Shown here piece after piece: positions 1 to 64,000 of a stretch of 64,000 nucleotides of DNA (positions are counted from its first letter, which is position 1; every line of letters begins with the position of its first letter). The stretch covers positions 2,790,001 to 2,854,000 of the forward strand of contig NZ_CP009241.1 of assembly GCF_000758525.1 (NCBI RefSeq), read 5' to 3'. Origin of the DNA: Paenibacillus sp. FSL H7-0357 (GTDB lineage Bacteria > Bacillota > Bacilli > Paenibacillales > Paenibacillaceae). Under the pieces are notes generated by a model. That model saw nothing but the letters and a program-made list of their open reading frames with translations, made no database searches and was not told the DNA's origin. The translations under genes and the position numbers were made by a program.

Positions 1-116
1 ATGGATTCCTCGCTAATTAATGTTTTTGCATTTTTACCAATGAAGAGTTTAAAACTTAGCAAGTGACCTATCCCGGAAATGATCATTGCGATCCCTAGAA
101 ATAGTTGAGCATACAT
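1..116 (-). CDS. Small membrane protein, 3' part cut off by window edge
   Basis: On the minus strand an ATG at 116 opens a frame that runs off the window start (38 codons seen). The visible N-terminus begins MYAQLFLGIAMIISGIGHLL, one hydrophobic membrane helix, followed by a short basic stretch. A GAGGGG ribosome binding site lies 8 bases upstream of the ATG, which supports this start. I do not recognise the family and the C-terminus is not visible, so no function is given. Confidence 0.6.
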   Translation of the reverse strand, partial: MYAQLFLGIAMIISGIGHLLSFKLFIGKNAKTLISEES

Positions 117-250
117 GTAACCAACCCCTCTTTTGTGACTTGTTATTCGAACCCATCAATTGAGGTTATCATCCTAATGCAAACTATTGTTCCCATTTAT
201 TGTAACAGAAAGGCGAGCGTGGCAACAATGTTTACGAAAGAAACGTTGTG

Positions 251-358
251 TTAGCAAGTATGAAGCTGCGGCTGCAGCAGATGAATCAAAGATTCTTCGA
301 AGCGGGAAACAAAGGCCATATCCGTATCATAGGTACCGGTATTCCATTGCTGATTCAT
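251..358 (-). pseudogene. 5' stump of a class I SAM methyltransferase gene
   Basis: An AAAGGAGA ribosome binding site precedes an ATG at 358 on the minus strand. The frame reads MNQQWNTGTYDTDMAFVSRF and continues to LLQPQ, then diverges and stops at 251 after 35 codons. The pattern W-N-x(3)-Y-D-x(4)-FVS-x(5)-L-I-x-LL-x-P matches the N-terminus of SAM-dependent methyltransferases in which a glycine-rich LDLGCGTG loop should follow at once. That loop is missing, so the gene was cut right after its first helix. The stump lies beside a TnpB element, so loss through mobile DNA is plausible. Family assignment rests on pattern memory, not a search. Confidence 0.5.
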
Positions 359-455
359 CAGAAGTCTCCTTTCAGGTCAAACAGGAATACTTCTGTTGTA
401 TCATGCGTTATCTTATAAGTGAAATATATAAATCAATTAGAGTTTATCTTCAAAA

Positions 456-496
456 GCCGAAAAGACTCCGACCTCTATAGGCGGAGATGAATCGGC
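456..496 (+). repeat. Left-end hairpin of the TnpB element
   Basis: GCCGA (456-460) pairs with TCGGC (492-496), and inside it CTCCG (466-470) pairs with CGGAG (482-486). The symmetric internal loop and short apical loop resemble the imperfect subterminal hairpins that TnpA binds in IS200/IS605 elements. It lies about 70 bases before the tnpB start. Confidence 0.55.
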
Positions 497-564
497 GGTT
501 TTCAACTATTCAGCGAACGTATGTGCTATACTTTAAGAAAATACTATAAAAGGGGGTGTCGCAC

Positions 565-1653
565 ATGATCGTTCATCAAGCCTATAAATACCGCATCTAC
601 CCGAATACCGGGCAACAGCAACTCATTCGTCGAATGTTTGGCTGCTGCCGCTTTGTGTTCAATCATTTCCTGGAAGAGTGGAATCAAACCTATGCCGAGA
701 CAGGCAAAGGTTTGTCATATCAGACCTGTGCGACACAGCTCCCCGTCCTAAAAACCCAATATGACTGGCTCAAAGAAGTCGATAGTATTGCTTTACAGTC
801 CGCCGTTCGGCATGTGGCAGATAGCTTTGACCGCTTTTTCAAAAAGCAGAATCAAGCGCCTCGCTTCAAAAGCCGGAAGCATCCAGTACAAAGCTACACC
901 ACGAAATTCACGAACGGAAATATCGCCATTGAAGGCAACCGATTGAAGCTTCCCAAGCTCGGCTGGATGCGTTTCGCCAACTCTCGGAAGCTGGAGGGTC
1001 GTATACTGTCCGCTACGGTACGGCAAAACGCCAGCGATAAGTATTTTGTCTCCCTGGTTTGCGAGGTAGAAAAGATCCCACTCCCACAAGCAGATGCACA
1101 TATCGGCATTGACTTGGGGCTTAAGGAATACGCTGTGTGCTCAAGCGGCGAGCATTTTGCCAACCCCAGGTTTTACCGTCAATATGAGAAAAAGCTTGCG
1201 CTGTGGCAGCGGCGTTTGGCGAGACGCACACCAGGGGGCTCGAACTGGAAGAAAGCCAAGAAACACATTGCCCGTATTCACGAACACATTGCAAATTCTC
1301 GGAACGATTTTCTCCACAAGATGACAACGAAGCTGATCCGTGAGTGCCAAACGATCAGCATCGAACATCTGTGTGTGGCGAATATGATACAAAATCCTAA
1401 ACTCTCCAAGTCCATCGCTGATGCGTCCTGGGGCGAATGGGTGCGTCAACTCACGTATAAAGCATCCTGGTATGGACGAACCCTCCGGGTTGCCGACACC
1501 TTCGAGCCGACCAGTCAGCAGTGCCACGTATGCGGCACGATCCATCCCGAAGTGAAGAACCTCTCGATTCGAGAATGGACATGTGTAGCTTGCGGAACAC
1601 ACCATGATCGGGATGAAAATGCGGCTCATAATATCAAACAGGTAGCGGTATAG
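565..1653 (+). CDS. tnpB: RNA-guided endonuclease TnpB (IS200/IS605 family)
   Basis: A 362-residue TnpB/OrfB. The N-terminus has the usual YKYRIYPN start of the helix-turn-helix/OrfB region. The RuvC nuclease core is complete: GIDLGLKEY with the first Asp near residue 183, IEHL with Glu near 267, and HDRDENAAHNI near 348-357 holding the last Asp. A zinc finger (CHVC near 320-323 and CVAC near 340-343) sits between the last two. Known TnpB proteins use an omega-RNA made from the element's right end to cut DNA beside a short motif and favour element retention. The ATG at 565 is chosen over GTG 556 because AGGGGG ends 8 bases before it. All catalytic residues are present, so it is probably active rather than a TldR-type repressor. 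Confidence 0.9.
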   Translation: MIVHQAYKYRIYPNTGQQQLIRRMFGCCRFVFNHFLEEWNQTYAETGKGLSYQTCATQLPVLKTQYDWLKEVDSIALQSAVRHVADSFDRFFKKQNQAPRFKSRKHPVQSYTTKFTNGNIAIEGNRLKLPKLGWMRFANSRKLEGRILSATVRQNASDKYFVSLVCEVEKIPLPQADAHIGIDLGLKEYAVCSSGEHFANPRFYRQYEKKLALWQRRLARRTPGGSNWKKAKKHIARIHEHIANSRNDFLHKMTTKLIRECQTISIEHLCVANMIQNPKLSKSIADASWGEWVRQLTYKASWYGRTLRVADTFEPTSQQCHVCGTIHPEVKNLSIREWTCVACGTHHDRDENAAHNIKQVAV

Positions 1654-1773
1654 CTATTACCTAAAAAACGTAGAACTGCGAGAACGCAGGGATCGCTTGC
1701 CCATAAGAGGAGGTTGCTCCTCTGTTCGCAAGAATCCACCCCTTCAAGCGTCAGCTAAGTGGTGGAGATTCAA
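1654..1773 (+). ncRNA. Candidate omega-RNA / right end of the TnpB element
   Basis: Directly after the tnpB stop there are three stems: CTGCG/CGCAG (1676-1680 with 1685-1689), CTTGC/GCAAG (1696-1700 with 1728-1732) enclosing GAGGAG/CTCCTC (1707-1712 with 1717-1722), and TCCACC/GGTGGA (1735-1740 with 1761-1766). The element ends GATTCAA at about 1773. In characterised TnpB systems the omega-RNA covers this right end, and the following bases (here from about 1774) serve as the guide. The extent is inferred from structure only. Confidence 0.55.
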
Positions 1774-1805
1774 TGGTTATGCCTATCATCAGTTTCAAGC
1801 CGGAT

Positions 1806-2423
1806 TCACCCGCCTGCCCCCAATAAGGCCAAGCTGATGCCGTATAAGCTGAACAGGATCAGGATGATCGAGGATATCAGGCTCAAAGATCGAATGAAGG
1901 CATCTGGCAGTTTGCCGCTGATCCAGCAGATAATAGCAGATAACAGCAGCCACCAGCAGCAGGAGCCGAGCGCAATTCCGGCCGGGAGGAACAGGGAAGA
2001 CCCGACAGTATTTCCAAGTGAAGCTGCGAGCGCCATGAAGCTTAGAATGGTGGCCGGATTAGCCAAAGTCAGAAGAAAGGAGGAGAACATGCTGTAGGCT
2101 ATTCCGCTGCGGACGGCTTCCGGTTTGGCACTGGATTTGCCCGGCCGCAGAGCTTTTACTCCAAGAACCCCGAGGAAGAGGCTGCCGATGAGCCGGAGCG
2201 GCAGATCATAGGCAGAAGTGAACTCAGTCACAATTCGGAAGCTGGTGACGGTAGCCAGAGCATACAGTGCATCGGCAAGCGCAATTCCCGCACCGGTCGC
2301 CAGGCCTGCCCAGAAGCCGTGCTTCAGTGTCCGGTTAATGCACAGCAGAGACATGGGACCGACAGGAGCGGCAATTATGAAACCGAAACCGAAGCCGCTG
2401 AAGAGGGCGGGCCAGCTGATCAT
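1806..2423 (-). CDS. LysE/RhtB-family amino acid exporter
   Basis: A 205-residue integral membrane protein with about six hydrophobic segments. It starts with the family hallmark: a first helix followed by AAPVGPMSLLCINRTL, then GLATGAGIALADALYAL. LysE-family proteins export amino acids or related small molecules across the cytoplasmic membrane. The start codon overlaps the stop of the upstream Lrp gene by four bases (ATGA), so the two are translationally coupled. The pairing of LysE with an Lrp/AsnC regulator is a common arrangement in which the regulator senses the exported amino acid. The substrate cannot be told from sequence. Confidence 0.85.
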   Translation of the reverse strand: MISWPALFSGFGFGFIIAAPVGPMSLLCINRTLKHGFWAGLATGAGIALADALYALATVTSFRIVTEFTSAYDLPLRLIGSLFLGVLGVKALRPGKSSAKPEAVRSGIAYSMFSSFLLTLANPATILSFMALAASLGNTVGSSLFLPAGIALGSCCWWLLLSAIICWISGKLPDAFIRSLSLISSIILILFSLYGISLALLGAGG

Positions 2424-2887
2424 GGTGCAGTGTCTTCAGGCGACAGCGGGACATTCGGTGTTTCTTTAACCGTTCCGAGGATGATCGTTGTGCGGGTCCG
2501 CACAATACCCGGCAGGCTCTTCAGCTCCTCACTGATGATCCGGTCAAGATCGCGGGTTCCCCGGCAGCGGATCTTCAGAATGTAGTCGTCATCTCCAGCC
2601 GTATGATGGCATTCCTGAATTTCCGGCAGCTTCAGCACCAATTCCAGAAAAGCCTGCCGGTGCGTTGGCCGCTCCAGCGAAACCGCAATGAGCGCCGCCA
2701 ACCCAAAACCGGCAGATTCGGCGTCAATCAGCGCCGTATAGCCTTTGATCATTCCTTGCTCCTCCAGTCTCCGAACCCGGTCAGCAGCCGCAGGAGAAGA
2801 GAGGCCAAGCAGTCCGGCAAGCTCGGCCCAGGTCATTCTTCCATTCGCCATAAGTGCATTGATGATTTTGTGATCCAAAGAATCCAT
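2420..2887 (-). CDS. Lrp/AsnC-family transcriptional regulator
   Basis: A 155-residue regulator. Residues 1-60 form the winged helix-turn-helix beginning MDSLDHKIINALMANGRMTW and containing LAGLLGLSSPAAADRVRRLE. Residues 65-145 are the RAM ligand-binding domain with the typical HTAGDDDYILKIRC strand. Proteins of this family form oligomers that bind amino acids and change DNA binding. Gene order and the four-base overlap with the LysE exporter suggest it controls amino acid export, probably its own operon. The effector is unknown. Confidence 0.88.
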   Translation of the reverse strand: MDSLDHKIINALMANGRMTWAELAGLLGLSSPAAADRVRRLEEQGMIKGYTALIDAESAGFGLAALIAVSLERPTHRQAFLELVLKLPEIQECHHTAGDDDYILKIRCRGTRDLDRIISEELKSLPGIVRTRTTIILGTVKETPNVPLSPEDTAP

Positions 2888-3026
2888 ATTATCTAACCTT
2901 CCTTTATGAAGTGTTATATGTAATTTACTTTGAATACGTAAGTTAGTCAGTGATTAATGTTTCAGTGTAAAAATAGGGATTGTCCTGTCCAGACGAGTGA
3001 TTAATGTACTGCTTCGGAAATAAAAC

Positions 3027-3055
3027 TTGCACTTTACATCAAAAGGGAGTATATT
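3027..3055 (+). promoter_or_regulatory. SigmaA-type promoter of tRNA-Leu
   Basis: TTGCAC at 3027-3032 and TATATT at 3050-3055 are separated by exactly 17 bases. The expected start point near 3062 lies about 30 bases before the mature tRNA. Confidence 0.7.
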
Positions 3056-3092
3056 CTTAATTACGGTGATTAAATCGCTGTATACATAATAT

Positions 3093-3176
3093 GCGGTCAT
3101 GGCGGAATTGGCAGACGCGCTGGCTTCAGGTGCCAGTGATAGCAATATCGTGGAGGTTCGAGTCCTCTTGACCGCA
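3093..3176 (+). tRNA. tRNA-Leu, anticodon CAG
   Basis: An 84-base class II tRNA. The acceptor stem GCGGTCA (3093-3099) pairs with TGACCGC (3169-3175), followed by discriminator A. The anticodon arm is CTGGC-TTCAGGT-GCCAG, giving anticodon CAG. A long variable arm, as in leucine tRNAs, precedes the T-arm with GGTTCGAGTCC. The CCA end is not encoded. It is a single tRNA gene with its own promoter and terminator. Confidence 0.95.
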
Positions 3177-3193
3177 TCATAGTTTACAAACCA

Positions 3194-3219
3194 AACCCTT
3201 CTTCGGAAGGGTTTTTTAT
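3194..3219 (+). terminator. Intrinsic terminator of tRNA-Leu
   Basis: AACCCTTC-TTCG-GAAGGGTT hairpin with a stable tetraloop, followed by a T-run, 18 bases after the tRNA. Confidence 0.9.
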
Positions 3220-3395
3220 TTTGCGTTTTACAGGGTATGTTTGTGTCGTTCGAATAATGAAAATGGCTGTCAAGCGGGATGAATGGAAATGAAACAATTT
3301 GAGGAGCAAGTTCTCAAAATAGTGAGGGAAGCCTAACTGTTGGGTAATGTCACCATCTATTGGGAGGGATACTGTTCCGCCGTCTTAGTCAGATC

Positions 3396-4091
3396 TTACG
3401 TACCTTGGGGGTCACATATTGACTCTTTCAAGCCTCCGTTCGGTTTATCTTGCTTGCAGCATAGTTGTGGGGGAGGAGTTTCATCGCCCTGTGTCATCCG
3501 ACTATACATATCCATCCCTTCTTTTGTTAAATGAGGCAATATAAGGCTCCAAAGGATGGAAAAGATATTTTTCTGCTTTGGAAGAAATTTTTGGAGAAGA
3601 ATTATTTCCTGTGTCCCATACATATTGATCGATAATAAAGAAATAGACAAATCTTCATATTGTCCGGCATATAATTCTTCTTTCATAATTCCATTATTAA
3701 CAAATAGGGTAAATGTATCGGTAAAAAGTGTATAGAAATCATTAACAACCTTAATTTGCATATTAGCTATCTCAGGATACAGCTTAGGCAATTCTGTGAA
3801 ACTGGAGAAATAAAAGAAATATTTTTCGCGGAATGCACTAAGGATTAAAAACTGCTGATTCAGCCCTTGGATAGAAACCTCCGCTGAGAAATTTAAGTAT
3901 TGATATTCTTCATACTGCCTTGCCATAACACCAATCATGAGGTCTTGTTTTTTTTTGAAATGGTATGTCAAATTGCCAGGACTAATATTTAGCGCATCGG
4001 AAATATCCCTCAATGTTACATATGCATATCCATTTTTATTAAATAATTCAATTGAAGTCTCAAGGATCTTATCTCTTAAATTATTATCCAT
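3396..4091 (-). CDS. TetR-family transcriptional regulator
   Basis: A 231-residue regulator. The N-terminal helix-turn-helix reads RDKILETSIELFNKNGYAYV then LRDISDALNISPGNLTYHFK, a typical TetR DNA-binding domain. The rest is a helical ligand domain rich in Phe and Tyr (about residues 60-200). The start at 4091 is set by AAGGAGA six bases upstream; a longer frame to 4124 lacks such a site. The gene is AT-rich compared with its neighbours, hinting at transfer. It diverges from the hydrolase locus, and a perfect palindrome lies between them (4293-4310), so it probably represses that locus and perhaps itself. Confidence 0.85.
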   Translation of the reverse strand: MDNNLRDKILETSIELFNKNGYAYVTLRDISDALNISPGNLTYHFKKKQDLMIGVMARQYEEYQYLNFSAEVSIQGLNQQFLILSAFREKYFFYFSSFTELPKLYPEIANMQIKVVNDFYTLFTDTFTLFVNNGIMKEELYAGQYEDLSISLLSINMYGTQEIILLQKFLPKQKNIFSILWSLILPHLTKEGMDMYSRMTQGDETPPPQLCCKQDKPNGGLKESICDPQGT

Positions 4092-4292
4092 GCCTATCTC
4101 CTTTATAGCGTTTGTGATATGCACTTGAAATCAAAAGCATTATATCACAAATTGGCCCTTCAAGCCGAAATAAGTAGCTTGATTAAGGATATGGAAGGAT
4201 TCAAGAGATGTTTGCCGAGAATCCTCAGCTAAGAATGATTTTCTCGAAAAAGATCAAAGTTGAATTAATGTACTCGTAGGAATACACTTACT

Positions 4293-4310
4293 TTAGTACA
4301 CGTGTACTAA
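4293..4310. promoter_or_regulatory. Perfect 18-bp palindrome, likely TetR operator
   Basis: TTAGTACACGTGTACTAA is a perfect inverted repeat in the divergent region between the TetR gene (start 4091) and the broken gene/hydrolase transcript (from 4327). Its size and placement fit a TetR dimer site. An AT-rich TATATAA stretch follows at about 4319-4325 and could be part of the controlled promoter. Confidence 0.6.
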
Positions 4311-4326
4311 TATTTCTTATATAAAA

Positions 4327-4520
4327 ATGATAGAAGAAGTGAATCCAATTGCTGGAAGAAGGGAGGGTATCCATTGGTATGGAAATGCTGCACCTAAGGA
4401 TGTTCCCGTTGTTCTAATTAATCCAGGCTGGAAGGACTTGAAATTGAACAGGACACAGAAGCACACAGCTTATTGATTGACTGGTTTCAAGAAAAACTAT
4501 CAAATGGAGGCAAGCTATGA
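4327..4520 (+). pseudogene. Frameshifted or deleted gene upstream of the hydrolase
   Basis: A frame from ATG 4327 reads MIEEVNPIAGRREGIHWYGN and on to VPVVLINPGW, then loses sense and stops. In another frame sensible protein resumes (EGLEIEQDTEAHSLLIDWFQ, ending EKLSNGGKL) and its TGA at 4518-4520 overlaps the hydrolase ATG (ATGA). Such an overlap is typical of coupled genes, so a real gene probably ended here before a frameshift, an internal deletion or both. The two halves resemble the first strand and last helix of an alpha/beta hydrolase, but this is only a guess. Confidence 0.45.
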
Positions 4521-6223
4521 ATCCTCTACCTATCGACACTAACGAAAGAAGTAATCACTTTTATGAGCTTACCTGGAAGGAAGTAAAGATTCCGATGAGA
4601 GATGGGAATTATCTCGCCGCAAATCTGTATCAGCCTAATGCGGACGGGGATTTTCCTGTAATCATGACGATGTGTCCGTATGGAAAGGATACGCATTTCT
4701 CACAATTTGCTCCTGCTAACCCGACGGTTGCAATAGAATATACCCATTTGCAGGATAAAGGACCGTTACTAAGCTGGGAAACACCAAATCCTGAATATTG
4801 GGTGCCACAAGGGTATGCTGTATTGCGAGTAGATGAACGTGGTATCGGTAATTCTCCAGGGAAGCTTGATATATTATCAAGTGCTTTAAAGAAGGATTAT
4901 TATGATGCAATCGAATGGGCTGGAACGCAAGCCTGGAGCAATGGACGGATAGGACTGCTGGGCATCTCCTACTTGGCAATGAGCCAATGGGCTGTGGCAT
5001 CCGAACAACCTCCTCATTTAGCGTGCATCATACCTTGGGAAGGTACAGTAGATTATTATGCGGATTTCTGTTATCCGGGTGGAATTCAGGCAAACGGCTT
5101 TCTTTCATTCTGGTGGAAAAACGGTGTTTTGACACATCAATACAATCCCGGTGGAAGCCTCTCCGAGGAACAACTGCAGGACAATCGCATTGATTTCCCG
5201 GAGATGGTCAAAAACAATCCATTACGTGATCAATCATGGACGAATCGGTTCTCTGATCTAAGCAAAGTAGAGGTACCTTTATTATCCGCAAGCAACTGGT
5301 TTAGCGCCGGAATGCATACCCGGGGGAACTTTCTGGGATTTCAGAATGCAGCATCGGAGCACAAGTGGCTTGAAGTGCATATCGGCAGCCATGTTGGTGA
5401 ATTCTATACCGCTCAGGGTCGTGAGCTGCAGAAAAAATTCCTCGATTATTGGCTCAAGGGAATCGATACCGGCATAACGAGGGAGCCGAAGGTGAAGCTT
5501 GCCATTCCCCGCGGAGGTAATAGCTACACATGGCGCTACGAGAATGAGTATCCGCTTATGCGTACCCAATGGACTCGATTCTACCTTGATGCAAGCTCAA
5601 AGCTGCTTTCAGTGGAACTTCCGCAAGCCAAGAGCCAGCTTTGCTATGATGGCGATAAGGAGCGCGAGTCCAGGCACTGGGCCGAGCCCTTTATGGTGAA
5701 AGCATTCTCGAGAGAGGAAAACAACTCCAAGCGTATTCTGTTTGAAACTGCTCCGTTGGAGAACGAAACAGAGATTCTGGGGCCTATCAAGCTCCGCTTG
5801 TGGGCATCGTCAACTACAGATGATATGGACATTTTTGTATCTTTGCGCAACATTGACCCTCTTGGCAATGAGGTAGTTAATTCAGGAGCACTAACGGACC
5901 AATTCCCCATTAGCCAAGGCTGGCTACGCGCTTCCTTACGTAAAACGGATGATCAAATATCGGCGGAATATAAGCCCTACTACAGCTTCGATGAGATTCA
6001 GAAGCTGATTCCCGGGGAAGTCTACCCCTTGGATATAGAGATATGGGATAGCGCGATTGTTGTAGCTAAAGGAAATCGGTTGCTCCTGGAAATTGGCAGC
6101 CAGAATCAGAGCGGCTGCGCACTGCTGACTCAGACGGCGGATGACAGGGTTTGGGAAGCAGACGTTACTCTATATACAGGGGATGAATTTGATTCTTATT
6201 TATTGCTGCCGATCATACCCTAA
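4517..6223 (+). CDS. CocE/NonD-family hydrolase (peptidase S15-like)
   Basis: A 568-residue alpha/beta hydrolase of the X-Pro dipeptidyl-peptidase/cocaine-esterase superfamily. The N-terminal half has VKIPMRDGNYLAANLYQP, the RVDERGIGNSPG loop and the nucleophile elbow GISYLAMSQ (Ser near residue 150). A His in HIGSHVGEF (near 293) probably completes the triad. Residues after about 340 form the C-terminal jelly-roll domain typical of S15 enzymes. No signal peptide is visible, so it is cytoplasmic. GGAGG lies 6 bases before the ATG. Family members hydrolyse esters or amides; the natural substrate is unknown. Likely controlled by the divergent TetR protein. Confidence 0.88.
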   Translation: MNPLPIDTNERSNHFYELTWKEVKIPMRDGNYLAANLYQPNADGDFPVIMTMCPYGKDTHFSQFAPANPTVAIEYTHLQDKGPLLSWETPNPEYWVPQGYAVLRVDERGIGNSPGKLDILSSALKKDYYDAIEWAGTQAWSNGRIGLLGISYLAMSQWAVASEQPPHLACIIPWEGTVDYYADFCYPGGIQANGFLSFWWKNGVLTHQYNPGGSLSEEQLQDNRIDFPEMVKNNPLRDQSWTNRFSDLSKVEVPLLSASNWFSAGMHTRGNFLGFQNAASEHKWLEVHIGSHVGEFYTAQGRELQKKFLDYWLKGIDTGITREPKVKLAIPRGGNSYTWRYENEYPLMRTQWTRFYLDASSKLLSVELPQAKSQLCYDGDKERESRHWAEPFMVKAFSREENNSKRILFETAPLENETEILGPIKLRLWASSTTDDMDIFVSLRNIDPLGNEVVNSGALTDQFPISQGWLRASLRKTDDQISAEYKPYYSFDEIQKLIPGEVYPLDIEIWDSAIVVAKGNRLLLEIGSQNQSGCALLTQTADDRVWEADVTLYTGDEFDSYLLLPIIP

Positions 6224-6240
6224 CTGGATTTAACTCTTCC

Positions 6241-6390
6241 CTACCATTTCATCAGCTCGGGCAGGTTGTGGAATTTGGCAAAGCGCGATTTCATCCGGTA
6301 GCTGCTGCCCAGTTGTTCTAAGGTGAGCAGATCATCCTTTTTGCATATTGTGAAGCTGAAATGTGAGACATCGAACTGTAGTGGGGAATT
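6241..6390 (-). pseudogene. Remnant resembling SNF2/N12-class methylase of mobile elements
   Basis: A 49-codon minus-strand frame without a proper start reads LQFDVSHFSFTICKKDDLLT and later RFAKFHNLPELMKW before a stop at 6241. The RFxKFHNLPELM motif recalls a segment conserved in the giant SNF2/adenine-methylase proteins of conjugative elements. Both ends are broken. If right, it is a fossil of an integrative element. The assignment comes from motif memory and is uncertain. The rest of the 6224-6707 gap shows no other supported gene. Confidence 0.35.
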
Positions 6391-6707
6391 TTACATGGTA
6401 CACTCGGTTTATTGCGGTGAATTTGCAGATATACAAATGATCGGTTACATCACCTCACCTGATGTTCATGAAGCGAATTACCAATTTGGCGCGTATAGAG
6501 ACCAGAAATATATACTAACCTCAGTCCTTGAGCAATCTTGAGATGCAGTGAGCTTTCTAGCCGCTGCTTCTTTTTTTGCCTGTCCGTTCCTCCGGTTCTT
6601 ATATGATCAGGTTTGTGAATATTGAATAACGTCACAATAATGACACAATATCTGTTCATTTTTTCCGGCAGAAAAACAGTTATACCTATTAGAGAGGAGG
6701 GGACGAG

Positions 6708-7307
6708 GTGGATGAAAGGGAATGGATTCGGCGGATTCAGGAAGGGGAAACCGAATATCTGACACCGCTGATTGAGCGGCACTACGCTGGCATCCAGAAG
6801 TATTGCTGCTGGCGGGTACGGAACGCGGAAGAGGCGAAGGATTTAACTCAAGAGACCTTTTACCGCTTCTGCCGCCATATTGAGCGCTATACTGACGCCG
6901 GAAAATGCCGTGCGTACTTATACACTATCGCCCGCCATCTATGCAACGATCATTTAAGGAAGGGGCAGCCGCTATCCCTGGAGGACGAGAGGGATGCAGC
7001 AGACTGGAGGGCTGCACAGCAAAGCAGCTCAATAGAAGAACAGGTGGAAAGAGAGCAGCTGGTGCATGAGCTGTTTGAGCTGCTGCCTGAGGCGCAGCGG
7101 GAACTGGTGTTTATGCGCTTTTGCCTGGATCTGACCTACCGTGACATTGCCCGCGTAACAGGAGTGAACGTGTGTATGGTGCAGTACCGGGTGAAGCGCG
7201 GGCTGGCTGTACTAAGAAGCCACTTGGAAAGGAGTGAACCCGTTGAACAAGAGATCAGAGCAAGCCATCGTCAACGCCCTAAGGAACTACCCCACGCCCC
7301 CCATTGA
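6708..7307 (+). CDS. ECF-type sigma-70 family RNA polymerase sigma factor (module 1)
   Basis: A 199-residue sigma factor with region 2 (residues 10-75, containing AEEAKDLTQETFYRFCRHIE and a DHLRKG end) and region 4 (about 112-165, LPEAQRELVFMRFCLDLTYR and DIARVTGVNVCMVQYRVKRG). There is no region 3, as in group IV (ECF) factors. The start is GTG 6708 behind GGAGGGG. The last 65 bases overlap the next gene, which encodes a membrane protein, so translation is coupled. Such factors are usually held by a membrane or cytoplasmic anti-sigma encoded next door. It heads a four-gene unit with an ABC transporter. Confidence 0.9.
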   Translation: MDEREWIRRIQEGETEYLTPLIERHYAGIQKYCCWRVRNAEEAKDLTQETFYRFCRHIERYTDAGKCRAYLYTIARHLCNDHLRKGQPLSLEDERDAADWRAAQQSSSIEEQVEREQLVHELFELLPEAQRELVFMRFCLDLTYRDIARVTGVNVCMVQYRVKRGLAVLRSHLERSEPVEQEIRASHRQRPKELPHAPH

Positions 7308-8025
7308 ACGGCAGCATCTTGAAGATACCGCCAGAGGGGCGGTGGAGGTGCTGCGCCAGAGACAAGCCGGACGGAGAACGTCGTTCGGAGAGTTCTATCT
7401 GGCCCAGCTTCGCTTCATCAGCTGGAAGGTATGGGCCGTGCAATTGCTGATTGTCCTGGGAATGGTGCTGTTACTGCGAAACGCCCTTCAGGAAATGGGA
7501 GAGAGTGTGCAAATCGTCATGATGGTCTCTATATCCGCACCTCTGCTGGTAATGGCTGGAATCCGTACTCTGACCCGTTCGCTTAGCTGTCATATGCTGG
7601 AGATAGAACTCAGCACCCGCCATCTCCTGGAGAAGCTGACGATGGTCCGCATGAGTCTGCTGGGGATGACGGATTTGCTGGGTCTGACCCTGCTGGCTGC
7701 GATATTAAGTGTTTGGATACATAGTGATGTTGCAACCATGCTGATCTATCTGCTTGTGCCTTTTAATTTAACTTGCCTCGGCTGCCTGTGGCTGCTCAAT
7801 CGGGTTCGCACCCCAAGCTGCGGATATTACTGCCTGACCTTCGCCGGCGTGGTGGCCTTGGTACAGATGATACTTGCCTTTACCCCGAACCTGTGGGTGT
7901 TTGAACCAGCAGCAATGGGAGTATGGCAGATGCTGCTGCTGGTGACAACCGCAGGAATAGCGCTGCAGGTACGCGGTTTGCGCAAGACTTGCCGGAGTCT
8001 GGAGACCGCTTCCAGCCTGATGTGA
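7243..8025 (+). CDS. Multi-pass membrane protein, putative regulator of module 1
   Basis: A 260-residue protein: about 60 hydrophilic residues followed by about six hydrophobic helices (for example WAVQLLIVLGMVLLL, LLGLTLLAAILSVW, LLLVTTAGIAL). TTG 7243 is preferred over GTG 7234 because AAGGAG sits 8 bases before the TTG and would overlap the GTG. The gene begins inside the sigma gene and is followed by the ABC ATPase. Its location is that of an anti-sigma factor in ECF operons, and the soluble N-terminus could bind the sigma factor. I see no recognised domain, so the role is inferred from context. Confidence 0.75.
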   Translation: MNKRSEQAIVNALRNYPTPPIERQHLEDTARGAVEVLRQRQAGRRTSFGEFYLAQLRFISWKVWAVQLLIVLGMVLLLRNALQEMGESVQIVMMVSISAPLLVMAGIRTLTRSLSCHMLEIELSTRHLLEKLTMVRMSLLGMTDLLGLTLLAAILSVWIHSDVATMLIYLLVPFNLTCLGCLWLLNRVRTPSCGYYCLTFAGVVALVQMILAFTPNLWVFEPAAMGVWQMLLLVTTAGIALQVRGLRKTCRSLETASSLM

Positions 8026-8085
8026 AATTACCGCAGCGCAGGCCGCTTGGCTACAGGGAGCATTGAATAAGGAGGGGTTCATAAC

Positions 8086-8979
8086 GTGTTGGAACTGACT
8101 ATAAATGAGCTAAGCAAGCGCTTTGCCGCGAAACAGGCGGTGAACGGCATTTCGGCCCGGCTGACCAGCGGTGTGTATGGTTTGCTCGGAGCTAACGGAG
8201 CAGGTAAAACAACGCTGATGCGGATGATCTGCGGCATTCTCAAGCCGACCTCGGGGATGATTCAGATGAACGGCCAGGAGATTGGCCGCATGGGGGAACA
8301 ATACCGCGATCTGCTGGGCTATATGCCTCAGGACTTCGGATATTATCCCGATTTCAGCGCGGAAGAGTTTCTGTGGTACGTCGGATCGTTGAAAGGGCTG
8401 ACCCTGAAGGCTTCGAAGGGGAAAGCCCGTGAACTGCTGCGCATGGTAGCTCTGGAGGAGGCGGCCCGCAAGAAAATCCGCACCTTTTCCGGGGGGATGA
8501 AGCAAAGGCTCGGCATCGCCCAGGCACTGCTGAATGATCCCCGCCTGCTGGTGCTGGACGAGCCAACGGCGGGACTGGATCCCAAGGAGCTGGTACGCTT
8601 CCGCAACCTTATAGCCGATCTGGCCCGCGATAAGATCATCCTCCTGTCGACACATATTGTGTCCGATGTGGAATATATCGCCGATCAGATTCTGGTGATG
8701 AAACAGGGTGCGCTGCTAATGAGCGGGACGGTAGAACAGCTGACAGCTACGATGGAGGGCAATGTCTGGTTATGCCATGTTCCGGCGAGGGAAGCGGAGG
8801 CGTGGAATGAACGGTACTGTGTGAGCAATCTGCGGCATGAGCGGGACCGGGTTGAGCTGCGTATTGTCTCTAAGGTCCAACCCGCAGCTCATGCAGTTTC
8901 GGTTTCACCGACGCTTGAAGACTTGTTTCTATACCATTTTCAAGATGAATCGGCTGCAGCGGCTGGCGAAGTCAAATAG
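8086..8979 (+). CDS. ABC transporter ATP-binding protein (module 1)
   Basis: A 297-residue ATPase with Walker A GANGAGKTT (near 35-43), signature FSGGMKQR, Walker B LLVLDEP followed by TAGLDP, and the switch His in LLSTHIVSD. The 80 C-terminal residues form a variable domain typical of drug/bacteriocin-type exporters (CcmA-like). It starts at GTG 8086 after GGAGGGG. The permease follows after 12 bases, so together they should make an exporter or an ABC-2-type complex in the membrane. It is similar in layout to the ATPase at 11408 in the second module. Confidence 0.92.
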   Translation: MLELTINELSKRFAAKQAVNGISARLTSGVYGLLGANGAGKTTLMRMICGILKPTSGMIQMNGQEIGRMGEQYRDLLGYMPQDFGYYPDFSAEEFLWYVGSLKGLTLKASKGKARELLRMVALEEAARKKIRTFSGGMKQRLGIAQALLNDPRLLVLDEPTAGLDPKELVRFRNLIADLARDKIILLSTHIVSDVEYIADQILVMKQGALLMSGTVEQLTATMEGNVWLCHVPAREAEAWNERYCVSNLRHERDRVELRIVSKVQPAAHAVSVSPTLEDLFLYHFQDESAAAAGEVK

Positions 8980-8991
8980 GAGGTGCAGTTT

Positions 8992-10230
8992 ATGGATATT
9001 CTGACCCGGTTTGAGCTCAGAAAGATCATGAGACGGAAATCATTTTTTATAGGCATAACACTTATAATCGTCGTGGCCTTATTAGGAGTATGGGCGCTCG
9101 TTTCGGGTGCGTACATAACGGACAAGGACGGCAATGATCTAAAAGGACTGGAAGCCATCCCGCTCCGAAAGGAATACAACCGCCAGCTAGCCGGACCGCT
9201 GACGATAGAGAAAATAGCGGCTGCAGTCAAGCAACATCAAAAAGTCATACATGATCCGAAAAACCTTAACGAGAAGGGGGAGCTCACAAATGAGGCTTAT
9301 GTAACCTACAAAGAGCAGAGTTATCAGATTGATACGTTGATCCGGTTTGCTTTTTCCCATTCCCGTGAATACGATCATTATATTATCGACAGCATGACAC
9401 CTAGTACTGCAAAGACCTTCTACCAGGAACGTCTCGATAAGGTGAAGGAGTACATAGACAGGGATTATACTCCCGGCAATGCTTCTGCCAAAGAGAATGC
9501 TTTTTTTATGCGGATGAATAAGTCCATTCCAGTCCCCTTCCAAATGGACTATGTAACCGGCTGGGAGAGTGTGTTCGAGAACCTGCAGTTTGTTTTATTG
9601 ATCAGTGCGTTTGTGATTGCGATTTGGCTTGCTCCTGTCTTTGCCGGTGAATACCAGAGCGGGGCGGATGCGATAATCTTGTCCTCCCGTTATGGCCGCA
9701 ATAAGGTGATTGCCGCCAAATTGAAAGCCGGTTTGATTGTCTCCCTTGGCTTGCTTGCTGTGGGATTAGGCACCTACACTCTCTTGATGCTTGGGATTTT
9801 TGGATTTGATGGGGGAAGCGCCAGCGTGCAGATGATCAAGCTTTTTGCCCCGGTTCCTTTCACGGTGTTTCAGACCTATTTATGGGCAATTCTTATTGGC
9901 AGCCTGGCCTGTCTGACCGTGGGGGCGGTGACGCTCTGGCTGTCCAGCCGGATGAGCACCCCATTTCCCGTTATCATTGTCATTGTCATTTTGCTGATCG
10001 GCCCGCTGTTTTTTCCGGCTAGCAAGAGCAGCCGCTTGTATAATCATATTATGAACCTGCTGCCTGGCAAAATGGTTGACGGCATTACGAGAGTAACCGA
10101 ATACGAAGGATATTCTGTGTTTGGACAGCTGATTCCCAGCTATAAGTTTGCTACAGGCTTTGCAATAATTGTTATTGCCCTGCTCCTGCCCTTTACTTAT
10201 CGCGCCTTTAAAAACCATCAGGTGGTTTGA
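8992..10230 (+). CDS. ABC-2-type transporter permease (module 1)
   Basis: A 412-residue membrane protein. One helix (FFIGITLIIVVALLGVWALV, residues 19-38) is followed by a large extracytoplasmic loop of about 160 residues and then five helices in the C-terminal half, the ABC-2 permease plan. The motif FAGEYQSGADAIILSSRYGR is typical of the family. ATG 8992 is chosen because AGGAGGT lies 7 bases upstream; a GTG at 8983 would overlap that site. Partner of the ATPase at 8086. A strong terminator follows at 10288. Confidence 0.88.
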   Translation: MDILTRFELRKIMRRKSFFIGITLIIVVALLGVWALVSGAYITDKDGNDLKGLEAIPLRKEYNRQLAGPLTIEKIAAAVKQHQKVIHDPKNLNEKGELTNEAYVTYKEQSYQIDTLIRFAFSHSREYDHYIIDSMTPSTAKTFYQERLDKVKEYIDRDYTPGNASAKENAFFMRMNKSIPVPFQMDYVTGWESVFENLQFVLLISAFVIAIWLAPVFAGEYQSGADAIILSSRYGRNKVIAAKLKAGLIVSLGLLAVGLGTYTLLMLGIFGFDGGSASVQMIKLFAPVPFTVFQTYLWAILIGSLACLTVGAVTLWLSSRMSTPFPVIIVIVILLIGPLFFPASKSSRLYNHIMNLLPGKMVDGITRVTEYEGYSVFGQLIPSYKFATGFAIIVIALLLPFTYRAFKNHQVV

Positions 10231-10287
10231 TAGGAAAAACTCAAGGTGCAGCTCTCAAGTTCCAAACGGAAGTTGTCAAAAAAGTAC

Positions 10288-10339
10288 GGATTCGCAGATT
10301 GCTGATGCAGCAGTTTGCGGACCCGTTTTGTTTTTTTTC
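10288..10339 (+). terminator. Intrinsic terminator after module 1
   Basis: A long, nearly perfect hairpin (about 17 base pairs counting G-U, loop ATG) at 10288-10324, followed by GTTTTGTTTTTTTT. It ends the first sigma/ABC unit, so the second one must have its own promoter. Confidence 0.85.
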
Positions 10340-10348
10340 GGGAGCACT

Positions 10349-10376
10349 GTAACTATTTCGGAGGCTTGGACGAATA
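10349..10376 (+). promoter_or_regulatory. Candidate ECF-type promoter of module 2
   Basis: TGTAAC at 10349-10354 and CGAATA at 10371-10376 are 16 bases apart. This resembles the -35/-10 pair used by ECF factors such as sigmaX and sigmaW of Bacillus (TGtAAC or TGaAAC, then CG-rich -10). Its position in front of a sigma gene fits autoregulation. Confidence 0.45.
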
Positions 10377-10450
10377 AGTAGTAGAAGGCTGCGGGAGAGG
10401 AGGGGATTCGGACGAACGATATCCAGAGAGGAAACAGACAGCGCTCCATT

Positions 10451-11149
10451 ATGGAGGATGAGGCTGCGGGTCACCCGGATGATGAGGCAGCCGTGCTGAT
10501 CAGGTTCCGGCAGGGAGAACGGGAGGCTTTTGAATGGCTGGTTCGTCAATACCGGCAGCCTGCGGTAGGGTTTGCCTATCATCTGACCGGGGATTATCAT
10601 ACCGCCGAGGATTTGGCACAGGACTCTTTTGCCTATCTGCTGGTGTATCCGGAGAGATTCGATACCCGCGCGTCTTTTAAAACCTATCTGTTCACAATCC
10701 TCCGCAACAAAAGCATAGATTCCTTGCGGAAGCGGCAGCGGACCCTGCCGGTTGAAGCAGGGAAGCGCAGGCGTCCCGATTCCTCCTTTTCAGGGGATTA
10801 CTCAGGAGATAACCTGCCTGAAGGAAACCGCATGCCGCCTCCCGGCAGGGAGGATCCCGAGCGGATGGCGATTGTGCACGAGGAGGACCAGGAGTGGCAA
10901 CGGCGTTTGCTTACGCTCAAGCCGGATTACCGGATGGCCGTGTATCTCGTTGATGTAGGTGAGATGTCTTATACAGAAGCGGCAGCTATTATGGGCCGTA
11001 CAACGGTGAGCTTCAAAGTGCTGCTGCACCGGGCCCGCAAGAAGCTGAGGCAGATATACGAAAAGGAGGAGTGGGATTGTGAAGCCAGCCGAAGAGGAAC
11101 AAGCGTTTCTAGAGGAAGTGTACCGGAAAGCCCGTCTGCTGGAGTATGA
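10451..11149 (+). CDS. ECF-type RNA polymerase sigma factor (module 2)
   Basis: A 232-residue sigma factor. Region 2 spans about residues 14-95 (FRQGEREAFEWLVRQYRQPA, HTAEDLAQDSFAYLLVYPER, LFTILRNKSIDSLRKRQRT). A Gly/Pro/Arg-rich linker of about 50 residues follows, then region 4 (LLTLKPDYRMAVYLVDVGEM, SYTEAAAIMGRTTVSFKVLL). No clear Shine-Dalgarno sits at normal distance before ATG 10451; GAGAGGAAA is about 18 bases away and the frame is open upstream to a stop at about 10382, so the start is uncertain. The 3' end overlaps the next gene by 71 bases. The layout resembles the sigY-yxlC operon of Bacillus. Confidence 0.87.
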   Translation: MEDEAAGHPDDEAAVLIRFRQGEREAFEWLVRQYRQPAVGFAYHLTGDYHTAEDLAQDSFAYLLVYPERFDTRASFKTYLFTILRNKSIDSLRKRQRTLPVEAGKRRRPDSSFSGDYSGDNLPEGNRMPPPGREDPERMAIVHEEDQEWQRRLLTLKPDYRMAVYLVDVGEMSYTEAAAIMGRTTVSFKVLLHRARKKLRQIYEKEEWDCEASRRGTSVSRGSVPESPSAGV

Positions 11150-11369
11150 CAAACGTGAGGCTGAGAAGGTGCAGAGAAACAGCCGGAAGCTCGACAGGCA
11201 AAGAAATACTAAGCTGGCGGGTATTGTGCTTACTGCGGTTGCTGTTTTTGTAATGATCAAGTTCGAAGTTATTGATGTAGTGTTGCTCGTCTTGCTGTCA
11301 CTCCTCCTGATCGGAATAGGACTGATGGTGGAGAACACGGAGTTTACCTGGGACCAGGAAAGCGATTAG
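11079..11369 (+). CDS. Small two-helix membrane protein, putative anti-sigma (module 2)
   Basis: A 96-residue protein with a charged N-terminal half (many Glu, Lys and Arg, probably helical) and two adjoining hydrophobic helices (LAGIVLTAVAVFVMI and VVLLVLLSLLLIGIGLMV). GTG 11079 follows AAGGAGGAG by 7 bases and lies inside the sigma gene. The size, position and soluble-then-membrane layout match small anti-sigma proteins such as YxlC of the sigmaY operon, but I see no diagnostic motif, so this is inference from context. Confidence 0.72.
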   Translation: MKPAEEEQAFLEEVYRKARLLEYDKREAEKVQRNSRKLDRQRNTKLAGIVLTAVAVFVMIKFEVIDVVLLVLLSLLLIGIGLMVENTEFTWDQESD

Positions 11370-11407
11370 TAGTAAGTAGTCAAAAGCATGTGAGGGAGAG
11401 GACCAGA

Positions 11408-12283
11408 ATGGAACTTGTAATTGAACAACTGACCAAAACCTACGGGAGTAAGCAGGCTTTAAACGGTGTCAGCTTCAAAGTAGGCGAAGGGATACACGGC
11501 CTGCTTGGTCCTAACGGGGCAGGCAAAACAACGCTGATGCGGCTGCTTGCAACTTTACTTACACCCACATCCGGCAAAGCAACGATCGGTGGAGTACCTT
11601 TGACGGACAAAGCGCAGATCCGCCAGCTGGTCGGTTATCTGCCGCAGGAATTTGCATTTTATCCAGGGATGTCGGTGCTTGAAGCGATGGATTATCTCGC
11701 ACTTTTGTCCGGGGTGAAGGGGCATTCGGAGCGGAAGCGGAGAATCGACGATTTGCTGGAGCAGGTGAACCTGACGGAGCAGCGCCGGACCAAGGTGAAA
11801 GCACTGTCCGGCGGAATGAAGCGCCGGCTCGGCGTGGCCCAGGCAATGGTGCATGAACCGAAGCTGCTGATCGTCGATGAGCCCACGGCAGGGCTTGATC
11901 CGGAAGAGCGGATCCGCTTTCGCCGGCTCCTCAGCCGGTTCTCTGAAGGGAGAATCGTCCTGTTGTCCACCCACGTTGTGGAGGATGTGGAATCCACCTG
12001 TGAGCAAATGACCGTGCTGCATAAGGGAAGTCTGCGCTATCACGGCAGAATCGGTGACCTGACGGGGGCTGCCGCCGGACGCGTCTGGACGGTGGAGCTT
12101 GACCGGGCGCAGTGGGAGCGGGACCGTGACCGCTTCCCTGTGCTGTCTGCTGTGCCGGAAGGCACAGGAATGCGCATCCGTGTTCTCGCCGATCAGCAGC
12201 CTTATCCGGGAGCGCAGCAGGCCATACCGTCTATTGAGGATGCCTATCTTTACCTGATGCGCAAGGAGGAGTCGTTCGTATGA
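11408..12283 (+). CDS. ABC transporter ATP-binding protein (module 2)
   Basis: A 291-residue ATPase: Walker A GPNGAGKTT, Q-loop GYLPQEFAFY, signature LSGGMKRR, Walker B LLIVDEP with TAGLDP, switch His in LLSTHVVED. ATG 11408 is chosen over GTG 11390 because a GAGGGAGAGG site lies just upstream. The stop overlaps the ATG of the permease (ATGA). It shares size and layout with the ATPase of module 1, although the two proteins are clearly diverged. Confidence 0.92.
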   Translation: MELVIEQLTKTYGSKQALNGVSFKVGEGIHGLLGPNGAGKTTLMRLLATLLTPTSGKATIGGVPLTDKAQIRQLVGYLPQEFAFYPGMSVLEAMDYLALLSGVKGHSERKRRIDDLLEQVNLTEQRRTKVKALSGGMKRRLGVAQAMVHEPKLLIVDEPTAGLDPEERIRFRRLLSRFSEGRIVLLSTHVVEDVESTCEQMTVLHKGSLRYHGRIGDLTGAAAGRVWTVELDRAQWERDRDRFPVLSAVPEGTGMRIRVLADQQPYPGAQQAIPSIEDAYLYLMRKEESFV

Positions 12284-13506
12284 TAGGGCTCATTGGTAAA
12301 GAGATTCGCATGATTCTGCGCAGTCTCGTCTTTTATGTATTTATACTAGTGGCCTGCTTCTTCTATTTCACCGAATATGCCGCAGAGCAGACCTGGAGCG
12401 AGCTTCGGCCTCCCGTTATGACTGAGCCGCAAAATGTGGGTCCCCCGGAACATCCTTTTTACGGCTGGAAGCTGCCCGGGAACACCTCTGAACTTGCTAC
12501 GCAAATGAGGAAAGAGATGGGCTGGGACCTGGATGCCGGTTCAACAACCAAGCTGAGAATCGGCTTTCCGCTAGAGAGCAAACTGGATAAGCAAGAAAAA
12601 GCTGCCCTCACCGAGGCTGCTTCCAAGCTGGACATCATTCTTAAAGATTCGGACAAGTACACGATGGAAGACGTTTACAAGGTTTCTGATGATTTGAACG
12701 AGCAACTTGGCGGGAGCAGTATGTACAAAAGAGGGATGGATGAATTCGGCTTTGGTATCGATAACTACGAGGAAGCGGTGAAAGCGCAGGAACAAACGCT
12801 TGTACGCTACAACGAGGTTGTAGAGGCCGGAGAGCTGCTACCCGGAGCCGCACGGTATTTCAGCGATTACCTCGCACTCCCGGCTGGTATCTTTCCGGTA
12901 TTCCTTTCGGCCTTTCTGCTGCTCCGTGACCGCTCCAGCCGAATGAGCGAGCTGATATACAGCCGCCGGGTTTCGTCATGGACCTACGTCGGTTCAAAGT
13001 TTATCGCGCTTGGGATCATGCTCTCCCTGATTTATCTTGTGCTTGCAGTTGCCGGCGGCTGGCAGACCGTAAATGCCCTGGAACTGAAGGGACAGACGGC
13101 GGAGGCGATTTTCCTCTTCCTTGGATACACAGCTTGGTGGCTGCTGCCTACAGTCTGGGCTTCGATTGCCTTCGGAATGTTCGGCTCTATGCTGTTCCGC
13201 CGGGGGATTGTGCCGATCGCCCTGCAGATCGTCTGGTGGTTTATTTCTGTGCTGCCGCTTATGGGCTCCTATGGGCTGTACAAGTTGATCATCCGCTTTA
13301 ACACGCCAAGGGACGCTGATTTATATAAAGGCTGGGTGGATGAGATCGCAATTAACCGCAGCTTCTACATTCTGCTTGCGGTGCTGCTGGCAGCCGGAAC
13401 CGCGCTGCTCTGGGAAAGAAACCGCAGCCAGGCGGATTCCGGATGGGTACGGGGGAACAAAACCTCTGCAAGAAAAGCCAAAACAGCCGCGGGGGAAGCC
13501 TCATGA
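12280..13506 (+). CDS. ABC-2-type permease (module 2)
   Basis: A 408-residue membrane protein. One N-terminal helix (residues about 15-30) is followed by an extracytoplasmic region of about 170 residues, then a cluster of helices (LPAGIFPVFLSAFLLL, KFIALGIMLSLIYLVLAVAG and others) and a basic tail. The motif RDRSSRMSELIYSRRVSSW corresponds to the cytoplasmic coupling segment of ABC-2 permeases. It is coupled to the ATPase before it and to the second permease after it by ATGA overlaps. Confidence 0.85.
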   Translation: MIGLIGKEIRMILRSLVFYVFILVACFFYFTEYAAEQTWSELRPPVMTEPQNVGPPEHPFYGWKLPGNTSELATQMRKEMGWDLDAGSTTKLRIGFPLESKLDKQEKAALTEAASKLDIILKDSDKYTMEDVYKVSDDLNEQLGGSSMYKRGMDEFGFGIDNYEEAVKAQEQTLVRYNEVVEAGELLPGAARYFSDYLALPAGIFPVFLSAFLLLRDRSSRMSELIYSRRVSSWTYVGSKFIALGIMLSLIYLVLAVAGGWQTVNALELKGQTAEAIFLFLGYTAWWLLPTVWASIAFGMFGSMLFRRGIVPIALQIVWWFISVLPLMGSYGLYKLIIRFNTPRDADLYKGWVDEIAINRSFYILLAVLLAAGTALLWERNRSQADSGWVRGNKTSARKAKTAAGEAS

Positions 13507-14135
13507 CAGGTCAATCACTCCGCGTGCTTGGTTGGTACAACCTGAAGCTGACCGCCCATTATTCGTGGCTGCTGTCCATCGCCCTGCTGTGCAGCGTGCA
13601 TTTCTTCATGGATCCTCAGCTCATGGAATGGGGAGATGTCGCCAAGCTGGGAGAACAATTGATCAGCTTCCTTGGCCTGATCGTGTACCCCCATCTGGCG
13701 ATGCTGGAGGAAGGCGGAATCGGTGAGGTGCTCTACGCCAAGAAGGTGCGGCATCACCCTATCTTTCTGTTTCGCTGGCTGTCCGTTACTTTGTTTATTT
13801 TCTTGATCATTGCCGTTTTTTTCACCAGCCTGCATTTGCGCGGCGCGGTCTTTGACCTATGGCCGATGATCGGCGGAGTTGCCATTACCGCAATGGCGAT
13901 CGGATCCGCAGGTATGACGGCCGCTCTATTACTCCGCAACATATCGGGCGGATACATTATCGGCTTTGCCTGGTATCTGCTCGACTTTATGACAAAGGGC
14001 CGTCTGACCGGACATTTTTTTCTGTTTGGGCTAGTGAAGGGCGGATGGGATCCTGACAAATGGCTGCTCGCCGGACTGTCATGCGCACTTGCCGTGTTCT
14101 GTGCCTTCCTGCTTCCGGCCCGGAGACTGGACTGA
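13503..14135 (+). CDS. Second membrane subunit of the module 2 transporter
   Basis: A 210-residue protein with about six hydrophobic helices (for example YSWLLSIALLCSVHFFM, FLGLIVYPHLAML, WLSVTLFIFLIIAVFF). The ATG overlaps the stop of the preceding permease (ATGA). It contains EEGGIGEVLYAKKVRHHPIF, a cytoplasmic segment similar in style to that of the first permease, so the two probably form a heterodimeric membrane channel. Last gene of the module; a terminator lies at 14345. Confidence 0.8.
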   Translation: MTGQSLRVLGWYNLKLTAHYSWLLSIALLCSVHFFMDPQLMEWGDVAKLGEQLISFLGLIVYPHLAMLEEGGIGEVLYAKKVRHHPIFLFRWLSVTLFIFLIIAVFFTSLHLRGAVFDLWPMIGGVAITAMAIGSAGMTAALLLRNISGGYIIGFAWYLLDFMTKGRLTGHFFLFGLVKGGWDPDKWLLAGLSCALAVFCAFLLPARRLD

Positions 14136-14164
14136 AGGCAGCCCAGGCGGGCAGAGTAGCTAGC

Positions 14165-14330
14165 TCGGCAGCCTGTTTGAAATAGAACGAACTTAACTCT
14201 TCAGCATCTTCGCTTAACCGGCGAGACTCCCTCACAACCTGAGATTGATAAAGCGAAGCAGAAAGTCCAGCACGCTGCACCCGCAAGGACGGCGGGACTT
14301 GCACCGGAGCCGAAAAACTAAACAAACGGC
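14165..14330. other. Structured non-coding stretch, possible RNA element
   Basis: This gap has no convincing gene but several complementary segments: CTTCGCTT (14208-14215) pairs with AAGCGAAG (14251-14258), and AGTCC (14264-14268) can pair with GGACT near 14295-14299, around CCCGC/GCGGG. Its composition differs from the flanking genes. Which strand is transcribed is not clear, and no known riboswitch core was recognised. Confidence 0.3.
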
Positions 14331-14344
14331 ATAACATATAACTG

Positions 14345-14386
14345 ACCGCCTTAAAGTCATTGTAGTGACTGAGAGGCGGTTTTTTG
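14345..14386 (+). terminator. Intrinsic terminator after module 2
   Basis: ACCGCCT and AGGCGGT enclose an inner AGTCA/TGACT stem, followed by six Ts. Confidence 0.85.
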
Positions 14387-14631
14387 CCGTGCAAAACTGC
14401 TGACATTACGTCCCGATCTGCAAACTGCATCGAATGGGTTTCCCGCTTCTATGTTCATTCTTTTTGGGCAAAAAGCCCTTGTTCGCATACCTAATCTCCA
14501 GTAAATTGGCTCATTCGTTTTCATTTGTCTCTATGATAGACTTCATATTAGAAGCTAATTGACCGAAAAAAAGATATACTTACATTTACATTTAATTTCT
14601 GTCCGCCACTTTCACAGAGGAGGCTCTATCA

Positions 14632-17600
14632 TTGTCCGACAATCTTTTTAAATATCTGTATTTGCGGTCTTCTACAGGATTTGCAGTCGTGTCCATGAAG
14701 GATGGGACGATACAACTGGCCAACCCTGCACTGTGCAGTATGTTCGGGTATACGGAAGCGGAGTTTATGAACCTTCGGTATTTGGATATTTCCTGTACGG
14801 AAGAGAAAGACACAGCAGATCATGAGCAGGTTATAAACCTATTGCTGCAGAGCCCGGGTGCGGCTGTAGACAGTGAAAATCAATTTACACGCAAGAATGG
14901 TGAAGTCTTCTGGGTGGCACTGCATTTGTTTCTGACATTTGATGAAGCTGGTGGTACCCCTTTATATATGATTGCGGAAATGAAGGATATTACGGACCGC
15001 AAGCTGGCAGAGAAGAAGATACTCGAGGAGCATTATCTCTATAATCTGATTTCGCAGAATACACCGGATTTGATATCTCTCGCTGATCCTGAGGGTACGA
15101 TCCATTATGTTTCACCCTCCATTGAACGAGTGCTGGGATACTCTACCCATGAAATGATCGGTAAAAAAAGACCGGATTACTACCATGAGGAAGACGCATT
15201 GGAGATGACCGAGCAGGGACTGCTCTATTCGGACAACGATGTGTTTACCCGCAGGGTGCGCCATAAAGACGGGCATTATCTTTGGATTGAAAGCTCTTTC
15301 CAGATCATGCGCGACGATAAGGGTGGGGTTCAGCAGGTCTTGACGGTTGCCCGGGATATAACGGTCCGGAAGAAATACGAGGACATGCTGGCGAACGCCC
15401 AGTTTCTGGCCCGGATGGGCTCGTGGGAATGGGAGGCCTCCAGCCAGCAGTTGATTGCTTCCAAGGAAATGCGCTGTATCTTTGGCCCTACCGATGATAT
15501 TAGCAATCATACCGTCTATGATCCGCTGCTCATCAAGGAATGTGTGGAGCCTGAAGATCTGCCCAGGGTTATGGAGGCGCTGCTTGATTCGGTGAAACAC
15601 GGGACGAAAGGCGGAGCGGTCTTCGGAATTACGGCGGCCGACGGCATGAAGAAATTTATCGATGCCCATTGGGAAGTGGCTCAGGATTCCTCAGGTAACA
15701 TAAGACAGATTAGCGGAGTGGTTCAGGACATTACAGCTCATCGGGAAATGGAGCAGCAGCTTCGGGAAAGCGAACAGAACTACCGGCTCATTTCGGAAAA
15801 TTCCCAGGATTTCATTTCCCGCAATGCAACCGATGAGGAAGCAACCTATCTGTATGCCTCTCCGGTGAGTCTGCAGATGTTCGGATATACACCTGAAGAG
15901 ATGGTAGGCACCGGGGGAATGGATTATATTCATCCTGAGGATGCAGCCCGTGTCCAGGCCTATCTGCGCAGCAGCATGAAAGGGGAAAGGCTTGAGCCTA
16001 TCGTCTTCCGGTTTCTGTGTAAAGACGGCTCTTACATCTGGACAGAAACGACCCTGCGCCACATTGGTACCGGTGCTGGAGGGGATACGGAGATAGTCGG
16101 CATCACCCGCGACATCTCGGAGCGGAAGCAATATGAGCTCAAAATGCTGGAGAGCGAAAACCGCTATAAGTCTTTGTTTGAATATAACCCTTCGGCCATC
16201 AGCGCGATGGATTTGCAGGGACGGATCCAATCGCTGAATGCCAGCCTGCAGCATTTGACGGGTTATTCCTGTGAAAGCCTGCTGTTGTCAAACTACTGCG
16301 ATATCTTTGATCCGGAAGAGCTGGATTTTGTGGCAGAACGCTTTCTTGTTGCTGCAAGCGGTGTAGCTCAAACCTTCGAGAGCAGACTGCTTCACCGGGA
16401 TGGGCATGTTGTCGAGGTCAGCATGATTTATGTGCCGATAATGGTAGACAGCCGGGTCGTGGGCGTATTTGCCATTACGAGCGATATTACGGAGCGCAAA
16501 CGGCATCTGGAGCAGATTGAGAAGCTCAGCTATGAGCATGCGCTGATTCTGAATTCCGTTTCAGAAGGTATTTTTGGCATGAATCTTGAGGGTGCGACGG
16601 TATTTATCAATCCGGCGGCGTCCGCAATGCTTGGCTACGAAGCCGGGGAGCTGGCGGGTGAGATCAGGCTGCCTACGATCGAGCAGACGTGGCTCGACGG
16701 AGAGCCATATCCTGGAGGGCGGAAGAATCTGAGGGAATGGCTGGAGGATCATCTCACCTATGATGAGAAAGAGGGCGTATTCTGGAGACAGGACGGTTCA
16801 AGCTTTCTCGTTAAATACCGGATGACCCCCCTGTTCGATAACGGTGTACGGAAGGGTGTTGTGGTTGTGTTCCGCGACATTACCGAAGAGAAGGCGATTG
16901 TACGGGCTAAGGAGTCTGCCGAGCAGGCGGACCGGGCCAAATCTGAATTTCTGGCCATTATGAGCCATGAGCTGCGCACACCCATGAACGGGATTATCGG
17001 CATGGCTGATTTGCTTGAAGGCACCGTGCTTGATGAAGAACAGCAGTATTATACGCAGATTATTACCAAAAGCGGTGGGACGCTGCTGCATATTCTCAAT
17101 GAGGTGCTTGATTTCAGCAAAATTGAAGCGGGCATGATGACGATTGAGCTGCAAGCTGTGGATCTCCGCCAGGTTGTATCGAACGTCACAGATATCTTTT
17201 ATCCCCGTATCAAAGAGAAGGGGCTCTCGCTAAACTGCGAGCTGGATGACGCGCTGCCACCGCTGGTGTTAACGGATGAGACCAGACTGCGCCAGATTCT
17301 TGTAAACCTGGTCGGCAACGCGGTGAAATTCACCGAAGAAGGGGAAATCGGGATTCAAGTGAAGCTGGTGTCATCCAGAGATTCCGGCGAGTGTGTTCTT
17401 AAATTTACCGTGACGGATACTGGGATCGGTATTCCGCTGGACAGCCAAGGGCTGCTGTTCCAATCCTTCTCCCAATTGCATCCATCGATCAACCGCAAAT
17501 ATGGCGGAACAGGTCTGGGACTGGCCATCAGCAAGAAGCTGGTGGAGCTGCTGGGTGGAGCGATAGGCGTGGAGAGCCGTGAAGATGAAGGCTCGGAGTT

Positions 17601-18099
17601 CTTTTTCACCCTCCATACCACTCTTCCAAGAGAATTGTCCTCCGCGGGCGGCGCTGCTGCGTTCCCGGCTACGGAACGGCGGGAGAACCGTAGCAAGTAC
17701 AAAGGCTCCTCCAGCGGGGTGTACGGTCCGCTCTCGATTCTAGTTGCCGAGGATCATCCTGTGAACCTGAGATTGCTGCAGGCGTATCTCAAGAAGCGGG
17801 GATATGATTCCGATGTGGCGTCCAACGGGGAAATGGCGGTCGAGGCCGTGCTCACCGGGCAGTATGATCTGGTATTTATGGACATTCAGATGCCGCTCAT
17901 GGATGGGATTGAAGCGACAGCCAAAATCCGCGAGGAGCTTGGATTGTCCCCGGTCATTATCGCCACTACAGCTTTTGCCCGCAAAGAAGACAAAGAGATG
18001 TGCCTGAGGGCGGGCATGCAGGATTTCATCTCCAAGCCGATCCGGCCGGAGGAGCTGGACAGGGTGCTGAGGGAATGGTCGGCTTATTCCCGCAGATAG
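14632..18099 (+). CDS. Hybrid sensor histidine kinase with six PAS domains and receiver
   Basis: A 1155-residue cytoplasmic kinase. Six PAS/PAC units follow each other up to about residue 765, each closing with a DIT/DIS motif such as MKDITDRK, ARDITVRK, VQDITAHR, TRDISERK, TSDITERK and FRDITEEK. Then come HisKA with SHELRTPMNG (phospho-His 779), the HATPase domain (VNLVGNAVKF, DTGIGIP, GTGLGLAIS) and a receiver (phospho-acceptor Asp 1084 in FMDIQMP, Lys in ISKPIRP). No membrane helices are present, so signals must be cytoplasmic or pass through PAS ligands. TTG 14632 is the start, with GAGGAGG 8 bases upstream. No separate response regulator lies nearby. Confidence 0.93.
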   Translation: MSDNLFKYLYLRSSTGFAVVSMKDGTIQLANPALCSMFGYTEAEFMNLRYLDISCTEEKDTADHEQVINLLLQSPGAAVDSENQFTRKNGEVFWVALHLFLTFDEAGGTPLYMIAEMKDITDRKLAEKKILEEHYLYNLISQNTPDLISLADPEGTIHYVSPSIERVLGYSTHEMIGKKRPDYYHEEDALEMTEQGLLYSDNDVFTRRVRHKDGHYLWIESSFQIMRDDKGGVQQVLTVARDITVRKKYEDMLANAQFLARMGSWEWEASSQQLIASKEMRCIFGPTDDISNHTVYDPLLIKECVEPEDLPRVMEALLDSVKHGTKGGAVFGITAADGMKKFIDAHWEVAQDSSGNIRQISGVVQDITAHREMEQQLRESEQNYRLISENSQDFISRNATDEEATYLYASPVSLQMFGYTPEEMVGTGGMDYIHPEDAARVQAYLRSSMKGERLEPIVFRFLCKDGSYIWTETTLRHIGTGAGGDTEIVGITRDISERKQYELKMLESENRYKSLFEYNPSAISAMDLQGRIQSLNASLQHLTGYSCESLLLSNYCDIFDPEELDFVAERFLVAASGVAQTFESRLLHRDGHVVEVSMIYVPIMVDSRVVGVFAITSDITERKRHLEQIEKLSYEHALILNSVSEGIFGMNLEGATVFINPAASAMLGYEAGELAGEIRLPTIEQTWLDGEPYPGGRKNLREWLEDHLTYDEKEGVFWRQDGSSFLVKYRMTPLFDNGVRKGVVVVFRDITEEKAIVRAKESAEQADRAKSEFLAIMSHELRTPMNGIIGMADLLEGTVLDEEQQYYTQIITKSGGTLLHILNEVLDFSKIEAGMMTIELQAVDLRQVVSNVTDIFYPRIKEKGLSLNCELDDALPPLVLTDETRLRQILVNLVGNAVKFTEEGEIGIQVKLVSSRDSGECVLKFTVTDTGIGIPLDSQGLLFQSFSQLHPSINRKYGGTGLGLAISKKLVELLGGAIGVESREDEGSEFFFTLHTTLPRELSSAGGAAAFPATERRENRSKYKGSSSGVYGPLSILVAEDHPVNLRLLQAYLKKRGYDSDVASNGEMAVEAVLTGQYDLVFMDIQMPLMDGIEATAKIREELGLSPVIIATTAFARKEDKEMCLRAGMQDFISKPIRPEELDRVLREWSAYSRR

Positions 18100-18192
18100 G
18101 CTGAAGAGCCATACGGGAGTCAGGAATGATTGGCCTCAATTGAGGTTATTCTGAAAGAATGAAGGTTGAAAAGCAAGGAGGGAGGGCAGCTA

Positions 18193-18381
18193 GTGAGAGT
18201 GTTGTTGTATGTGCTGTTTGCGATCCTTTACCTGCTGACCACGTTCTTCGGCCTGGGTCCCGTACTGTTCGCTGACGGCTCTGCCAAGGAACGGATCCTT
18301 ACGCTGATTGTCGTGTTGCTGATTTATACGGCGATCACTGTATGGATGCGCAGTCTGTTGAAGCGGCTGGGCAAGCATTGA
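18193..18381 (+). CDS. Small two-helix membrane protein
   Basis: A 62-residue protein with two hydrophobic segments (LLYVLFAILYLLTTFFGLG and ILTLIVVLLIYTAITVWM) and a basic tail ending KRLGKH. GTG 18193 is selected because AAGGAGGGAGG lies 7 bases before it; an upstream in-frame TTG lies within poor context. It sits between the kinase and the NusG-II gene. Function unknown. Confidence 0.65.
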   Translation: MRVLLYVLFAILYLLTTFFGLGPVLFADGSAKERILTLIVVLLIYTAITVWMRSLLKRLGKH

Positions 18382-18459
18382 CAAAGTCTGCTGCGCTGAC
18401 TATATTTAGATTATTCGTAATTTTTACGTATAAATATAGCCAGCGAGAGGGTAACGCGA

Positions 18460-18864
18460 TTGCAAAAGATGAAACGCGGCGATTTTGTTATTATTGTATT
18501 GGTTTTTCTTGTAGCCGGCTCCATCTATGGAGTCAAATGGATGAATAACCGGAATGAGCATTATGCACAAGGGGATTTGAAAGCCGTTATTACAGTGAAC
18601 GGCAAAGAGTATAAAACTGTTTCATTGACCAAAGAAGAGCAGATTATTGAGATGAAGACTAAGTTCGGCCACAATATATTAAAAGTGTATGATTATGGAA
18701 TTCAGATGACGTATTCTGATGCGCCGCTGCCGATTGCCCTGGAGATGGGCTTTATTTCCAGACCGAGGCAGCAGATTATTTGTATTCCGGCCCGGCTGAT
18801 GGTTGAAGTCGTCAACCCCGACAGATCCATTGATGATGATGATGAGCTGGACGCAGTTATTTAG
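18460..18864 (+). CDS. NusG domain II-containing membrane-anchored protein
   Basis: A 134-residue protein. Residues 8-25 form one N-terminal membrane helix (FVIIVLVFLVAGSIYGV). The rest resembles the NusG_II beta-barrel family: AVITVNGKEYKTVSLTKEEQ, then FISRPRQQIICIPARLMVEV near the end. Such proteins are secreted or anchored outside the membrane, and their role is unknown. The start is TTG 18460 after GAGAGGG. The 3' end overlaps the convergent TIGR03943 gene by 8 bases. Confidence 0.75.
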   Translation: MQKMKRGDFVIIVLVFLVAGSIYGVKWMNNRNEHYAQGDLKAVITVNGKEYKTVSLTKEEQIIEMKTKFGHNILKVYDYGIQMTYSDAPLPIALEMGFISRPRQQIICIPARLMVEVVNPDRSIDDDDELDAVI

Positions 18865-19729
18865 CTGCCGGTAAACTTTGAATCTGCTCCCATGCGGCCA
18901 CCGAGTCGGCATTGGTGTACACGTAAGGAGTGGAAGGCTGGGGAATCGCTGTAATGCTGTCTGGATCAATCTGCATGATTTCCTTGCCGCCGTATTTCAC
19001 AACCTGAAGCTTGCCCCGAACCTCAATCCAGGTATCGGCGGGCAGGCTTATTTGTGTTTGCGGATCAAGCAGGATTCCGAAAGGAGTGGCATCGGCAGTA
19101 CAGCATTGGACGAGAAAACGGCTGACCGCATACGAACTTTTGCCGGCCACCGCCGGTTCGCGGTACAGGAAACCTGAGACGGTGATCTCTTTACCAGCAA
19201 ATTGGCCTTTATACAGGTCGATTGCTCCGAACGTTTCGGAGAAAATTTCCGGATAAACCGTAATGACATCCTGTGCGTGAAGGTTGGCGGCAAGCTCCGC
19301 GAATTCCGCCTGATAAGGATTGGCTGCGGCGAATGACTCTTTTTCCCGCGGTTCCACCGTGGTATAGGATAAGGCGATGCCTTTTTTGGCTGCGGCCGCG
19401 CTGCCCAGAGCACGGTCGGGAAGCAGGAAGCCGAGCAGCAGCGGAAGCAGGAACAAGCCGTAAAGCGCGCTGCTTCTGAGCCCGGTGCGGGGCAGACGGT
19501 GCTCGCAGTCGCACAGGACACTGCTTTTGCCGAACAAGGCCTGAATCCCCAGGCTGAGTGCCATGAGCGCAAGAGGTATGGGACAGAGCTTAATCCAGCG
19601 CGCCAGCTTCGGGGCGACATAATAATGCAGCGCATCCTGCTGGACCAGATGCCCAATGTACAGCGCGAAGAGAAGCAGAATAACCGCCCTGAGCAGATAG
19701 TGGAACCGGATACTGCCGGAATCGTTCAT
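18857..19729 (-). CDS. TIGR03943-family (UPF0703/YcgQ-like) protein
   Basis: A 290-residue protein. The first half has about four membrane helices (LLRAVILLLFALYIGHLV, CPIPLALMALSLGIQALF, SALYGLFLLPLLLGFLLP). The second half is extracytoplasmic and contains GKEITVSGFLYREPAV and FLVQCCTADATPFGILLD, hallmarks of the family. ATG 19729 follows AGGAGGG; the frame extends further upstream but without support. The family is regularly encoded next to a UPF0718 permease, as here, and is linked to zinc homeostasis by gene context. Third gene of a minus-strand unit with a CobW GTPase. Confidence 0.85.
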   Translation of the reverse strand: MNDSGSIRFHYLLRAVILLLFALYIGHLVQQDALHYYVAPKLARWIKLCPIPLALMALSLGIQALFGKSSVLCDCEHRLPRTGLRSSALYGLFLLPLLLGFLLPDRALGSAAAAKKGIALSYTTVEPREKESFAAANPYQAEFAELAANLHAQDVITVYPEIFSETFGAIDLYKGQFAGKEITVSGFLYREPAVAGKSSYAVSRFLVQCCTADATPFGILLDPQTQISLPADTWIEVRGKLQVVKYGGKEIMQIDPDSITAIPQPSTPYVYTNADSVAAWEQIQSLPAAK

Positions 19730-19764
19730 CTCTGGCCCTCCTGAAAGTTTTGTGAGAAATAGCG

Positions 19765-20754
19765 TCATAACCCTAATGAAACCAGCACTGATCCGATAAA
19801 GACGGCGGAGAAGATAAGGAAAAATAAGTAAAGCGCGAACTTCGTCTTGAACAGCGAGAGCAGCATCAGCGAATTTTTGAAATCCAGCATCGGTCCAAGC
19901 ACCATGAATGCCAGCAGTGATCCCGCCGGGAAGGTGTGCAGAAAGGTGGAAGCGACAAAGGCATCGGAGGTTGAACATAAGGAAAGGACAAAGGCCAGCC
20001 CCATCATGAACAGATAGGATCCCAGCGGCTTCTCCCCAATAGCGGCCAGACTGCCCTGATTCATAAAGCTCTGAATGCCGGAGGTCAGCAGGCAGCCGAT
20101 AATCAAATATTTGCCCATCTCAAAAAACTCGTCCGATGTATGCACGAAGACGGCAACCAGTTTGCCTCCGCGTGTGCCTTGTTCATGGCGTTCCCCGGTT
20201 TCACGCTGAATAGAAAGCCGCAGCGGCGACTTTTTCACCGTGATGTAAATGATAAGGCCGATCAGCGCGGCAACGGCAAACGCAAGACCCATACGGGCAT
20301 AAGCGAGTCCGGGATGGGAGCGGAAGGCCGTCAGTGTCGCCCCATAAACGACGGGATTGACCACGGGTCCCGAGAGAATGAATACGACGGCAACATACAG
20401 CGGCATTCCCTTATGCATCAGGCGGCGGACCAGCGGGATCATGCCGCATTCGCATACGGGAAAGAGGATGCCGAGCAGGCAGCCGAACAGGATCGCCGGA
20501 ACCGGTCTCCGCGGAATCCAGCGTGAGATGATCTCGTCCGGAACGAATACGCGGAGCAGGGAAGACAGCAGCGCACCCAGCAGCACAAACGGCAGGGCTT
20601 CCAGCAGAATGCCGATAAAAGCTGTTTTGAACGTATCCACATAGGCATTGTCCAGCAGCTCCGGGTGCTCCGGCAGCCACACGATGCCCGCAATAATCAG
20701 GAAGACGGCGGGAATGAGCAGCGGCAGTATTTTAAACGGAGAAAAGGTTGTCAA
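19765..20754 (-). CDS. UPF0718/DUF318-family permease (YcgR-like)
   Basis: A 329-residue integral membrane protein with about eight helices. Family features are LFPVCECGMIPLVRRLMHKG with the CEC pair, FILSGPVVNPVVYG, and a second half with LSLCSTSDAFVASTF. Relatives include the arsenical efflux permease ArsP. Members paired with TIGR03943 proteins are thought to act in metal homeostasis, but the transported species is not known. The start is TTG 20754 with AAGGAG 11 bases upstream; a nearer ATG is out of frame. It lies between a CobW GTPase and its TIGR03943 partner in one transcription unit. Confidence 0.87.
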   Translation of the reverse strand: MTTFSPFKILPLLIPAVFLIIAGIVWLPEHPELLDNAYVDTFKTAFIGILLEALPFVLLGALLSSLLRVFVPDEIISRWIPRRPVPAILFGCLLGILFPVCECGMIPLVRRLMHKGMPLYVAVVFILSGPVVNPVVYGATLTAFRSHPGLAYARMGLAFAVAALIGLIIYITVKKSPLRLSIQRETGERHEQGTRGGKLVAVFVHTSDEFFEMGKYLIIGCLLTSGIQSFMNQGSLAAIGEKPLGSYLFMMGLAFVLSLCSTSDAFVASTFLHTFPAGSLLAFMVLGPMLDFKNSLMLLSLFKTKFALYLFFLIFSAVFIGSVLVSLGL

Positions 20755-20785
20755 GGCATCTTAGGCTCCTTCCCGGCATGCGGTA

Positions 20786-21817
20786 TTAACCGAACAGTGC
20801 AGACCAGCGCTCCGTCAGCTGCTGTTCATCCAAATGTAACCCTATGAAGACGACATAAGGCAGCCCGGGATAACGTGACGGCTCCCAGCTTGCGCGGTTT
20901 CCGGCAAATTGTACCAGCTGGACTTCAGCCTGACCCCTCAGCCGTACATGTCCTTTGGCCCGGAGGAGGCTGCCGCCCCATTCGCGGAAGAAGCCCTCCA
21001 GCTGTTCCCTGTAGATTCCGCTATCTTCCGCTTGCGGGAATGTTAGTGTCACAGCAGCCACCTGCGAATATGAGGGTTCGGCTTCAAGCCTTGGTTCCTG
21101 CACAGCGGTTGCACCATGGGGCTGACCGGCGTTCATCCGCTTAAGCACGGACCCGTTGATGCTGCGGGAGCTGCGCTGGGCAGCTGCGGTACGGGATGTC
21201 CGGGCAGTGATGCCGGCCAGCAGCGGAGCCACGTTGATTTCACTGTAGTGGGTAAACACAATCTCGGATTCCGCATTATACTTGCGGACGGCCTTTTCAA
21301 TTTTCCATAAGGTTTCCGGCTCTACAAGATCACTTTTATTGACGATAATCAGATCGGCACCGCTGATTTGCTTGCGCAGTGTCCGGACAAGCTGCTTGTC
21401 GGCAGAAAACCGGCTGTTGTACTCGAGCATGTTTTCGGCATCGAGAAGGGTGACCGTATAGTGCAGCGCCAGCCGCTTGCTGAACGAAGGTTCCAGCAGC
21501 GACTTTGCGATCTCTTCGGGATCGGCGACGCCGGTAAGCTCGATAAAGATCATATCCGGCCGCCGGGCGAGCAGTGCATTCAGGCTTCCCGGCAGTTCGT
21601 CCTTGCGGCTGCAGCAGACACAGCCGTCCAGCAGTTTCTCCACACTTGTCCCCGTATGCTCCTGCAGAATGTAGCCGTCAACATCGCGTTTGCCCAGCTC
21701 ATTCATCACTACACCGGGATTCAGTCCCCGTGCCTTGCTCTCTTTCAGCAGAGTGAGCAGGAGGGTTGTCTTCCCGCTCCCCAGAAATCCGCTTAATATA
21801 ATCACCGGTATCTTCAT
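20786..21817 (-). CDS. CobW/G3E-family GTP-binding metallochaperone
   Basis: A 343-residue G3E GTPase. P-loop GFLGSGKTT lies at 10-18, the CxCC metal site is Cys66-Cys68-Cys69 (DGCVCCSRK), ELTG follows, and the NKSD base-specificity motif lies near 160. The C-terminal CobW_C domain begins near 240. Such proteins deliver metal, mainly zinc, to target proteins during starvation. ATG 21817 has GGGAG 8 bases upstream. It heads a minus-strand operon divergent from a Zur-boxed promoter. A second G3E protein lies across the divide at 22259. Confidence 0.88.
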   Translation of the reverse strand: MKIPVIILSGFLGSGKTTLLLTLLKESKARGLNPGVVMNELGKRDVDGYILQEHTGTSVEKLLDGCVCCSRKDELPGSLNALLARRPDMIFIELTGVADPEEIAKSLLEPSFSKRLALHYTVTLLDAENMLEYNSRFSADKQLVRTLRKQISGADLIIVNKSDLVEPETLWKIEKAVRKYNAESEIVFTHYSEINVAPLLAGITARTSRTAAAQRSSRSINGSVLKRMNAGQPHGATAVQEPRLEAEPSYSQVAAVTLTFPQAEDSGIYREQLEGFFREWGGSLLRAKGHVRLRGQAEVQLVQFAGNRASWEPSRYPGLPYVVFIGLHLDEQQLTERWSALFG

Positions 21818-21978
21818 CGTCCACACTCCCGTTTGAATCTTGCAATTGCAAGAATCATATTTTCATATTTCCATTTATACGTAATTTGATCTAAGGAAAG
21901 ACCACATATTTGAGAGAGTAGAAATTTTCTGCATGCCCTTGTTGACAGCAGGGGACTCAAACATGTAGAATGTGTAAA

Positions 21979-21993
21979 TCGTAAATATTACGA
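21979..21993. promoter_or_regulatory. Zur-like box before rpmG / CobW divergent region
   Basis: TCGTAAATATTACGA matches the 7-1-7 Zur consensus TCGTAATnATTACGA at 13 of 14 defined positions. It ends 23 bases before the rpmG start. A weaker half-site (TACGTAAT) occurs at 21878-21885, nearer the minus-strand CobW gene. Consensus is from published Gram-positive Zur work. Confidence 0.75.
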
Positions 21994-22016
21994 TTAAATA
22001 AAAGGAGATGAACGCT

Positions 22017-22166
22017 GTGAGAGTAATTGTGACTTTGGCCTGCACAGAAACCGGCGACCGCAACTATACCACTACCAAGAATAAGAAAACCCAGCCGGGA
22101 CGGATCGAAATGAAGAAATATTGTCCCCGTCTGAAACGGGTTACGCTGCACCGGGAGACACGCTAA
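22017..22166 (+). CDS. rpmG: Ribosomal protein L33, zinc-independent paralogue
   Basis: A 49-residue L33 of the large ribosomal subunit. The sequence has [19 protein letters not shown] and [14 protein letters not shown]. Zinc-binding L33 carries two CxxC pairs; here each pair retains only its first Cys (ACTETG, CPRLKR), so this is the C-minus form that needs no zinc. GTG 22017 follows AAGGAGATG by several bases. A Zur-like box sits directly upstream, which fits replacement of the zinc form during starvation so that zinc is freed from ribosomes. Confidence 0.93.
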
Positions 22167-22258
22167 GTTAAACAGGCTGGGTTCTGAAGCCGCCTTGCGC
22201 TGCACATAACCTTTCATCTGTCATCCCTATCCCATCTAAAAGTCTAAGGAGTAAATCT

Positions 22259-23467
22259 ATGAATAAAATTCCTGTTACCGTGCTCAGCGGATATCTGGGC
22301 TCCGGTAAAACCACATTGCTCAATCACATTCTGCACAACAGAGACGGCCTGAAGGTCGCTGTCATTGTCAATGACATGAGTGAGGTCAACGTCGATGCTA
22401 GTCTGGTGAAATCCGGCAACACTCTCTCCCGGACCGAGGAAAAGCTGGTGGAAATGTCCAATGGGTGCATCTGCTGTACACTCCGCGACGACCTGCTGCG
22501 TGAAGTGAGCAATCTGGCCGCGGAAGGCCGGTTTGATTATATCCTGATCGAATCCTCCGGGATCAGTGAGCCGGTTCCGGTCGCGCAGACCTTTACGTAT
22601 GCCAATCCTGATCTGGATATTGACCTGACGGAGCTCGCCAGACTGGACACGATGGTCACCGTTGTGGATGCCAACCGTTTCTGGCATGATTTCGCTTCCG
22701 GAGACAGTCTGATCGACCGTAATATGACGGCGGGCGAAGGGGATTTCCGCGATATTGTAGATCTGCTTATTGATCAGATTGAGACCTGCGACGTATTGCT
22801 GCTCAATAAATGCGATCTCGTTGAAGAGCAGGAGCTGAACAAGCTTGAGGCTGTGCTGCGCAGACTTCAGCCGGGCGCCAAGATCATCCGTACGGTTAAT
22901 GGTGTCGTTGATCCCAAGGAGATTCTCAATACGCACTTGTTTGATTTTGAGAAGACAAGTATGTCCTCCGGCTGGATTGCGGAGCTGAATAAGGAGGAGC
23001 ATACACCGGAGACCGAAGAATATGGCATTGGCTCCTTCGTCTACCGGCGCAGAACACCTTTCCACCCGCAGAGATTAAGCTTCTTCTTCAGCAATTGGCC
23101 GGAAGAAGTTGTGCGGGCGAAGGGGCTGGTCTGGCTGGCTGCGAAGGGCGATCTCGCCGCGAGCTTAAGCCAGGCCGGGCCTTCGATCCAATTTGGTCCG
23201 GCCGGTTACTGGCTGGCGACTCTGCCGAAGGAGCAGCAGCTTGAAGTGCTGGCGGCCGAGCCTGACGTGAAGGCCAGATGGGACGAGCAGTGGGGCGACC
23301 GGATGAATGAGATTGTGTTCATCGGAGTGGCCATGGACCGTGCGGCGATTGAAGCCAGACTGGACCGCTGTCTGCTGACCGGAGAAGAACTGCAGCAGGA
23401 CTGGAGCCAGTTCAATAATCCGCTTCCTTGGGCTGCCGAGGAGCTGTTGGCAGCCGCTCAGGAGTAG
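22259..23467 (+). CDS. CobW/YciC-family zinc metallochaperone GTPase
   Basis: A 402-residue G3E GTPase of the YciC (ZagA) type. P-loop GYLGSGKTT at 11-19, CxCC motif Cys70-Cys72-Cys73 ([11 protein letters not shown]), ESSGISEP switch, NKCDLVEE base motif, and the CobW_C domain with [13 protein letters not shown] and the closing [11 protein letters not shown]. In Bacillus, YciC is among the most strongly Zur-repressed proteins and supports folate synthesis under zinc limitation; the same role is inferred here. AAGGAG precedes ATG 22259. It shares the Zur-boxed promoter region with rpmG and ends at a terminator. Confidence 0.9.
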
Positions 23468-23534
23468 AGGCGGTAAGCGAGAACAAGTAGAGAGCGGATC
23501 TCATAGAGGGTGCCTCCAGCCAGTTTGCATTTTG

Positions 23535-23578
23535 AAGGACCTGTTTCCACATGAAAGTGGAGATTGGGTCCTTTTTAT
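23535..23578 (+). terminator. Intrinsic terminator after the YciC-like gene
   Basis: AAGGACC/GGTCCTT outer stem with an inner TCCAC/GTGGA stem, then TTTTTATT. Confidence 0.85.
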
Positions 23579-23662
23579 TCATTTGGAATCCATATTGTTT
23601 GTTGCACATCGTTGTAGTTATTCTAAATAATTACGATTAATTTGCCGTGATGGGTTTACAAA

Positions 23663-23677
23663 TCGTAATCATTACGA
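23663..23677. promoter_or_regulatory. Perfect Zur box upstream of znuCBA
   Basis: TCGTAATCATTACGA matches the Zur consensus at all 14 defined positions. A partial copy TCTAAATAATTACGA lies upstream at 23622-23636, making an array of sites with the box at 23697. Confidence 0.85.
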
Positions 23678-23696
23678 TAATATGTTTGGAGTCAAT

Positions 23697-23711
23697 ACGT
23701 AATGTTTACGA
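23697..23711. promoter_or_regulatory. Second Zur-like box upstream of znuCBA
   Basis: ACGTAATGTTTACGA matches 12 of 14 defined positions of the Zur consensus. It lies 38 bases before the znuC start, likely over the promoter or transcript start. Confidence 0.65.
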
Positions 23712-23749
23712 TTAATCCAAAGCGGATTAGGAAAGAAAGGATATGTGCC

Positions 23750-24457
23750 ATGATTTTATCATCCATGCGGGATGTGGTGTTTGGTTACGGGAACGAGCCT
23801 GTGATTGACTCCCTGTCGCTTGATATTGAAGCCGGGCAGTTCATCGGGATTACCGGCCCGAACGGTGCGGCAAAGACCACGCTGCTGAAGCTGTTGCTGG
23901 GCCTGCTGCGTCCGTGGAGCGGAACAGTCACACTGAACCGGGAGATCACGGGAGGGGGCAAGCTTGCTGTCGGCTATGTTCCGCAGCAGGTGGCTTCCTT
24001 CAATGCCGGATTTCCCAGCAAGGTTATTGAACTGGTCCGTTCCGGCTGCTATGCCCGGCTTGGCTTGTTCGGCAGGTTTACGAAAAGTGAGGAAGAAATT
24101 GTCGAGCGCAGCCTGAGACAGGTGGAGATGTGGGACTACCGTGCCCGCCGGATCGGGGAATTGTCCGGCGGGCAGAAGCAGCGGGTCTGCATCGCCCGTG
24201 CGCTCGCGGGACAGCCTCAGGTACTGGTGCTGGACGAACCGGCTACAGGCATGGACATCGCCAGCCGTACCGGCTTCTACAAGCTGATGCGACATTATGT
24301 CAGCCAGCACGGGCGCACCGTCATTATGGTCACGCACGGCCTGGAGGAGACAAGCGCTTATCTAGATACAGTGATCAGCCTGGAACGGAAGGAACAGGAG
24401 GGCTGGCAATGTTTGGTTACGAATTCATGCAGCGTGCATTTTGGGCCGGGGGCCTGA
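23750..24457 (+). CDS. znuC: Zinc ABC importer ATP-binding protein ZnuC
   Basis: A 235-residue ATPase for zinc import. Walker A is GPNGAAKTT, with Ala replacing the usual second Gly; the rest is standard: VGYVPQQVASFNAGFP Q-loop, LSGGQKQR signature, LVLDEPATGMD Walker B, and VTHG switch His. ATG 23750 with GAAAGGA 8 bases upstream is taken as start, because the longer frame from 23702 would run through a Zur box. It overlaps the permease gene by 49 bases. Confidence 0.92.
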   Translation: MILSSMRDVVFGYGNEPVIDSLSLDIEAGQFIGITGPNGAAKTTLLKLLLGLLRPWSGTVTLNREITGGGKLAVGYVPQQVASFNAGFPSKVIELVRSGCYARLGLFGRFTKSEEEIVERSLRQVEMWDYRARRIGELSGGQKQRVCIARALAGQPQVLVLDEPATGMDIASRTGFYKLMRHYVSQHGRTVIMVTHGLEETSAYLDTVISLERKEQEGWQCLVTNSCSVHFGPGA

Positions 24458-25257
24458 TCGGGATCATCGGGCCGCTGCTCGGCGTATATCTGATGCTCCG
24501 CCGTCAGGTGCTGATGGCCGATACCCTCTCCCATGTGTCGCTCGCGGGTGTGGCGCTGGGCTCAGTGCTGCAGCTGAATCCCGCACTCAGCGGCTTCGCG
24601 GTGGCTGTCATCGGCGGTATCGTCATCGAGCAGCTACGCCGTTCTTACCGTACATACAGCGAGCTCCCGGTTGCCATTATTATGACCTCAGGGTTAGCGC
24701 TGGCAGTTGTGCTGATGAGCCTGCAGCAGAATCTGAGCAAGAGCTTCAGCTCGTATCTGTTCGGCTCGATCGTAGCTGTGAGTGATACCCAGCTTAGACT
24801 GATTGCTATCGTCACAGCGGCAGGCCTGCTGTACTTCGTCCTGCTGCGGCGGCCGCTCTACAGCCTGACCTTTGATGAAGAGACGGCCAGCATCGGCGGC
24901 GTGCAAACGGGCCTGTTATCCTTTTCGTTCGCTGTGCTCACCGGGATGACCGTTGCGGCAGCGATGCCGGTGGTAGGGGTATTGCTGGTGTCCGCACTTA
25001 TTGTGCTGCCAGCCTCGCTTGCGCTGCGTATCGCTTCCGGCTTCACCGCTGCGGTTCTGATTTCCATCGGCGTGGGCCTCACCGGTGTTTTTAGCGGCCT
25101 GGCAACATCCTATTATATCAATACGCCTCCCGGAGGCACGATTGCCCTCATTCTGCTGTTGTTCCTGCTGACCGCCATCGCAGTGCAGAAGCTGAGCAGG
25201 CGGCGGAACCGCCGTAACACACATAAATCCTTAAGCAAATTCCATAAACCCATATAA
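24409..25257 (+). CDS. znuB: Zinc ABC importer permease ZnuB
   Basis: A 282-residue permease of the metal ABC-3 family with about eight to nine helices. Typical segments are GPLLGVYLMLRRQVLMADTL followed by SHVSLAGVALG, the ASIGGVQ region, and MPVVGVLLVSALIVLPASLA. ATG 24409 has AGGAGGG six bases upstream and lies inside znuC, so translation is coupled. It forms the membrane pore of the importer with ZnuC and receives zinc from the lipoprotein ZnuA encoded 18 bases downstream. Confidence 0.92.
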   Translation: MFGYEFMQRAFWAGGLIGIIGPLLGVYLMLRRQVLMADTLSHVSLAGVALGSVLQLNPALSGFAVAVIGGIVIEQLRRSYRTYSELPVAIIMTSGLALAVVLMSLQQNLSKSFSSYLFGSIVAVSDTQLRLIAIVTAAGLLYFVLLRRPLYSLTFDEETASIGGVQTGLLSFSFAVLTGMTVAAAMPVVGVLLVSALIVLPASLALRIASGFTAAVLISIGVGLTGVFSGLATSYYINTPPGGTIALILLLFLLTAIAVQKLSRRRNRRNTHKSLSKFHKPI

Positions 25258-25275
25258 GAACAGGAGTTAACATTT

Positions 25276-26436
25276 ATGAAGTCTAAATTCAATATCCGCC
25301 ATCTTGCCGTCTTGTCCCTATCAACCCTGCTGATTGCCGCCGGTTGCGGCAAAAACAATAGCGCAGATCCTGCCGCTACTGCTGCTACTGCTTCTAATGC
25401 GCCTGCAGCCGAGACAACTGCCGTTCCGGCAGCAGACAAGCTGGACATTAAGGTCAGCTTCTACCCGATGTATGAATTCACCAAGAATGTTGCAGGCGAG
25501 CTTGCCGATGTCGAAGTCCTGGTTCCGGCCGGCATGGAGCCGCATGACTGGGAGCCGACGGCACAGGATATGGCCAAGATTACGGATGCCGATGTGCTCG
25601 TCTATAACGGAGCCGGTATGGAGGGCTGGGTCGAGCAAGTACTGGACAGTGCTTCGGGCAGCAAAATGGTCACCGTGGAAGCCAGCAAAGGGCTTGAAAT
25701 TAAGGAAGGCTCAGAGGAAGAAGCGGATGCTCACAGTCACGAACATGAGGAAGCCGGACATGGCGAGGAAGCCCATGATCACGAACGTGAGGAAGCCGGA
25801 CATGACGGGGAAGCCCATGATCACGAACATGAGGAAGCCGGACATGCTGAAGAAGCTCATGATCACGAAGAAGGTGAACATGCGGAGGAAGGCCATGCTC
25901 ATAATCACGGCGGTCTGGACCCCCATGTCTGGCTAGCTCCCGAACTTGCAATCAAGGAAGTGCGTACTATCGAAGCCGCGTTGTCCGCTGCTTCCCCAGC
26001 GAACTCAGCTGCCTTCAAAGCCAACACCGATGCCTATATTGCCAAACTGGAGGCGCTGCACCAAGAGTTTCAGGATGGACTCAAGGATACAAAACGCAAA
26101 GATTTTATTACTCAGCATGCTGCCTTTGGCTATTTGGCTGAGGCATACGGCCTGACACAGGTGCCGATTGCCGGCCTCTCTCCAGAACAGGAGCCATCCG
26201 CTGCCCAAATGGCCGGGATTGTTGAATTCGCCAAGGCCCATGACGTAAAAACGATCTTTTTCGAGACGCTGGTATCCTCCAGTGTTGCTGATACTATTGC
26301 CCAGGAAATTGGTGCCAAGGCCGCTGTCTTGAATCCGATCGAAGGGCTGACGGATGAGGACCGCAGCAATAACCTTGATTATATCGGCATCATGCGCCAG
26401 AACCTGGAAGCGCTGAAGACGGCACTTAACGAATAG
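25276..26436 (+). CDS. znuA: Zinc-binding lipoprotein ZnuA/AdcA
   Basis: A 386-residue solute-binding protein of the zinc/manganese cluster A-I family. A lipoprotein signal peptide ends at LIAAGC (Cys24). After a Thr/Ala-rich linker, the first domain has [15 protein letters not shown] and EPHDWEPT with a zinc-ligand His. A long His/Glu-rich loop (about residues 150-212) follows and leads to [12 protein letters not shown] with another His. The third ligand lies in [14 protein letters not shown]. The loop captures zinc. Third gene of the Zur-boxed znuCBA operon. Confidence 0.93.
25747..25872 (+). repeat. Tandem 42-bp repeats encoding the ZnuA His-rich loop
   Basis: Three consecutive 42-base units (25747-25788, 25789-25830, 25831-25872) encode [28 protein letters not shown] and [14 protein letters not shown]; a degenerate part copy follows to about 25915. 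The DNA similarity points to recent slippage or duplication. Confidence 0.85.
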
Positions 26437-26489
26437 AGCAGAATTCATCATTGGCAACTCATTCAAACTACGGAAGGCGGATAAATAAT

Positions 26490-26759
26490 ATGGCCAAGAA
26501 ATCAAAAGTAGTCAAAGAATTAAAACGGCAGGAATTGGTGGCTAAATACGCAGATAGACGGAGAGAGCTGAAGGCCAAAGGAGACTATATGGCCCTGCAG
26601 AAGCTGCCGCGTGATTCCTCCGCTACCCGGCAAAAGAACAGATGCGCTGTTTCCGGCAGACCCAGAGGGTATTTAAGCAAATTTAAAATTTCACGGATCG
26701 TCTTCCGGGATCTGGCGCTGAGGGGTCAAATCCCCGGCATAACCAAGTCCAGCTGGTAA
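26490..26759 (+). CDS. rpsN: Ribosomal protein S14, zinc-independent paralogue
   Basis: An 89-residue S14 of the small subunit. It reads [20 protein letters not shown] and ends with [20 protein letters not shown] then [14 protein letters not shown]. Zinc-binding S14 is about 61 residues with two CxxC pairs; this longer form keeps only one Cys there (CAVSG, and SRIVF in place of CRICF), so it is the zinc-free version (YhzA/RpsN2 type). GGAAGG precedes ATG 26490. It lies 53 bases after znuA with no terminator visible, so it is probably co-transcribed under Zur. Confidence 0.93.
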
Positions 26760-26830
26760 AATCAGGTGTTGTGTTTCAGCTTTAAAGGAGCGGCTAATTC
26801 TCGACTTTACAGGGGATTGGCCGTTTTGCT

Positions 26831-27259
26831 GTGTTCATTATCTTTGCCTGGGTCTGTGGAGTGGATTATTATAGAAGAAAAGCAGGTTTGATTCCAGAAG
26901 AGCGGATCAGCAGAAAGGACGAAATATGGGGAGCGTTGTTCTCCAAAAGCCACCCCTGCCTGCGGGCCTCGATGCTGCCCAAACGGTACGGCTGGGGCGT
27001 GCACTTTAATGCTGAGGGCAAAATTGCCCTGTATGCCAAGGAATCACCTGAATATGATCACTTTACGTCACATGAGGATGCAGGCGTAAAGCTGCTGAAT
27101 GCGATGCGCAGCAAACGCAGCTTAGAAGGGAGGAAAAAGTTTGTACAAGACAATAGAAGAGATTACGCTGAATACCTGGCCTGCGGAGCAGAGCGTAATG
27201 CTGGAGGGCTGGGTGCTGCGTTCGGCAGCGGGCTACACGAAACGGGCGAATTCGGTTAA
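26831..27259 (+). pseudogene. Truncated DUF6157-like gene
   Basis: The middle of this frame, SHPCLRASMLPKRYGWGVHF and NAEGKIALYAKESPEYDHFT then LLNAMRSKRS, looks like the C-terminal half of DUF6157 proteins. The N-terminal half usual in that family is absent and the start (GTG 26831) has no good ribosome binding site. The frame also runs about 45 residues past the expected end, into the following acetyltransferase gene. I read it as the decayed 3' part of a gene. Function of the family is unknown. Confidence 0.5.
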
Positions 27260-27899
27260 TCCGCTCTACGGCCCGGAGGAACAGGATGCCGGACTTGGAA
27301 TGTTGCGGAAGATCCGGCTTGCAGAACAATATTATGAGGATGCAGGACTGAATCCCGTATTCAAAATCACTCCGTATGCCCGGCCTGCCGGTCTGGATAA
27401 GGAACTGGAGTCGCAGGGATATGGCCTCGTCGAGCCGTCATCCGTCCGTGTTCTTGACCTCCAGGACCTGCCTGAATTACGCAATGTCTATACGCTGCAG
27501 ATCCGCGGCGAGCTGACAGAGGAGTGGCTGAAGGTCTTCGCTGATTTAACCGGGTTGTCCTCCGGGAACCGGGAGACGCTGCGCCGAATGCTGACCGCTT
27601 CCTGTTTGAAGCAAGGTTACGCTCTCTTGCTCAGGGATGGTCTTCCGGCTGCCTGCGGGCTTGGGGTAATCCAGCATGGGTACATAGGGCTGTATGATAT
27701 CGTCACAGCCCCGGCTCACCGCAGACAAGGGATGGCGGAGCAATTGATTCTTGGACTGCTCCACTGGTCCAGGTCCGAGGGCGCCTCAGCCTCTTTTTTG
27801 CAGGTGGTACAGGCGAATAAGGGCGCTTCGGCCCTATATGACAAGCTGGGCTACAAGGAGATTTATCAATATTGGTACAGGGTCAAAATCCGGGAATAG
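27141..27899 (+). CDS. GNAT-family N-acetyltransferase
   Basis: A 252-residue acetyltransferase. The N-terminal half starts with EEITLNTWPAEQSVMLEGWV and has SVNPLYGPEE, typical of two-domain GNAT proteins. The C-terminal half holds the acetyl-CoA site: YDIVTAPAHRRQGMAEQLIL (R/QxxGxA), then QVVQANKGASALYDKLGYKE. TTG 27141 lies 7 bases after GGGAGG. It is followed after 14 bases by a methyltransferase gene, so both are probably one operon. Substrate unknown. Confidence 0.86.
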   Translation: MYKTIEEITLNTWPAEQSVMLEGWVLRSAAGYTKRANSVNPLYGPEEQDAGLGMLRKIRLAEQYYEDAGLNPVFKITPYARPAGLDKELESQGYGLVEPSSVRVLDLQDLPELRNVYTLQIRGELTEEWLKVFADLTGLSSGNRETLRRMLTASCLKQGYALLLRDGLPAACGLGVIQHGYIGLYDIVTAPAHRRQGMAEQLILGLLHWSRSEGASASFLQVVQANKGASALYDKLGYKEIYQYWYRVKIRE

Positions 27900-27913
27900 A
27901 GGAGGCGAAGCAT

Positions 27914-28540
27914 GTGTCACAATACTGGAGCGACAGATTTGCCCGAGAAGGTATGATTTGGGGAGAACAGCCCAGCGGATCGGCGCTGCGGGCTAAAGCG
28001 TGGTTCCTTGAGCAGGGGATCAAGTCCGTCTTGGTTCCGGGTGCGGGCTATGGCCGCAATACGAAGGTGTTCTCGTCTCAGTTTGACACTTACGGCATAG
28101 AGCTGAGCAGTGCCGCACTGAAGCTTGCTGTGGAATGGGACAGCAGCACACGGTTTATCGAAGGATCGGCACTGGAGCCTCAGCTGGAGCACCAGGTGGA
28201 TGCTGTCTACTGTTACGATGTGCTTCACTTGTTTCTTGCCGGTGAGCGGTACCGCCTGATTGATGCGGCTCTTGCGCAGCTGCGGCCCGGTGGCCTGCTC
28301 TACTTCACCAGCTTCTCTGATGAAGATCCGAACTATGGCTGCGGAAGAAGGCTGGAGCCGGGGACCTATGAGTATAAGGAAGGGAAATATGCCCACTTTT
28401 TTAGCGATGCCGATTTGCGGGAGCATTTTGCCGGAACAGAGATTGTTGAGACCGGCACATTTACGGATTCGCTGCACAGTCCGCAGGGCGGAAGCCATGA
28501 ATACATACTTAGAACTATTCTCGCATGCAAAAGAGGATAG
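27914..28540 (+). CDS. Class I SAM-dependent methyltransferase (TehB-like)
   Basis: A 208-residue methyltransferase. The N-terminus SQYWSDRFAREGMIWGEQPS is typical of the TehB/thiopurine-type group. The SAM loop is VLVPGAGYGRNTKVF, GIELS gives the acidic residue after strand 2, and YCYDVLHLFL and LRPGGLLYFTSFSDEDPNYG follow. GTG 27914 has GAGGAGG about 9 bases upstream. Likely co-transcribed with the acetyltransferase. It may methylate a small molecule; the substrate is not evident. Confidence 0.85.
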   Translation: MSQYWSDRFAREGMIWGEQPSGSALRAKAWFLEQGIKSVLVPGAGYGRNTKVFSSQFDTYGIELSSAALKLAVEWDSSTRFIEGSALEPQLEHQVDAVYCYDVLHLFLAGERYRLIDAALAQLRPGGLLYFTSFSDEDPNYGCGRRLEPGTYEYKEGKYAHFFSDADLREHFAGTEIVETGTFTDSLHSPQGGSHEYILRTILACKRG

Positions 28541-28614
28541 GACCCTGGCAGTAAGACGCTTTTTTTTGTAGTCCGCGCAACCGGATTTCAGCTTGCCGGC
28601 CACGCGGTTCAGAC

Positions 28615-29421
28615 CTAAACGAATTTCCCTTGAGTCGGGACAGACAGCTCCTTGAATGTCTTGCATAAATGAGCCAATGCAGGCGACAGCTCTGGAACAG
28701 CCATGGGCAGGCCATGGCCGGCAAGCAAGACTTGCGGATCGAGAAGTGCGAGCTTGCGCACAGACTTCTCCGCCTCCACCCAGTCTAACGTGAAATAAGC
28801 CGGAGGACCGTGCAGTTCCTTGTGCTGCGTAATTACCGCAAATGCCGATTCCTGCTTCACTGTAATTATAGCGTCTCCTGCTATAAGCACCCTGTCTTCG
28901 GGACGGAAAAGAGAGATATGCCCCGGGCTGGGCCCCGGCGTATGCACCCATGTCCATCCTTTGGCCCCGGGAACACTTCCGTCTTCCGGCAGCGGATGCA
29001 CAGCTGCGCCGAGATCAATGCCACGGTGCGGATAAAGCGGGGCTGCTACGGCCATCAGACCGCCGCCAACGGATGGATCAGCCGGAGGATAATCCTCTTT
29101 TCCGGTGAGATAAGGCAGCTCCAGGGGGTGGGCATACACCGGAGTTCCTTTCCATTCTTCCAGCAGCTCCTTCAGGTTGCCGACATGATCAAAATGCCCG
29201 TGCGTCAGCACAATCGCCTGCGGCGGTTTGCCAAACTGCTCCCTGGCCGTGTGCATAATGCTCCCTGCGAAGTTTCCAAGTCCTGTGTCGACCAGAATCC
29301 AATCTGATCCGGGCCGGCCAATAAAAGCTGCGTTCGCAAATAAGGTCCGAAGACCCAACACTCCGGCTGCCACTTCCCATGTTTCGGTAAAACCGGCAGT
29401 CAGTATACCGTTCCATTCCAT
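28615..29421 (-). CDS. Metallo-beta-lactamase fold hydrolase
   Basis: A 268-residue hydrolase. The metal motif THGHFDH lies near residue 75, with GPSPGHISLF (third His), IAGDAII (bridging Asp) and a final His in LAGHGLP. This arrangement suits hydrolysis of thioesters, lactones or similar bonds with two metal ions in the cytoplasm. A GGAGGAA site precedes ATG 29421. The 3' end faces the methyltransferase gene. Substrate not identifiable. Confidence 0.9.
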   Translation of the reverse strand: MEWNGILTAGFTETWEVAAGVLGLRTLFANAAFIGRPGSDWILVDTGLGNFAGSIMHTAREQFGKPPQAIVLTHGHFDHVGNLKELLEEWKGTPVYAHPLELPYLTGKEDYPPADPSVGGGLMAVAAPLYPHRGIDLGAAVHPLPEDGSVPGAKGWTWVHTPGPSPGHISLFRPEDRVLIAGDAIITVKQESAFAVITQHKELHGPPAYFTLDWVEAEKSVRKLALLDPQVLLAGHGLPMAVPELSPALAHLCKTFKELSVPTQGKFV

Positions 29422-29635
29422 CCGCGTTCCTCCTGTTTGTTACTAGCTCAAGTGAGTTCACCTTGTAGTATGGCCTTTTTCATAAAATAAAAAGCATAGC
29501 TGCTCAAAGCAGTCCCGAGCCGGAGGAAACGTCAAATGGCCCTTCTCGCAATGAAGAAGGACCTTGTGTGTTTGTTTGTTAAGAAGATGTACTTAGGACA
29601 AGCCGTTTGCTGGATGAACCTGCGGTTTAATCGGG

Positions 29636-30220
29636 TTAATGCAGCTCACAATCAGCGAACAGGATATGCCGCGGGATACGGAAGAAATTCTCTGCTTTCT
29701 CCTGTAGTGCGAGGGTTGGGAGATGGCTCTGATGCAGCCATTTGCGGAAGGTGCCGGGATGGACACCGATCCATATGCTGACATCGGTGACGGAGAAATC
29801 GTAAACCATGCACAGACCCGTAAGAATGACATTGCTGCGGGGTGAGCCCGCAAGTGTTCTTTTCATAAACCGTGAAGGTGTCGGCTGGCAGACTATCGGA
29901 CTTTGCCGTACAAGTGCCTCGTTGAACAGGATGTGGGACGGATAGCCAAGCAGGCGGCAGACCTTGTCCAGATTGGTTCTGGAGGGGATGCGCCCCTCGT
30001 ACACCCAGGCGCTTACACTGCGCGAGGAGACGGAGAGCTCTTCCGCAAGCCGGGACAGCTTAATGTCCTTGGCCATCAGGATGGCAAGCAGCACACGGTT
30101 GCGGATTTGACTGCGTTTAGGCCGGCGAAATCTTTTGACCCGTACACCTTGTCCAAGATATTTACGGTTGATCAGAGACCAGGCCTGGATTTTGTGAGAT
30201 TCTGGTTGATTCTTAGGCAT
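29636..30220 (-). CDS. Protein with two helix-turn-helix repeats
   Basis: A 194-residue basic protein. Residues about 44-102 form a Cro/CI-type HTH (KLSRLAEELSVSSRSVSAWV, then IPSRTNLDKVCRLLGYPSHI). A second, similar unit follows at about 143-190 (VTDVSIWIGVHPGTFRKWLH, then LPTLALQEKAENFFRIPRHI). Both units end in a P-x-x-I-L-F-x(2)-A/D-like motif, which suggests an internal duplication. GGAGG lies a few bases before ATG 30220. Probably a transcription regulator binding a long or bent site; targets unknown. It stands alone between convergent and divergent neighbours. Confidence 0.75.
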   Translation of the reverse strand: MPKNQPESHKIQAWSLINRKYLGQGVRVKRFRRPKRSQIRNRVLLAILMAKDIKLSRLAEELSVSSRSVSAWVYEGRIPSRTNLDKVCRLLGYPSHILFNEALVRQSPIVCQPTPSRFMKRTLAGSPRSNVILTGLCMVYDFSVTDVSIWIGVHPGTFRKWLHQSHLPTLALQEKAENFFRIPRHILFADCELH

Positions 30221-30385
30221 ACTTCCTCCGAATTTTTAAGGTTATACTACAATACTTTCTGAAGTGCTGCAATGGTTAATGCTGTAATTAACTTACATAC
30301 ATGCTTAAGTTTCTTTCAGAAGTGATGGTGTTATGATATATTTTTAATAATCATTTTACAAATTTAATCGTTGGGAGCGAAATAG

Positions 30386-30673
30386 ATGATTAAGCATATT
30401 GTGTTTTTTAAATTGAAAGACCGGTCCCCGGAGAAAGTCGAAGCCACAGTTCAGGTCCTACGGAACATGGAAGGCAAAATTCCGCAGCTGCTCTCCATCG
30501 AGGTTGGTGCCGATCTGATTCATTCCGAGCGTTCCTTTGATATTGCACTTGTAACAGTGGTAGCATCCATGGAAGATTTGCAGGCTTACCAGGTTCACCC
30601 GGCCCATAAGGAAGTTATTTCCCATATCAATGAGGTCAAGGAGCTTTCGATTGCAGTAGATTACGAAATCTAA
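30386..30673 (+). CDS. Dabb (stress-responsive alpha/beta barrel) domain protein
   Basis: A 95-residue protein matching the ferredoxin-like Dabb family: MIKHIVFFKLKDRSPEKVEA at the start, IEVGADLIHSERSFDIALVT in the middle, and YQVHPAHKEVISHI with the conserved HPxH near the end. Members dimerise to a barrel and are often stress-induced; enzymatic roles are known for few. GGGAGCG precedes ATG 30386. Monocistronic by appearance. Confidence 0.87.
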   Translation: MIKHIVFFKLKDRSPEKVEATVQVLRNMEGKIPQLLSIEVGADLIHSERSFDIALVTVVASMEDLQAYQVHPAHKEVISHINEVKELSIAVDYEI

Positions 30674-30726
30674 AGCAGGATGTCTGTGGCAGGAAAACCC
30701 ATTAAATACCGAAAGCGGTGACGTAA

Positions 30727-30837
30727 ATGCGTGAGCTTGAGTATCCGATGGAAGCCTTAACGTATCTGATCGTATTTTTGGCAGCCTGCTTTATTATGCT
30801 GTTCTGGCTGAAGCGCCGCGGCAAACGCGGAAAGTAG
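30727..30837 (+). CDS. Tiny single-helix membrane protein (36 aa)
   Basis: ATG 30727 opens a 36-codon frame: MRELEYPMEALTYLIVFLAA, then CFIMLFWL and a basic tail KRRGKRGK. One membrane helix with a positive C-terminus is clear. A weak GGTGA lies 5 bases upstream. It occupies the gap between the Dabb and HepT-like genes. Composition supports a real small protein, but no family is recognised. Confidence 0.5.
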   Translation: MRELEYPMEALTYLIVFLAACFIMLFWLKRRGKRGK

Positions 30838-30886
30838 CAGCCATTACTTTCGTTCTACTTAAACCACCAGAGTTGGAGGGTCAGCT

Positions 30887-31321
30887 GTGTATTATGTCAA
30901 CCGAAAGCAAATCGAAATGATACTTGGCCAAATCCCCGATATCAGAGCCGGTCTTCAACATGCAGCATCTGCATGGGATGGCAGCATTATCACAGGACTC
31001 GTGCAGGAACGATGCCTGCATTTGGCGATAGAGGTTGTGACTGATGTCGGCAGCTACCTGATCGACGGGTTCATCATGCGTGATGCCGGCAGCTATGAAG
31101 ATATTATCTCCATTATCCATGAAGAAAAAGTCCTCGGTGACAGCGGAATCTACGAGGTGCTTATCCAGCTCGTATCACTGCGCAAACCGCTGGTGCAGGA
31201 TTATTATACCTGGGAGCGCAGCACGCTGCATCCGTTAACCCATGTACTTCCGCAGGTGCTGGAGCAGTTCGCGGAGGAAGTGCGCAGGTATCTGGACCAG
31301 GAACTGGGTACCGGACAATAA
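30887..31321 (+). CDS. HepT-like/DUF86 protein (YutE type)
   Basis: A 144-residue all-helical protein of the DUF86 family. It contains LHLAIEVVTDVGSYLIDGFI and MRDAGSYEDIISIIHEEKVL, then LVSLRKPLVQDYYTWE. Classical HepT toxins have an RNase motif Rx4-6H and are paired with a MNT nucleotidyltransferase antitoxin. Here no MNT gene is adjacent and the motif is not clear, so this is more like the solitary YutE proteins of Bacillus. GTG 30887 lies 7 bases after GGAGG. Role unknown. Confidence 0.78.
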   Translation: MYYVNRKQIEMILGQIPDIRAGLQHAASAWDGSIITGLVQERCLHLAIEVVTDVGSYLIDGFIMRDAGSYEDIISIIHEEKVLGDSGIYEVLIQLVSLRKPLVQDYYTWERSTLHPLTHVLPQVLEQFAEEVRRYLDQELGTGQ

Positions 31322-31402
31322 CTGGGGAAATGCCTGAACTAAGCCAGTGCTGCACAACTATTATACACGGCGAGAGCCGTGAAAGAGAGGAGGTCCTTGC
31401 GG

Positions 31403-32065
31403 ATGAAAAAGGGGCAGGAAAGCGGATCTACACGACGTTTGATTATGACACTCCTGAAGAAGAAAGGCCCGCTGACGATCGGTGCGCTGGCGGAGGAACT
31501 GGGAATTACCGAAATGGGCGTACGGCGTCATGTACTGCAGCTGGAGCAGGAATCGCTGGCCAAGACCAAGGTCGTCCGCCAGGCCATGGGCCGTCCTCTG
31601 CATGTCTATTCACTGACTGAGCGGGCTGAAGACCATTTTCCCAAAAGCTATCATAACCTGGCGCTTGAATTGCTGCGGGAGCTGGATCACGGCAGCGGCC
31701 TGGAGGCCGTCAATGTGCTGTTCGAAGGCCGGCGTCGGCGGATGCTGGCCCAGTACGCTCCGATGATGGAGAACTGCAATCTGGAGGAGCGGGTTGCAGA
31801 GCTGTCTTCCATCCAGAATGCCGGAGGTTATATGGCTGAATGGAATAAGGAAGAGGACGGCTCCTATATTATGCGCGAATATAATTGTCCGATCCGCCAG
31901 GTAGCGACCCAATACCGGAAGGCTTGCCAATGTGAGCATCAGTTGTTCGAGGAACTCCTTGGTGCCAAAGTTACGCGCAGTGAATGTATGGCGGAGGGCG
32001 GCCAGTGCTGCCGGTACGATATTACGCCGAGAGAAAAAGACAAAACTTCTGAAATGACCTCCTAA
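31403..32065 (+). CDS. SufR-like DeoR/ArsR-type regulator with Fe-S ligands
   Basis: A 220-residue regulator. Residues 10-70 form a winged helix (RRLIMTLLKKKGPLTIGALA, EELGITEMGVRRHVLQLEQE). The C-terminal part carries Cys residues spaced as in SufR-type cluster-binding repressors: YNCPI, then KACQCEH, then SECMAEGGQCCRYDI. Such proteins sense iron-sulfur status and control suf genes. No suf operon lies in the window; the IscA-like gene at 35842 is nearest. GGAGG precedes ATG 31403 by 9 bases; the frame is open further upstream without support. Confidence 0.8.
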   Translation: MKKGQESGSTRRLIMTLLKKKGPLTIGALAEELGITEMGVRRHVLQLEQESLAKTKVVRQAMGRPLHVYSLTERAEDHFPKSYHNLALELLRELDHGSGLEAVNVLFEGRRRRMLAQYAPMMENCNLEERVAELSSIQNAGGYMAEWNKEEDGSYIMREYNCPIRQVATQYRKACQCEHQLFEELLGAKVTRSECMAEGGQCCRYDITPREKDKTSEMTS

Positions 32066-32165
32066 TCAGTCACAGGACAAAACATCCATGCTTATGATAT
32101 ACCAGAACTAGGCGATTGCCCGGGTGGCCGGGCAGAGGCACTTGAATCCAAAGGAGAGATTGAGG

Positions 32166-32612
32166 ATGAAAAAGGAATCCAAAAGTTTGCTGTGGGGTAT
32201 TTTGGCCGGTAGTGTGGTAGGTTCAGTGACAGCGCTGCTGTTTGCCCCTAAACCAGGCAAAGAGTTGCGTAAAGATATTGCGGAAGGTACCACCGGAGCC
32301 ATTGATAAAGTGCAGGATGTCGCCGGGCAGGCCGGAGACAAAGGCGCGGAGCTGTACGGTAAAGCCAAAGAGGCGGTAGAAACTGTTGTAACCGAAGTCA
32401 AGGAATGGAGCAAGCAGTACATCCATACCGATGAGGAAGAAAAGTATATCACTCTCAGCGGAAAAGCAGTTGAAGAAGCAGAAGCCGTATCGGACGCTGC
32501 GGAAGCCGCCTTTGAAGAGGCTGCTGCTGGCAGTGATGAATCTGCTGCGGAAATTGAAGTCGTTCTGGAGGATGAAGTAAAGGATGACAAAGGCAACGGT
32601 GAGATCGCCTGA
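32166..32612 (+). CDS. YtxH-domain protein
   Basis: A 148-residue protein. It begins with LLWGILAGSVVGSVTALLFA followed by PKPGKELRKDI, the glycine-rich helix and PxxGxELR motif of the YtxH family. The rest is an acidic, Ala/Glu/Val-rich helical region predicted as coiled coil, ending in a highly acidic tail. YtxH proteins are membrane-anchored and linked to general stress in Bacillus; their biochemical role is unknown. ATG 32166 has AAGGAGA upstream. Confidence 0.85.
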   Translation: MKKESKSLLWGILAGSVVGSVTALLFAPKPGKELRKDIAEGTTGAIDKVQDVAGQAGDKGAELYGKAKEAVETVVTEVKEWSKQYIHTDEEEKYITLSGKAVEEAEAVSDAAEAAFEEAAAGSDESAAEIEVVLEDEVKDDKGNGEIA

Positions 32613-32869
32613 TTTCACGGGATAGGCCATTCTCAGGGAATCCTAATAATATACGCGCTTCCGGCCAAGAGCCGCTTTTCGCAACGTGGCGGAAGGTGGC
32701 TCTTGGCGGCTGGAACAACAGTGGAATATTGGGCTGGACACCGGAGCCGATCAATGCTTCTCTTGAACTGTAACGGCAAAAGGAGTATTATCTGCAATTG
32801 GGGCTGAAGGCCAGGTACACTTTGTTTAAGCCTTACATAAGCTACACAAAACAAGTAAAAGGAAGCGGT

Positions 32870-33682
32870 GTGTTCGTGCAGCAAGCTATAGCAATATTGG
32901 ACTCGGGTGTGGGGGGACTTACGGTTGTCAAAGAAGTAATGAGACAGCTCCCGCGGGAGAAAATCATCTATTTTGGAGATACTGCCCGCGCCCCTTACGG
33001 ACCCCGTTCAACCGAGGAAGTGAAACTGTTCACCGAGCAAATCGTGGACTATCTAATTCAATTTAATCCTAAAATGATCGTTATTGCCTGCAATACTGCA
33101 ACTGCGGCAGCTCTTGACTATATCTCTGCCAAGGTGTCCATTCCTGTCATTGGAGTCATCCATCCCGGTGCCCGTGCGGCGATCAGCGCAACCAAAATAG
33201 GCCAGGTCGGCGTAATTGGCACCATCGGCACCATTAAGAGCGGAGCCTATACCGCAGCGCTTCAGGAGTTGTCTCCATTTGTTAAGGTAGTCAGTCAGGC
33301 CTGCCCGGCGCTTGTCCCTTATGTCGAGCAGGGGTTGTTCCGCACGGCGGAGAGCGAAGCGGCGGTGGCGGAATCGCTCAACGGGATCAAGTATGAACCG
33401 ATTGATACACTGATTCTGGGCTGTACCCACTATCCGTTCCTGGTAGATCCGATTGGCAAGGTCATGGGACCCGGTGTTAAGCTGATCAGCTCCGCGGATG
33501 AAACCGCGCGGGAGATCAGCACGATCCTATATGACAAAGGCAAGCTTGCCCGCGGAGATGAAAGTCCGATTCATCAATTTTTCTGCAGCGGAGATGCCGA
33601 GATGTTCCAGCGGATCGCCCGCGACTGGCTTGGAGAACAGATCAAGCGCACTCCCGTTGTGTGGCAGGTATCTTCGTTATAG
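32870..33682 (+). CDS. murI: Glutamate racemase
   Basis: A 270-residue enzyme that converts L- to D-glutamate for peptidoglycan. Motifs: AILDSGVGGLTVVKEV, YFGDTARAPYG, VIACNTATAAAL with catalytic Cys, and LILGCTHYPFLVDPIG with the second catalytic Cys. The start is GTG 32870 (AAAAGGA six bases upstream) or GTG 32876; the frame is open to 32798 without family support. Full length compared with Bacillus RacE. A terminator follows at 33754. Confidence 0.94.
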   Translation: MFVQQAIAILDSGVGGLTVVKEVMRQLPREKIIYFGDTARAPYGPRSTEEVKLFTEQIVDYLIQFNPKMIVIACNTATAAALDYISAKVSIPVIGVIHPGARAAISATKIGQVGVIGTIGTIKSGAYTAALQELSPFVKVVSQACPALVPYVEQGLFRTAESEAAVAESLNGIKYEPIDTLILGCTHYPFLVDPIGKVMGPGVKLISSADETAREISTILYDKGKLARGDESPIHQFFCSGDAEMFQRIARDWLGEQIKRTPVVWQVSSL

Positions 33683-33753
33683 GCTTTGCTGTGAGGAAAC
33701 AATAGGGACAATCCCTCGGATTCGGAAATTTCAGAAACAAGGGCGTTCATGAT

Positions 33754-33787
33754 AGACCGGGAGGTATCACTCCGGGTCTTTTTTTTA
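33754..33787 (+). terminator. Intrinsic terminator downstream of murI
   Basis: AGACCGGGAG and CTCCGGGTCT form a hairpin with loop GTATCA and one mismatch, followed by a run of Ts. Confidence 0.8.
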
Positions 33788-33790
33788 AAT

Positions 33791-33822
33791 GTAAGAATTT
33801 ATAGGCTTCACGCTATAAATTA
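33791..33822 (-). repeat. Palindromic dispersed repeat, copy 1
   Basis: Read on the minus strand this 32-base segment is identical at 29 positions to 51998-52029 on the plus strand. The unit has complementary arms AATTTATA and TATAAATT around a GCGTGAA-containing loop. Both copies lie in intergenic DNA next to hairpins. The remaining 33823-34063 has no further gene that I can support. Confidence 0.7.
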
Positions 33823-34063
33823 CCTCCAAGACCTTATTCACCTGCCAGGGTGATTTTGTCCTGCACAAGTGAATAGTTGCGATACTTCAGGATTTATTGT
33901 ATGCGTTTACATTTATTTGTGCGGAAGGGGTGAACTGTGCTCATTTCTTTCATGCAGGGCAGTAGGGGCTGCATACAATAGGGTTGAGGGCTGTGTCCCG
34001 TTGTCTCCGCGGGTATTGTCCGCCCGGGCGGCAGGGGATGACGGCAACTAGAGGGCCGAGAGG

Positions 34064-35281
34064 ATGAGACATATGCAGCAATATATTGCCCGCAGGGGAG
34101 ATACCGTTAGCCGAATTGCCGCCAGGCATGGACTTACACCGGAGCATGTAATTCAAGGAAACCCATGGGCCGGCAGGCAGCCTTATTTATATCCGGGCCA
34201 AATCCTGTTTCTGCCTTCCGCTCCGCGCAGACGTTATTCTGTACAGGAGGGGGATGACGCCGGGTTGATTGCCGCTTTATTTAATGTGAGTATAGATGAG
34301 CTTGAAATGCTGAATCCCGGAGTGACCTCAGGCCGCTGCTGCATACCGGGCAAAGTGCTGGTTATTCCTCCGGCAGCTTCGCGGTCTGTAGTGTCTGTAC
34401 GCAGCGAGTATGGTCCGGATGATGTCGAGGAGGATATCGGCAAGCTGGTGGCCAAATACCCGTTTGTTACAAGGGACAGCATCGGCGCAAGTGTGCTCGG
34501 CAAGCCGCTCCACCTGCTGCGGATAGGCAGCGGGCCCCGTCATCTCCATGTCAACGCTGCACTGCATGCCAACGAGTGGCTGACCTCGCCGTGCCTGATG
34601 TCGTTCATCGAACAATATGCCGCTGCGTATGACGCAGGCAGGGCTTGGCACGGCCACCGCCCCGAGGAGTGGCATAAGCATTGGACCTTGTGGGCAGTAC
34701 CTATGGCTAATCCGGATGGGGTGGAGCTGGTGCAGGAGGGGGTACTGCCCGGCCAGCCCCACTATGAGGAGCTGCTGCAATGGAATTGCGGGCGGCGGAG
34801 CTTCCGGCATTGGAAGGCTAACATCCGCGGGGTGGACCTGGGCGATCAGTTTCCGGCTCACTGGGAAGAGGAACAGGCGCGCCGGGGAGTGCCGGGTCCT
34901 GCCCCGCGGGACTACAGCGGACCGGCGCCGCTCAGTGAGCCGGAAGCCGCCGCACTGGCGGCGCTGGCGGAGCAGTATCCCGGTGATGCAGCCGTATCTC
35001 TGCACAGTCAGGGCGGTGAGATCTACTGGAACTACAGGGGATATGAGCCGCCGGAGAGCAAGGGATGGGCGGCAAGGCTGGCAGCGGCGAGCGGCTACCG
35101 GGCCGTTGAGCTGAACGGCAGCGATGCCGGTTATAAGGACTGGTTCATTCAGCGCTTCCGGAAGCCGGGCTTCACGGTGGAGCTGGGAATCGGCAAAAAT
35201 CCGCTGCCGCTGGCTGATTTTGAAGACATGGCGCTGGAAACCGGGCTTATTTTGGGTGCTATACTCTCAAATTTGAAATAA
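34064..35281 (+). CDS. LysM-containing M14-family zinc carboxypeptidase
   Basis: A 405-residue enzyme. Two LysM units (about residues 4-52 and 57-104; GDTVSRIAARHGLTPEHVIQ and GDDAGLIAALFNVSIDELEM) bind peptidoglycan. The M14 domain follows: LHVNAALHANEWLTSP gives the HxxE zinc pair, AVSLHSQGGEIYWNYRGYEP the third His, and FTVELGIGKNPL the catalytic Glu. This architecture matches gamma-D-glutamyl-diaminopimelate peptidases of spore formers. No signal peptide is visible. ATG 34064 has GAGGG at 8 bases; ATG 34073 is an alternative. Confidence 0.92.
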   Translation: MRHMQQYIARRGDTVSRIAARHGLTPEHVIQGNPWAGRQPYLYPGQILFLPSAPRRRYSVQEGDDAGLIAALFNVSIDELEMLNPGVTSGRCCIPGKVLVIPPAASRSVVSVRSEYGPDDVEEDIGKLVAKYPFVTRDSIGASVLGKPLHLLRIGSGPRHLHVNAALHANEWLTSPCLMSFIEQYAAAYDAGRAWHGHRPEEWHKHWTLWAVPMANPDGVELVQEGVLPGQPHYEELLQWNCGRRSFRHWKANIRGVDLGDQFPAHWEEEQARRGVPGPAPRDYSGPAPLSEPEAAALAALAEQYPGDAAVSLHSQGGEIYWNYRGYEPPESKGWAARLAAASGYRAVELNGSDAGYKDWFIQRFRKPGFTVELGIGKNPLPLADFEDMALETGLILGAILSNLK

Positions 35282-35463
35282 AAATGAAACAAACTTTGTA
35301 AATTTGCGTAATATAACAGCAAAGGGTACGGCCGCAGTCATTCCTATACGTGCTTTGCGGCTGAATCCTTTTTTAGGGATATAACTGCTGATTAAGCCCT
35401 GACCAATATTATCCGAGTGTCTGGATTCAATATATTACCTACATCATTATTAGGAGGACCGTC

Positions 35464-35715
35464 ATGAAATTCAGAAAACTGCTTTCGCTTAAACAATGGT
35501 CCCATATCTTCCGTAATTCCTGGCAGTATGTCATTTCTCCCAATGTAACGATAGGGGACAAGCTGCTGTTCACTATACCGGTGCTGCTCTACTGGGTGCT
35601 TCCCGATTTTATGCCGTTTCTGCCGATTGACGACATTGGTGTGACGATGCTGCTGATGGGCTGGTTTGTATCACGGATGGACCGCAAATATCCTGCCCTG
35701 AAGAGCGGAAGATGA
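35464..35715 (+). CDS. Small DUF1232-like membrane protein
   Basis: An 83-residue protein with a basic N-terminus (MKFRKLLSLKQWSHIF) and two hydrophobic stretches. The segment VLPDFMPFLPIDDIGVTMLL resembles the P-D-x-x-P-x-x-P-x-x-DD core of DUF1232 proteins. AGGAGG lies a few bases before ATG 35464. Function of the family is unknown. Confidence 0.75.
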   Translation: MKFRKLLSLKQWSHIFRNSWQYVISPNVTIGDKLLFTIPVLLYWVLPDFMPFLPIDDIGVTMLLMGWFVSRMDRKYPALKSGR

Positions 35716-35841
35716 ATTTTTAGAGAATCTTTATACGCTCCATTCTGATCTATTTCGCCGATATGGTTGCTTTTACAGGTTACTTTCCTTAAAATAAATT
35801 ATTGAGTATTTAAATTTAAGATGCCTGGGAGATGGATGAGG

Positions 35842-36144
35842 ATGAACGTCAAAATTACCCGCAATGCGGCTAAAGTGATAAAGAAAACAATGGAGCTTGA
35901 AGGCAACAGCGAGCTCAAGCTGCGCGTAGCCATTACCCACGCTCACGGCGACCATGCCCACTACGGTCTGGATTTGGACACGCCTAAAGAGAATGATGTG
36001 GTAGTATCCACGGACAAGGAGATCGATGTGATTCTCGATCCGAACCAGCCGCTGCTGGATGGCGTGAAGATTGATTACCTGTATTTCCCTGAAGAAGGTT
36101 TTGTCATCACTAATCCGTCTAAAGGAAATCATGGCGATCACTAA
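35842..36144 (+). CDS. HesB/IscA-like domain protein lacking all cysteines
   Basis: A 100-residue protein with the A-type Fe-S carrier fold pattern: VKITRNAAKVIKKTM, ELKLRVAI, then DVILDPNQPLLDGVKIDYLY and GFVITNPSK. In IscA proteins a GGCSG motif and a terminal CGCG bind iron or a cluster. Here these places read HAHGDHAHYG and KGNHGDH, so every Cys is gone and His is enriched. It may bind metal by other ligands rather than carry a cluster. ATG 35842 is used; ATG 35836 is possible. The DUF1450 gene follows 41 bases later. Confidence 0.8.
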   Translation: MNVKITRNAAKVIKKTMELEGNSELKLRVAITHAHGDHAHYGLDLDTPKENDVVVSTDKEIDVILDPNQPLLDGVKIDYLYFPEEGFVITNPSKGNHGDH

Positions 36145-36185
36145 ACGTTCGCCCGTACCTTATGGACATAAAGAAGGGTTGCTTT

Positions 36186-36425
36186 ATGGCTAACGAAATA
36201 CAAATTTGCGATCAATGCAATTACACGAGAATGAAAAGCATTCTTCCCAAGCTGCGCAAGATGGCTCCCGATGCGGAGATCAAGATTGGCTGCAAGTCCT
36301 ACTGCGGACCTTGCGGCAAGCGGGCCTTTATCTATATCAACGGCCGTTACATCAGTGCTCCGACTGAAGATGAGGTGCTGGCGAAAGCCGCAGCCTTTGT
36401 TAAGCAGCCGGCAGTTAAGGAATAA
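36186..36425 (+). CDS. DUF1450 (YuzB-like) protein
   Basis: A 79-residue protein with cysteine motifs ICDQCNYTR near residue 8 and GCKSYCGPCGKRAFIYINGR in the middle, as in the DUF1450/YuzB family. Four Cys and their spacing suggest metal or cluster binding. GAAGGG lies before ATG 36186. It follows the IscA-like gene; in Bacillus yuzB also lies among Fe-S genes, which hints at a shared process. Confidence 0.85.
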   Translation: MANEIQICDQCNYTRMKSILPKLRKMAPDAEIKIGCKSYCGPCGKRAFIYINGRYISAPTEDEVLAKAAAFVKQPAVKE

Positions 36426-36498
36426 CTCCGTCATATATCACGAGGGGTGGCAATCGAACGGTTGTTTTGCCGACCCATTGCCACCCACAATAAGATTC

Positions 36499-36530
36499 GC
36501 CTCCGCTGACAAAGCGGGGGCTTTTTATTT
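36499..36530 (+). terminator. Intrinsic terminator after the DUF1450 gene
   Basis: GCCTCCGCT and AGCGGGGGC form a GC-rich hairpin followed by TTTTTATTTTT. Confidence 0.85.
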
Positions 36531-36684
36531 TTCAAATTTGCAGAGGTGTCCTATTCAGTCATTGCGGACCTTTCCAGTTCTGCCCGATCCGCTCAGGCTC
36601 TGCCTGGTTTGGGTACCGGGGAGGCACATGGTATAATGAACCTGTTGTCTAAACTGATCTATACATAGGAGGGAATGATACTGT

Positions 36685-37509
36685 ATGAAGCATCTTACCG
36701 ACGGAACGATTCTGAATAATGGGGTTGTCATGCCCTGGTTTGGTCTCGGCACTTACAAAGCAGAGGGCGAGGAGGTCGCAAAGGCCGTCACGACCGCTCT
36801 TGAGCTGGGTTACCGGAGCATAGACACCGCAGCGGTATACGGCAATGAAGAGGAAGTGGGCCGGTCGATAGCCGCCAGCGGCGTAGACCGGGACAGCCTG
36901 TTCGTGACCACAAAGGTATGGAACAGTGATCAGGGCTATGATACGACCCTGCGGGCTTTTGAGACCAGCAGCAAGAAGCTGGGACTGGATGTGATCGACC
37001 TTTATTTGATCCATTGGCCGGGCAAGGATAAATATAAAGAGACTTGGCGTGCACTGGAGCGCCTTAATCAGGAAGGCCGCGTCCGGGCGATCGGAGTCAG
37101 CAATTTCCAGATCCATCATCTGCAGGAATTGCTGAAGGACAGTGACACCGTGCCTGTTATCAATCAGGTGGAGCTGCATCCGCGGTTTATCCAGAAGGAG
37201 CTGCATGATTTCTGCGCGCAGCATCACATTCAGATCGAAGCGTGGGCTCCGCTGATGAAAGGCAGACTGCAGGAGAATGAGCTGCTGAAGAACATCGCGG
37301 ACAAGCATGGCAAGACCGTATCACAGGTTATTCTGCGCTGGGGGCTTCAGAGCCGTATCGTGATTATTCCGAAGTCGGTCACTCCGTCCAGAATTAAGGA
37401 GAACAGCGAAATCTTTGATTTCGAGCTGTCGCAGGAGGAATTGGCTGCAATCAGCGGACTGGATGCCGGGGAGCGGATCGGCACCGATCCGGATAAATTG
37501 TTGTTCTAG
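36685..37509 (+). CDS. Aldo/keto reductase
   Basis: A 274-residue NAD(P)H-dependent reductase. The catalytic tetrad is visible: Asp in YRSIDTAAVYGNE, Tyr in the same motif, Lys in VTTKVW, and His in LIHWPG. IGVSNFQIHHL and the cofactor-binding IIPKSVTPSRIKEN motif complete it. It resembles Bacillus YvgN/YtbE, which reduce glyoxal and methylglyoxal, so aldehyde detoxification is likely. GGAGGG precedes ATG 36685. Confidence 0.93.
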   Translation: MKHLTDGTILNNGVVMPWFGLGTYKAEGEEVAKAVTTALELGYRSIDTAAVYGNEEEVGRSIAASGVDRDSLFVTTKVWNSDQGYDTTLRAFETSSKKLGLDVIDLYLIHWPGKDKYKETWRALERLNQEGRVRAIGVSNFQIHHLQELLKDSDTVPVINQVELHPRFIQKELHDFCAQHHIQIEAWAPLMKGRLQENELLKNIADKHGKTVSQVILRWGLQSRIVIIPKSVTPSRIKENSEIFDFELSQEELAAISGLDAGERIGTDPDKLLF

Positions 37510-37530
37510 GGAGTCCAGCATCTTTCGCAC

Positions 37531-37584
37531 AAAAAACGAGGCTGTTCCAAAAGCCGTGATCTGGCTTATGGGAACAGCCTCGTT
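37531..37584 (-). terminator. Terminator for the minus-strand rRNA methyltransferase
   Basis: CGAGGCTGTTCC (37537-37548) and GGAACAGCCTCG (37571-37582) form a perfect 12-bp stem with an inner AAGCC/GGCTT stem. The T-run occurs on the minus strand (AAAAAA at 37531-37536). Confidence 0.75.
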
Positions 37585-37600
37585 GGAAATATCTAAAAAA

Positions 37601-37649
37601 ACCGGGCAGTGATCCATCCGTTACTGGAGGATCGCTGTCCGGTTTTCTT
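37601..37649 (+). terminator. Terminator for the aldo/keto reductase gene, probably bidirectional
   Basis: ACCGGGCAGTGATCC (37601-37615) pairs with GGATCGCTGTCCGGT (37629-37643), with two G-U pairs, and TTTTCTT follows. An A-run before the stem lets it act on the other strand too. Confidence 0.75.
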
Positions 37650-37680
37650 GTACAGTCTGTGAGACAGCACCGTATCGTAA

Positions 37681-38823
37681 TCAGCTTTGAGGGTTGCGCG
37701 GTGGGAGCGGCCCAAGGTATTGATAATACTGGCATTCGATCCGCCCGTTATACAGCTTGCGGCGCTTGTCCGCCTTGCGGCCGTACAATTGCTCGAATTC
37801 CTTCGACGGGCTGATGGCGAAGAAGGACCATGTCGGGAGATACAGCATCATTTCACCGAACTGGCGGGTCAGACGTTCGACTTCCTTGTCGTTGCTGAGC
37901 CGTTCGCCGTAAGGCGGATTGGTAATGATGCAGCCGTATTCGCCTTCCGGCCGTGCCTTCGCGGCAGCGATGTTCTTGAAGGTGATTTCACCGGCGAGAC
38001 CGGCGCTTTTGGCGGCGGCTTCGGCAATTTCAATCGCCGCAGGATCAATGTCGCTGCCGGTTAATTGCAGCGGATAATCATCGCGCACGGCGTCGAAGGC
38101 TTCCTCGCGGGCTTCCTCCCACAGACGTTTCGGGATTTCCGGCCAATGCTCGGAAGGGAACGAACGCCGCAGTCCCGGCGCGATGTTCCAGGCGATCATC
38201 GCCGCTTCAATCAGCAGCGTGCCTGAGCCGCAGCAAGGATCGTACAGCGGACGGTGGCCGTTCCAGCGGCTAAGCTGGATCAGGGCGGCTGCCATCGTTT
38301 CCTTCAGCGGCGCTTCTGTAGCCTGACGGCGGTAGCCGCGTTTGTGCAGCGCCGGGCCGGTCGTGTCCAGCGTGATCAGGGCGATATCATTCAGCAGAAT
38401 CATCTCAACCACATAACGCGGTCCATTTTCCGGGAACCATTCCGTACGGTACGAAAGCTTCAGCTTCTCGACAATGGCTTTCTTGACAATCCCCTGGCAG
38501 GCGGGTACGCTGGTAAGCTGGGATTTATGCGAGCGGCCTTCCACAGGGAATTCCCCATTCTCGGGAATCCAGTCCTCCCAGTTGATCGCTTTGACGCCTT
38601 CGAACAGCTCATCGAAGGTTTTGGCCGGAAACTGGCCCATTTTAACGAGTACACGGTCTGAGGTGCGCAGCCATAAATTGCAGCGGCAGATGTCAATATA
38701 ATCTCCGCTGAACAATACCCGTCCGTTCTCGACGGTGGTCTCATAACCCAGCTCGTTTAATTCGCGTGCTACTACAGCCTCCAGCCCCATGGGGGCGGTG
38801 GCGATCAATTGTAATTTGCCCAA
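37681..38823 (-). CDS. THUMP-domain class I SAM RNA methyltransferase (RlmL/YpsC-like)
   Basis: A 380-residue enzyme. The THUMP domain covers about residues 1-160 (LQLIATAPMGLEAVVARELN to VEMILLNDIALITLDTTGPA). Then come HKRGYRRQATEAPLKETMAA, the SAM site DPCCGSGTLLIEAAMIAWNI, and the catalytic NPPYGERL. These are the marks of N2-guanosine 23S rRNA methyltransferases. TTG 38823 is the start, with GGAG about 10 bases upstream. It converges with the aldo/keto reductase gene. It matches Bacillus YpsC in length. Confidence 0.92.
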   Translation of the reverse strand: MGKLQLIATAPMGLEAVVARELNELGYETTVENGRVLFSGDYIDICRCNLWLRTSDRVLVKMGQFPAKTFDELFEGVKAINWEDWIPENGEFPVEGRSHKSQLTSVPACQGIVKKAIVEKLKLSYRTEWFPENGPRYVVEMILLNDIALITLDTTGPALHKRGYRRQATEAPLKETMAAALIQLSRWNGHRPLYDPCCGSGTLLIEAAMIAWNIAPGLRRSFPSEHWPEIPKRLWEEAREEAFDAVRDDYPLQLTGSDIDPAAIEIAEAAAKSAGLAGEITFKNIAAAKARPEGEYGCIITNPPYGERLSNDKEVERLTRQFGEMMLYLPTWSFFAISPSKEFEQLYGRKADKRRKLYNGRIECQYYQYLGPLPPRNPQS

Positions 38824-39009
38824 ATGCTCTCAACTCCGTTTAACTTGTAGATGGTAACGCAATGCCAGTACAATAAGGTAGTTACCGGAAGGCGATACAA
38901 CGTATTGCCGGCATTCTAAATATGCGCCTCGTCAAGGACGGCGCAGCTGATCCTTCTAAGTATAGGGGAATGCGCGGGACTTCACAACATGAACTAAAGG
39001 AGAATACAT

Positions 39010-39639
39010 ATGCCTAACCAAGAAGAATACAGCGAACAGCTTTATACAGAGGATGAGCTGCTGCTTGAAGTGAAGAAAGCAATCGCCGGGAACCACATGC
39101 CTGAGGTGTCCATCGCTCCGGGTTATGGACGGCTGCTCACCATGCTGGTGGGCCTGTCCCGTTCGAGGAACATTCTGGAGATCGGCGCGCTTGGCGGGTA
39201 CAGCGGCATCTGCCTGTGCCGCGGACTAGCGGACGGCGGAAGCCTGACGTCGCTTGAGCTGAAGGCCGAATATGCCGGACTGGCCGAGCGCCACCTGCAG
39301 CAGGCCGGATTCGGCGATACGGTGGAATATAAAATCGGCCCTGCGCTGGACAGCCTGAAGCTGCTCGAAGCGGAGGGCCGGACTTTTGATTTCTTTTTCA
39401 TTGATGCCGACAAGGAGAATTATCCGAATTATCTCGAATATGCGATCAGGCTGGCCTCGCCGGGTGCGGTCATCGCCGGGGATAATATCTTCCTGCGCGG
39501 CCGCACCTTGAACACGGACAAGAACGGACCCGCCGTGCAGGCGATGCGCCGTTTCAACGAAATGATAGCGGCTGATCCACGCCTGAATAGTACACTGCTC
39601 CCCGCCTATGACGGACTGGCTTTGGCGGTAGTAAAGTAA
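39010..39639 (+). CDS. O-methyltransferase (YrrM/CCoAOMT-like)
   Basis: A 209-residue SAM enzyme. The SAM loop ILEIGALGGYSGICLCRGL near residue 55, the acidic residue in LTSLELKAEY, and FFFIDADKENYPNYLEYAIR with the metal-binding Asp fit the cation-dependent O-methyltransferase family. GDNIFLRG and the end DGLALAVVK also match. AAAGGAGAA precedes ATG 39010. In Bacillus, YrrM (TrmR) methylates a tRNA wobble hydroxyuridine; that role is possible here but not proven by sequence. Confidence 0.88.
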   Translation: MPNQEEYSEQLYTEDELLLEVKKAIAGNHMPEVSIAPGYGRLLTMLVGLSRSRNILEIGALGGYSGICLCRGLADGGSLTSLELKAEYAGLAERHLQQAGFGDTVEYKIGPALDSLKLLEAEGRTFDFFFIDADKENYPNYLEYAIRLASPGAVIAGDNIFLRGRTLNTDKNGPAVQAMRRFNEMIAADPRLNSTLLPAYDGLALAVVK

Positions 39640-39683
39640 ACACCGGATTTGCGCTTAGGGTACCTGCCGGATTACTCCCTATG

Positions 39684-40904
39684 CTAGCGGAATAGCCGCG
39701 GCTCCGTATTCTTATACAGCTTGAGCCGTACCCAGACGGTATTGATCAGCAGGAAGCAGCCGGAGATGATGAACAGGCCCTCAATACCGATATAGCCCGA
39801 CAGGAATCCGCCGATCACCGCTCCCAGCATATTGCCAAGGGCCAAGGTACTGCTGTTGAAGCCAAAAGCCCGGCTCTCCTTGCCATCAGGCGTATAGGAA
39901 CGGATAAGTGCATTGACGCTCGGAAGCAGCCCCCCCATGAAGACGCCCATCAGGAAACGGACAATAATCAGCTGCCAGACGCTGGTTACAAAAGCCTGCG
40001 GGATCAGGAACAGCGAAGCTCCGATCAGCGCAAAGGTTAAGATCCGGTGGGCGCCGATTTTGTCGCTCAGCTTGCCCAGTACCGGGGAGGCCAGCATATT
40101 GGAGATGCCGGTAACCGCGCTGACCATTCCTGCCCAGAAGGCGATGTTCACAGCGGAGCCGTGCAGCTTCTCCACATACAGGGGCAGCAGTGACATCGGA
40201 CTGATCATTGCAAACTGCAGCAGAAAGGTAACGCCGAACAAGGCCGGAAGCTGCGGAACCTTGGCCAGCTCCTTGAAGCCTTCCATTACGGAAACCTGCG
40301 GAACCTGCGCAGCCTCGACCCGGTCAAATTTCTCTTTGACGAGGAACAAGGCCAGCAGCGAGGCGACGAACAGCAGCGCCCCGACGACATAGAAGATCGG
40401 GCGGAACCCGATCCAGTCAGCCAGCGCCCCGCCGATCAGCGGTCCCAGAATAGTACCGGCAACCGACCCGGACTGCATCAGCCCCATGGCGAAGCCCATC
40501 CGGGGTTTAGGTGTCGTTCCCGAGACGAGCGCGATGGAGGCCGGGTTGAAGCCGGAGATGGTTCCGTTCAGCAAACGGAGCAGCAGCAGCTGCATTGGAG
40601 ACTGTGCAAATCCCATCAGCACAATGACGATCGCCATGCCGAAGCTGGAGCGCAGGAGCATGATTTTGCGGCCGTATTTGTCGGCCAGCTTGCCCCACAA
40701 CGGCTGGAACAGAAATGAGGTCAGAAAGTTCGCGGCAAAAATAAGCCCGGCCCACATTCCGATTGCATGATCACCCTGCACTCCCAGATCTTTGGCAAGA
40801 TAAAGGGACAGGAACGGGGTAATCATGGTCATCCCGGCATTTACCAGGAATTGGCCAAACCAAAGCACCATGAGGTTGACTTTCCATGTCTCCCAATTCT
40901 TCAA
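39684..40904 (-). CDS. MFS multidrug-type transporter
   Basis: A 406-residue protein with 12 hydrophobic helices and MFS motif A (GKLADKYGRKIMLL) between helices 2 and 3, repeated in the second half as GKLSDKIGAHRILT. The layout and GRK loop resemble multidrug exporters such as YttB/NorA-like proteins. TTG 40904 is chosen because AAAGGA lies about 11 bases upstream; a GTG at 40949 gives a longer form. It diverges from the haem operon. Substrate not known. Confidence 0.88.
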   Translation of the reverse strand: MKNWETWKVNLMVLWFGQFLVNAGMTMITPFLSLYLAKDLGVQGDHAIGMWAGLIFAANFLTSFLFQPLWGKLADKYGRKIMLLRSSFGMAIVIVLMGFAQSPMQLLLLRLLNGTISGFNPASIALVSGTTPKPRMGFAMGLMQSGSVAGTILGPLIGGALADWIGFRPIFYVVGALLFVASLLALFLVKEKFDRVEAAQVPQVSVMEGFKELAKVPQLPALFGVTFLLQFAMISPMSLLPLYVEKLHGSAVNIAFWAGMVSAVTGISNMLASPVLGKLSDKIGAHRILTFALIGASLFLIPQAFVTSVWQLIIVRFLMGVFMGGLLPSVNALIRSYTPDGKESRAFGFNSSTLALGNMLGAVIGGFLSGYIGIEGLFIISGCFLLINTVWVRLKLYKNTEPRLFR

Positions 40905-41052
40905 AGTGCTTTCACTTCCTTTCAGAGGATTCAAAGAGAAAATATTCACGAAAAATTGACATTCTATCAGTATATCATAGTTTTTTGGCTGGACGGTGCA
41001 ACACTTGTCATAGTAATGTCATGGGATTGTCATTCCATGAAGGGTGGAGTGG

Positions 41053-41081
41053 TTGTTACCTACTTTTAAAAAGGGCATAAT
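41053..41081 (+). promoter_or_regulatory. Candidate sigmaA promoter of hemEHY
   Basis: TTGTTA at 41053-41058 and CATAAT at 41076-41081 are 17 bases apart, about 48 bases before the hemE start. Confidence 0.5.
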
Positions 41082-41128
41082 AAGTTATATGTGTTTACAA
41101 ATAACCTATCAAATCTAATGGAGATCTT

Positions 41129-42193
41129 ATGATGACCTACAATGACACTTTTATCCGTGCCTGTAAGAAGCAAGAGACAAACCATGTTCCCGTATGGTAC
41201 ATGCGCCAGGCCGGACGTTATGATCCAGAGTACCGTAAAATCAAGGAGAAATACTCGCTGCTGGAAATCTGCAGCCAGCCTGAACTTGCAGCGGAAGTAA
41301 CTCTGATGCCTGTTCGCAAGCTGGGCGTGGATGCGGCGATCCTTTATTCCGACATTATGAATCCGGTGGCGTCGCTTGGCGTGAAATTCGACATCGTCAA
41401 GAATATCGGACCGGTAATCGAGAATCCGATTGCTTCCGCAGCCGATGTGGACAGATTGAAGCCGATTGATGTAGAAGGGGATCTCAGCCACATCCTCAAG
41501 ACCATTGCCATGTTGGACAAGGAGCTGGAGGTGCCGCTGATTACCTTTGCAGGCGCGCCGTTTACCATTGCCAGCTATCTGATCGAAGGCAGGCCTTCCA
41601 AGAGCTATCACCGCACGAAAGAGATGATGTTCAGCCAGCCCCGGGTCTGGGAGAAGCTGATGGAGAAGCTGGGAGATATGGTGATCGCCTATCTGCGTGC
41701 CCATGTCCGCAGCGGCGGTAAAGCGTTCCAGCTGTTCGACAGCTGGGTAGGAGCTCTGGCTCCCCGTGATTTTGAACAATATGTCCTGCCAACCATTACG
41801 CGTATTTTTGCCGAACTTTCGGATCTCGATGTACCTAAGATCTACTTTCCCGGCGTAAGCTCCGGCGAACTGCTGCCAAGCCTAACGAATCTTAAGGCTG
41901 ATGTCATCGGAGTCGACTGGCGTGTGAGCCTGAGTGAAGGCAGACGAAGAACAGGCGGCAGATTTGCGATCCAGGGTAATCTGGACCCTTATCTGCTTAC
42001 AGCACCGATGGAGGTACTGAAGGAGCGGGCCAAGGAACTGATTGATGAAGGCATCCGGGAGCCGGGGTATATTTTCAACCTGGGTCACGGCTTATTTCCC
42101 GAGGCTTCTCTGGACACGCTAAGGGAGTTGACTGAGTATGTGCACGAGTACTCGGAGCAGGCGCTGAAAGAAGCTGCACAACCAAGAGCTTAG
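41129..42193 (+). CDS. hemE: Uroporphyrinogen III decarboxylase
   Basis: A 354-residue enzyme that removes four carboxyl groups from uroporphyrinogen III to give coproporphyrinogen III. Signature PVWYMRQAGRYDPEYR near the N-terminus, DAAILYSDIMNP, FAGAPFTIASYLIEG, GVDWRVSL, and FNLGHGLFPEA near the end are all present. GGAG lies five bases before ATG 41129, with ATG 41132 as an alternative. First gene of a hemE-hemH-hemY operon in the order found in Bacillus. Confidence 0.97.
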   Translation: MMTYNDTFIRACKKQETNHVPVWYMRQAGRYDPEYRKIKEKYSLLEICSQPELAAEVTLMPVRKLGVDAAILYSDIMNPVASLGVKFDIVKNIGPVIENPIASAADVDRLKPIDVEGDLSHILKTIAMLDKELEVPLITFAGAPFTIASYLIEGRPSKSYHRTKEMMFSQPRVWEKLMEKLGDMVIAYLRAHVRSGGKAFQLFDSWVGALAPRDFEQYVLPTITRIFAELSDLDVPKIYFPGVSSGELLPSLTNLKADVIGVDWRVSLSEGRRRTGGRFAIQGNLDPYLLTAPMEVLKERAKELIDEGIREPGYIFNLGHGLFPEASLDTLRELTEYVHEYSEQALKEAAQPRA

Positions 42194-42247
42194 GATGAAC
42201 AGCAGATTGCAGAGTATGGACATTATTCGTAAAAGGGGATGGAATCT

Positions 42248-43204
42248 GTGACAGCAAAAATCGGAGTTCTCGTGATGTCATACGGCACGCCTGAAAGTTT
42301 GGAGGGCGTAGAGGCTTATTACACCCACATCCGGCGCGGCAATGCACCTTCAGCCGAGCAACTGAAAGAACTGAAGGACCGCTATGAGGCCATTGTCGGC
42401 GGGGTCTTCCCGCTTAGAGAGAACACGGACCGGCAGGTGGAGGCTTTGCAGGAGGCGCTCAACAGCGGCCACAGCGGTGAGGATGTTCAATATATGTGTT
42501 ATCAGGGGCTTAAGCATGCACATCCGTTTATTGAAGACGGTGTTGAAGCTATGGCGCGGGATGGCATCACCCAGGCGGTCGGGATTGTACTTGCCCCCCA
42601 TTATTCGGTAATGAGTGTAGGAACCTACATTAAACGTGCCAGGGAAAAAGCTGAAGCCAGCGGAGTCAACATGGAATTTGTGGAGAGCTATCATCTGCAT
42701 CCCGAGCTGATTGATGTGCTCACCCGCAGAGTGTCTGCCAAGCTTGACCTCTTTGAAGAGACCGGCGCCGCCCGGGATGAGGTTCGTGTATTGTTCAGCG
42801 CCCATAGCTTGCCTGAACGGATTCTGGCCATGGGCGACCCGTACCGGGATCAGCTGCTGGAAACGTCAAAAGCGATTGCCGAGCAGGCCGGTGTAACCTC
42901 CTGGCAGTTTACCTGGCAGAGCGCGGGCAGAACGGCTGAGCCTTGGCTGGGCCCGGACATTCTGGATACGCTGCGTGAGCTTGGCGAAGCTCAGGTGAAA
43001 TACGTGCTGTCGGCCCCGATCGGTTTTGTTTCCGACCATTTGGAAGTGCTGTATGACCTCGACATTGAGGCGCAGGCACTGGCTTCGGAACTGGATCTGC
43101 GGCTGATGCGCACCGATTCGCTGAACAGTGACCCGGCCTATATGTCGGTCCTCAGCGATGTGGTGCGCACCAAAGCCAGTCAACTGAAGGTGAACCAGTC
43201 ATGA
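42248..43204 (+). CDS. hemH: Ferrochelatase (coproporphyrin III type)
   Basis: A 318-residue enzyme inserting iron in the tetrapyrrole; in Gram-positive bacteria the substrate is coproporphyrin III (CpfC). VLVMSYGTPESLEGVEAYYT, HIRRGNAP, the metal-site His in LAPHYSVMS, LFSAHSLPERI, and SWQFTWQSAGRTAEPWLGPD are visible. GTG 42248 is chosen because AAGGGG lies 9 bases upstream; ATG 42239 would touch that site. The stop overlaps the next start by four bases. Confidence 0.96.
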   Translation: MTAKIGVLVMSYGTPESLEGVEAYYTHIRRGNAPSAEQLKELKDRYEAIVGGVFPLRENTDRQVEALQEALNSGHSGEDVQYMCYQGLKHAHPFIEDGVEAMARDGITQAVGIVLAPHYSVMSVGTYIKRAREKAEASGVNMEFVESYHLHPELIDVLTRRVSAKLDLFEETGAARDEVRVLFSAHSLPERILAMGDPYRDQLLETSKAIAEQAGVTSWQFTWQSAGRTAEPWLGPDILDTLRELGEAQVKYVLSAPIGFVSDHLEVLYDLDIEAQALASELDLRLMRTDSLNSDPAYMSVLSDVVRTKASQLKVNQS

Positions 43205-44676
43205 CGGGTTCACCCCGTAAGGTAGTCATCATCGGCGGAGGCCTCAGCGGCCTCAGCGCCGCTTTTTACGTTCGTAAATACTACCGGGAAGCCGGATTAC
43301 AGCCGGATATTGTGCTAATCGAGAAGGATAAGGCGCTCGGAGGCAAGATCGAAACATTGCAACGTGACGGCTTCGTTGTTGAGAAAGGGCCGGATTCTTT
43401 TCTGGCCCGCAAAACGGCTATGAGCGATCTGGCCAAGGAGCTGAAGCTTGATCATGAGCTGGTCACCACCAATCCGAATGCCAAAAAGACGTACATACTG
43501 CAGCGCGGCAAACTCCACCCGATGCCGGCGGGGCTTGTTCTCGGCATTCCTACAGAGCTGAAGCCGTTCCTGAAGAGCGGGCTTGTGTCGTTCAGCGGCA
43601 AAATGCGGGCGATGCTGGACTTCGTTCTTCCGCCGCGCCGGAGCAGCGAAGATGAATCGCTCGGCCAGCTGATTGAGCGCCGTCTTGGCACTGAGGTGCT
43701 GGAGAATATGACCGAACCTCTGCTTGCCGGTATATATGCCGGAGATATGCGCAAGATCAGCCTACAGGCAACCTTCCCCCAGTTCGGTGAGGTGGAACGC
43801 CAATACGGCAGTCTTATCCGCGGGATGACTACGGGCCGCAAGCCTGTTGAGACGCATACGGGAACCAAAAAAAGCGCCTTCCTGACCTTTCGCAAAGGAC
43901 TGCAAAGTATGGTTCATGCCCTGATTCATGAACTGCATGATGTGGAGCAGCGCACCGGAACGGGTGCCGCCCTTATTACCGTCCGCACAGATAGCGGCCG
44001 CTCTTCTTCAGCCGAATCCGGTCCGCGGTACGCGGTAGAGCTGGATAACGGCGAAACGCTGCTGGCTGACGATATATACGTCACCGTGCAGAATTTTGCT
44101 GCCGCTGAGCTGCTCCGCCCCCATGTGGATGTGTCCGCACTGGATAACGTCAACTATGTATCGGTAGCCAATGTGGTAATGGCCTTTGCCAAGAAGGATA
44201 TCGTTACGGAATATGACGGCTCGGGGTTCCTTGTTCCCCGCAAGGAAGGGCGCAATATTACCGCCTGCACCTGGACTTCTACCAAATGGCTGCATACAAG
44301 CCCTGAGGACAAGGTGCTGCTGCGCTGTTATGTCGGCCGTTCAGGCGATGAACAGAATGTTGAGCTGCCGGATGAGGCGCTTGCGGAGCTGGTGCGCAAG
44401 GATCTGCGGGAAATTATGGGAGTTGGCGCACAGCCGCTCTTCACGGAGATTACCCGGCTGAAGCACTCCATGCCGCAGTATCCGGTCGGCCATCCCGGCC
44501 GTATCGCAGCGCTTCGCAGTGAGCTGTCGCAGAAGCTCCCGGGCGTCTACGCTTTTGGCGCCGGTTATGATGGCATCGGGATGCCTGATTGCATCAAACA
44601 GGCCAAGGAGACGGCTGAAGCCGCAGCCGGAAGCTTGAACAAGCAGCCCGCACCTGTGGGTGCATCCATAGGTTAG
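43201..44676 (+). CDS. hemY: Protoporphyrinogen/coproporphyrinogen III oxidase
   Basis: A 491-residue FAD enzyme (HemY/CgoX). The N-terminal dinucleotide site is VVIIGGGLSGLSAAFYVRKY, followed by IEKDKALGGKIETLQRDGFV with VEKGPDSFLARK. The C-terminal LPGVYAFGAGYDGIGMPDCI closes the FAD site. In Gram-positives it oxidises coproporphyrinogen III to coproporphyrin III with oxygen, ahead of HemH. Translation is coupled to hemH (ATGA). It ends at a terminator. Confidence 0.96.
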   Translation: MTGSPRKVVIIGGGLSGLSAAFYVRKYYREAGLQPDIVLIEKDKALGGKIETLQRDGFVVEKGPDSFLARKTAMSDLAKELKLDHELVTTNPNAKKTYILQRGKLHPMPAGLVLGIPTELKPFLKSGLVSFSGKMRAMLDFVLPPRRSSEDESLGQLIERRLGTEVLENMTEPLLAGIYAGDMRKISLQATFPQFGEVERQYGSLIRGMTTGRKPVETHTGTKKSAFLTFRKGLQSMVHALIHELHDVEQRTGTGAALITVRTDSGRSSSAESGPRYAVELDNGETLLADDIYVTVQNFAAAELLRPHVDVSALDNVNYVSVANVVMAFAKKDIVTEYDGSGFLVPRKEGRNITACTWTSTKWLHTSPEDKVLLRCYVGRSGDEQNVELPDEALAELVRKDLREIMGVGAQPLFTEITRLKHSMPQYPVGHPGRIAALRSELSQKLPGVYAFGAGYDGIGMPDCIKQAKETAEAAAGSLNKQPAPVGASIG

Positions 44677-44680
44677 AACC

Positions 44681-44721
44681 AAACGGTGAAGCGGAGGTGG
44701 TGGCGCTTCACCGTTTTTTTT
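44681..44721 (+). terminator. Intrinsic terminator of the hem operon
   Basis: AAACGGTGAAGCG (44681-44693) pairs with CGCTTCACCGTTT (44704-44716) and is followed by Ts. Confidence 0.9.
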
Positions 44722-44811
44722 ATGGAATTCCCGCCCGGCTATTTTGGAGGGAGCAGCATGAGTTATGCTATAATAGAACCAATTTAAAGGCAAAGGGGAT
44801 TGTTTGTACCC

Positions 44812-46206
44812 ATGTATCCGCCGAGATCACGCACACGACAGAACAATAAGCGCAGCACTAAACGCCGGCGCAGAAGGGTTTGGGCGTGGACCAACGTAAG
44901 TTTGCTTTTGTTGATGACCGCTATGCTAACCTATTATTTTATTGGAGATCACGACAAAGAGAATGCTGCCCCGCCACCGCCTTCAGAGGCGGTAGTTTCG
45001 CCTTCACCGGATGCCGTGACACCTGAGCCTGAAGCTACGGCGACCGTAACTCCTGAGGTCACAGCTAGTGCTGAACCTACTCCAGAACCCTCTCCAGAGG
45101 CTTCACCGGCACAGGAGAATATAACAGAGGCAACGCCATCCCCCGAGGCTAGCAGAGCTCCAGAGACTGCAATAGGTTCCGGAGACGATGGAGATGGCGG
45201 AGATGGTGGTAAGAATACCGGCGATGCGGTTTCCGGATTGCCGGAGAATGCCGGGGACACAGTCACGCTGAATTTTGCCGGGGACGTGATTTTTGCCGGC
45301 AAGGTTGGGGAACTGCTCCAGAAGAAAGGGTATGATTATTCCTATTCTGCCCTGAATGGAATGTTTAAGAAGGATGATCTCACCGTAGTGAATCTGGAAA
45401 CACCGATTACTACGGGTGGTGTGAGCGCCGAGAACAAGCAGTTTGTATTCAAGGGAGCGCCAGAGGCCTTGGATGCGCTGAAGTCAGCCGGTGTGGATGC
45501 GGTAAATCTTGCCAATAACCATACGCTGGATCAAGGGGAGCAAGGTCTGCTGGATACTTTGAGCAACCTCAGCAAGCGGGGGATTCCTTATGTAGGAGCA
45601 GGAGCCGACAGCAAGGAAGCTTATACGACCCAGTATTTTGAGCGCCAGGGAATCCGGATAGCCTTGCTTGGCTTCACACGTGTTATTCCTCATACCGACT
45701 GGATCGCCGGAGCGAAGAAGCCCGGTGTTGCTTCTGTCTATGACAGCAGAGAAGGGCTGAAGGCCATCGCCGCAGCCAAGAAGAAGGCTGACTTGGTCGT
45801 TGTAGTTGTCCACTGGGGGAAGGAACGGGTTGAACAATATGATGCGACCCAGCAGGAGCTGGGACGCAGCTTTATTGATGCCGGAGCGGACCTGGTGATG
45901 GGCGGCCACCCGCATGTGCTGCAGGGGATAGAGCCGTACAAGGGCAAATGGATCGCTTACAGCACAGGCAATTTTATTTTCACACGGTCCAAGGTTCCTG
46001 CTACCTGGGAGACCGCTGTTTTTCAGGCACAATGCACTGACAAAGGCGAGTGTTCGCTGAAACTGAGCCCGATGGACGCCGAATTAGGCCAGCCGGTGCC
46101 TATGAATGATGTGGATGGACAGCTTTTGCTGAATAAGGTTCAATCCTTATCTTCAGGACTTGTAACTATCAGAAACGACGGAACCGTCGTACAAGCCGGC
46201 AAATAG
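44812..46206 (+). CDS. CapA-family protein (PGA/capsule-type metallophosphatase fold)
   Basis: A 464-residue protein. A basic N-terminus (RTRQNNKRSTKRRRRR) and one membrane helix are followed by a linker of about 100 residues rich in Pro, Glu, Thr and Ser. The CapA domain starts near residue 145 with VTLNFAGDVIFAGKV and contains LTVVNLETPIT, NLANNHTLDQG, VVVVHWGKER and VMGGHPHVLQG with the metal-binding His and Asp. It probably acts outside the membrane. ATG 44812 is used; TTG 44800 is possible. CapA relatives include poly-gamma-glutamate synthesis proteins, but no capB/C genes are near. Confidence 0.9.
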   Translation: MYPPRSRTRQNNKRSTKRRRRRVWAWTNVSLLLLMTAMLTYYFIGDHDKENAAPPPPSEAVVSPSPDAVTPEPEATATVTPEVTASAEPTPEPSPEASPAQENITEATPSPEASRAPETAIGSGDDGDGGDGGKNTGDAVSGLPENAGDTVTLNFAGDVIFAGKVGELLQKKGYDYSYSALNGMFKKDDLTVVNLETPITTGGVSAENKQFVFKGAPEALDALKSAGVDAVNLANNHTLDQGEQGLLDTLSNLSKRGIPYVGAGADSKEAYTTQYFERQGIRIALLGFTRVIPHTDWIAGAKKPGVASVYDSREGLKAIAAAKKKADLVVVVVHWGKERVEQYDATQQELGRSFIDAGADLVMGGHPHVLQGIEPYKGKWIAYSTGNFIFTRSKVPATWETAVFQAQCTDKGECSLKLSPMDAELGQPVPMNDVDGQLLLNKVQSLSSGLVTIRNDGTVVQAGK

Positions 46207-46303
46207 GGCTAAACCAACAAGATAGTCGTAAGCAGCTCGCACCGGTCCCTGCAGATTTCACGGGGGAATCCGGAGACAGACCATACTTCTGCTGGAGGTA
46301 CTT

Positions 46304-47038
46304 ATGATGAAAAACATGTGTGTAGCCCACCGTGGATTCTCCGGGAAAGCGCCGGAGAATACGCTCGCAGCCGTTCGCATGGCGCTTGCTCTGCCTTATG
46401 TACGCTGGATGGAAATTGATGTTCAGCTGACCAGGGACGGGGTGCCGGTCGTCATCCATGATTTTACGCTGGACCGGACGACGAACGGACACGGCAAGAT
46501 TAAGAACATGGATTATGAGCATCTCCGGCGCCTGGATGCGGGAAGCTGGAAAGGGCGTGCCTTCCGGGGGGAGCGGGTCCCTTCGCTGGAAGAGGTGCTT
46601 GAGCTTGCTTCCGGCCGGCTGCGCCTGAATATTGAACTGAAGACCAGCGGTGATATGTATCCGGGTCTGGAGAAGGCAGTCATTGACCTTATCTCTTCCA
46701 AAGGGATGCGGGATGATGTTGTGCTGACCTCATTTGATGCCGGGGCATTGCAGCGGATCAAGGAGCTGGATCCGCGGTTTCGCACCGGTCTGATTTATGA
46801 TTCCAGAACCGGTGATCCGGCCCGTAAGCTGAAGGAGCTGGATTGCTCCTTTCTGTCCATCAGCTTTGCAAGGCTGAATCCGGGGCTGGCGAAGCTGCTT
46901 GCCGAACGCGGTGTCAAAACGATGGCCTGGACGGTGAACAAGGCGAAGGAGATGCGCCGTCTGGCTGAAATGCATTCCGATATCATGATCTGTACGAACC
47001 GTCCGGATATCTGGGGCGAAACTTTTCTGAAGGCTTAA
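46304..47038 (+). CDS. Glycerophosphodiester phosphodiesterase
   Basis: A 244-residue cytoplasmic enzyme cleaving glycerophosphodiesters to glycerol-3-phosphate and an alcohol. Catalytic motifs are AHRGFSGKAPENTLAA with the first His, MEIDVQLTRDGVPVVIHDFT with Glu, Asp and the second His, and LNIELKTSG. TIM-barrel length is normal. GGAGG lies before ATG 46304; ATG 46307 is close. No signal peptide, so it is the intracellular type. Confidence 0.93.
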   Translation: MMKNMCVAHRGFSGKAPENTLAAVRMALALPYVRWMEIDVQLTRDGVPVVIHDFTLDRTTNGHGKIKNMDYEHLRRLDAGSWKGRAFRGERVPSLEEVLELASGRLRLNIELKTSGDMYPGLEKAVIDLISSKGMRDDVVLTSFDAGALQRIKELDPRFRTGLIYDSRTGDPARKLKELDCSFLSISFARLNPGLAKLLAERGVKTMAWTVNKAKEMRRLAEMHSDIMICTNRPDIWGETFLKA

Positions 47039-47074
47039 GGACATTACCAATGGACGGGAAAGGAGCTGATTATA

Positions 47075-47698
47075 ATGTGTGCAGATGTTAATAACATATA
47101 CTGTGTTGGACGCAATTATAAATTACATGCCGAGGAGCTGGGAAACCAGGTTCCGGTGGAGCCGCTGATCTTCCTGAAGCCCTCTCATGCGGCGGTATCT
47201 CTCGATAAGGCCATTATTCATCTCCCGCAGGATGCCGGACTTATTCACTATGAAGGTGAACTGGTACTGCGCATCGCGCGTGATTATGTACCGGGCATGA
47301 GCGTGGAGGAACTGGTGGATGTCATGGCGCTCGGCCTGGATTTCACCCTGCGTGACGTGCATAATGATCTGCAGAAGAAAGGCTTGCCATGGACGGCTGC
47401 CAAAGGCTTCAAGAACGCTGCTCCGCACACCCCTTATATTGCTTTTCCCGAGCAGGAGGAGCTGGAAGCAACAGATTTCACCGTGTTGAAGAATGGGGTG
47501 GAAGTGCAGCGCGGGAATGTGAAGAACATGATTTTTTCGCTGCAAAAGATTGTTGAATTCATTGCCGCCCGCTACGGGCTTGGCAAAGATGATGTGATAT
47601 TCACGGGTACCCCTGCCGGGGTAGGTCCGGTTGTTTCAGGCGATTCCTTCGAGCTGTACTGGGGCGAGAAGCTTATGGGCACCTGCCTGATCGGTTAA
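47075..47698 (+). CDS. Fumarylacetoacetate hydrolase-family protein
   Basis: A 207-residue protein of the FAH superfamily. The metal-binding acidic residues lie in IHYEGELVLRI (ExE) and LGLDFTLRDVHNDLQKKGLP (Asp). The core ends with IFTGTPAGVGPVVSGD, typical of the family. Relatives act as acylpyruvate hydrolases or oxaloacetate decarboxylases. AAAGGAG precedes ATG 47075. It follows the GDPD gene by 36 bases, so co-transcription is likely. Substrate not determined. Confidence 0.88.
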   Translation: MCADVNNIYCVGRNYKLHAEELGNQVPVEPLIFLKPSHAAVSLDKAIIHLPQDAGLIHYEGELVLRIARDYVPGMSVEELVDVMALGLDFTLRDVHNDLQKKGLPWTAAKGFKNAAPHTPYIAFPEQEELEATDFTVLKNGVEVQRGNVKNMIFSLQKIVEFIAARYGLGKDDVIFTGTPAGVGPVVSGDSFELYWGEKLMGTCLIG

Positions 47699-47710
47699 CC
47701 TTAATCAGTC

Positions 47711-47738
47711 CTCGTCTTCCGGAGATTCGTCTCCGGAA
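47711..47738 (+). terminator. Hairpin, possible weak terminator
   Basis: TCTTCCGGAG and CTCCGGAAGA form a perfect stem with loop ATTCGT. Only a short T-rich stretch follows, so termination may be partial. Confidence 0.5.
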
Positions 47739-47771
47739 GATGCTTATTCTTGCAGAAGCGGAGTTGAATCT

Positions 47772-48578
47772 ATGTTATGGGTGATCGGTGCCTGCGGCGC
47801 TTTGCTGGTCGCCGGAGCGGCTTATGCCAAACAGTCGCTGAGCTTATCCGGCATGCTGGCGGCGGTTGTTATGGGGACCATTTATTTTGGTGCCGGAAAT
47901 GCCTTCTGGTTCGGCATCCTGCTGCTGTTCTTCATCTCTTCCAGTATGTTATCCAAACTTCATCATGAGAATAAGGCCGAACTGGAGCTGACGTATGACA
48001 AGACAGGACGCCGGGATGCCGGGCAAGTGTTTGCCAACGGCGGAATGGGCATGCTGCTCGTCCTGCTGAATGCCATTTATCCCCTGGAGATTTGGGGATT
48101 TCTCTTTATCGGCGTAATGGCAACCGTGACCTCGGATACCTGGGCCACGGAAATTGGCACGCTCTCCAAGAAACCTCCGCGGTCGGTGCTCACGGGCAAA
48201 ATCCTCCAGGCAGGAACCTCCGGCGGCGTATCGCTGCCGGGCACTCTGGCCGCCGCCGCAGGCGGAGCCTTCATTGGAGTTGCCTCCTGGGCGCTCCGGG
48301 CGGCCTCCGGCATGCCGGACCATTCCTTCCTGCGGCTTACGCTCGCCGGACTCGTGGGCGGTCTCGCCGGCGCTTTCGCCGACTCGATCCTGGGCGCTAC
48401 GGTGCAGCGGATGAACCGCTGCACTAAATGCGGCCGCGAGGTGGAAGCCTCGCAGCATTGTGGTCAGCCCACGGTGTATGCCCGCGGCTGGCGCTGGATG
48501 GACAACGACGCGGTCAATGCGCTGAGTTCGGTCATCGGCGGCGCTGCCGCGCTGCTGATCGGCTTTACAGCCAGTTAG
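47772..48578 (+). CDS. DUF92-family membrane protein
   Basis: A 268-residue protein with six or so helices. LSLSGMLAAVVMGTIYFGAG, RRDAGQVFANGGMGMLLVLL, TVTSDTWATEIGTLSKKPPR and FADSILGATVQRMNRC identify the DUF92/TIGR00297 family. Plant relatives (VTE6) phosphorylate phytyl phosphate, which suggests a prenyl-phosphate kinase-type activity, but the bacterial role is unknown. GGAG lies 8 bases before ATG 47772. A small Cys pair (CTKCG) lies near the C-terminus. Confidence 0.88.
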   Translation: MLWVIGACGALLVAGAAYAKQSLSLSGMLAAVVMGTIYFGAGNAFWFGILLLFFISSSMLSKLHHENKAELELTYDKTGRRDAGQVFANGGMGMLLVLLNAIYPLEIWGFLFIGVMATVTSDTWATEIGTLSKKPPRSVLTGKILQAGTSGGVSLPGTLAAAAGGAFIGVASWALRAASGMPDHSFLRLTLAGLVGGLAGAFADSILGATVQRMNRCTKCGREVEASQHCGQPTVYARGWRWMDNDAVNALSSVIGGAAALLIGFTAS

Positions 48579-48625
48579 AAAGTCAACAATACAGCAATGC
48601 GCCATATAGTCAGGAGGTGAACCGG

Positions 48626-49216
48626 ATGAGCAGTGCAGCAAATCACAAGCATACTGCCATTCTGGATGCCGCTTATGAGCTTTTCGGTTCAGGAGGTTTC
48701 TACGAGACGAAAATGTCCGAAGTGGCGGAACATGCGGGAATCGCTAAGGGTACAGTTTATTTGTATTTTAAAAGCAAGGAAGAGCTCTTTATGGCTGTCA
48801 CCCGCCGCGACTGCGAGGGCTTCATGCAGCAGCTTGAGCACAAGCTGGAGGACTGTACAGCTCCGACAGAGAAGCTGGCGGTGATCGCCGAACATCATCT
48901 GATGTATTATTACGAGCGCAAGCAGCACACCAAGCTGTTCTTCCGGGCTCCCAACAACAACCCGGAGCTGGTGGCCTATATGGCGCTTTTTATGGAGGAA
49001 TATATGCAGGCCGTGGTGAAGGTGCTCCTGGAAGGCGGGGCCTCCGAACCGGAGCTGATGGCTCAATCCTATATCGGGATGCTGGACCGGCTGAAGATGG
49101 ATATTCTGTTTCAACCCTCCTTTACGGAAGAGGACGCGTATAAGCGGGCAAAATTTGCTGCGGCGCTGTTTATTCACGGGGCAATCGGCAGTCTGAGTGC
49201 GGAGAATGGCTATTAA
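48626..49216 (+). CDS. TetR-family transcriptional regulator
   Basis: A 196-residue regulator. The HTH reads ILDAAYELFGSGGFYETKMS then EVAEHAGIAKGTVYLYFKSK, a classic TetR domain (residues about 10-55). ATG 48626 follows AGGAGG by 8 bases; the longer frame from 48428 lies inside the DUF92 gene and is rejected. The C-terminal helical domain has a FadR/YfiR-like look (TEKLAVIAEHHLMYYYE). It lies between DUF92 and ABC-F genes; its regulon is unknown. Confidence 0.9.
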   Translation: MSSAANHKHTAILDAAYELFGSGGFYETKMSEVAEHAGIAKGTVYLYFKSKEELFMAVTRRDCEGFMQQLEHKLEDCTAPTEKLAVIAEHHLMYYYERKQHTKLFFRAPNNNPELVAYMALFMEEYMQAVVKVLLEGGASEPELMAQSYIGMLDRLKMDILFQPSFTEEDAYKRAKFAAALFIHGAIGSLSAENGY

Positions 49217-49285
49217 ACGGCCAAAAGGGTCAACTAAACGCAGCATAAATCGGTAATGAAAATATAAGGCAAGCGAGGACAGCGT

Positions 49286-51226
49286 ATGAATATTATGACC
49301 GTGGAACATCTTTCCAAAAGTTATGGAGAGAAAATTTTGTTCCGTGATGCATCGTTTGGTATGGATGACCGGGACAAGATTGGTGTCATCGGTGTGAATG
49401 GAACAGGCAAATCGACCTTTTTAAAAATCATCGCCGGGCTGGATACCGCCGACGAGGGACAAATCGCAATCGGCAACGGTGTGCGGGTGCAGTATTTGGC
49501 GCAGAATCCGCCCTATGAACCAGGTAATACCGTGCTGCAGCAGGTATTTGCAGGAGATGATCCTGAGCTTGCTACCATGCGTGAATATATGGAAATTATG
49601 GCCCTGCTGGAGAAGAACCCCGGCGACGCCGGACTGGAGGGCAGACTGGTGCGGATCGGGCAATCTATCGATGCCGCCGGAACCTGGCATCTGGAGAGTG
49701 AAGCCAAAACCGTGCTGACGAAGCTCGGCATCACCCGTTTTGACGCCTTGATGGAGACGCTCTCGGGGGGGCAACGCAAGCGTGTAGCACTCGCGGCCGC
49801 CCTGATTACACCTTCCGAGCTGCTGATTCTGGATGAGCCGACCAACCATATTGATACCGACTCCGTGGCATGGCTGGAGCAGTATCTGCAGAAGCGGCGC
49901 GGAGCGCTGCTGATGGTTACGCATGACCGTTACTTCCTGGAACGGGTAGCCAGTGTCATGCTGGAGCTGGACGGAGGGCGTCTGTACCGCTATGAAGCGA
50001 ACTACTCGCGGTTCCTGGAGCTGAAAGCGGACCGTGAAGAGCGGGAAGCGTCGGCCGAGCAGAAGCGCAAGAATCTGCTGCGCACAGAGCTGGCCTGGAT
50101 TCGCCGCGGAGCCAAAGCACGGTCCACGAAGCAGAAAGCGCGAATCGACCGCTTCGAGAAGTTGAAGGAAAGCCAGGGCGGCGCTTCGGCTGGAGCAATG
50201 GATATTTCCGTCGCTTCGACCAGGCTGGGCCGCAAAATCATTGAAATGAAGGATCTTACCAAGGCGCTGGACGGCCGGACACTGATTAAGGATCTGACCT
50301 ATATCGCCGTACCGCAGGACCGTGTAGGGATTGTTGGTCCAAACGGCAGCGGTAAGTCAACACTGCTTAATCTGATTGCCGGCAAACTTCAGCCGGACAG
50401 CGGCGAGGTTCAGCTGGGTGCAACGGTCAAACTGGGTTACTTTACACAAGAGCATCAAGATATGGACGACACCATGCGGGCGATTGAGTATGTAAAGGAA
50501 GAGGCGGAGATCATCCGCACCGCTGACGGCAGTGTCATAACGGCCGGGCAGATGCTGGAGCGTTTCCTGTTCCCTCCGGCGATGCAGTGGACACCCATCT
50601 CCAAGCTGTCCGGCGGTGAGAAAAGACGCCTCTACCTGCTTCGTGTACTGATGGGGGCGCCTAACGTGCTGCTGCTGGACGAGCCGACCAATGACCTGGA
50701 TATCGGGACGCTCGCCGTTCTGGAGGATTATCTGGACGAATTTCCCGGCGTAGTGTTCACTGTATCGCATGACCGTTATTTTCTGGACCGTACGGTGGAT
50801 AAGCTGATCGCTTTTGAGAACGGGCAGATCCGGCTGCATGTCGGTGACTACAGTGAATATGAGGAGTGGCTGGCGAAAAACGTTACTGTCCGCAGTGATA
50901 ATGGCAAAGACGAAGCAGCGGGTGGGGGCAAACGCAGCTCTGCCCCGGAGCAGAGCCAGAATGTACAGACCTCCCCTCCAACCCGGGAGAAGCTGAAATT
51001 TACCTTCAAGGAACAGCGGGAATATGAGGGGATCGACGAGCAAATCGAGCTGGCGGAGCAGCATCTGGTAGATATCACTGCGCAGATGGAAGCCGCTTTT
51101 GCCGACTCTGGCCGGCTGCAGGAGCTTGTGGACCAGCAGCGGCAAGGCGAAGCAGAGCTGGAACGCCTGATGGAGCGCTGGACGTATCTGAACGAGCTGG
51201 CAGAGCGAATCGCCGGCAAAGCTTAA
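49286..51226 (+). CDS. ABC-F family ATPase (Uup/YfmR type)
   Basis: A 646-residue protein with two ABC cassettes and no membrane helices. First cassette: Walker A GVNGTGKST, signature LSGGQRKR, LLILDEPTNHID. Second: GPNGSGKST, LSGGEKRR, LLLDEPTNDLD. Between them lies the basic P-site tRNA-interaction linker (ELAWIRRGAKARSTKQKARI). A low-complexity linker and a coiled coil close the protein (from about 560), as in Uup. Such proteins act on ribosomes to relieve stalling. GAGGA precedes ATG 49286. It ends at a strong terminator. Confidence 0.93.
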   Translation: MNIMTVEHLSKSYGEKILFRDASFGMDDRDKIGVIGVNGTGKSTFLKIIAGLDTADEGQIAIGNGVRVQYLAQNPPYEPGNTVLQQVFAGDDPELATMREYMEIMALLEKNPGDAGLEGRLVRIGQSIDAAGTWHLESEAKTVLTKLGITRFDALMETLSGGQRKRVALAAALITPSELLILDEPTNHIDTDSVAWLEQYLQKRRGALLMVTHDRYFLERVASVMLELDGGRLYRYEANYSRFLELKADREEREASAEQKRKNLLRTELAWIRRGAKARSTKQKARIDRFEKLKESQGGASAGAMDISVASTRLGRKIIEMKDLTKALDGRTLIKDLTYIAVPQDRVGIVGPNGSGKSTLLNLIAGKLQPDSGEVQLGATVKLGYFTQEHQDMDDTMRAIEYVKEEAEIIRTADGSVITAGQMLERFLFPPAMQWTPISKLSGGEKRRLYLLRVLMGAPNVLLLDEPTNDLDIGTLAVLEDYLDEFPGVVFTVSHDRYFLDRTVDKLIAFENGQIRLHVGDYSEYEEWLAKNVTVRSDNGKDEAAGGGKRSSAPEQSQNVQTSPPTREKLKFTFKEQREYEGIDEQIELAEQHLVDITAQMEAAFADSGRLQELVDQQRQGEAELERLMERWTYLNELAERIAGKA

Positions 51227-51264
51227 GATCAGGGATCAGGTAAGAGAATAAGATGAACATACAC

Positions 51265-51309
51265 AGCAAGCCGACTTCCGTTGCTAACGGAGGTCGGCTT
51301 GCTTTTTGA
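51265..51309 (+). terminator. Intrinsic terminator of the ABC-F gene
   Basis: A nearly perfect hairpin of about 18 bp, AGCAAGCCGAC to GTCGGCTTGCT, then TTTTT. Confidence 0.92.
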
Positions 51310-51429
51310 TATGCGGCAATGAAAGTTTATTGTTTCATTTTACAGAGGATAAATTCTCTTAACCTATGTAGTCTATCACCCGCTCCAATTGCTGTTAGCG
51401 TAATACAGTAATAGGGAGGAGGAGATGTT

Positions 51430-51909
51430 ATGCCAAGAATAACTCAGTCTGTCAGAGAATTGAAAAGGTTTATAGAGAATGCGGAGTCGGTCTGGGTTGA
51501 AGTGTTTTACTCGGCTGATACTAACAGAGTAATCATTGTGGACGGAAGGGAATATTTAAGGCTGCCGCTGAGATTCAGTACAAGAGCCAAGGTGATAGCT
51601 TATTTCAGAAGATATTGGGGTATTGTTTTGAGCAATAGAATGTTCTGTAATCTAATGACTGTTACAAGAAATGGAAGATTGTACGTGATTGCAGGAGATA
51701 CAGGTCCCCTGCCATACTATCCCCGGAGACTTCGGGTTACGAGTCGTACATCAACTAGACTTCGGGTTACGGCCAGCCTGTCCTTTGACGTAGATACAGA
51801 TGAAGGAACTGAAATCATCCGTTACCTGATCGCCAGATCCGGGGAGCGGCTTACGATTCTGGACCGGAGTAATAAGGTCGGTGATCCAAGGTATCAACCC
51901 TGCCGGTAA
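51430..51909 (+). CDS. Protein resembling IseA/DL-endopeptidase inhibitors
   Basis: A 159-residue basic protein without signal peptide. The run REYLRLPLRFSTRAKVIAYF followed by NLMTVTRNGRLYVIAGDTGP recalls the IseA (YoeB) family, where a YxxLP motif leads to a TKxELxxYL helix and a GKL strand. IseA proteins block cell-wall endopeptidases outside the cell; without an export signal this would have to differ. Composition is more AT-rich than in neighbours. GGGAGGAGG lies upstream of ATG 51430. The family call is tentative. Confidence 0.55.
   Translation: MPRITQSVRELKRFIENAESVWVEVFYSADTNRVIIVDGREYLRLPLRFSTRAKVIAYFRRYWGIVLSNRMFCNLMTVTRNGRLYVIAGDTGPLPYYPRRLRVTSRTSTRLRVTASLSFDVDTDEGTEIIRYLIARSGERLTILDRSNKVGDPRYQPCR
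51727..51771 (+). repeat. 15-bp direct repeat inside the IseA-like gene
   Basis: AGACTTCGGGTTACG occurs at 51727-51741 and again at 51757-51771, spaced exactly 30 bases, so the frame is kept (both encode RLRVT). It suggests a local duplication of ten codons. Confidence 0.75.
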
Positions 51910-51997
51910 ACTGGATGAAGATTGATTTGCACAACAAGTGGAAACGGCTTCGCCGTCCTCAAAAGGACGGTATCCGTTTCAGCGAGAAATAGAAGGA

Positions 51998-52029
51998 TAA
52001 TTTATAGCGTGAAACATATAAATTCTTAT
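51998..52029 (+). repeat. Palindromic dispersed repeat, copy 2
   Basis: The same unit as 33791-33822 in opposite orientation, with 29 of 32 positions identical. It directly follows a strong hairpin at 51941-51980 (GAAACGG/CCGTTTC outside, CCGTCCT/AGGACGG inside) that has no T-run. Confidence 0.7.
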
Positions 52030-52032
52030 CTT

Positions 52033-52075
52033 TTAAAAAAAGCAGGCTCAGTCCGATTCCGCTGACTGAGCCTGC
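52033..52075 (-). terminator. Intrinsic terminator of the minus-strand peptidase operon
   Basis: GCAGGCTCAGTC (52042-52053) and GACTGAGCCTGC (52064-52075) are a perfect 12-bp stem; on the minus strand seven Ts follow. Confidence 0.88.
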
Positions 52076-52101
52076 CTTCATGTTTTAATTCGTTAAACGG
52101 T

Positions 52102-52935
52102 CTATTTGCCCCCGGCCACGGCAATCATCTGCACCACCGGACGCGAATCGCCGGTTAATACAGCCTCGTCGGCGTTCATCTGCGAGGAGCCGTCACCGTC
52201 CAGGAAGATGCCTTCCCTTCCTTCTCCGGGGACATGCTCCAGTACGGCTGTGCGGAACTCTTCCGCTGTACTTAGCGTTGGAGTGACGATCAGCCACAGC
52301 TTGCCCGCGCTATCGTAGACCAGGCCGGAGCGCATCCGCTGCTCATCAGCATTAGGAAGATGTTCTGCGGCAGCAGACAACGCCCACAGCTCTTCATGCT
52401 GCAGATTCATGCTGATCCCGCCCTGTGCCCAATAGTTGGAGCGGTCAGTGACCTCCAGTTCCTCGCCGGAAGAAACAACCCGCACCGACAGCTTGCCGCT
52501 TGCGCCGTCCCAAACCATCGTTCCACGGGCGTATTTGGCATTGAACCAGCCGGAGCCGTAGGCTCCCCGGGCTCCGCTCGACGGATTATCATTCATGATG
52601 GCTATCGACAGGAGATCGGTCCCATAGAAGAAACCGCCGTTAATGCCATACGCGGCGATTTGCCGCAAGGGGGCACCGGCAGTACGCAGGACGATATCTT
52701 CCGGTGCCAGCGACATCATGTGCAGCTGAACCTTGCCCGAAGTTTCCGCCTCCAGATAGGAGTAGGCATGAGGGAGGCCGTCAAAGACCTCCGCAGGCTG
52801 TGTATCCGGTTTAGCCATTGTAATGGCTATCACCGTAATCAAGATAAGCATGAGCAGCACCGCAACGGCAATCAGCCAGTGTTTGCGCCGTAAAATCCGC
52901 TGCAGCTTGCTGCCGGTTTCAGTTTGAACCGACAT
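52102..52935 (-). CDS. Phosphodiester glycosidase (NAGPA) family protein
   Basis: A 277-residue protein. A basic N-terminus is followed by a membrane helix (WLIAVAVLLMLILITVIAIT, residues about 20-39), then an extracytoplasmic NAGPA-type domain with AAYGINGGFFYG, YWAQGGISMNLQ and GIFLDGDGSSQM near the C-terminus, the hallmark of the family. Related bacterial proteins act on phosphodiester-linked sugars. The ATG at 52935 lies within the end of the M42 peptidase gene (overlap 17 bases), so translation coupling is likely; no strong ribosome binding site is seen. Confidence 0.85.
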   Translation of the reverse strand: MSVQTETGSKLQRILRRKHWLIAVAVLLMLILITVIAITMAKPDTQPAEVFDGLPHAYSYLEAETSGKVQLHMMSLAPEDIVLRTAGAPLRQIAAYGINGGFFYGTDLLSIAIMNDNPSSGARGAYGSGWFNAKYARGTMVWDGASGKLSVRVVSSGEELEVTDRSNYWAQGGISMNLQHEELWALSAAAEHLPNADEQRMRSGLVYDSAGKLWLIVTPTLSTAEEFRTAVLEHVPGEGREGIFLDGDGSSQMNADEAVLTGDSRPVVQMIAVAGGK

Positions 52936-53962
52936 AAGCGGCAAGCAGCTTAGCGGTATTGAGCACGGCCTGCTTGTGTGTGCGCTCCATGGAGTGTGAC
53001 GCATGCACGCCCGGGCCGATCAGCGCGGCGCGGATATTGTTGCCGCCTCTTAACGCAGCGGAGGCATCGGAACCGTACTGCGGATAGATATCTACCGCGA
53101 ACGGAATGGCCAGACTGTTCGCCAGATCGATCAGGCGGCCGGTCATGGCATAGTCGTAAGGGCCGGAGGAGTCCTTTGCACAGATAGACACATCGGTCTC
53201 CTTGCAGCTCAGGTCATCACCCATCGCGCCCATATCGACAGCGATGAACTCGTTGATCTCTCCGGGGATCCAGGCGGTCCCGTGTCCGACCTCTTCATAA
53301 TTGGAGATCAGCAGAGAGAGGTTGTGCAGCGGTTTCCAGCCTTCGCGTTTCATGCTTTCCAGCAGGCCCAGCAGAGCGGCCACACTGGCTTTGTCGTCCA
53401 GATGGCGGGATTTGATATAACCGCTTGGCGTAATCACTGCGCGGGCATCAAAGGAGATAAAGTCTCCGACGCCAATGCCGAGCTTCAGTACGTCATCTTT
53501 GGTAGAGACGAGTTCGTCGATGCGAATCTCCATATTCTCCTCAACGCGTTTGAAATCGCGCGCATCCGGATAGACATGGACCGAAGGATGGCTGGTCAAA
53601 ATGGTGCCGGTGTAGGTCAACCCGGTACGGGTATGTATGACGCAGTACTCATTCTCAATACTGCTCATGGTAAATCCGCCGACAGAAGTGAGGCGAAGTG
53701 TTCCGTTCGGTTTAATGGACCGTACCATAGCGCCTAAGGTGTCCACATGGGCGCTGATACCGATGGTGCGCGAAGGATCAAGGCCGGGGACGGTCAGAAT
53801 AACGCCGCCTTTTTCGTTCCAGCTTAAAGGTACGTTCAAGGCTGCTGCTTCTTCAGCCACAAGATTCATGACCTGGGCCGTGAATCCGCTGGGGCTTGGA
53901 GTATCCAGCAGTTTTTTGAGAATAGAGAGAATATAGTCTTCATTAGGCTGAATGGTAAGCAA
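52919..53962 (-). CDS. M42-family metallopeptidase (glutamyl aminopeptidase type)
   Basis: A 347-residue aminopeptidase. Di-metal ligands are visible: His and Asp in GISAHVDTLGAM, Asp in SRHLDDKASVAAL, the catalytic Glu pair in SNYEEVGHG, Asp in FIAVDMGAMG, and His in GPGVHASHSMERTH. TTG 53962 is preferred, with AGGAGGG 7 bases upstream; the frame extends to 54076 without support. Members form large dodecamers in the cytoplasm and trim peptides. Coupled to the NAGPA gene. Confidence 0.93.
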   Translation of the reverse strand: MLTIQPNEDYILSILKKLLDTPSPSGFTAQVMNLVAEEAAALNVPLSWNEKGGVILTVPGLDPSRTIGISAHVDTLGAMVRSIKPNGTLRLTSVGGFTMSSIENEYCVIHTRTGLTYTGTILTSHPSVHVYPDARDFKRVEENMEIRIDELVSTKDDVLKLGIGVGDFISFDARAVITPSGYIKSRHLDDKASVAALLGLLESMKREGWKPLHNLSLLISNYEEVGHGTAWIPGEINEFIAVDMGAMGDDLSCKETDVSICAKDSSGPYDYAMTGRLIDLANSLAIPFAVDIYPQYGSDASAALRGGNNIRAALIGPGVHASHSMERTHKQAVLNTAKLLAAYVGSN

Positions 53963-53999
53963 GGTTAAGCCCTCCTGTTCATGATTAAGGAATAGAGAC

Positions 54000-54320
54000 C
54001 TAGTGTTGAGTAGTGTGTTCTGTGGAAAGGCTGTCATACTGTGTACCCAGAGAGTCCAGTGAACTACCTGCGTCACGCAGTTTGTTCAGCTCTGCTGTCA
54101 GTCCTTTAATCTGCTTCTGCAGCTTATACTGGCGGAAAATGCCGTAAGAACCGACAACGACTCCACCGATCAGCGCACAGCCCAGAATGACGAGAATGAG
54201 CGGGATGCTGACAACATCAAAACCGAAATTAACCGGTACCGTATCGACGTTCATGACTGCGAACACAGCAGTAAGCAGAGCGAAGAAAAGACCGAGAATA
54301 AGCGACCATTGCAATTTCAT
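54000..54320 (-). CDS. LapA/DUF1049-domain membrane protein
   Basis: A 106-residue protein with two membrane helices (WSLILGLFFALLTAVFAVMN and IPLILVILGCALIGGVVVGS) separated by DTVPVNFGFDVV, the DUF1049/LapA pattern. The C-terminal third is a soluble coiled-coil-like region (LQKQIKGLTAELNKLRDAGS). AGGAGG lies 6 to 7 bases before ATG 54320. Gram-negative LapA helps assemble lipopolysaccharide export, but in Gram-positives the role is unknown. Confidence 0.85.
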   Translation of the reverse strand: MKLQWSLILGLFFALLTAVFAVMNVDTVPVNFGFDVVSIPLILVILGCALIGGVVVGSYGIFRQYKLQKQIKGLTAELNKLRDAGSSLDSLGTQYDSLSTEHTTQH

Positions 54321-54350
54321 ATGATTTCCTCCTAGACGGTATGACAATAT

Positions 54351-54383
54351 AAATCCCTCGCCCGCAAAGGGCAAGGGATTAAT
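54351..54383 (-). terminator. Hairpin downstream of pepF
   Basis: AATCCCT and AGGGATT enclose CCC/GGG in the gap between pepF and the LapA-like gene. The T-run on the minus strand is poor, so it may be a weak terminator or a processing site. Confidence 0.45.
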
Positions 54384-54403
54384 GTAATACTAAGCTTTCT
54401 GCC

Positions 54404-56194
54404 TTATTTGGTCAACTGTTCCATTTGCTCAATCACGCTTTCGAACACGCTCATAGCTTCGCGGATCGGTTCAGGAGAAGACATATCTACTCCGGCTTTG
54501 GACAGAATGTTGATCGAATAGTCACTGCCGCCGCTCTTCAGGAAGCCAAGGTAGCGGTCCACCGCCGGTTTGCCTTCTTCAAGAATCTGCTTCGCGAAGC
54601 TGGTTGCAGCCGAGAAGCCGGTAGCATATTTGTAGACGTAGAAGCTGTTGTAGAAATGCGGAATCCGTGCCCATTCCATTTCGATATCTTTGTCCACAAC
54701 CATGTCTTTGCCATAGTATTTGACGTTAAGGTCATAGTACACAGCCGAAAGATCCTGCGGAGTAAGCGATTCGCCGTCTTCCGCGCGCTGGTGAATGATT
54801 TTCTCGAACTCGGCGAACATTGTTTGCCGGAATACTGTAGTCCGGAACTGGTCGGCATAATAGGTAAGCAGGTACATTTTTTCCTTCGGATCAGTCGACT
54901 TGTTCAGCAGATAATCCATCAGCAGCGCTTCGTTAGTTGTGGAAGCCACTTCCGCAAGGAAAATGGTGTACTGTGCATCCCGGTATTTCAGCGCATTGTC
55001 CGAATAGTAGGAGTGAAGGGCGTGGCCCATTTCATGCGCCAGCGTGAACATGCTGTTCAGGTTGTCGTTATGGTTCAGCAGCACATAAGGATGGGTGCCG
55101 TAGGAACCCCAGCTGTAGGCGCCGGTGCGTTTGTTCTCATTCTCGTAAATATCGATCCAGCCATTGTCATAGCCTTCCTGCAGCACACTCAGGTAATCTT
55201 CGCCGAGAGGCTTCAGGCCTTCTTTGGTGATTTTCTTGGCTTCTTCAAAGGTAATGTCCAGCTTATATTCGTCCACAAGCGGAGCGAACAGGTCATACAT
55301 ATGTAACTCGTCAACCCCGAGCAGCTTCTGGCGCAGCTTCATGTAACGGTGCATCAGCGGCAGGCTTTCGTGAATGGTGTCGATCAGGTTGGTATATACC
55401 TCTTTTGGAATGTTGTCACCGTACAGCGACATTTCCAGAACGGACGGATACTTGCGCACACGTGAGTAGAATACGTTCTTATTCACATTTGCACTAAGGG
55501 TGGAGGCAATGGTGTTTTTTTGCTTGCCATAAGTTTCATAGACTGCCTTAAAAGCATTCCGCCGCACTTCGCGGTCAGGGCTCTCCAGGAACTGGATATA
55601 GCTGCCGTGTGTCAGCTCTACTTCCTTGCCTTCTTCATTCTTGACCTTGGGGAACTTCAGGTCCGCATTGTTCAGCATGCTGAAGATCGTTTGCGGTGCC
55701 TGGGAGATATTGCCAACCTGAGCGAGCAGGGCTTCTTCCGCTTTGGACAGGACATGTGCCTTTTCGCGCTTCATTTCCGTCAAAGTGAACGTGTAAGCCG
55801 ATAAGGAAGGGTCAGCAATGAACCGGTCCAAAGTCTCATCCGGCAGGGACAGAATCTCAGGTGTTACAAAAGAGAGAGCTTCTCCGGCTTCGACACTAAG
55901 CTTTTTCGCTTTTTGGGTAAGTGCCTGATAGGTTGGGGCAGCCGTATCTTCATCCTGACGCATATGAGCATATACATACAGGCGTTCAGTCAGCAGCGAC
56001 AGCTGGTCATCGAGCTCGAAGCAGGCCTTCAGCTTGTCGGAAGAATCAAGCTTTCCCTGGAAATCAGCCGTTTTCTTGATCAGCTCTTTAACTTCAGCAT
56101 ATTCTGCATCCCATTCCTTCTGTGAAGCAAACATATCTTCAAGCTTCCAGCGGTTCTCGGCGGGTACTTCACTTCTCTTCAATAATTGTTCCAT
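54404..56194 (-). CDS. pepF: Oligoendopeptidase F (M3B)
   Basis: A 596-residue zinc peptidase when started at ATG 56194 (MEQLLKRSEVPAENRWKLED), the usual start in the family, with AAGGAGG upstream. The zinc site HEMGH lies in FTLAHEMGHALHSYYS, with the third ligand Glu in FLAEVASTTNE. The C-terminal IPHFYNSFYVYKYATGFSAA holds substrate-binding His and Tyr. A second in-frame ATG at 56320, with AGGAGG 7 bases upstream, adds 42 residues that look like a signal peptide (MSFRAKSLPLLLALCLLPGN, then YSASAAP). The enzyme cuts short peptides; the two starts could give a cytosolic and an exported form. Confidence 0.93.
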   Translation of the reverse strand: MEQLLKRSEVPAENRWKLEDMFASQKEWDAEYAEVKELIKKTADFQGKLDSSDKLKACFELDDQLSLLTERLYVYAHMRQDEDTAAPTYQALTQKAKKLSVEAGEALSFVTPEILSLPDETLDRFIADPSLSAYTFTLTEMKREKAHVLSKAEEALLAQVGNISQAPQTIFSMLNNADLKFPKVKNEEGKEVELTHGSYIQFLESPDREVRRNAFKAVYETYGKQKNTIASTLSANVNKNVFYSRVRKYPSVLEMSLYGDNIPKEVYTNLIDTIHESLPLMHRYMKLRQKLLGVDELHMYDLFAPLVDEYKLDITFEEAKKITKEGLKPLGEDYLSVLQEGYDNGWIDIYENENKRTGAYSWGSYGTHPYVLLNHNDNLNSMFTLAHEMGHALHSYYSDNALKYRDAQYTIFLAEVASTTNEALLMDYLLNKSTDPKEKMYLLTYYADQFRTTVFRQTMFAEFEKIIHQRAEDGESLTPQDLSAVYYDLNVKYYGKDMVVDKDIEMEWARIPHFYNSFYVYKYATGFSAATSFAKQILEEGKPAVDRYLGFLKSGGSDYSINILSKAGVDMSSPEPIREAMSVFESVIEQMEQLTK

Positions 56195-56403
56195 AGAAAT
56201 CCTCCTTGAATGATGGGATGTAGTAGGCATAATCTTCTGCGGCGCAGCTGAAGCGGAATAGTTGCCCGGCAGCAGGCAGAGCGCAAGCAGAAGCGGCAGG
56301 GATTTGGCGCGAAAGGACATACTGCAGCCTCCTAGATCTTAAAGTCAGCTTAGTATGCCCTGCCAAATTCTGATTATTAACGCTTAAGCACAATTTACAG
56401 AAG

Positions 56404-56574
56404 TTATGCCAACAAGCTATAAATAATGAAGACAAAAGCCAAGGCAATCAGGATTACGGCAGTCAGGGCCATGCCGCGCTTCATGCGCGGCGGCATCTTG
56501 TCCTTGCCCATAATCAGCACAGCCCCAAGGCATAGAACAACGACTACATATATTACGAGATTCTCGTTATCCAT
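56404..56574 (-). CDS. Small two-helix membrane protein (56 aa)
   Basis: ATG 56574 on the minus strand opens a 56-codon frame: MDNENLVIYVVVVLCLGAVL, then IMGKDKMPPRMKRG as a basic loop, and MALTAVILIALAFVFIIYSL to the stop at 56404. Two membrane helices with a positive cytoplasmic loop are clear. It lies just 6 bases after the stop of the next minus-strand gene (56581), so both are probably one operon. The ribosome binding site is weak. Family not recognised. Confidence 0.65.
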   Translation of the reverse strand: MDNENLVIYVVVVLCLGAVLIMGKDKMPPRMKRGMALTAVILIALAFVFIIYSLLA

Positions 56575-56580
56575 GTCCGG

Positions 56581-56814
56581 TTATACCTGCTTGAAGGCAG
56601 CGATGATATTCTTGTATTCTTCTTCATTATCTTTATAGGATTCTTTGTTGAACCGGTTGTTAACCCATTGCATCATGGCCGGACGGCTCATAAAGGTATG
56701 CGTTTCTTCTCCCCATTGATCAGAAATTTCACGGAGAATAATATAGCGTCCCTGAACCTCGACAGTCATCATGTTCCACTTGTCTGTTTTGTATATTTCA
56801 TGTTTTTTGATCAT
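56581..56814 (-). CDS. Small conserved-looking protein, function unknown
   Basis: A 77-residue hydrophilic protein: MIKKHEIYKTDKWNMMTVEV, QGRYIILREISDQWGEETHT, FMSRPAMMQWVNNRF and a charged end. ATG 56814 is preferred because GGGTGG lies 8 bases upstream; ATG 56820 is possible and the longer frame to 56892 has no support. The mixed strand/helix pattern with several Trp and Tyr suggests a compact soluble domain. I do not recognise the family. Confidence 0.65.
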   Translation of the reverse strand: MIKKHEIYKTDKWNMMTVEVQGRYIILREISDQWGEETHTFMSRPAMMQWVNNRFNKESYKDNEEEYKNIIAAFKQV

Positions 56815-56912
56815 TATCATTACCACCCTGGCGATTTTTGGCTTTTGGCTCAATGATAACGCACCGGGGAAGGGAAAAGCAAATGAAATCACTAATATAG
56901 GAAATTCATGGA

Positions 56913-56941
56913 TTGCTTTGCAGGAATAGTTGGGTTATAAT
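56913..56941 (+). promoter_or_regulatory. SigmaA promoter of the cold-shock gene
   Basis: TTGCTT (56913-56918) and TATAAT (56936-56941) with a 17-base spacer. The predicted start near 56948 gives a leader of about 40 bases. Confidence 0.7.
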
Positions 56942-56950
56942 GTAAGCATA

Positions 56951-56964
56951 CGCCATATATGGCG
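56951..56964 (+). promoter_or_regulatory. Perfect palindrome in the cold-shock leader
   Basis: CGCCATATATGGCG is a perfect 14-base palindrome located between the promoter and the AGGAGG site, followed by GTATTTTT. In RNA it would form a short hairpin just before the ribosome binding site; in DNA it could be a protein site. Confidence 0.5.
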
Positions 56965-56986
56965 GTATTTTTAGGAGGTTGTTCAT

Positions 56987-57184
56987 TTGAAAGGTACAGT
57001 AAAATGGTTTAACGCAGAAAAAGGTTATGGTTTCCTTCAAGTAGAAGGCGGCGAAGATGTATTCGTTCACTTCTCAGCAATTCAAGGCGACGGTTTCAAG
57101 ACTTTGGACGAAGGTCAAGCAGTTGAATTCGATATCACTGACGGTAACCGTGGTCCTCAAGCAGCTAACGTAGTTAAATTATAA
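56987..57184 (+). CDS. Cold-shock protein (CspA/CspB family)
   Basis: A 65-residue OB-fold RNA chaperone. RNP1 is KGYGFLQV and RNP2 is VFVHFSAI; the start [16 protein letters not shown] and the end [13 protein letters not shown] are classical. TTG 56987 lies 8 bases after AGGAGG. The gene has its own sigmaA promoter and terminator and a leader palindrome. Such proteins bind single-stranded nucleic acids and keep mRNAs unfolded at low temperature or in growth transitions. Confidence 0.96.
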
Positions 57185-57273
57185 GAAACGGCCGGACAGT
57201 TCAGCTGTCAGCCGCAATATATATTTGATTTATGGCAAAGCACTTGCAAGAGTGGTAACCATCAACTTACAAG

Positions 57274-57307
57274 ACACACAGTTCTTTCGGGAACTGTGTT
57301 TTTTTAT
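57274..57307 (+). terminator. Intrinsic terminator of the cold-shock gene
   Basis: ACACAGTTC-TTTCGG-GAACTGTGT hairpin followed by TTTTTTT. Confidence 0.88.
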
Positions 57308-57328
57308 TTGGGTTTTTTATTATAGAGA

Positions 57329-57372
57329 AGAGACCTTACCTACCATAGTCTGGGCAGTAAGGTCTCTTGTTT
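57329..57372 (-). terminator. Second, probably bidirectional terminator before the MFS gene end
   Basis: AGAGACCTTAC (57329-57339) and GTAAGGTCTCT (57356-57366) form a perfect 11-bp stem. A/T-rich flanks on both sides allow function for the minus-strand MFS gene. Confidence 0.65.
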
Positions 57373-58649
57373 TATTGAGCCGGCGGGAAGGGCGAATCCG
57401 GCGGCTTGCTGGCGGCAGGTTTTATTTTACGGTTAAAATAACGTCCGGGGCCTCCTCCAACATCAACGAGATGCTTGCCGAGAAACCCAAGGAAGGCGAG
57501 CAGTGAAAAGCCCGTGGCCACCAGGTAAAAAACTTCGCGTCCGGCGTCCTGAAAAATCAGGCCTCCGAATGTACCGCTTAGCAGGCCGGAGGCGCTGGAC
57601 CACACCACCGTGAATAGAGCGAGTCCTGTTGCACGCAGATGGTCGGGAATGATCCGTGTAATGTACCGGACGGCCGTCACATAAAAAACTCCGAACGAAA
57701 TGCTGTGCATCGCCTGAATAGCGATAATGGCCCCGGGAACATCGGCCAGCGACATAAGCAGAAAGCGCAAGGCATACATAAGGCTGCCAATCGCGAGCAG
57801 CGGCAGCTCTTTGAATCTTTCTCCATATTTGCTGAGCAAAAAGAAGACAGGGATTTCGCTAAGTGCCGAAGCGAGCAGTGCCCAGCCGATGACTTCATCA
57901 CCGGCATTCATGCCTTTCAGGCTGAGTGTTAGAAAAGCTTCATTCATTCTGTGGCCGAGGGCGAGTACGAATACACAGCCGAAGAACCACAGCACTTCCT
58001 TTTGCAGTAAAATTTCTTTAAGTCCGCCGCTCTTGACAGGGGGCTCTCCAGAGCTGACACTGCTCCCGGTTGCTTCATCATTCCGCTTGGCATCCTTCAG
58101 CCCGAAGGTGATAAGGAGTGCGGCAGCAATGATAACAAGACAGACGGTAATGCTGTAGGAAGGACCTAAGGCCCGCAGAACGTAGCCGATGGTGAGCGCG
58201 AAGAAGGAATACCCGAGAGAGCCGAATACGCGTATGGCAATGAAGTTGCGTCCGTGGCGCTGCGCTATTTTGATGGCCATAGTGTCTGCAAGCGGAAAAA
58301 CCGGGTAATAGAAGAAATAGAAAAGGGAAATAATAAGCATAACACTTGTAAAGCCGGTGGCCCTAGCCAGCATTATTGCAGTTACCAATTGACCTGCCAG
58401 GAGGATAGCCATGATCTTTTTGATCGTGCCCAGCCGGTCGCTGACCATGCTCCAGAACAGATTGGAAAGAATGGAGATCAGCGGTCCGACAGAATATATC
58501 AGTCCGACCTGAGGGCTGCTGAAGCCCAGATGGGTATAGAATAGCGGGAAATACGAAACTACCAGCACACTTGTGCCGTAAAGTGTGAACATAAAGGATC
58601 GCAGCCAGTTCTGATCGCTGTACCGGCCGCCGGTCCGTCCTGAATACAT
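57372..58649 (-). CDS. MFS transporter (MFS_1-like/3-phenylpropionate-type)
   Basis: A 425-residue protein with 12 helices. The N-terminus SDQNWLRSFMFTLYGTSVLV and the loop FWSMVSDRLGTIKKIMAI after helix 2 place it in the MFS_1-like group that includes LacY-type and HcaT proteins. A hydrophilic loop near residue 205 splits the halves. The C-terminal tail is Pro-rich. ATG 58649 has GGAGGAG 9 bases upstream. Substrate unknown. Confidence 0.87.
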   Translation of the reverse strand: MYSGRTGGRYSDQNWLRSFMFTLYGTSVLVVSYFPLFYTHLGFSSPQVGLIYSVGPLISILSNLFWSMVSDRLGTIKKIMAILLAGQLVTAIMLARATGFTSVMLIISLFYFFYYPVFPLADTMAIKIAQRHGRNFIAIRVFGSLGYSFFALTIGYVLRALGPSYSITVCLVIIAAALLITFGLKDAKRNDEATGSSVSSGEPPVKSGGLKEILLQKEVLWFFGCVFVLALGHRMNEAFLTLSLKGMNAGDEVIGWALLASALSEIPVFFLLSKYGERFKELPLLAIGSLMYALRFLLMSLADVPGAIIAIQAMHSISFGVFYVTAVRYITRIIPDHLRATGLALFTVVWSSASGLLSGTFGGLIFQDAGREVFYLVATGFSLLAFLGFLGKHLVDVGGGPGRYFNRKIKPAASKPPDSPFPPAQ

Positions 58650-58826
58650 GAAGTTGCACTCCTCCGGATATCAAATACGGATAGTATAGCATAAAGAAAA
58701 GTCGGCATGTTTGTTAAAATTGAGGTATTTCTGAATCTTTCAACCTTTTGCGAAAGTGATTTTGTTGTTTGTACAAATACGTTGATGATATTATAATAAT
58801 GATGATTTGGATAAGGAGACAACAAT

Positions 58827-59924
58827 GTGGAGGCACTGTCATTGAGTGAATTTGAGCAAGGCCGTTACCTTAGCCCGCGGGGCCCTATTGGGCTTATGAA
58901 CAGGGTCTACAAGTACGTGCTGCCGGAAGTGCGGGAATGTCTGGGCTTCTGGCGCCAGGATGCGGAAGGGATTCCCGATCCCGAGCTCCGCAAGCAAGCG
59001 CTTGCCAGCATTGAGACGAAGCAGTTTCATTGTGAAGGCGGCGGGATTTATGCCGCCGGTAATTTGTCAATGAGACATATATTGATTCCGTTAATTGTCG
59101 CATACCAAACGATCAGTGATTATCTGGACAACTTATGTGATCGCAGTACTTCGCTGGATCCTGCCGATTTCAGGCTGCTGCATCAATCCATGCTGGACGC
59201 AATTACCCCCGGTGCAGAGCCTGTTAATTATTATGCGCTGCGCAGCGAGCAGAATGACGGCGGATATTTGTACAGGCTGGTCCGGAAGTGTCAGGAGATG
59301 ACCGCGCTTTTGCCCGGGTATGCTTCGGCGGTCGCGGAGATTCATGATCTGGCTGTACTGTATACGGATTTGCAGGTTTATAAGCACATAAGCCCCGAAC
59401 TCAGGGAAGATGCCCTGAAGGAGTGGTGGGCGAAAGAGGGAAAGCGTGCTCCGCATCTTCAATGGAATGAGTTTGCAGCAGCAACAGGTTCCACGCTGGG
59501 TGTATTTATGCTTTTTCTGGCCTCTTGCGACCCCAAGCTGACTAAATCGGCATCGGTTTCGATTCGTGCTGCGTATTTTCCGCATCTTTGCGGATTGCAC
59601 ATTATGTTGGATTACCTGATCGATCAGGATGAAGACCGGGCCGGCGGTGATCTTAATTTCTGCAATTATTATGACAATTCAGATACTATGCTGAACCGGA
59701 TCGCTTCCATCGTGGAGTGGGCCCGTAAGGATGTCCGTAATCTTCCCGAGACCTCCATGCACCGCATGGTGATTGAGGGGCTTCTGGCACTTTATTTATC
59801 CGATCCGAAAGTCAGCGAACAGCGGGAGGTTCGCACGGTATCGAAGCGTCTGATGAGAAAGAGCCCGCTGACCAGACTGTTCTTTTTTGTGAACAGCCGC
59901 TGGATCCGCAAACACATGTATTAG
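58827..59924 (+). CDS. Tetraprenyl-beta-curcumene synthase-like (YtpB, DUF2600)
   Basis: A 365-residue large terpene synthase of the YtpB type. Two Asp-rich motifs typical of the family are present: ISDYLDNLCDRS near residue 95 and MLDYLIDQDEDR near residue 265. Helical content is high and no membrane helix is obvious. In Bacillus the enzyme converts heptaprenyl diphosphate into tetraprenyl-beta-curcumene, the precursor of C35 sesquarterpenes. GTG 58827 has AAGGAGA 7 bases upstream. No partner cyclase gene is seen in the window. Confidence 0.9.
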   Translation: MEALSLSEFEQGRYLSPRGPIGLMNRVYKYVLPEVRECLGFWRQDAEGIPDPELRKQALASIETKQFHCEGGGIYAAGNLSMRHILIPLIVAYQTISDYLDNLCDRSTSLDPADFRLLHQSMLDAITPGAEPVNYYALRSEQNDGGYLYRLVRKCQEMTALLPGYASAVAEIHDLAVLYTDLQVYKHISPELREDALKEWWAKEGKRAPHLQWNEFAAATGSTLGVFMLFLASCDPKLTKSASVSIRAAYFPHLCGLHIMLDYLIDQDEDRAGGDLNFCNYYDNSDTMLNRIASIVEWARKDVRNLPETSMHRMVIEGLLALYLSDPKVSEQREVRTVSKRLMRKSPLTRLFFFVNSRWIRKHMY

Positions 59925-59990
59925 ATGTCGTGGAGCGCATTCCCTCAATAAGGGATGGGCACCGCACAATTTTAAGGAGGAACTAACAGG

Positions 59991-60962
59991 ATGACTAATG
60001 TTAAAAAAATCGCAGTATTGACCAGTGGAGGAGACTCACAGGGCATGAACGCCGCTGTTCGCGCGGTAGTGCGCAGCGCAATTTTTTACGGGGTTGAAGT
60101 GTATGGTATCCAGCGCGGCTATCAGGGTCTGCTGAACCGCGACATTTTCCCGATGGATCTGCGCAGTGTAGGCGATATTATTCAACGTGGAGGTACCATT
60201 CTGCAGTCTGCGCGATGTCTTGAATTCGTGAAGCCTGAAGGTCAGCAGAAAGGTGCGGACATCCTGAACGAAATGGGCATCGACGGCCTTGTGGTTATCG
60301 GTGGTGACGGCTCTTACAAAGGGGCTAACAAGCTCAGCAAGCTGGGAATTAAGACAATGGCTTTGCCGGGTACGATTGATAATGACATTTCTTTCACGGA
60401 CTACACGATTGGATTTGATACGGCAGTAGGGGTAGTTGTAGATGCCATTAACAAGCTTCGTGACACCATGTCCTCGCATGAGCGTTCCTCCATTGTAGAA
60501 GTTATGGGACGCCACTGCGGAGATATTGCTCTTCATGCAGGCCTGGCTTCCGGAGCCGAAACCATTCTCGTACCGGAAATGCCTTATGACCTCAACGAGG
60601 TGGCTGACCGGATGCGTGACAACTTTGCCAGAGGCAAACGCCACAGTATCGTTATTGTCGCTGAAGGTGTAGGCAAGGGCGAAGACGTTGCACAAGCGTT
60701 GAAAGACCGCCATGCTTCACTGGACGCCCGCGTAACGGTTCTGGGTCATATTCAGCGCGGAGGTACTCCGACTCCAGGCGACCGCAACCTGGCAAGCCGT
60801 TTGGGTGACTTTGCTGTTCGCAAACTGCTCGAAGGTGAATCGGATAAAGGCTGCGGCATTATTAAAGGTGAGCTGACGCTTACCGATATCGATACTGTGG
60901 TGAATACGAAGAAAGATTTCGATACGGAATTGTACGAGCTGGCTTCCCGTCTTTCCCAATAG
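59991..60962 (+). CDS. pfkA: ATP-dependent 6-phosphofructokinase
   Basis: A 323-residue glycolytic enzyme. Motifs: LTSGGDSQGMNAAVRAVVR (ATP site; the family usually has GGDSPG), VIGGDGSYKGA, LPGTIDNDISFTDYTIGFDT with the catalytic Asp, VMGRHCGDIALHAGLASGAE, and LGHIQRGGTPTPGDR for the effector and substrate site. The Gln in place of Pro and the SF in place of PG after IDND are small departures. AAGGAGG precedes ATG 59991. It ends at a strong terminator. Confidence 0.95.
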   Translation: MTNVKKIAVLTSGGDSQGMNAAVRAVVRSAIFYGVEVYGIQRGYQGLLNRDIFPMDLRSVGDIIQRGGTILQSARCLEFVKPEGQQKGADILNEMGIDGLVVIGGDGSYKGANKLSKLGIKTMALPGTIDNDISFTDYTIGFDTAVGVVVDAINKLRDTMSSHERSSIVEVMGRHCGDIALHAGLASGAETILVPEMPYDLNEVADRMRDNFARGKRHSIVIVAEGVGKGEDVAQALKDRHASLDARVTVLGHIQRGGTPTPGDRNLASRLGDFAVRKLLEGESDKGCGIIKGELTLTDIDTVVNTKKDFDTELYELASRLSQ

Positions 60963-60993
60963 AATACAAGAGAGCAGCAAATGCTGCTTCACA

Positions 60994-61020
60994 AGCCGCC
61001 TAGAGATAGGCGGTTTTTTT
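60994..61020 (+). terminator. Intrinsic terminator of pfkA
   Basis: CCGCCTA-GAGA-TAGGCGG hairpin followed by seven Ts. Confidence 0.92.
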
Positions 61021-61024
61021 ATGT

Positions 61025-61053
61025 TTGACAATATACCCCCACCCGTATATTAT
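61025..61053 (+). promoter_or_regulatory. SigmaA promoter of the sulfur-response operon
   Basis: TTGACA (61025-61030), 17-base spacer, TATTAT (61048-61053). An imperfect operator-like sequence TATACCCCCACCCGTATA (61032-61049) fills the spacer. Confidence 0.8.
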
Positions 61054-61070
61054 ATACCCCATGGGGTATA
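61053..61070. promoter_or_regulatory. CstR operator, perfect palindrome
   Basis: TATACCCCATGGGGTATA is a perfect 18-base palindrome of the ATACCCC/GGGGTAT type used by CsoR/CstR repressors. It starts at the end of the -10 element and lies 21 bases before the first gene, so binding would block transcription. Confidence 0.85.
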
Positions 61071-61090
61071 ATTATAAGGAGGAAAAGAAG

Positions 61091-63574
61091 ATGGGTAAAA
61101 CAATCATTATTATTGGTGGCGTTGCTGGTGGAGCGACAGCTGCCGCGAGGCTGCGGAGACTGAATGAACAGGATGAGATCATCCTGTTTGAACGCGGGGA
61201 GCATGTATCGTTTGCCAACTGCGGACTGCCTTATTATATTGGTGAAACAATTGATTCCCGCGATAAGCTGTTTCTTCAGACGCCTAAGGGTATAAAGGAA
61301 CGATTTAACATAGATGTTCGTGTGCTTACTGAAGTAACGGAAATTGTACGCCAGCATAAACTTGTTCATTACCGTGATGTCCGAACGGGTGAGACGGGGG
61401 AGATTCCATATGACATCCTGATTCTGTCCCCGGGAGCCAGACCTATTGTGCCTGATATTCCAGGTCTCTCCGAGACCAAGAATGTGTTCACCTTAAGAAA
61501 TATCCCGGATACGGACCGGATTAAATCTTTTGTAGACAGTATGCGTCCTAAGCATGCCACGGTTATCGGCGGAGGTTTTATCGGGCTGGAAATGGCGGAG
61601 AACCTCCGTGAACGTGGACTTGAGGTGACGATTATTGACCGCGGTGCACAGCTCCTCAATCCGCTGGACCCGGAAATGGCCAAACCTGTGGAAGAGCATC
61701 TCCGGATGCACGGCGTGGAAATAAGGCTGAATGAGGGGGTGGAGGCTTTTGAGCAACAGGGCGGAATGCTGCGGCTTTCTTCTGGAGACGTGATCAGGAC
61801 CGAGATGATCATTATGGCAATTGGAGTCACTCCAGAGAATGAGCTTGCCCGCCACAGCGGTCTAGAGCTGGGAATCCGCGGCGCGGTTAAGGTCAGTTCT
61901 ACCCTGCAGACCAGCGATCCCGATATTTATGCCATCGGTGACGCCATTGAGGTCAAGGACCGCAATCATGGATTCGCCACCATGGTTTCTCTGGCATGGG
62001 GAGCGAACCGGCAAGGCCGTCTAGCGGCAGATCATATCAACGGTCACGCCATCTCCTACGATGGAGCTTTGGGAACGGCAATCATTAAGACCTTTAACCT
62101 GACCTCAGCAGTTACCGGGAACAATGAGAAGACGCTCACAGCTCTCGGTGTCCCTTATGAGGCCATTCATATCCATCCCAATTCACATGCGGGTTATTAC
62201 CCCGGGGCATCCCCGATTGCCATGAAGCTGCTGTTCAATCCCGACAATGGTGATATATACGGAGCACAGGCTGTGGGGGCAGACGGTGCTGACAAGCGGA
62301 TTGATGTCATTGCCACTGCTATTCGCGGCAAGCTGAAAGTGAACGAGCTCGCAGATATAGAGCTGGCCTATGCACCGCCATATTCTTCAGCTAAGGACCC
62401 TGTCAATATGGCCGGGTATGCCGCTTCCAATGTTGTGGATGGATTAGTCAGCAATCTGCAGTGGCATGAGGTGGATGCTTTCTCCGCCAAGGGCGGACTG
62501 ATCATCGACGTCAGGGACGAGGTGGAACGGCTGGCAGGTTCCATTCCCGGCTCAGTGAACATTCCATTGTCCGAACTGAGAAACCGGCTTGCCGAGATTC
62601 CTGCGGATCAGGAGATCGCGGTATCCTGCCAGGTAGGGCTTAGAGGCTATATTGCTGCAAGAATGCTGAGTCAGCATGGGTACAGCGTGAAGAATGTTGA
62701 TGGTGGATACAAAACGTATGCTGTAATGGCAATGAAGGATATCCTGCCGCCAGAGGAGCGCAGCAAAGATACGGCAGCCCATTTGCCAACTTCTCCGGAT
62801 TCACTAGATGACAGGGCACAAAGCGGCAGCGGGGAGCAGCTGCTGTTGCTGGATGCTTGCGGACTGCAGTGTCCGGGCCCTATACTCAAAGTATATGAGA
62901 CTGTAAAGTCCATGCAGGAAGGACAGCAGCTGGAGATTGCTGCTACGGATTTCGGTTTTGCCGCAGATATTAAGCAGTGGTGCCTCAAGACGCAGAATAC
63001 ACTGGAATCGGTGGATGTGTCGGAAGGGAAAGTGAAGGCTCTTGTACGTAAAGGGTTAAACAGGGTGACGGGAGAAGCCTTGCCAGCAGTGCCTTCTGAA
63101 GCCAAGGAGGGTACGACGATGATCGTGTTCAGCGGTGATCTGGACAAGACGATTGCTTCCTTCATTATTGCCTCCGGTGCGGCAGCGATGGGCAAGCAGG
63201 TGACCATGTTCTTTACCTTCTGGGGATTGAATGTTCTTCGTCAGAGAAATGCTTCTCCGGTTAAGAAAAAAGGGTTGGATAAAATGTTCGGAATGATGAT
63301 GCCTCAGGGTACCACAAAGCTGCCGTTGTCCAGAATGAACATGGGCGGGCTGGGTGCAAGACTGATACGGCATGCAATGAAACGGAAAAATGTGGACTCT
63401 CTGGAACAGCTGATGCAGGGTGCGCTGAATGCCGGCGTAAAGATCATTGCCTGCACGATGAGTATGGACATCATGGGCATCAAGCAGGAAGAATTAATAG
63501 CTGGCGTTGATTTTGGCGGGGTAGCCAGTTATCTGGGAGCCGCTGAGGATTCGGGTGTGAATTTGTTTATCTAA
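61091..63574 (+). CDS. Four-part CoA-disulfide reductase-like flavoprotein with rhodanese, TusA and DsrE-like parts
   Basis: An 827-residue fusion. Residues 1-445 are a pyridine nucleotide-disulfide oxidoreductase of the CoADR type: FAD site IIIGGVAGGATAAARLRRLN, redox Cys in FANCGLPYYIGE, second site VIGGGFIGLEMAENL. A rhodanese domain follows (about 455-560, active Cys in VSCQVGLRGYIAARM), then TusA (about 590-665, DACGLQCPGPILKVYETVKS), then a DsrE/F-like domain to the end (IACTMSMDIMGI). The parts handle persulfides and relay sulfur. ATG 61091 has AAGGAGG 8 bases upstream. It is under the CstR-type operator and followed by the repressor gene. Confidence 0.92.
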   Translation: MGKTIIIIGGVAGGATAAARLRRLNEQDEIILFERGEHVSFANCGLPYYIGETIDSRDKLFLQTPKGIKERFNIDVRVLTEVTEIVRQHKLVHYRDVRTGETGEIPYDILILSPGARPIVPDIPGLSETKNVFTLRNIPDTDRIKSFVDSMRPKHATVIGGGFIGLEMAENLRERGLEVTIIDRGAQLLNPLDPEMAKPVEEHLRMHGVEIRLNEGVEAFEQQGGMLRLSSGDVIRTEMIIMAIGVTPENELARHSGLELGIRGAVKVSSTLQTSDPDIYAIGDAIEVKDRNHGFATMVSLAWGANRQGRLAADHINGHAISYDGALGTAIIKTFNLTSAVTGNNEKTLTALGVPYEAIHIHPNSHAGYYPGASPIAMKLLFNPDNGDIYGAQAVGADGADKRIDVIATAIRGKLKVNELADIELAYAPPYSSAKDPVNMAGYAASNVVDGLVSNLQWHEVDAFSAKGGLIIDVRDEVERLAGSIPGSVNIPLSELRNRLAEIPADQEIAVSCQVGLRGYIAARMLSQHGYSVKNVDGGYKTYAVMAMKDILPPEERSKDTAAHLPTSPDSLDDRAQSGSGEQLLLLDACGLQCPGPILKVYETVKSMQEGQQLEIAATDFGFAADIKQWCLKTQNTLESVDVSEGKVKALVRKGLNRVTGEALPAVPSEAKEGTTMIVFSGDLDKTIASFIIASGAAAMGKQVTMFFTFWGLNVLRQRNASPVKKKGLDKMFGMMMPQGTTKLPLSRMNMGGLGARLIRHAMKRKNVDSLEQLMQGALNAGVKIIACTMSMDIMGIKQEELIAGVDFGGVASYLGAAEDSGVNLFI

Positions 63575-63588
63575 AGGATGTGGGATGT

Positions 63589-63849
63589 ATGGAATATGAT
63601 AAAGGCATCAAAAACAGATTGAAGCGTATTGAGGGCCAGGTGCGTGGTGTGCTGGGCATGCTGGAGGAAGGGCAGGATTGCCGGGAGATTGTGACCCAGC
63701 TGACGGCAATAAGAACAGCTGTAGACCGCACTGTGGGTGCTGTTATCGGCGCTAATCTGGAGCAATGCATTCAGGAGGAGCTGGAGCAGGGCAATTCACC
63801 GGATAAAGTGATTAAGGAAGCGGTAGAGATGCTTGTAAAAAGTCGTTAA
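63589..63849 (+). CDS. cstR: CsoR/CstR-family repressor, persulfide-sensing type
   Basis: An 86-residue helical repressor of the DUF156 family. It starts MEYDKGIKNRLKRIEGQVRG and has Cys31 (EEGQDCREIV) and Cys60 (GANLEQCI). The copper sensor CsoR has a His four residues before the second Cys; here it is Asn56, as in CstR, which reacts with sulfane sulfur by linking the two Cys. ATG 63589 is preferred to GTG 63580 for spacing to AAAGGA. It lies 14 bases after the flavoprotein it is expected to control. Confidence 0.9.
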   Translation: MEYDKGIKNRLKRIEGQVRGVLGMLEEGQDCREIVTQLTAIRTAVDRTVGAVIGANLEQCIQEELEQGNSPDKVIKEAVEMLVKSR

Positions 63850-63855
63850 CTCAAA

Positions 63856-63897
63856 AAAAGGAACAGTCGCGGATGAGCGCGCTGTTCCTTTTTAATT
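63856..63897. terminator. Bidirectional terminator
   Basis: AAAAGGAACAG and CTGTTCCTTTTT flank an inner CGCG/CGCG stem; A- and T-runs on both sides serve the plus-strand repressor gene and the convergent minus-strand gene. Confidence 0.8.
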
Positions 63898-64000
63898 AAC
63901 TGCGAGAACATCACACTTCTTCGGCATGGTGCCGAAAAAAGCAGTGCTGCACTCAAAGCCATTATTGTTCTCCAGCCCCGGTGGCCAAAGCAAACCGCCG
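63892..64000 (-). CDS. 3' end of an unidentified gene cut by the window edge
   Basis: The minus strand is open from the window end to a TAA at 63892-63894. The last residues read GLLWPPGLENNNGFECSTAF, then FGTMPKKCDVLAVN. The stop lies beside a bidirectional terminator, the expected place for a gene end. The fragment is too short to assign. Confidence 0.5.
   Translation of the reverse strand, partial: GGLLWPPGLENNNGFECSTAFFGTMPKKCDVLAVN

Follow-up and report, generated by a model that had tools for sequence, protein, structure and literature searches.

Two operons of similar layout, each with a sigma factor gene and an ABC exporter, lie side by side in Paenibacillus sp. FSL H7-0357. Are they copies of one ancestral operon, and how is each sigma factor restrained and set? 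We analyzed a window of 64,000 nucleotides, which is the whole stretch of DNA studied. Positions refer to this window, and features lie on the + strand unless otherwise indicated.

Gene content of the two modules

Module A begins with a gene for an ECF sigma factor (sigma A, 6708..7307; PF04542, PF08281), with Pfam domain scores of 59.3 bits for Sigma70_r2 and 43.9 bits for r4_2. The overlapping gene that follows (7243..8025) has a TTG start preceded by AAAGGAG and encodes a membrane protein with a predicted six-helix ABC-2-like domain and a 48-residue cytosolic tail, a candidate anti-sigma factor. Next are genes for an ABC ATPase (8086..8979; PF00005, 110.7 bits) and a permease (8992..10230, starting at ATG 8992; the open reading frame can alternatively open at GTG 8983). 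The permease scores 21.4 bits for PF12679 (ABC2_membrane_2), under the cut-off of 27.2, and so is not assigned to an ABC-2 Pfam family. Even so, where its gene sits in the operon, together with the weak match, suggests an ABC-2 type. Alignment of the upstream regions revealed a conserved block 5' of sigma A (6632..6699) that comprises TCAC-type repeats, a T run, a GTTATAC element and a Shine-Dalgarno sequence; a loose pattern of this block occurs once in the genome. A terminator-like hairpin with a T run (10286..10338) lies between the modules.

Module B encodes an ECF sigma factor (sigma B, 10412..11149 from a predicted ACG start; PF04542, PF08281), a 96-aa candidate anti-sigma factor (11079..11369) with a helical tail of about 45 residues and two predicted membrane helices, an ABC ATPase (11408..12283; PF00005, 115.7 bits), and a main permease (12280..13506) that belongs to an ABC-2 Pfam family (PF12698, 46.5 bits versus a cut-off of 31.6). 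Also encoded is a small second permease-like membrane protein (13503..14135), which has no Pfam match and is kept beside the module in all 20 relatives. Downstream are a terminator-like hairpin (14346..14386) and, as the right border, a gene for a PAS hybrid histidine kinase (14632..18099) that adjoins module B in 18 of the 20 relatives. The alignment behind the module B model (A3) covers 12 of these 20.

The initial annotation described two separate modules, and each is indeed a coherent unit of sigma factor, membrane protein and exporter with its own terminator. The gene order and terminator of module A are as it gave them, and the genes of module B are also where it placed them, except that sigma B probably starts at ACG 10412 rather than at ATG 10451.

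Both sigma factors pass the curated cut-off of TIGR02937 (ECF sigma, 42.9 bits; sigma A 83.6, sigma B 88.5), and regions 2 and 4 are over the cut-off in both. Although sigmaY/yxl operons had been named as known relatives, neither protein is assigned to SigY: the NCBI SigY model (NF007216) has a cut-off of 194 bits, and sigma A and sigma B score 80.9 and 58.1. The cut-off for the SigM subfamily (TIGR02950, 147.95 bits) is likewise not reached (sigma B 98.5, sigma A 71.4).

The sigma gene overlaps the membrane protein gene by 65 bases in module A and by 71 in module B, as previously noted. Of 17 same-genus relatives, 16 share the 65-base overlap of module A. Among the 20 relatives with module B it is 38 bases in 17 and 35 in one, and two have a 16-base gap. 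The overlap is thus conserved within each family (A in 16/17; B, at 35-38 bases, in 18/20), but the similar overlap lengths are not a trait that the families share. Because the usual overlap of module B is 38 bases, the 71 bases found here are atypical, and the likeness to 65 is a coincidence.

Origin of the side-by-side arrangement

A tRNA-Leu(CAG) gene (3092..3178; ARAGORN) forms the left border of a variable interval, and 12 of 20 relatives also have it upstream of their module B. Here, the tRNA gene and module B are separated by a gene for a TetR-type regulator (3396..4124, - strand; PF00440), a gene in the same block for an S15-type (X-Pro dipeptidyl-peptidase-like) hydrolase (4517..6223; PF02129, PF08530), and module A. 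P. ihuae has the tRNA gene and module B with no module A between them, and the TetR gene was likewise not seen there. Another genome (G045) carries module A in this interval but lacks module B. Eight same-genus genomes carry both modules, and they are adjacent only in the one studied here. These comparisons indicate that the module A block was likely inserted between the tRNA-Leu gene and module B. The modules are thus likely neighbors because one inserted beside the other at a tRNA gene, not because one was duplicated.

The initial reading was that the adjacent modules suggest an ancient duplication, with possible cross-talk between sigma factors and anti-sigma factors. The architectures are alike in general, and the ATPases are 40% identical and fall within one subfamily. 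The sigma tree places sigma A and sigma B apart, though the AU test (p 0.073) does not formally rule against a sister relationship. Against duplication, the modules are apart in all seven other genomes that carry both. BLASTP and profile comparisons found no similarity between the two membrane proteins or between the two main permeases, and the ATPase of module A is nearer to two paralogs elsewhere in the genome than to that of module B. Module A also lacks an exact match to the module B promoter, and its block splits module B from the tRNA-Leu gene, an arrangement that P. ihuae does not share. We reject tandem duplication on the locus history and the unrelated membrane parts and consider it very improbable, although the sigma factors themselves could be sisters. 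The history of this locus illustrates that neighboring look-alike operons are not necessarily duplicates.

These counts and trees rest on defined sets. G020 was excluded from the module A set (E 1.8e-4), although its sigma factor and ATPase are present. The module B set omits G023 (two internal stops), G201 (which gave no match to sigma B), the five genomes G002, G015, G017, G026 and G030, whose only matches to the main permease are at 29-34%, and a second match of this kind in G048. The sigma comparison used 46 of the 47 sigma places of the genome, of which 43, with lengths of 150-300 aa, entered the tree together with 8 orthologs. The ATPase tree includes 26 of 86 other matches in the same genome, the two modules and 8 orthologs; L194 and L198, which are halves of one split ATPase, were left out.

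Candidate anti-sigma proteins

The product of the gene at 7243 is a membrane protein, as first described, and we can refine this to a predicted ABC-2 permease-like fold that follows a cytosolic tail formed by the first 48 residues. The modeled fold matches ABC-2 domains, yet the Foldseek E-values are not significant, and profile comparisons found no similarity to the small module B permease or to the module A permease. The membrane proteins of both modules lack a convincing Pfam family match. Both also lack the Hx3Cx2C motif, given as that of zinc-type class I anti-sigma factors in the excerpt consulted (PMC7406223), and no outer sensing domain was seen in either candidate.

The cytosolic tail is likely the part of the module A protein that acts on the sigma factor. 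The tail and the sigma gene overlap persist even where identity falls to about 31-33%. All 17 same-genus relatives have a sigma gene next to the membrane gene, and a sigma A homolog lies beside module A-like membrane genes at all 12 further loci checked. This persistent association argues against the protein being an ordinary permease subunit without any hold on sigma A, in which case control of sigma A would lie at its promoter, perhaps through a regulator, conceivably PhoP-like, acting on the upstream TCAC repeats. That explanation is in keeping with the ABC-2-like fold and with the conservation of the repeats in most aligned module A orthologs, and we regard it as a substantial, if lesser, possibility. 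If instead the permease-like protein does hold sigma A, as we prefer, the transporter would serve directly as the anti-sigma factor, and the sensing route would be very short.

Start codon of sigma B

Sigma B probably starts at ACG 10412, a prediction from comparison of the loci. The codon lies in frame behind a strong Shine-Dalgarno sequence (GGAGAGGAGG, 10394..10403). Of 21 same-genus loci, 17 retain an in-frame ACG 8-9 bases 3' of the Shine-Dalgarno, so that a codon other than ATG, GTG or TTG is conserved at the predicted start position. On the tree, its history requires one gain and one loss. At -22.9 kcal/mol, this Shine-Dalgarno is the strongest of ten starts compared; the value for ATG 10451 is -5.0. 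No canonical start occurs within 40 nt of the Shine-Dalgarno in 15 of the 17 ACG loci. Ten close pairs compared showed no third-position excess after the ACG; the codon-position test therefore neither helps nor kills the ACG start, and we counted it against.

As a start codon, ACG should be weak. This favors another reading, that the conserved ACG is part of some other RNA or DNA element and that the start of sigma B varies by species (GTG, ATG or other near-cognates). Consistent with this, four of the 21 loci lack the ACG and have an ATG 15-18 nt downstream of the Shine-Dalgarno, the two remaining ACG loci have a GTG just 5' of the ACG that could serve as a start, and an ATG in the leader just after the promoter is in frame in six loci (G048, G058, G008, G041, G094 and G080). 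However, five of the 17 loci with the ACG reach residue 20 without a canonical in-frame codon on the way, and in G029 an in-frame TGA immediately precedes the ACG and the next canonical codon is at residue 55. No alternative start occurs at a conserved place. We therefore find a start other than ACG rather unlikely.

Two specific candidates were considered and set aside. The leader ATG is in frame in only the 6/21 loci named above and is absent or out of frame elsewhere (e.g., in G086), and an internal GTG at residue 15 is not conserved (GTA, ATG, ATT or ATA elsewhere). Database sigma B proteins of relatives begin variously, at CTG (P. ihuae), at ATA (P. tepidiphilus), at a more internal GTG or ATG, or at the leader ATG with the Shine-Dalgarno read through. 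If the ACG start is true, public annotation misplaces the start of sigma B, and the gene is a natural example of a sigma factor whose supply is limited at the initiation of translation. The excerpts of open-licence PMC literature consulted hold no recognised description of this module or of an ACG-started bacterial sigma gene.

Promoter-like element of module B

An ECF-type promoter element, TGTAAC-N17-CGAATAA (10348..10377), precedes sigma B and is present at all 21 same-genus loci, as well as at module B of G343, from another genus. A genome-wide search for exact matches with the 17-base spacer found a single site, that of module B itself; thus, sigma B likely serves its own operon only. Sites outside the module are at background level (4 in 21 genomes with module B versus 15 in 79 others). 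The same whole-genome search for the exact pattern found none at module A, and action of sigma B there is not suggested. We infer that sigma B drives its own operon and probably little else.

Proposed regulation

Each sigma factor would likely be kept inactive by the membrane protein encoded in the next, overlapping gene. The candidate anti-sigma factor of module A is predicted to be a permease-like subunit that carries a cytosolic tail, and the candidate of module B is a small membrane protein in its own right. Sigma B would activate its own operon via the conserved promoter. The ACG behind an unusually strong Shine-Dalgarno would keep sigma B scarce and anti-sigma B, which has a canonical GTG start, in excess; the Shine-Dalgarno of anti-sigma B (-12.2 kcal/mol) is weaker than that of sigma B, so such an excess would have to come from the start codon only. 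In this way, the ACG may hold a likely self-switching exporter at a low setting. Given the lack of an outer sensing domain, the signal would have to arrive via the membrane, or the exporter itself would supply it: substrate on the exporter may free the sigma factor, and more exporter would then be made.

We favor, with moderate confidence, the combination of separate units joined by insertion, anti-sigma factors encoded in overlapping genes, a self-driven sigma B throttled by its ACG, and an exporter-linked signal. More tentative is a narrower version, in which sigma B has one target, its amount is fixed by a natural ACG conserved in a Paenibacillus clade, and the permease subunit of module A is the anti-sigma factor that releases its sigma in response to substrate.

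Comparison with known systems

The sigY-yxlCDEFG operon of Bacillus subtilis consists of an ECF sigma gene followed by genes for small membrane regulators, an ABC ATPase and a permease. Both modules resemble it in having an ECF sigma gene, a candidate membrane regulator, an ABC ATPase and a permease. Unlike that operon, their sigma factors score far under the NCBI SigY cut-off, their membrane proteins are without a convincing Pfam family, and module A has a permease-like protein in the place of the anti-sigma factor. YxlF2G2 is listed as a transporter of unknown function in the part of the source consulted (PMC11466899).

The module B protein is like one further known system, as far as the available excerpt describes it, in that its putative sigma-binding part is short and helical (<50 residues). 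The likeness is one of general form; unlike that system, it has a pair of predicted membrane helices.

Bce-type flux-sensing exporters work with intramembrane-sensing kinases. As in those systems, a regulator with no outer domain of its own would take its cue from an exporter; here, however, the regulator would be a sigma/anti-sigma pair, and the sensing step is hypothetical.

In Staphylococcus aureus, infC (AUA), ccpN (AUA) and cvfC1 (AUU) have conserved non-canonical starts with extended Shine-Dalgarno sequences, and reporter output from these starts is about 10-30% of that from AUG, according to the excerpt consulted (PMC13009471). Sigma B is similar to the genes described there in that a poor start codon and a long Shine-Dalgarno are kept across species. 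It differs in that the codon is ACG, with a mismatch at the middle base, that its use is predicted, and that the gene encodes a sigma factor.

Layout and relationship of the two modules

The host genome (7.69 Mb, single contig) encodes both modules in the gene order and at the coordinates of the initial annotation. Module A comprises genes for a sigma factor (sigma A, 6708-7307), a membrane protein (7243-8025), an ABC ATPase (8086-8979) and a permease (8992-10230). Module B comprises genes for sigma B (10412-11149 with its predicted start, which was originally placed at 10451), a small membrane protein (11079-11369), an ATPase (11408-12283), a main permease (12280-13506) and a small permease (13503-14135). 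A hairpin and T run lie between the modules, and another pair follows module B. Both sigmas are ECF sigma factors (Pfam, TIGR02937), and neither reaches the NCBI cut-offs for SigY and SigM. Among 46 sigma genes examined in this genome, four are followed within 2 kb by an ABC ATPase gene, both modules included; the two further neighbourhoods are at 6615404 and 3645400 of the contig. Also present are five near-identical sigma genes in about 55 kb (1647902-1703041; branch lengths 0 to 0.05).

The modules were searched for in 100 same-genus genomes, this one included. The module A membrane protein was found in 19, the module B main permease in 26 (distant kin counted) and the module B small membrane protein in 22. 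Dropping the own genome and weak matches left 17 relatives with module A and 20 with module B. All seven module B loci with a named host are from Paenibacillus, e.g., P. ihuae, P. tepidiphilus and P. piscarius.

The pair was initially interpreted as an ancient duplication with possible cross-talk. Seven relatives carry both modules, which are about 379, 421 and 354 kb apart in three (G083, G084 and G086), about 2.6 Mb apart in G046 (the shorter way round if the contig is circular) and on separate contigs in G051, G091 and G092. As none of the seven has them as neighbours, the modules adjoin in only one of eight genomes with both, which argues against duplication. No similarity was detected between the main permeases by BLASTP (E 0.46) or profile comparison, or between the membrane proteins by either method. 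The ATPases share a subfamily and 40% identity, but ATPase A matches two paralogs at 4.08-4.09 Mb (272.5 and 269.4 bits) better than it matches ATPase B (238.7 bits), and clusters with those paralogs (support 85). In a tree of 43 sigmas from this genome and eight orthologs, sigma A stands apart and sigma B groups with two other sigmas (96/87 and 90/90). Constraining the two as sisters is 19.4 log-likelihood units worse (p-AU 0.073, short of formal rejection), and a sister relation is disfavoured. The observation of two modules holds up, but duplication and cross-talk were not borne out.

The nearest ATPase A paralog occurs with a 532-aa permease-like ORF at about 4.08 Mb (locus L200, 5433-9941). 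It adjoins a divergent response regulator and histidine kinase pair (named by reading rather than domain scan), so the ATPase A subfamily also accompanies two-component systems. Another ATPase A relative, at 5701739-5702550, is split across two reading frames (45% and 43% identity) and is likely a broken gene.

Overlap lengths in relatives were projected from alignment. In all but one of the 17 same-genus relatives, sigma A overlaps the membrane protein gene by 65 nt; the exception has 56. The module B overlap is 38 nt in 17 of 20 relatives and 35 in one, with a 16-nt gap in two; it reaches 71 nt in the window because the sigma tail is longer there. Each module family preserves its own coupling; that the two lengths in the window, 65 and 71 nt, are alike is chance. 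In one relative (G099; locus L062, 1618-1627), the codon aligned with the start of the module A membrane protein is none of ATG, GTG and TTG, and the closest canonical one, a GTG, lies three codons upstream.

History of the tRNA-Leu to PAS kinase interval

A PAS hybrid kinase lies downstream of module B in 18 of 20 relatives, and tRNA-Leu(CAG) was found upstream in 12 of 20 fetched stretches (ARAGORN). In P. ihuae, a tRNA-Leu sequence containing a masked run, which blastn matches to window positions 3042-3217, ends about 0.1 kb upstream of the module B promoter. In the window, tRNA-Leu (3092-3178) is upstream of both modules, and the about 7 kb separating it from module B are occupied by module A together with TetR and hydrolase genes; set against the relatives, this suggests insertion here. 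The G045 interval lacks module B and reads tRNA-Leu, module A, a 128-codon ORF, a 676-codon ORF, PAS kinase, DUF1980 and ArsP_1; no tRNA genes were found in the remaining 16 module A stretches. In G050, module B has been lost through internal deletion: what is left is the promoter, the Shine-Dalgarno and, fused to them, a small-permease fragment (residues 32-89, the only part still matching; L158, about 7677-7908), with the PAS kinase still downstream. We read the interval as a probable site where such modules arrive and leave. Genes for the PAS hybrid kinase, a NusG_II-domain protein, DUF1980 and an ArsP_1 permease (14632-20754) form a group beside module B in most relatives.

Translation start of sigma B

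In the window, the ACG at 10412 comes after the Shine-Dalgarno GGAGAGGAGG, with GGATTCGG between the two. An in-frame ACG occurs 8 or 9 nt past AGGAGG in 17 of 21 loci, the spacer differing by one base between lineages, and all 17 remain in frame over the 30 to 37 codons to the sigma domain. GTG is immediately 5' of ACG in two of these. In 15 of the 17 there is no canonical in-frame codon within 40 nt past the Shine-Dalgarno, and in five of the 15 none before residue 20. The next canonical codon is residue 55 in G029, where TGA immediately precedes ACG, and residue 51 in G092. The ACG state changes twice on the sigma tree, for which a single gain plus a single loss is the best reading. The four same-genus loci without ACG have ATG 15-18 nt past the Shine-Dalgarno, and the sigma of G343, from a different genus, has ATG close behind GGAGAGGG.

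Shine-Dalgarno pairing, computed against a 16S tail sequence, is -22.9 kcal/mol at ACG, the strongest among ten starts compared (-5.0 at ATG 10451), and -16.4 to -22.9 kcal/mol across the 17 ACG loci. Database sigma B proteins of relatives vary in their starts (CTG in P. ihuae, ATA in P. tepidiphilus), and the one in P0010 starts at a leader ATG and reads through the Shine-Dalgarno. A codon-position test on ten close pairs found no third-position excess, which counts against the ACG start.

Upstream elements and proposed regulation

The module B promoter, TGTAAC-17 bases-CGAATAA, is present upstream of sigma B in all 21 same-genus loci, the window counted, and in G343, whose sigma is 46% identical. 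This genome has one such site, and one more with an 18-base spacer at 5.64 Mb. Counting exact matches only, there are 41 sites among 100 genomes. Module B accounts for 21 and the G050 remnant for one; of the rest, four lie away from the module in the 21 genomes that carry B and 15 in the 79 that do not. Each of these last two counts amounts to 0.19 per genome. Sigma B probably reads its own promoter and hardly any other, if any.

Each operon encodes a sigma and an exporter, along with a protein that likely holds the sigma at the membrane. With little sigma made and the holder in sufficient supply, the operon would stay off; once substrate meets the exporter or membrane, the holder would free the sigma, and freed sigma B would raise expression of the module B operon. 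For both modules, we infer the steps between signal and sigma release. Of greater interest are the predicted ACG start kept across relatives, the promoter with its single site and the anti-sigma candidate that resembles a permease.

As a parallel to the predicted ACG start, conserved AUA/AUU starts with extended Shine-Dalgarno sequences in S. aureus yielded about 10-30% of AUG output (PMC13009471). Upstream of sigma A (6632-6699), most aligned module A orthologs share a T run, a GTTATAC element and three TCAC-type repeats, the latter separated by about 11 and 13 bases; the repeats resemble response-regulator (PhoP-type) boxes.
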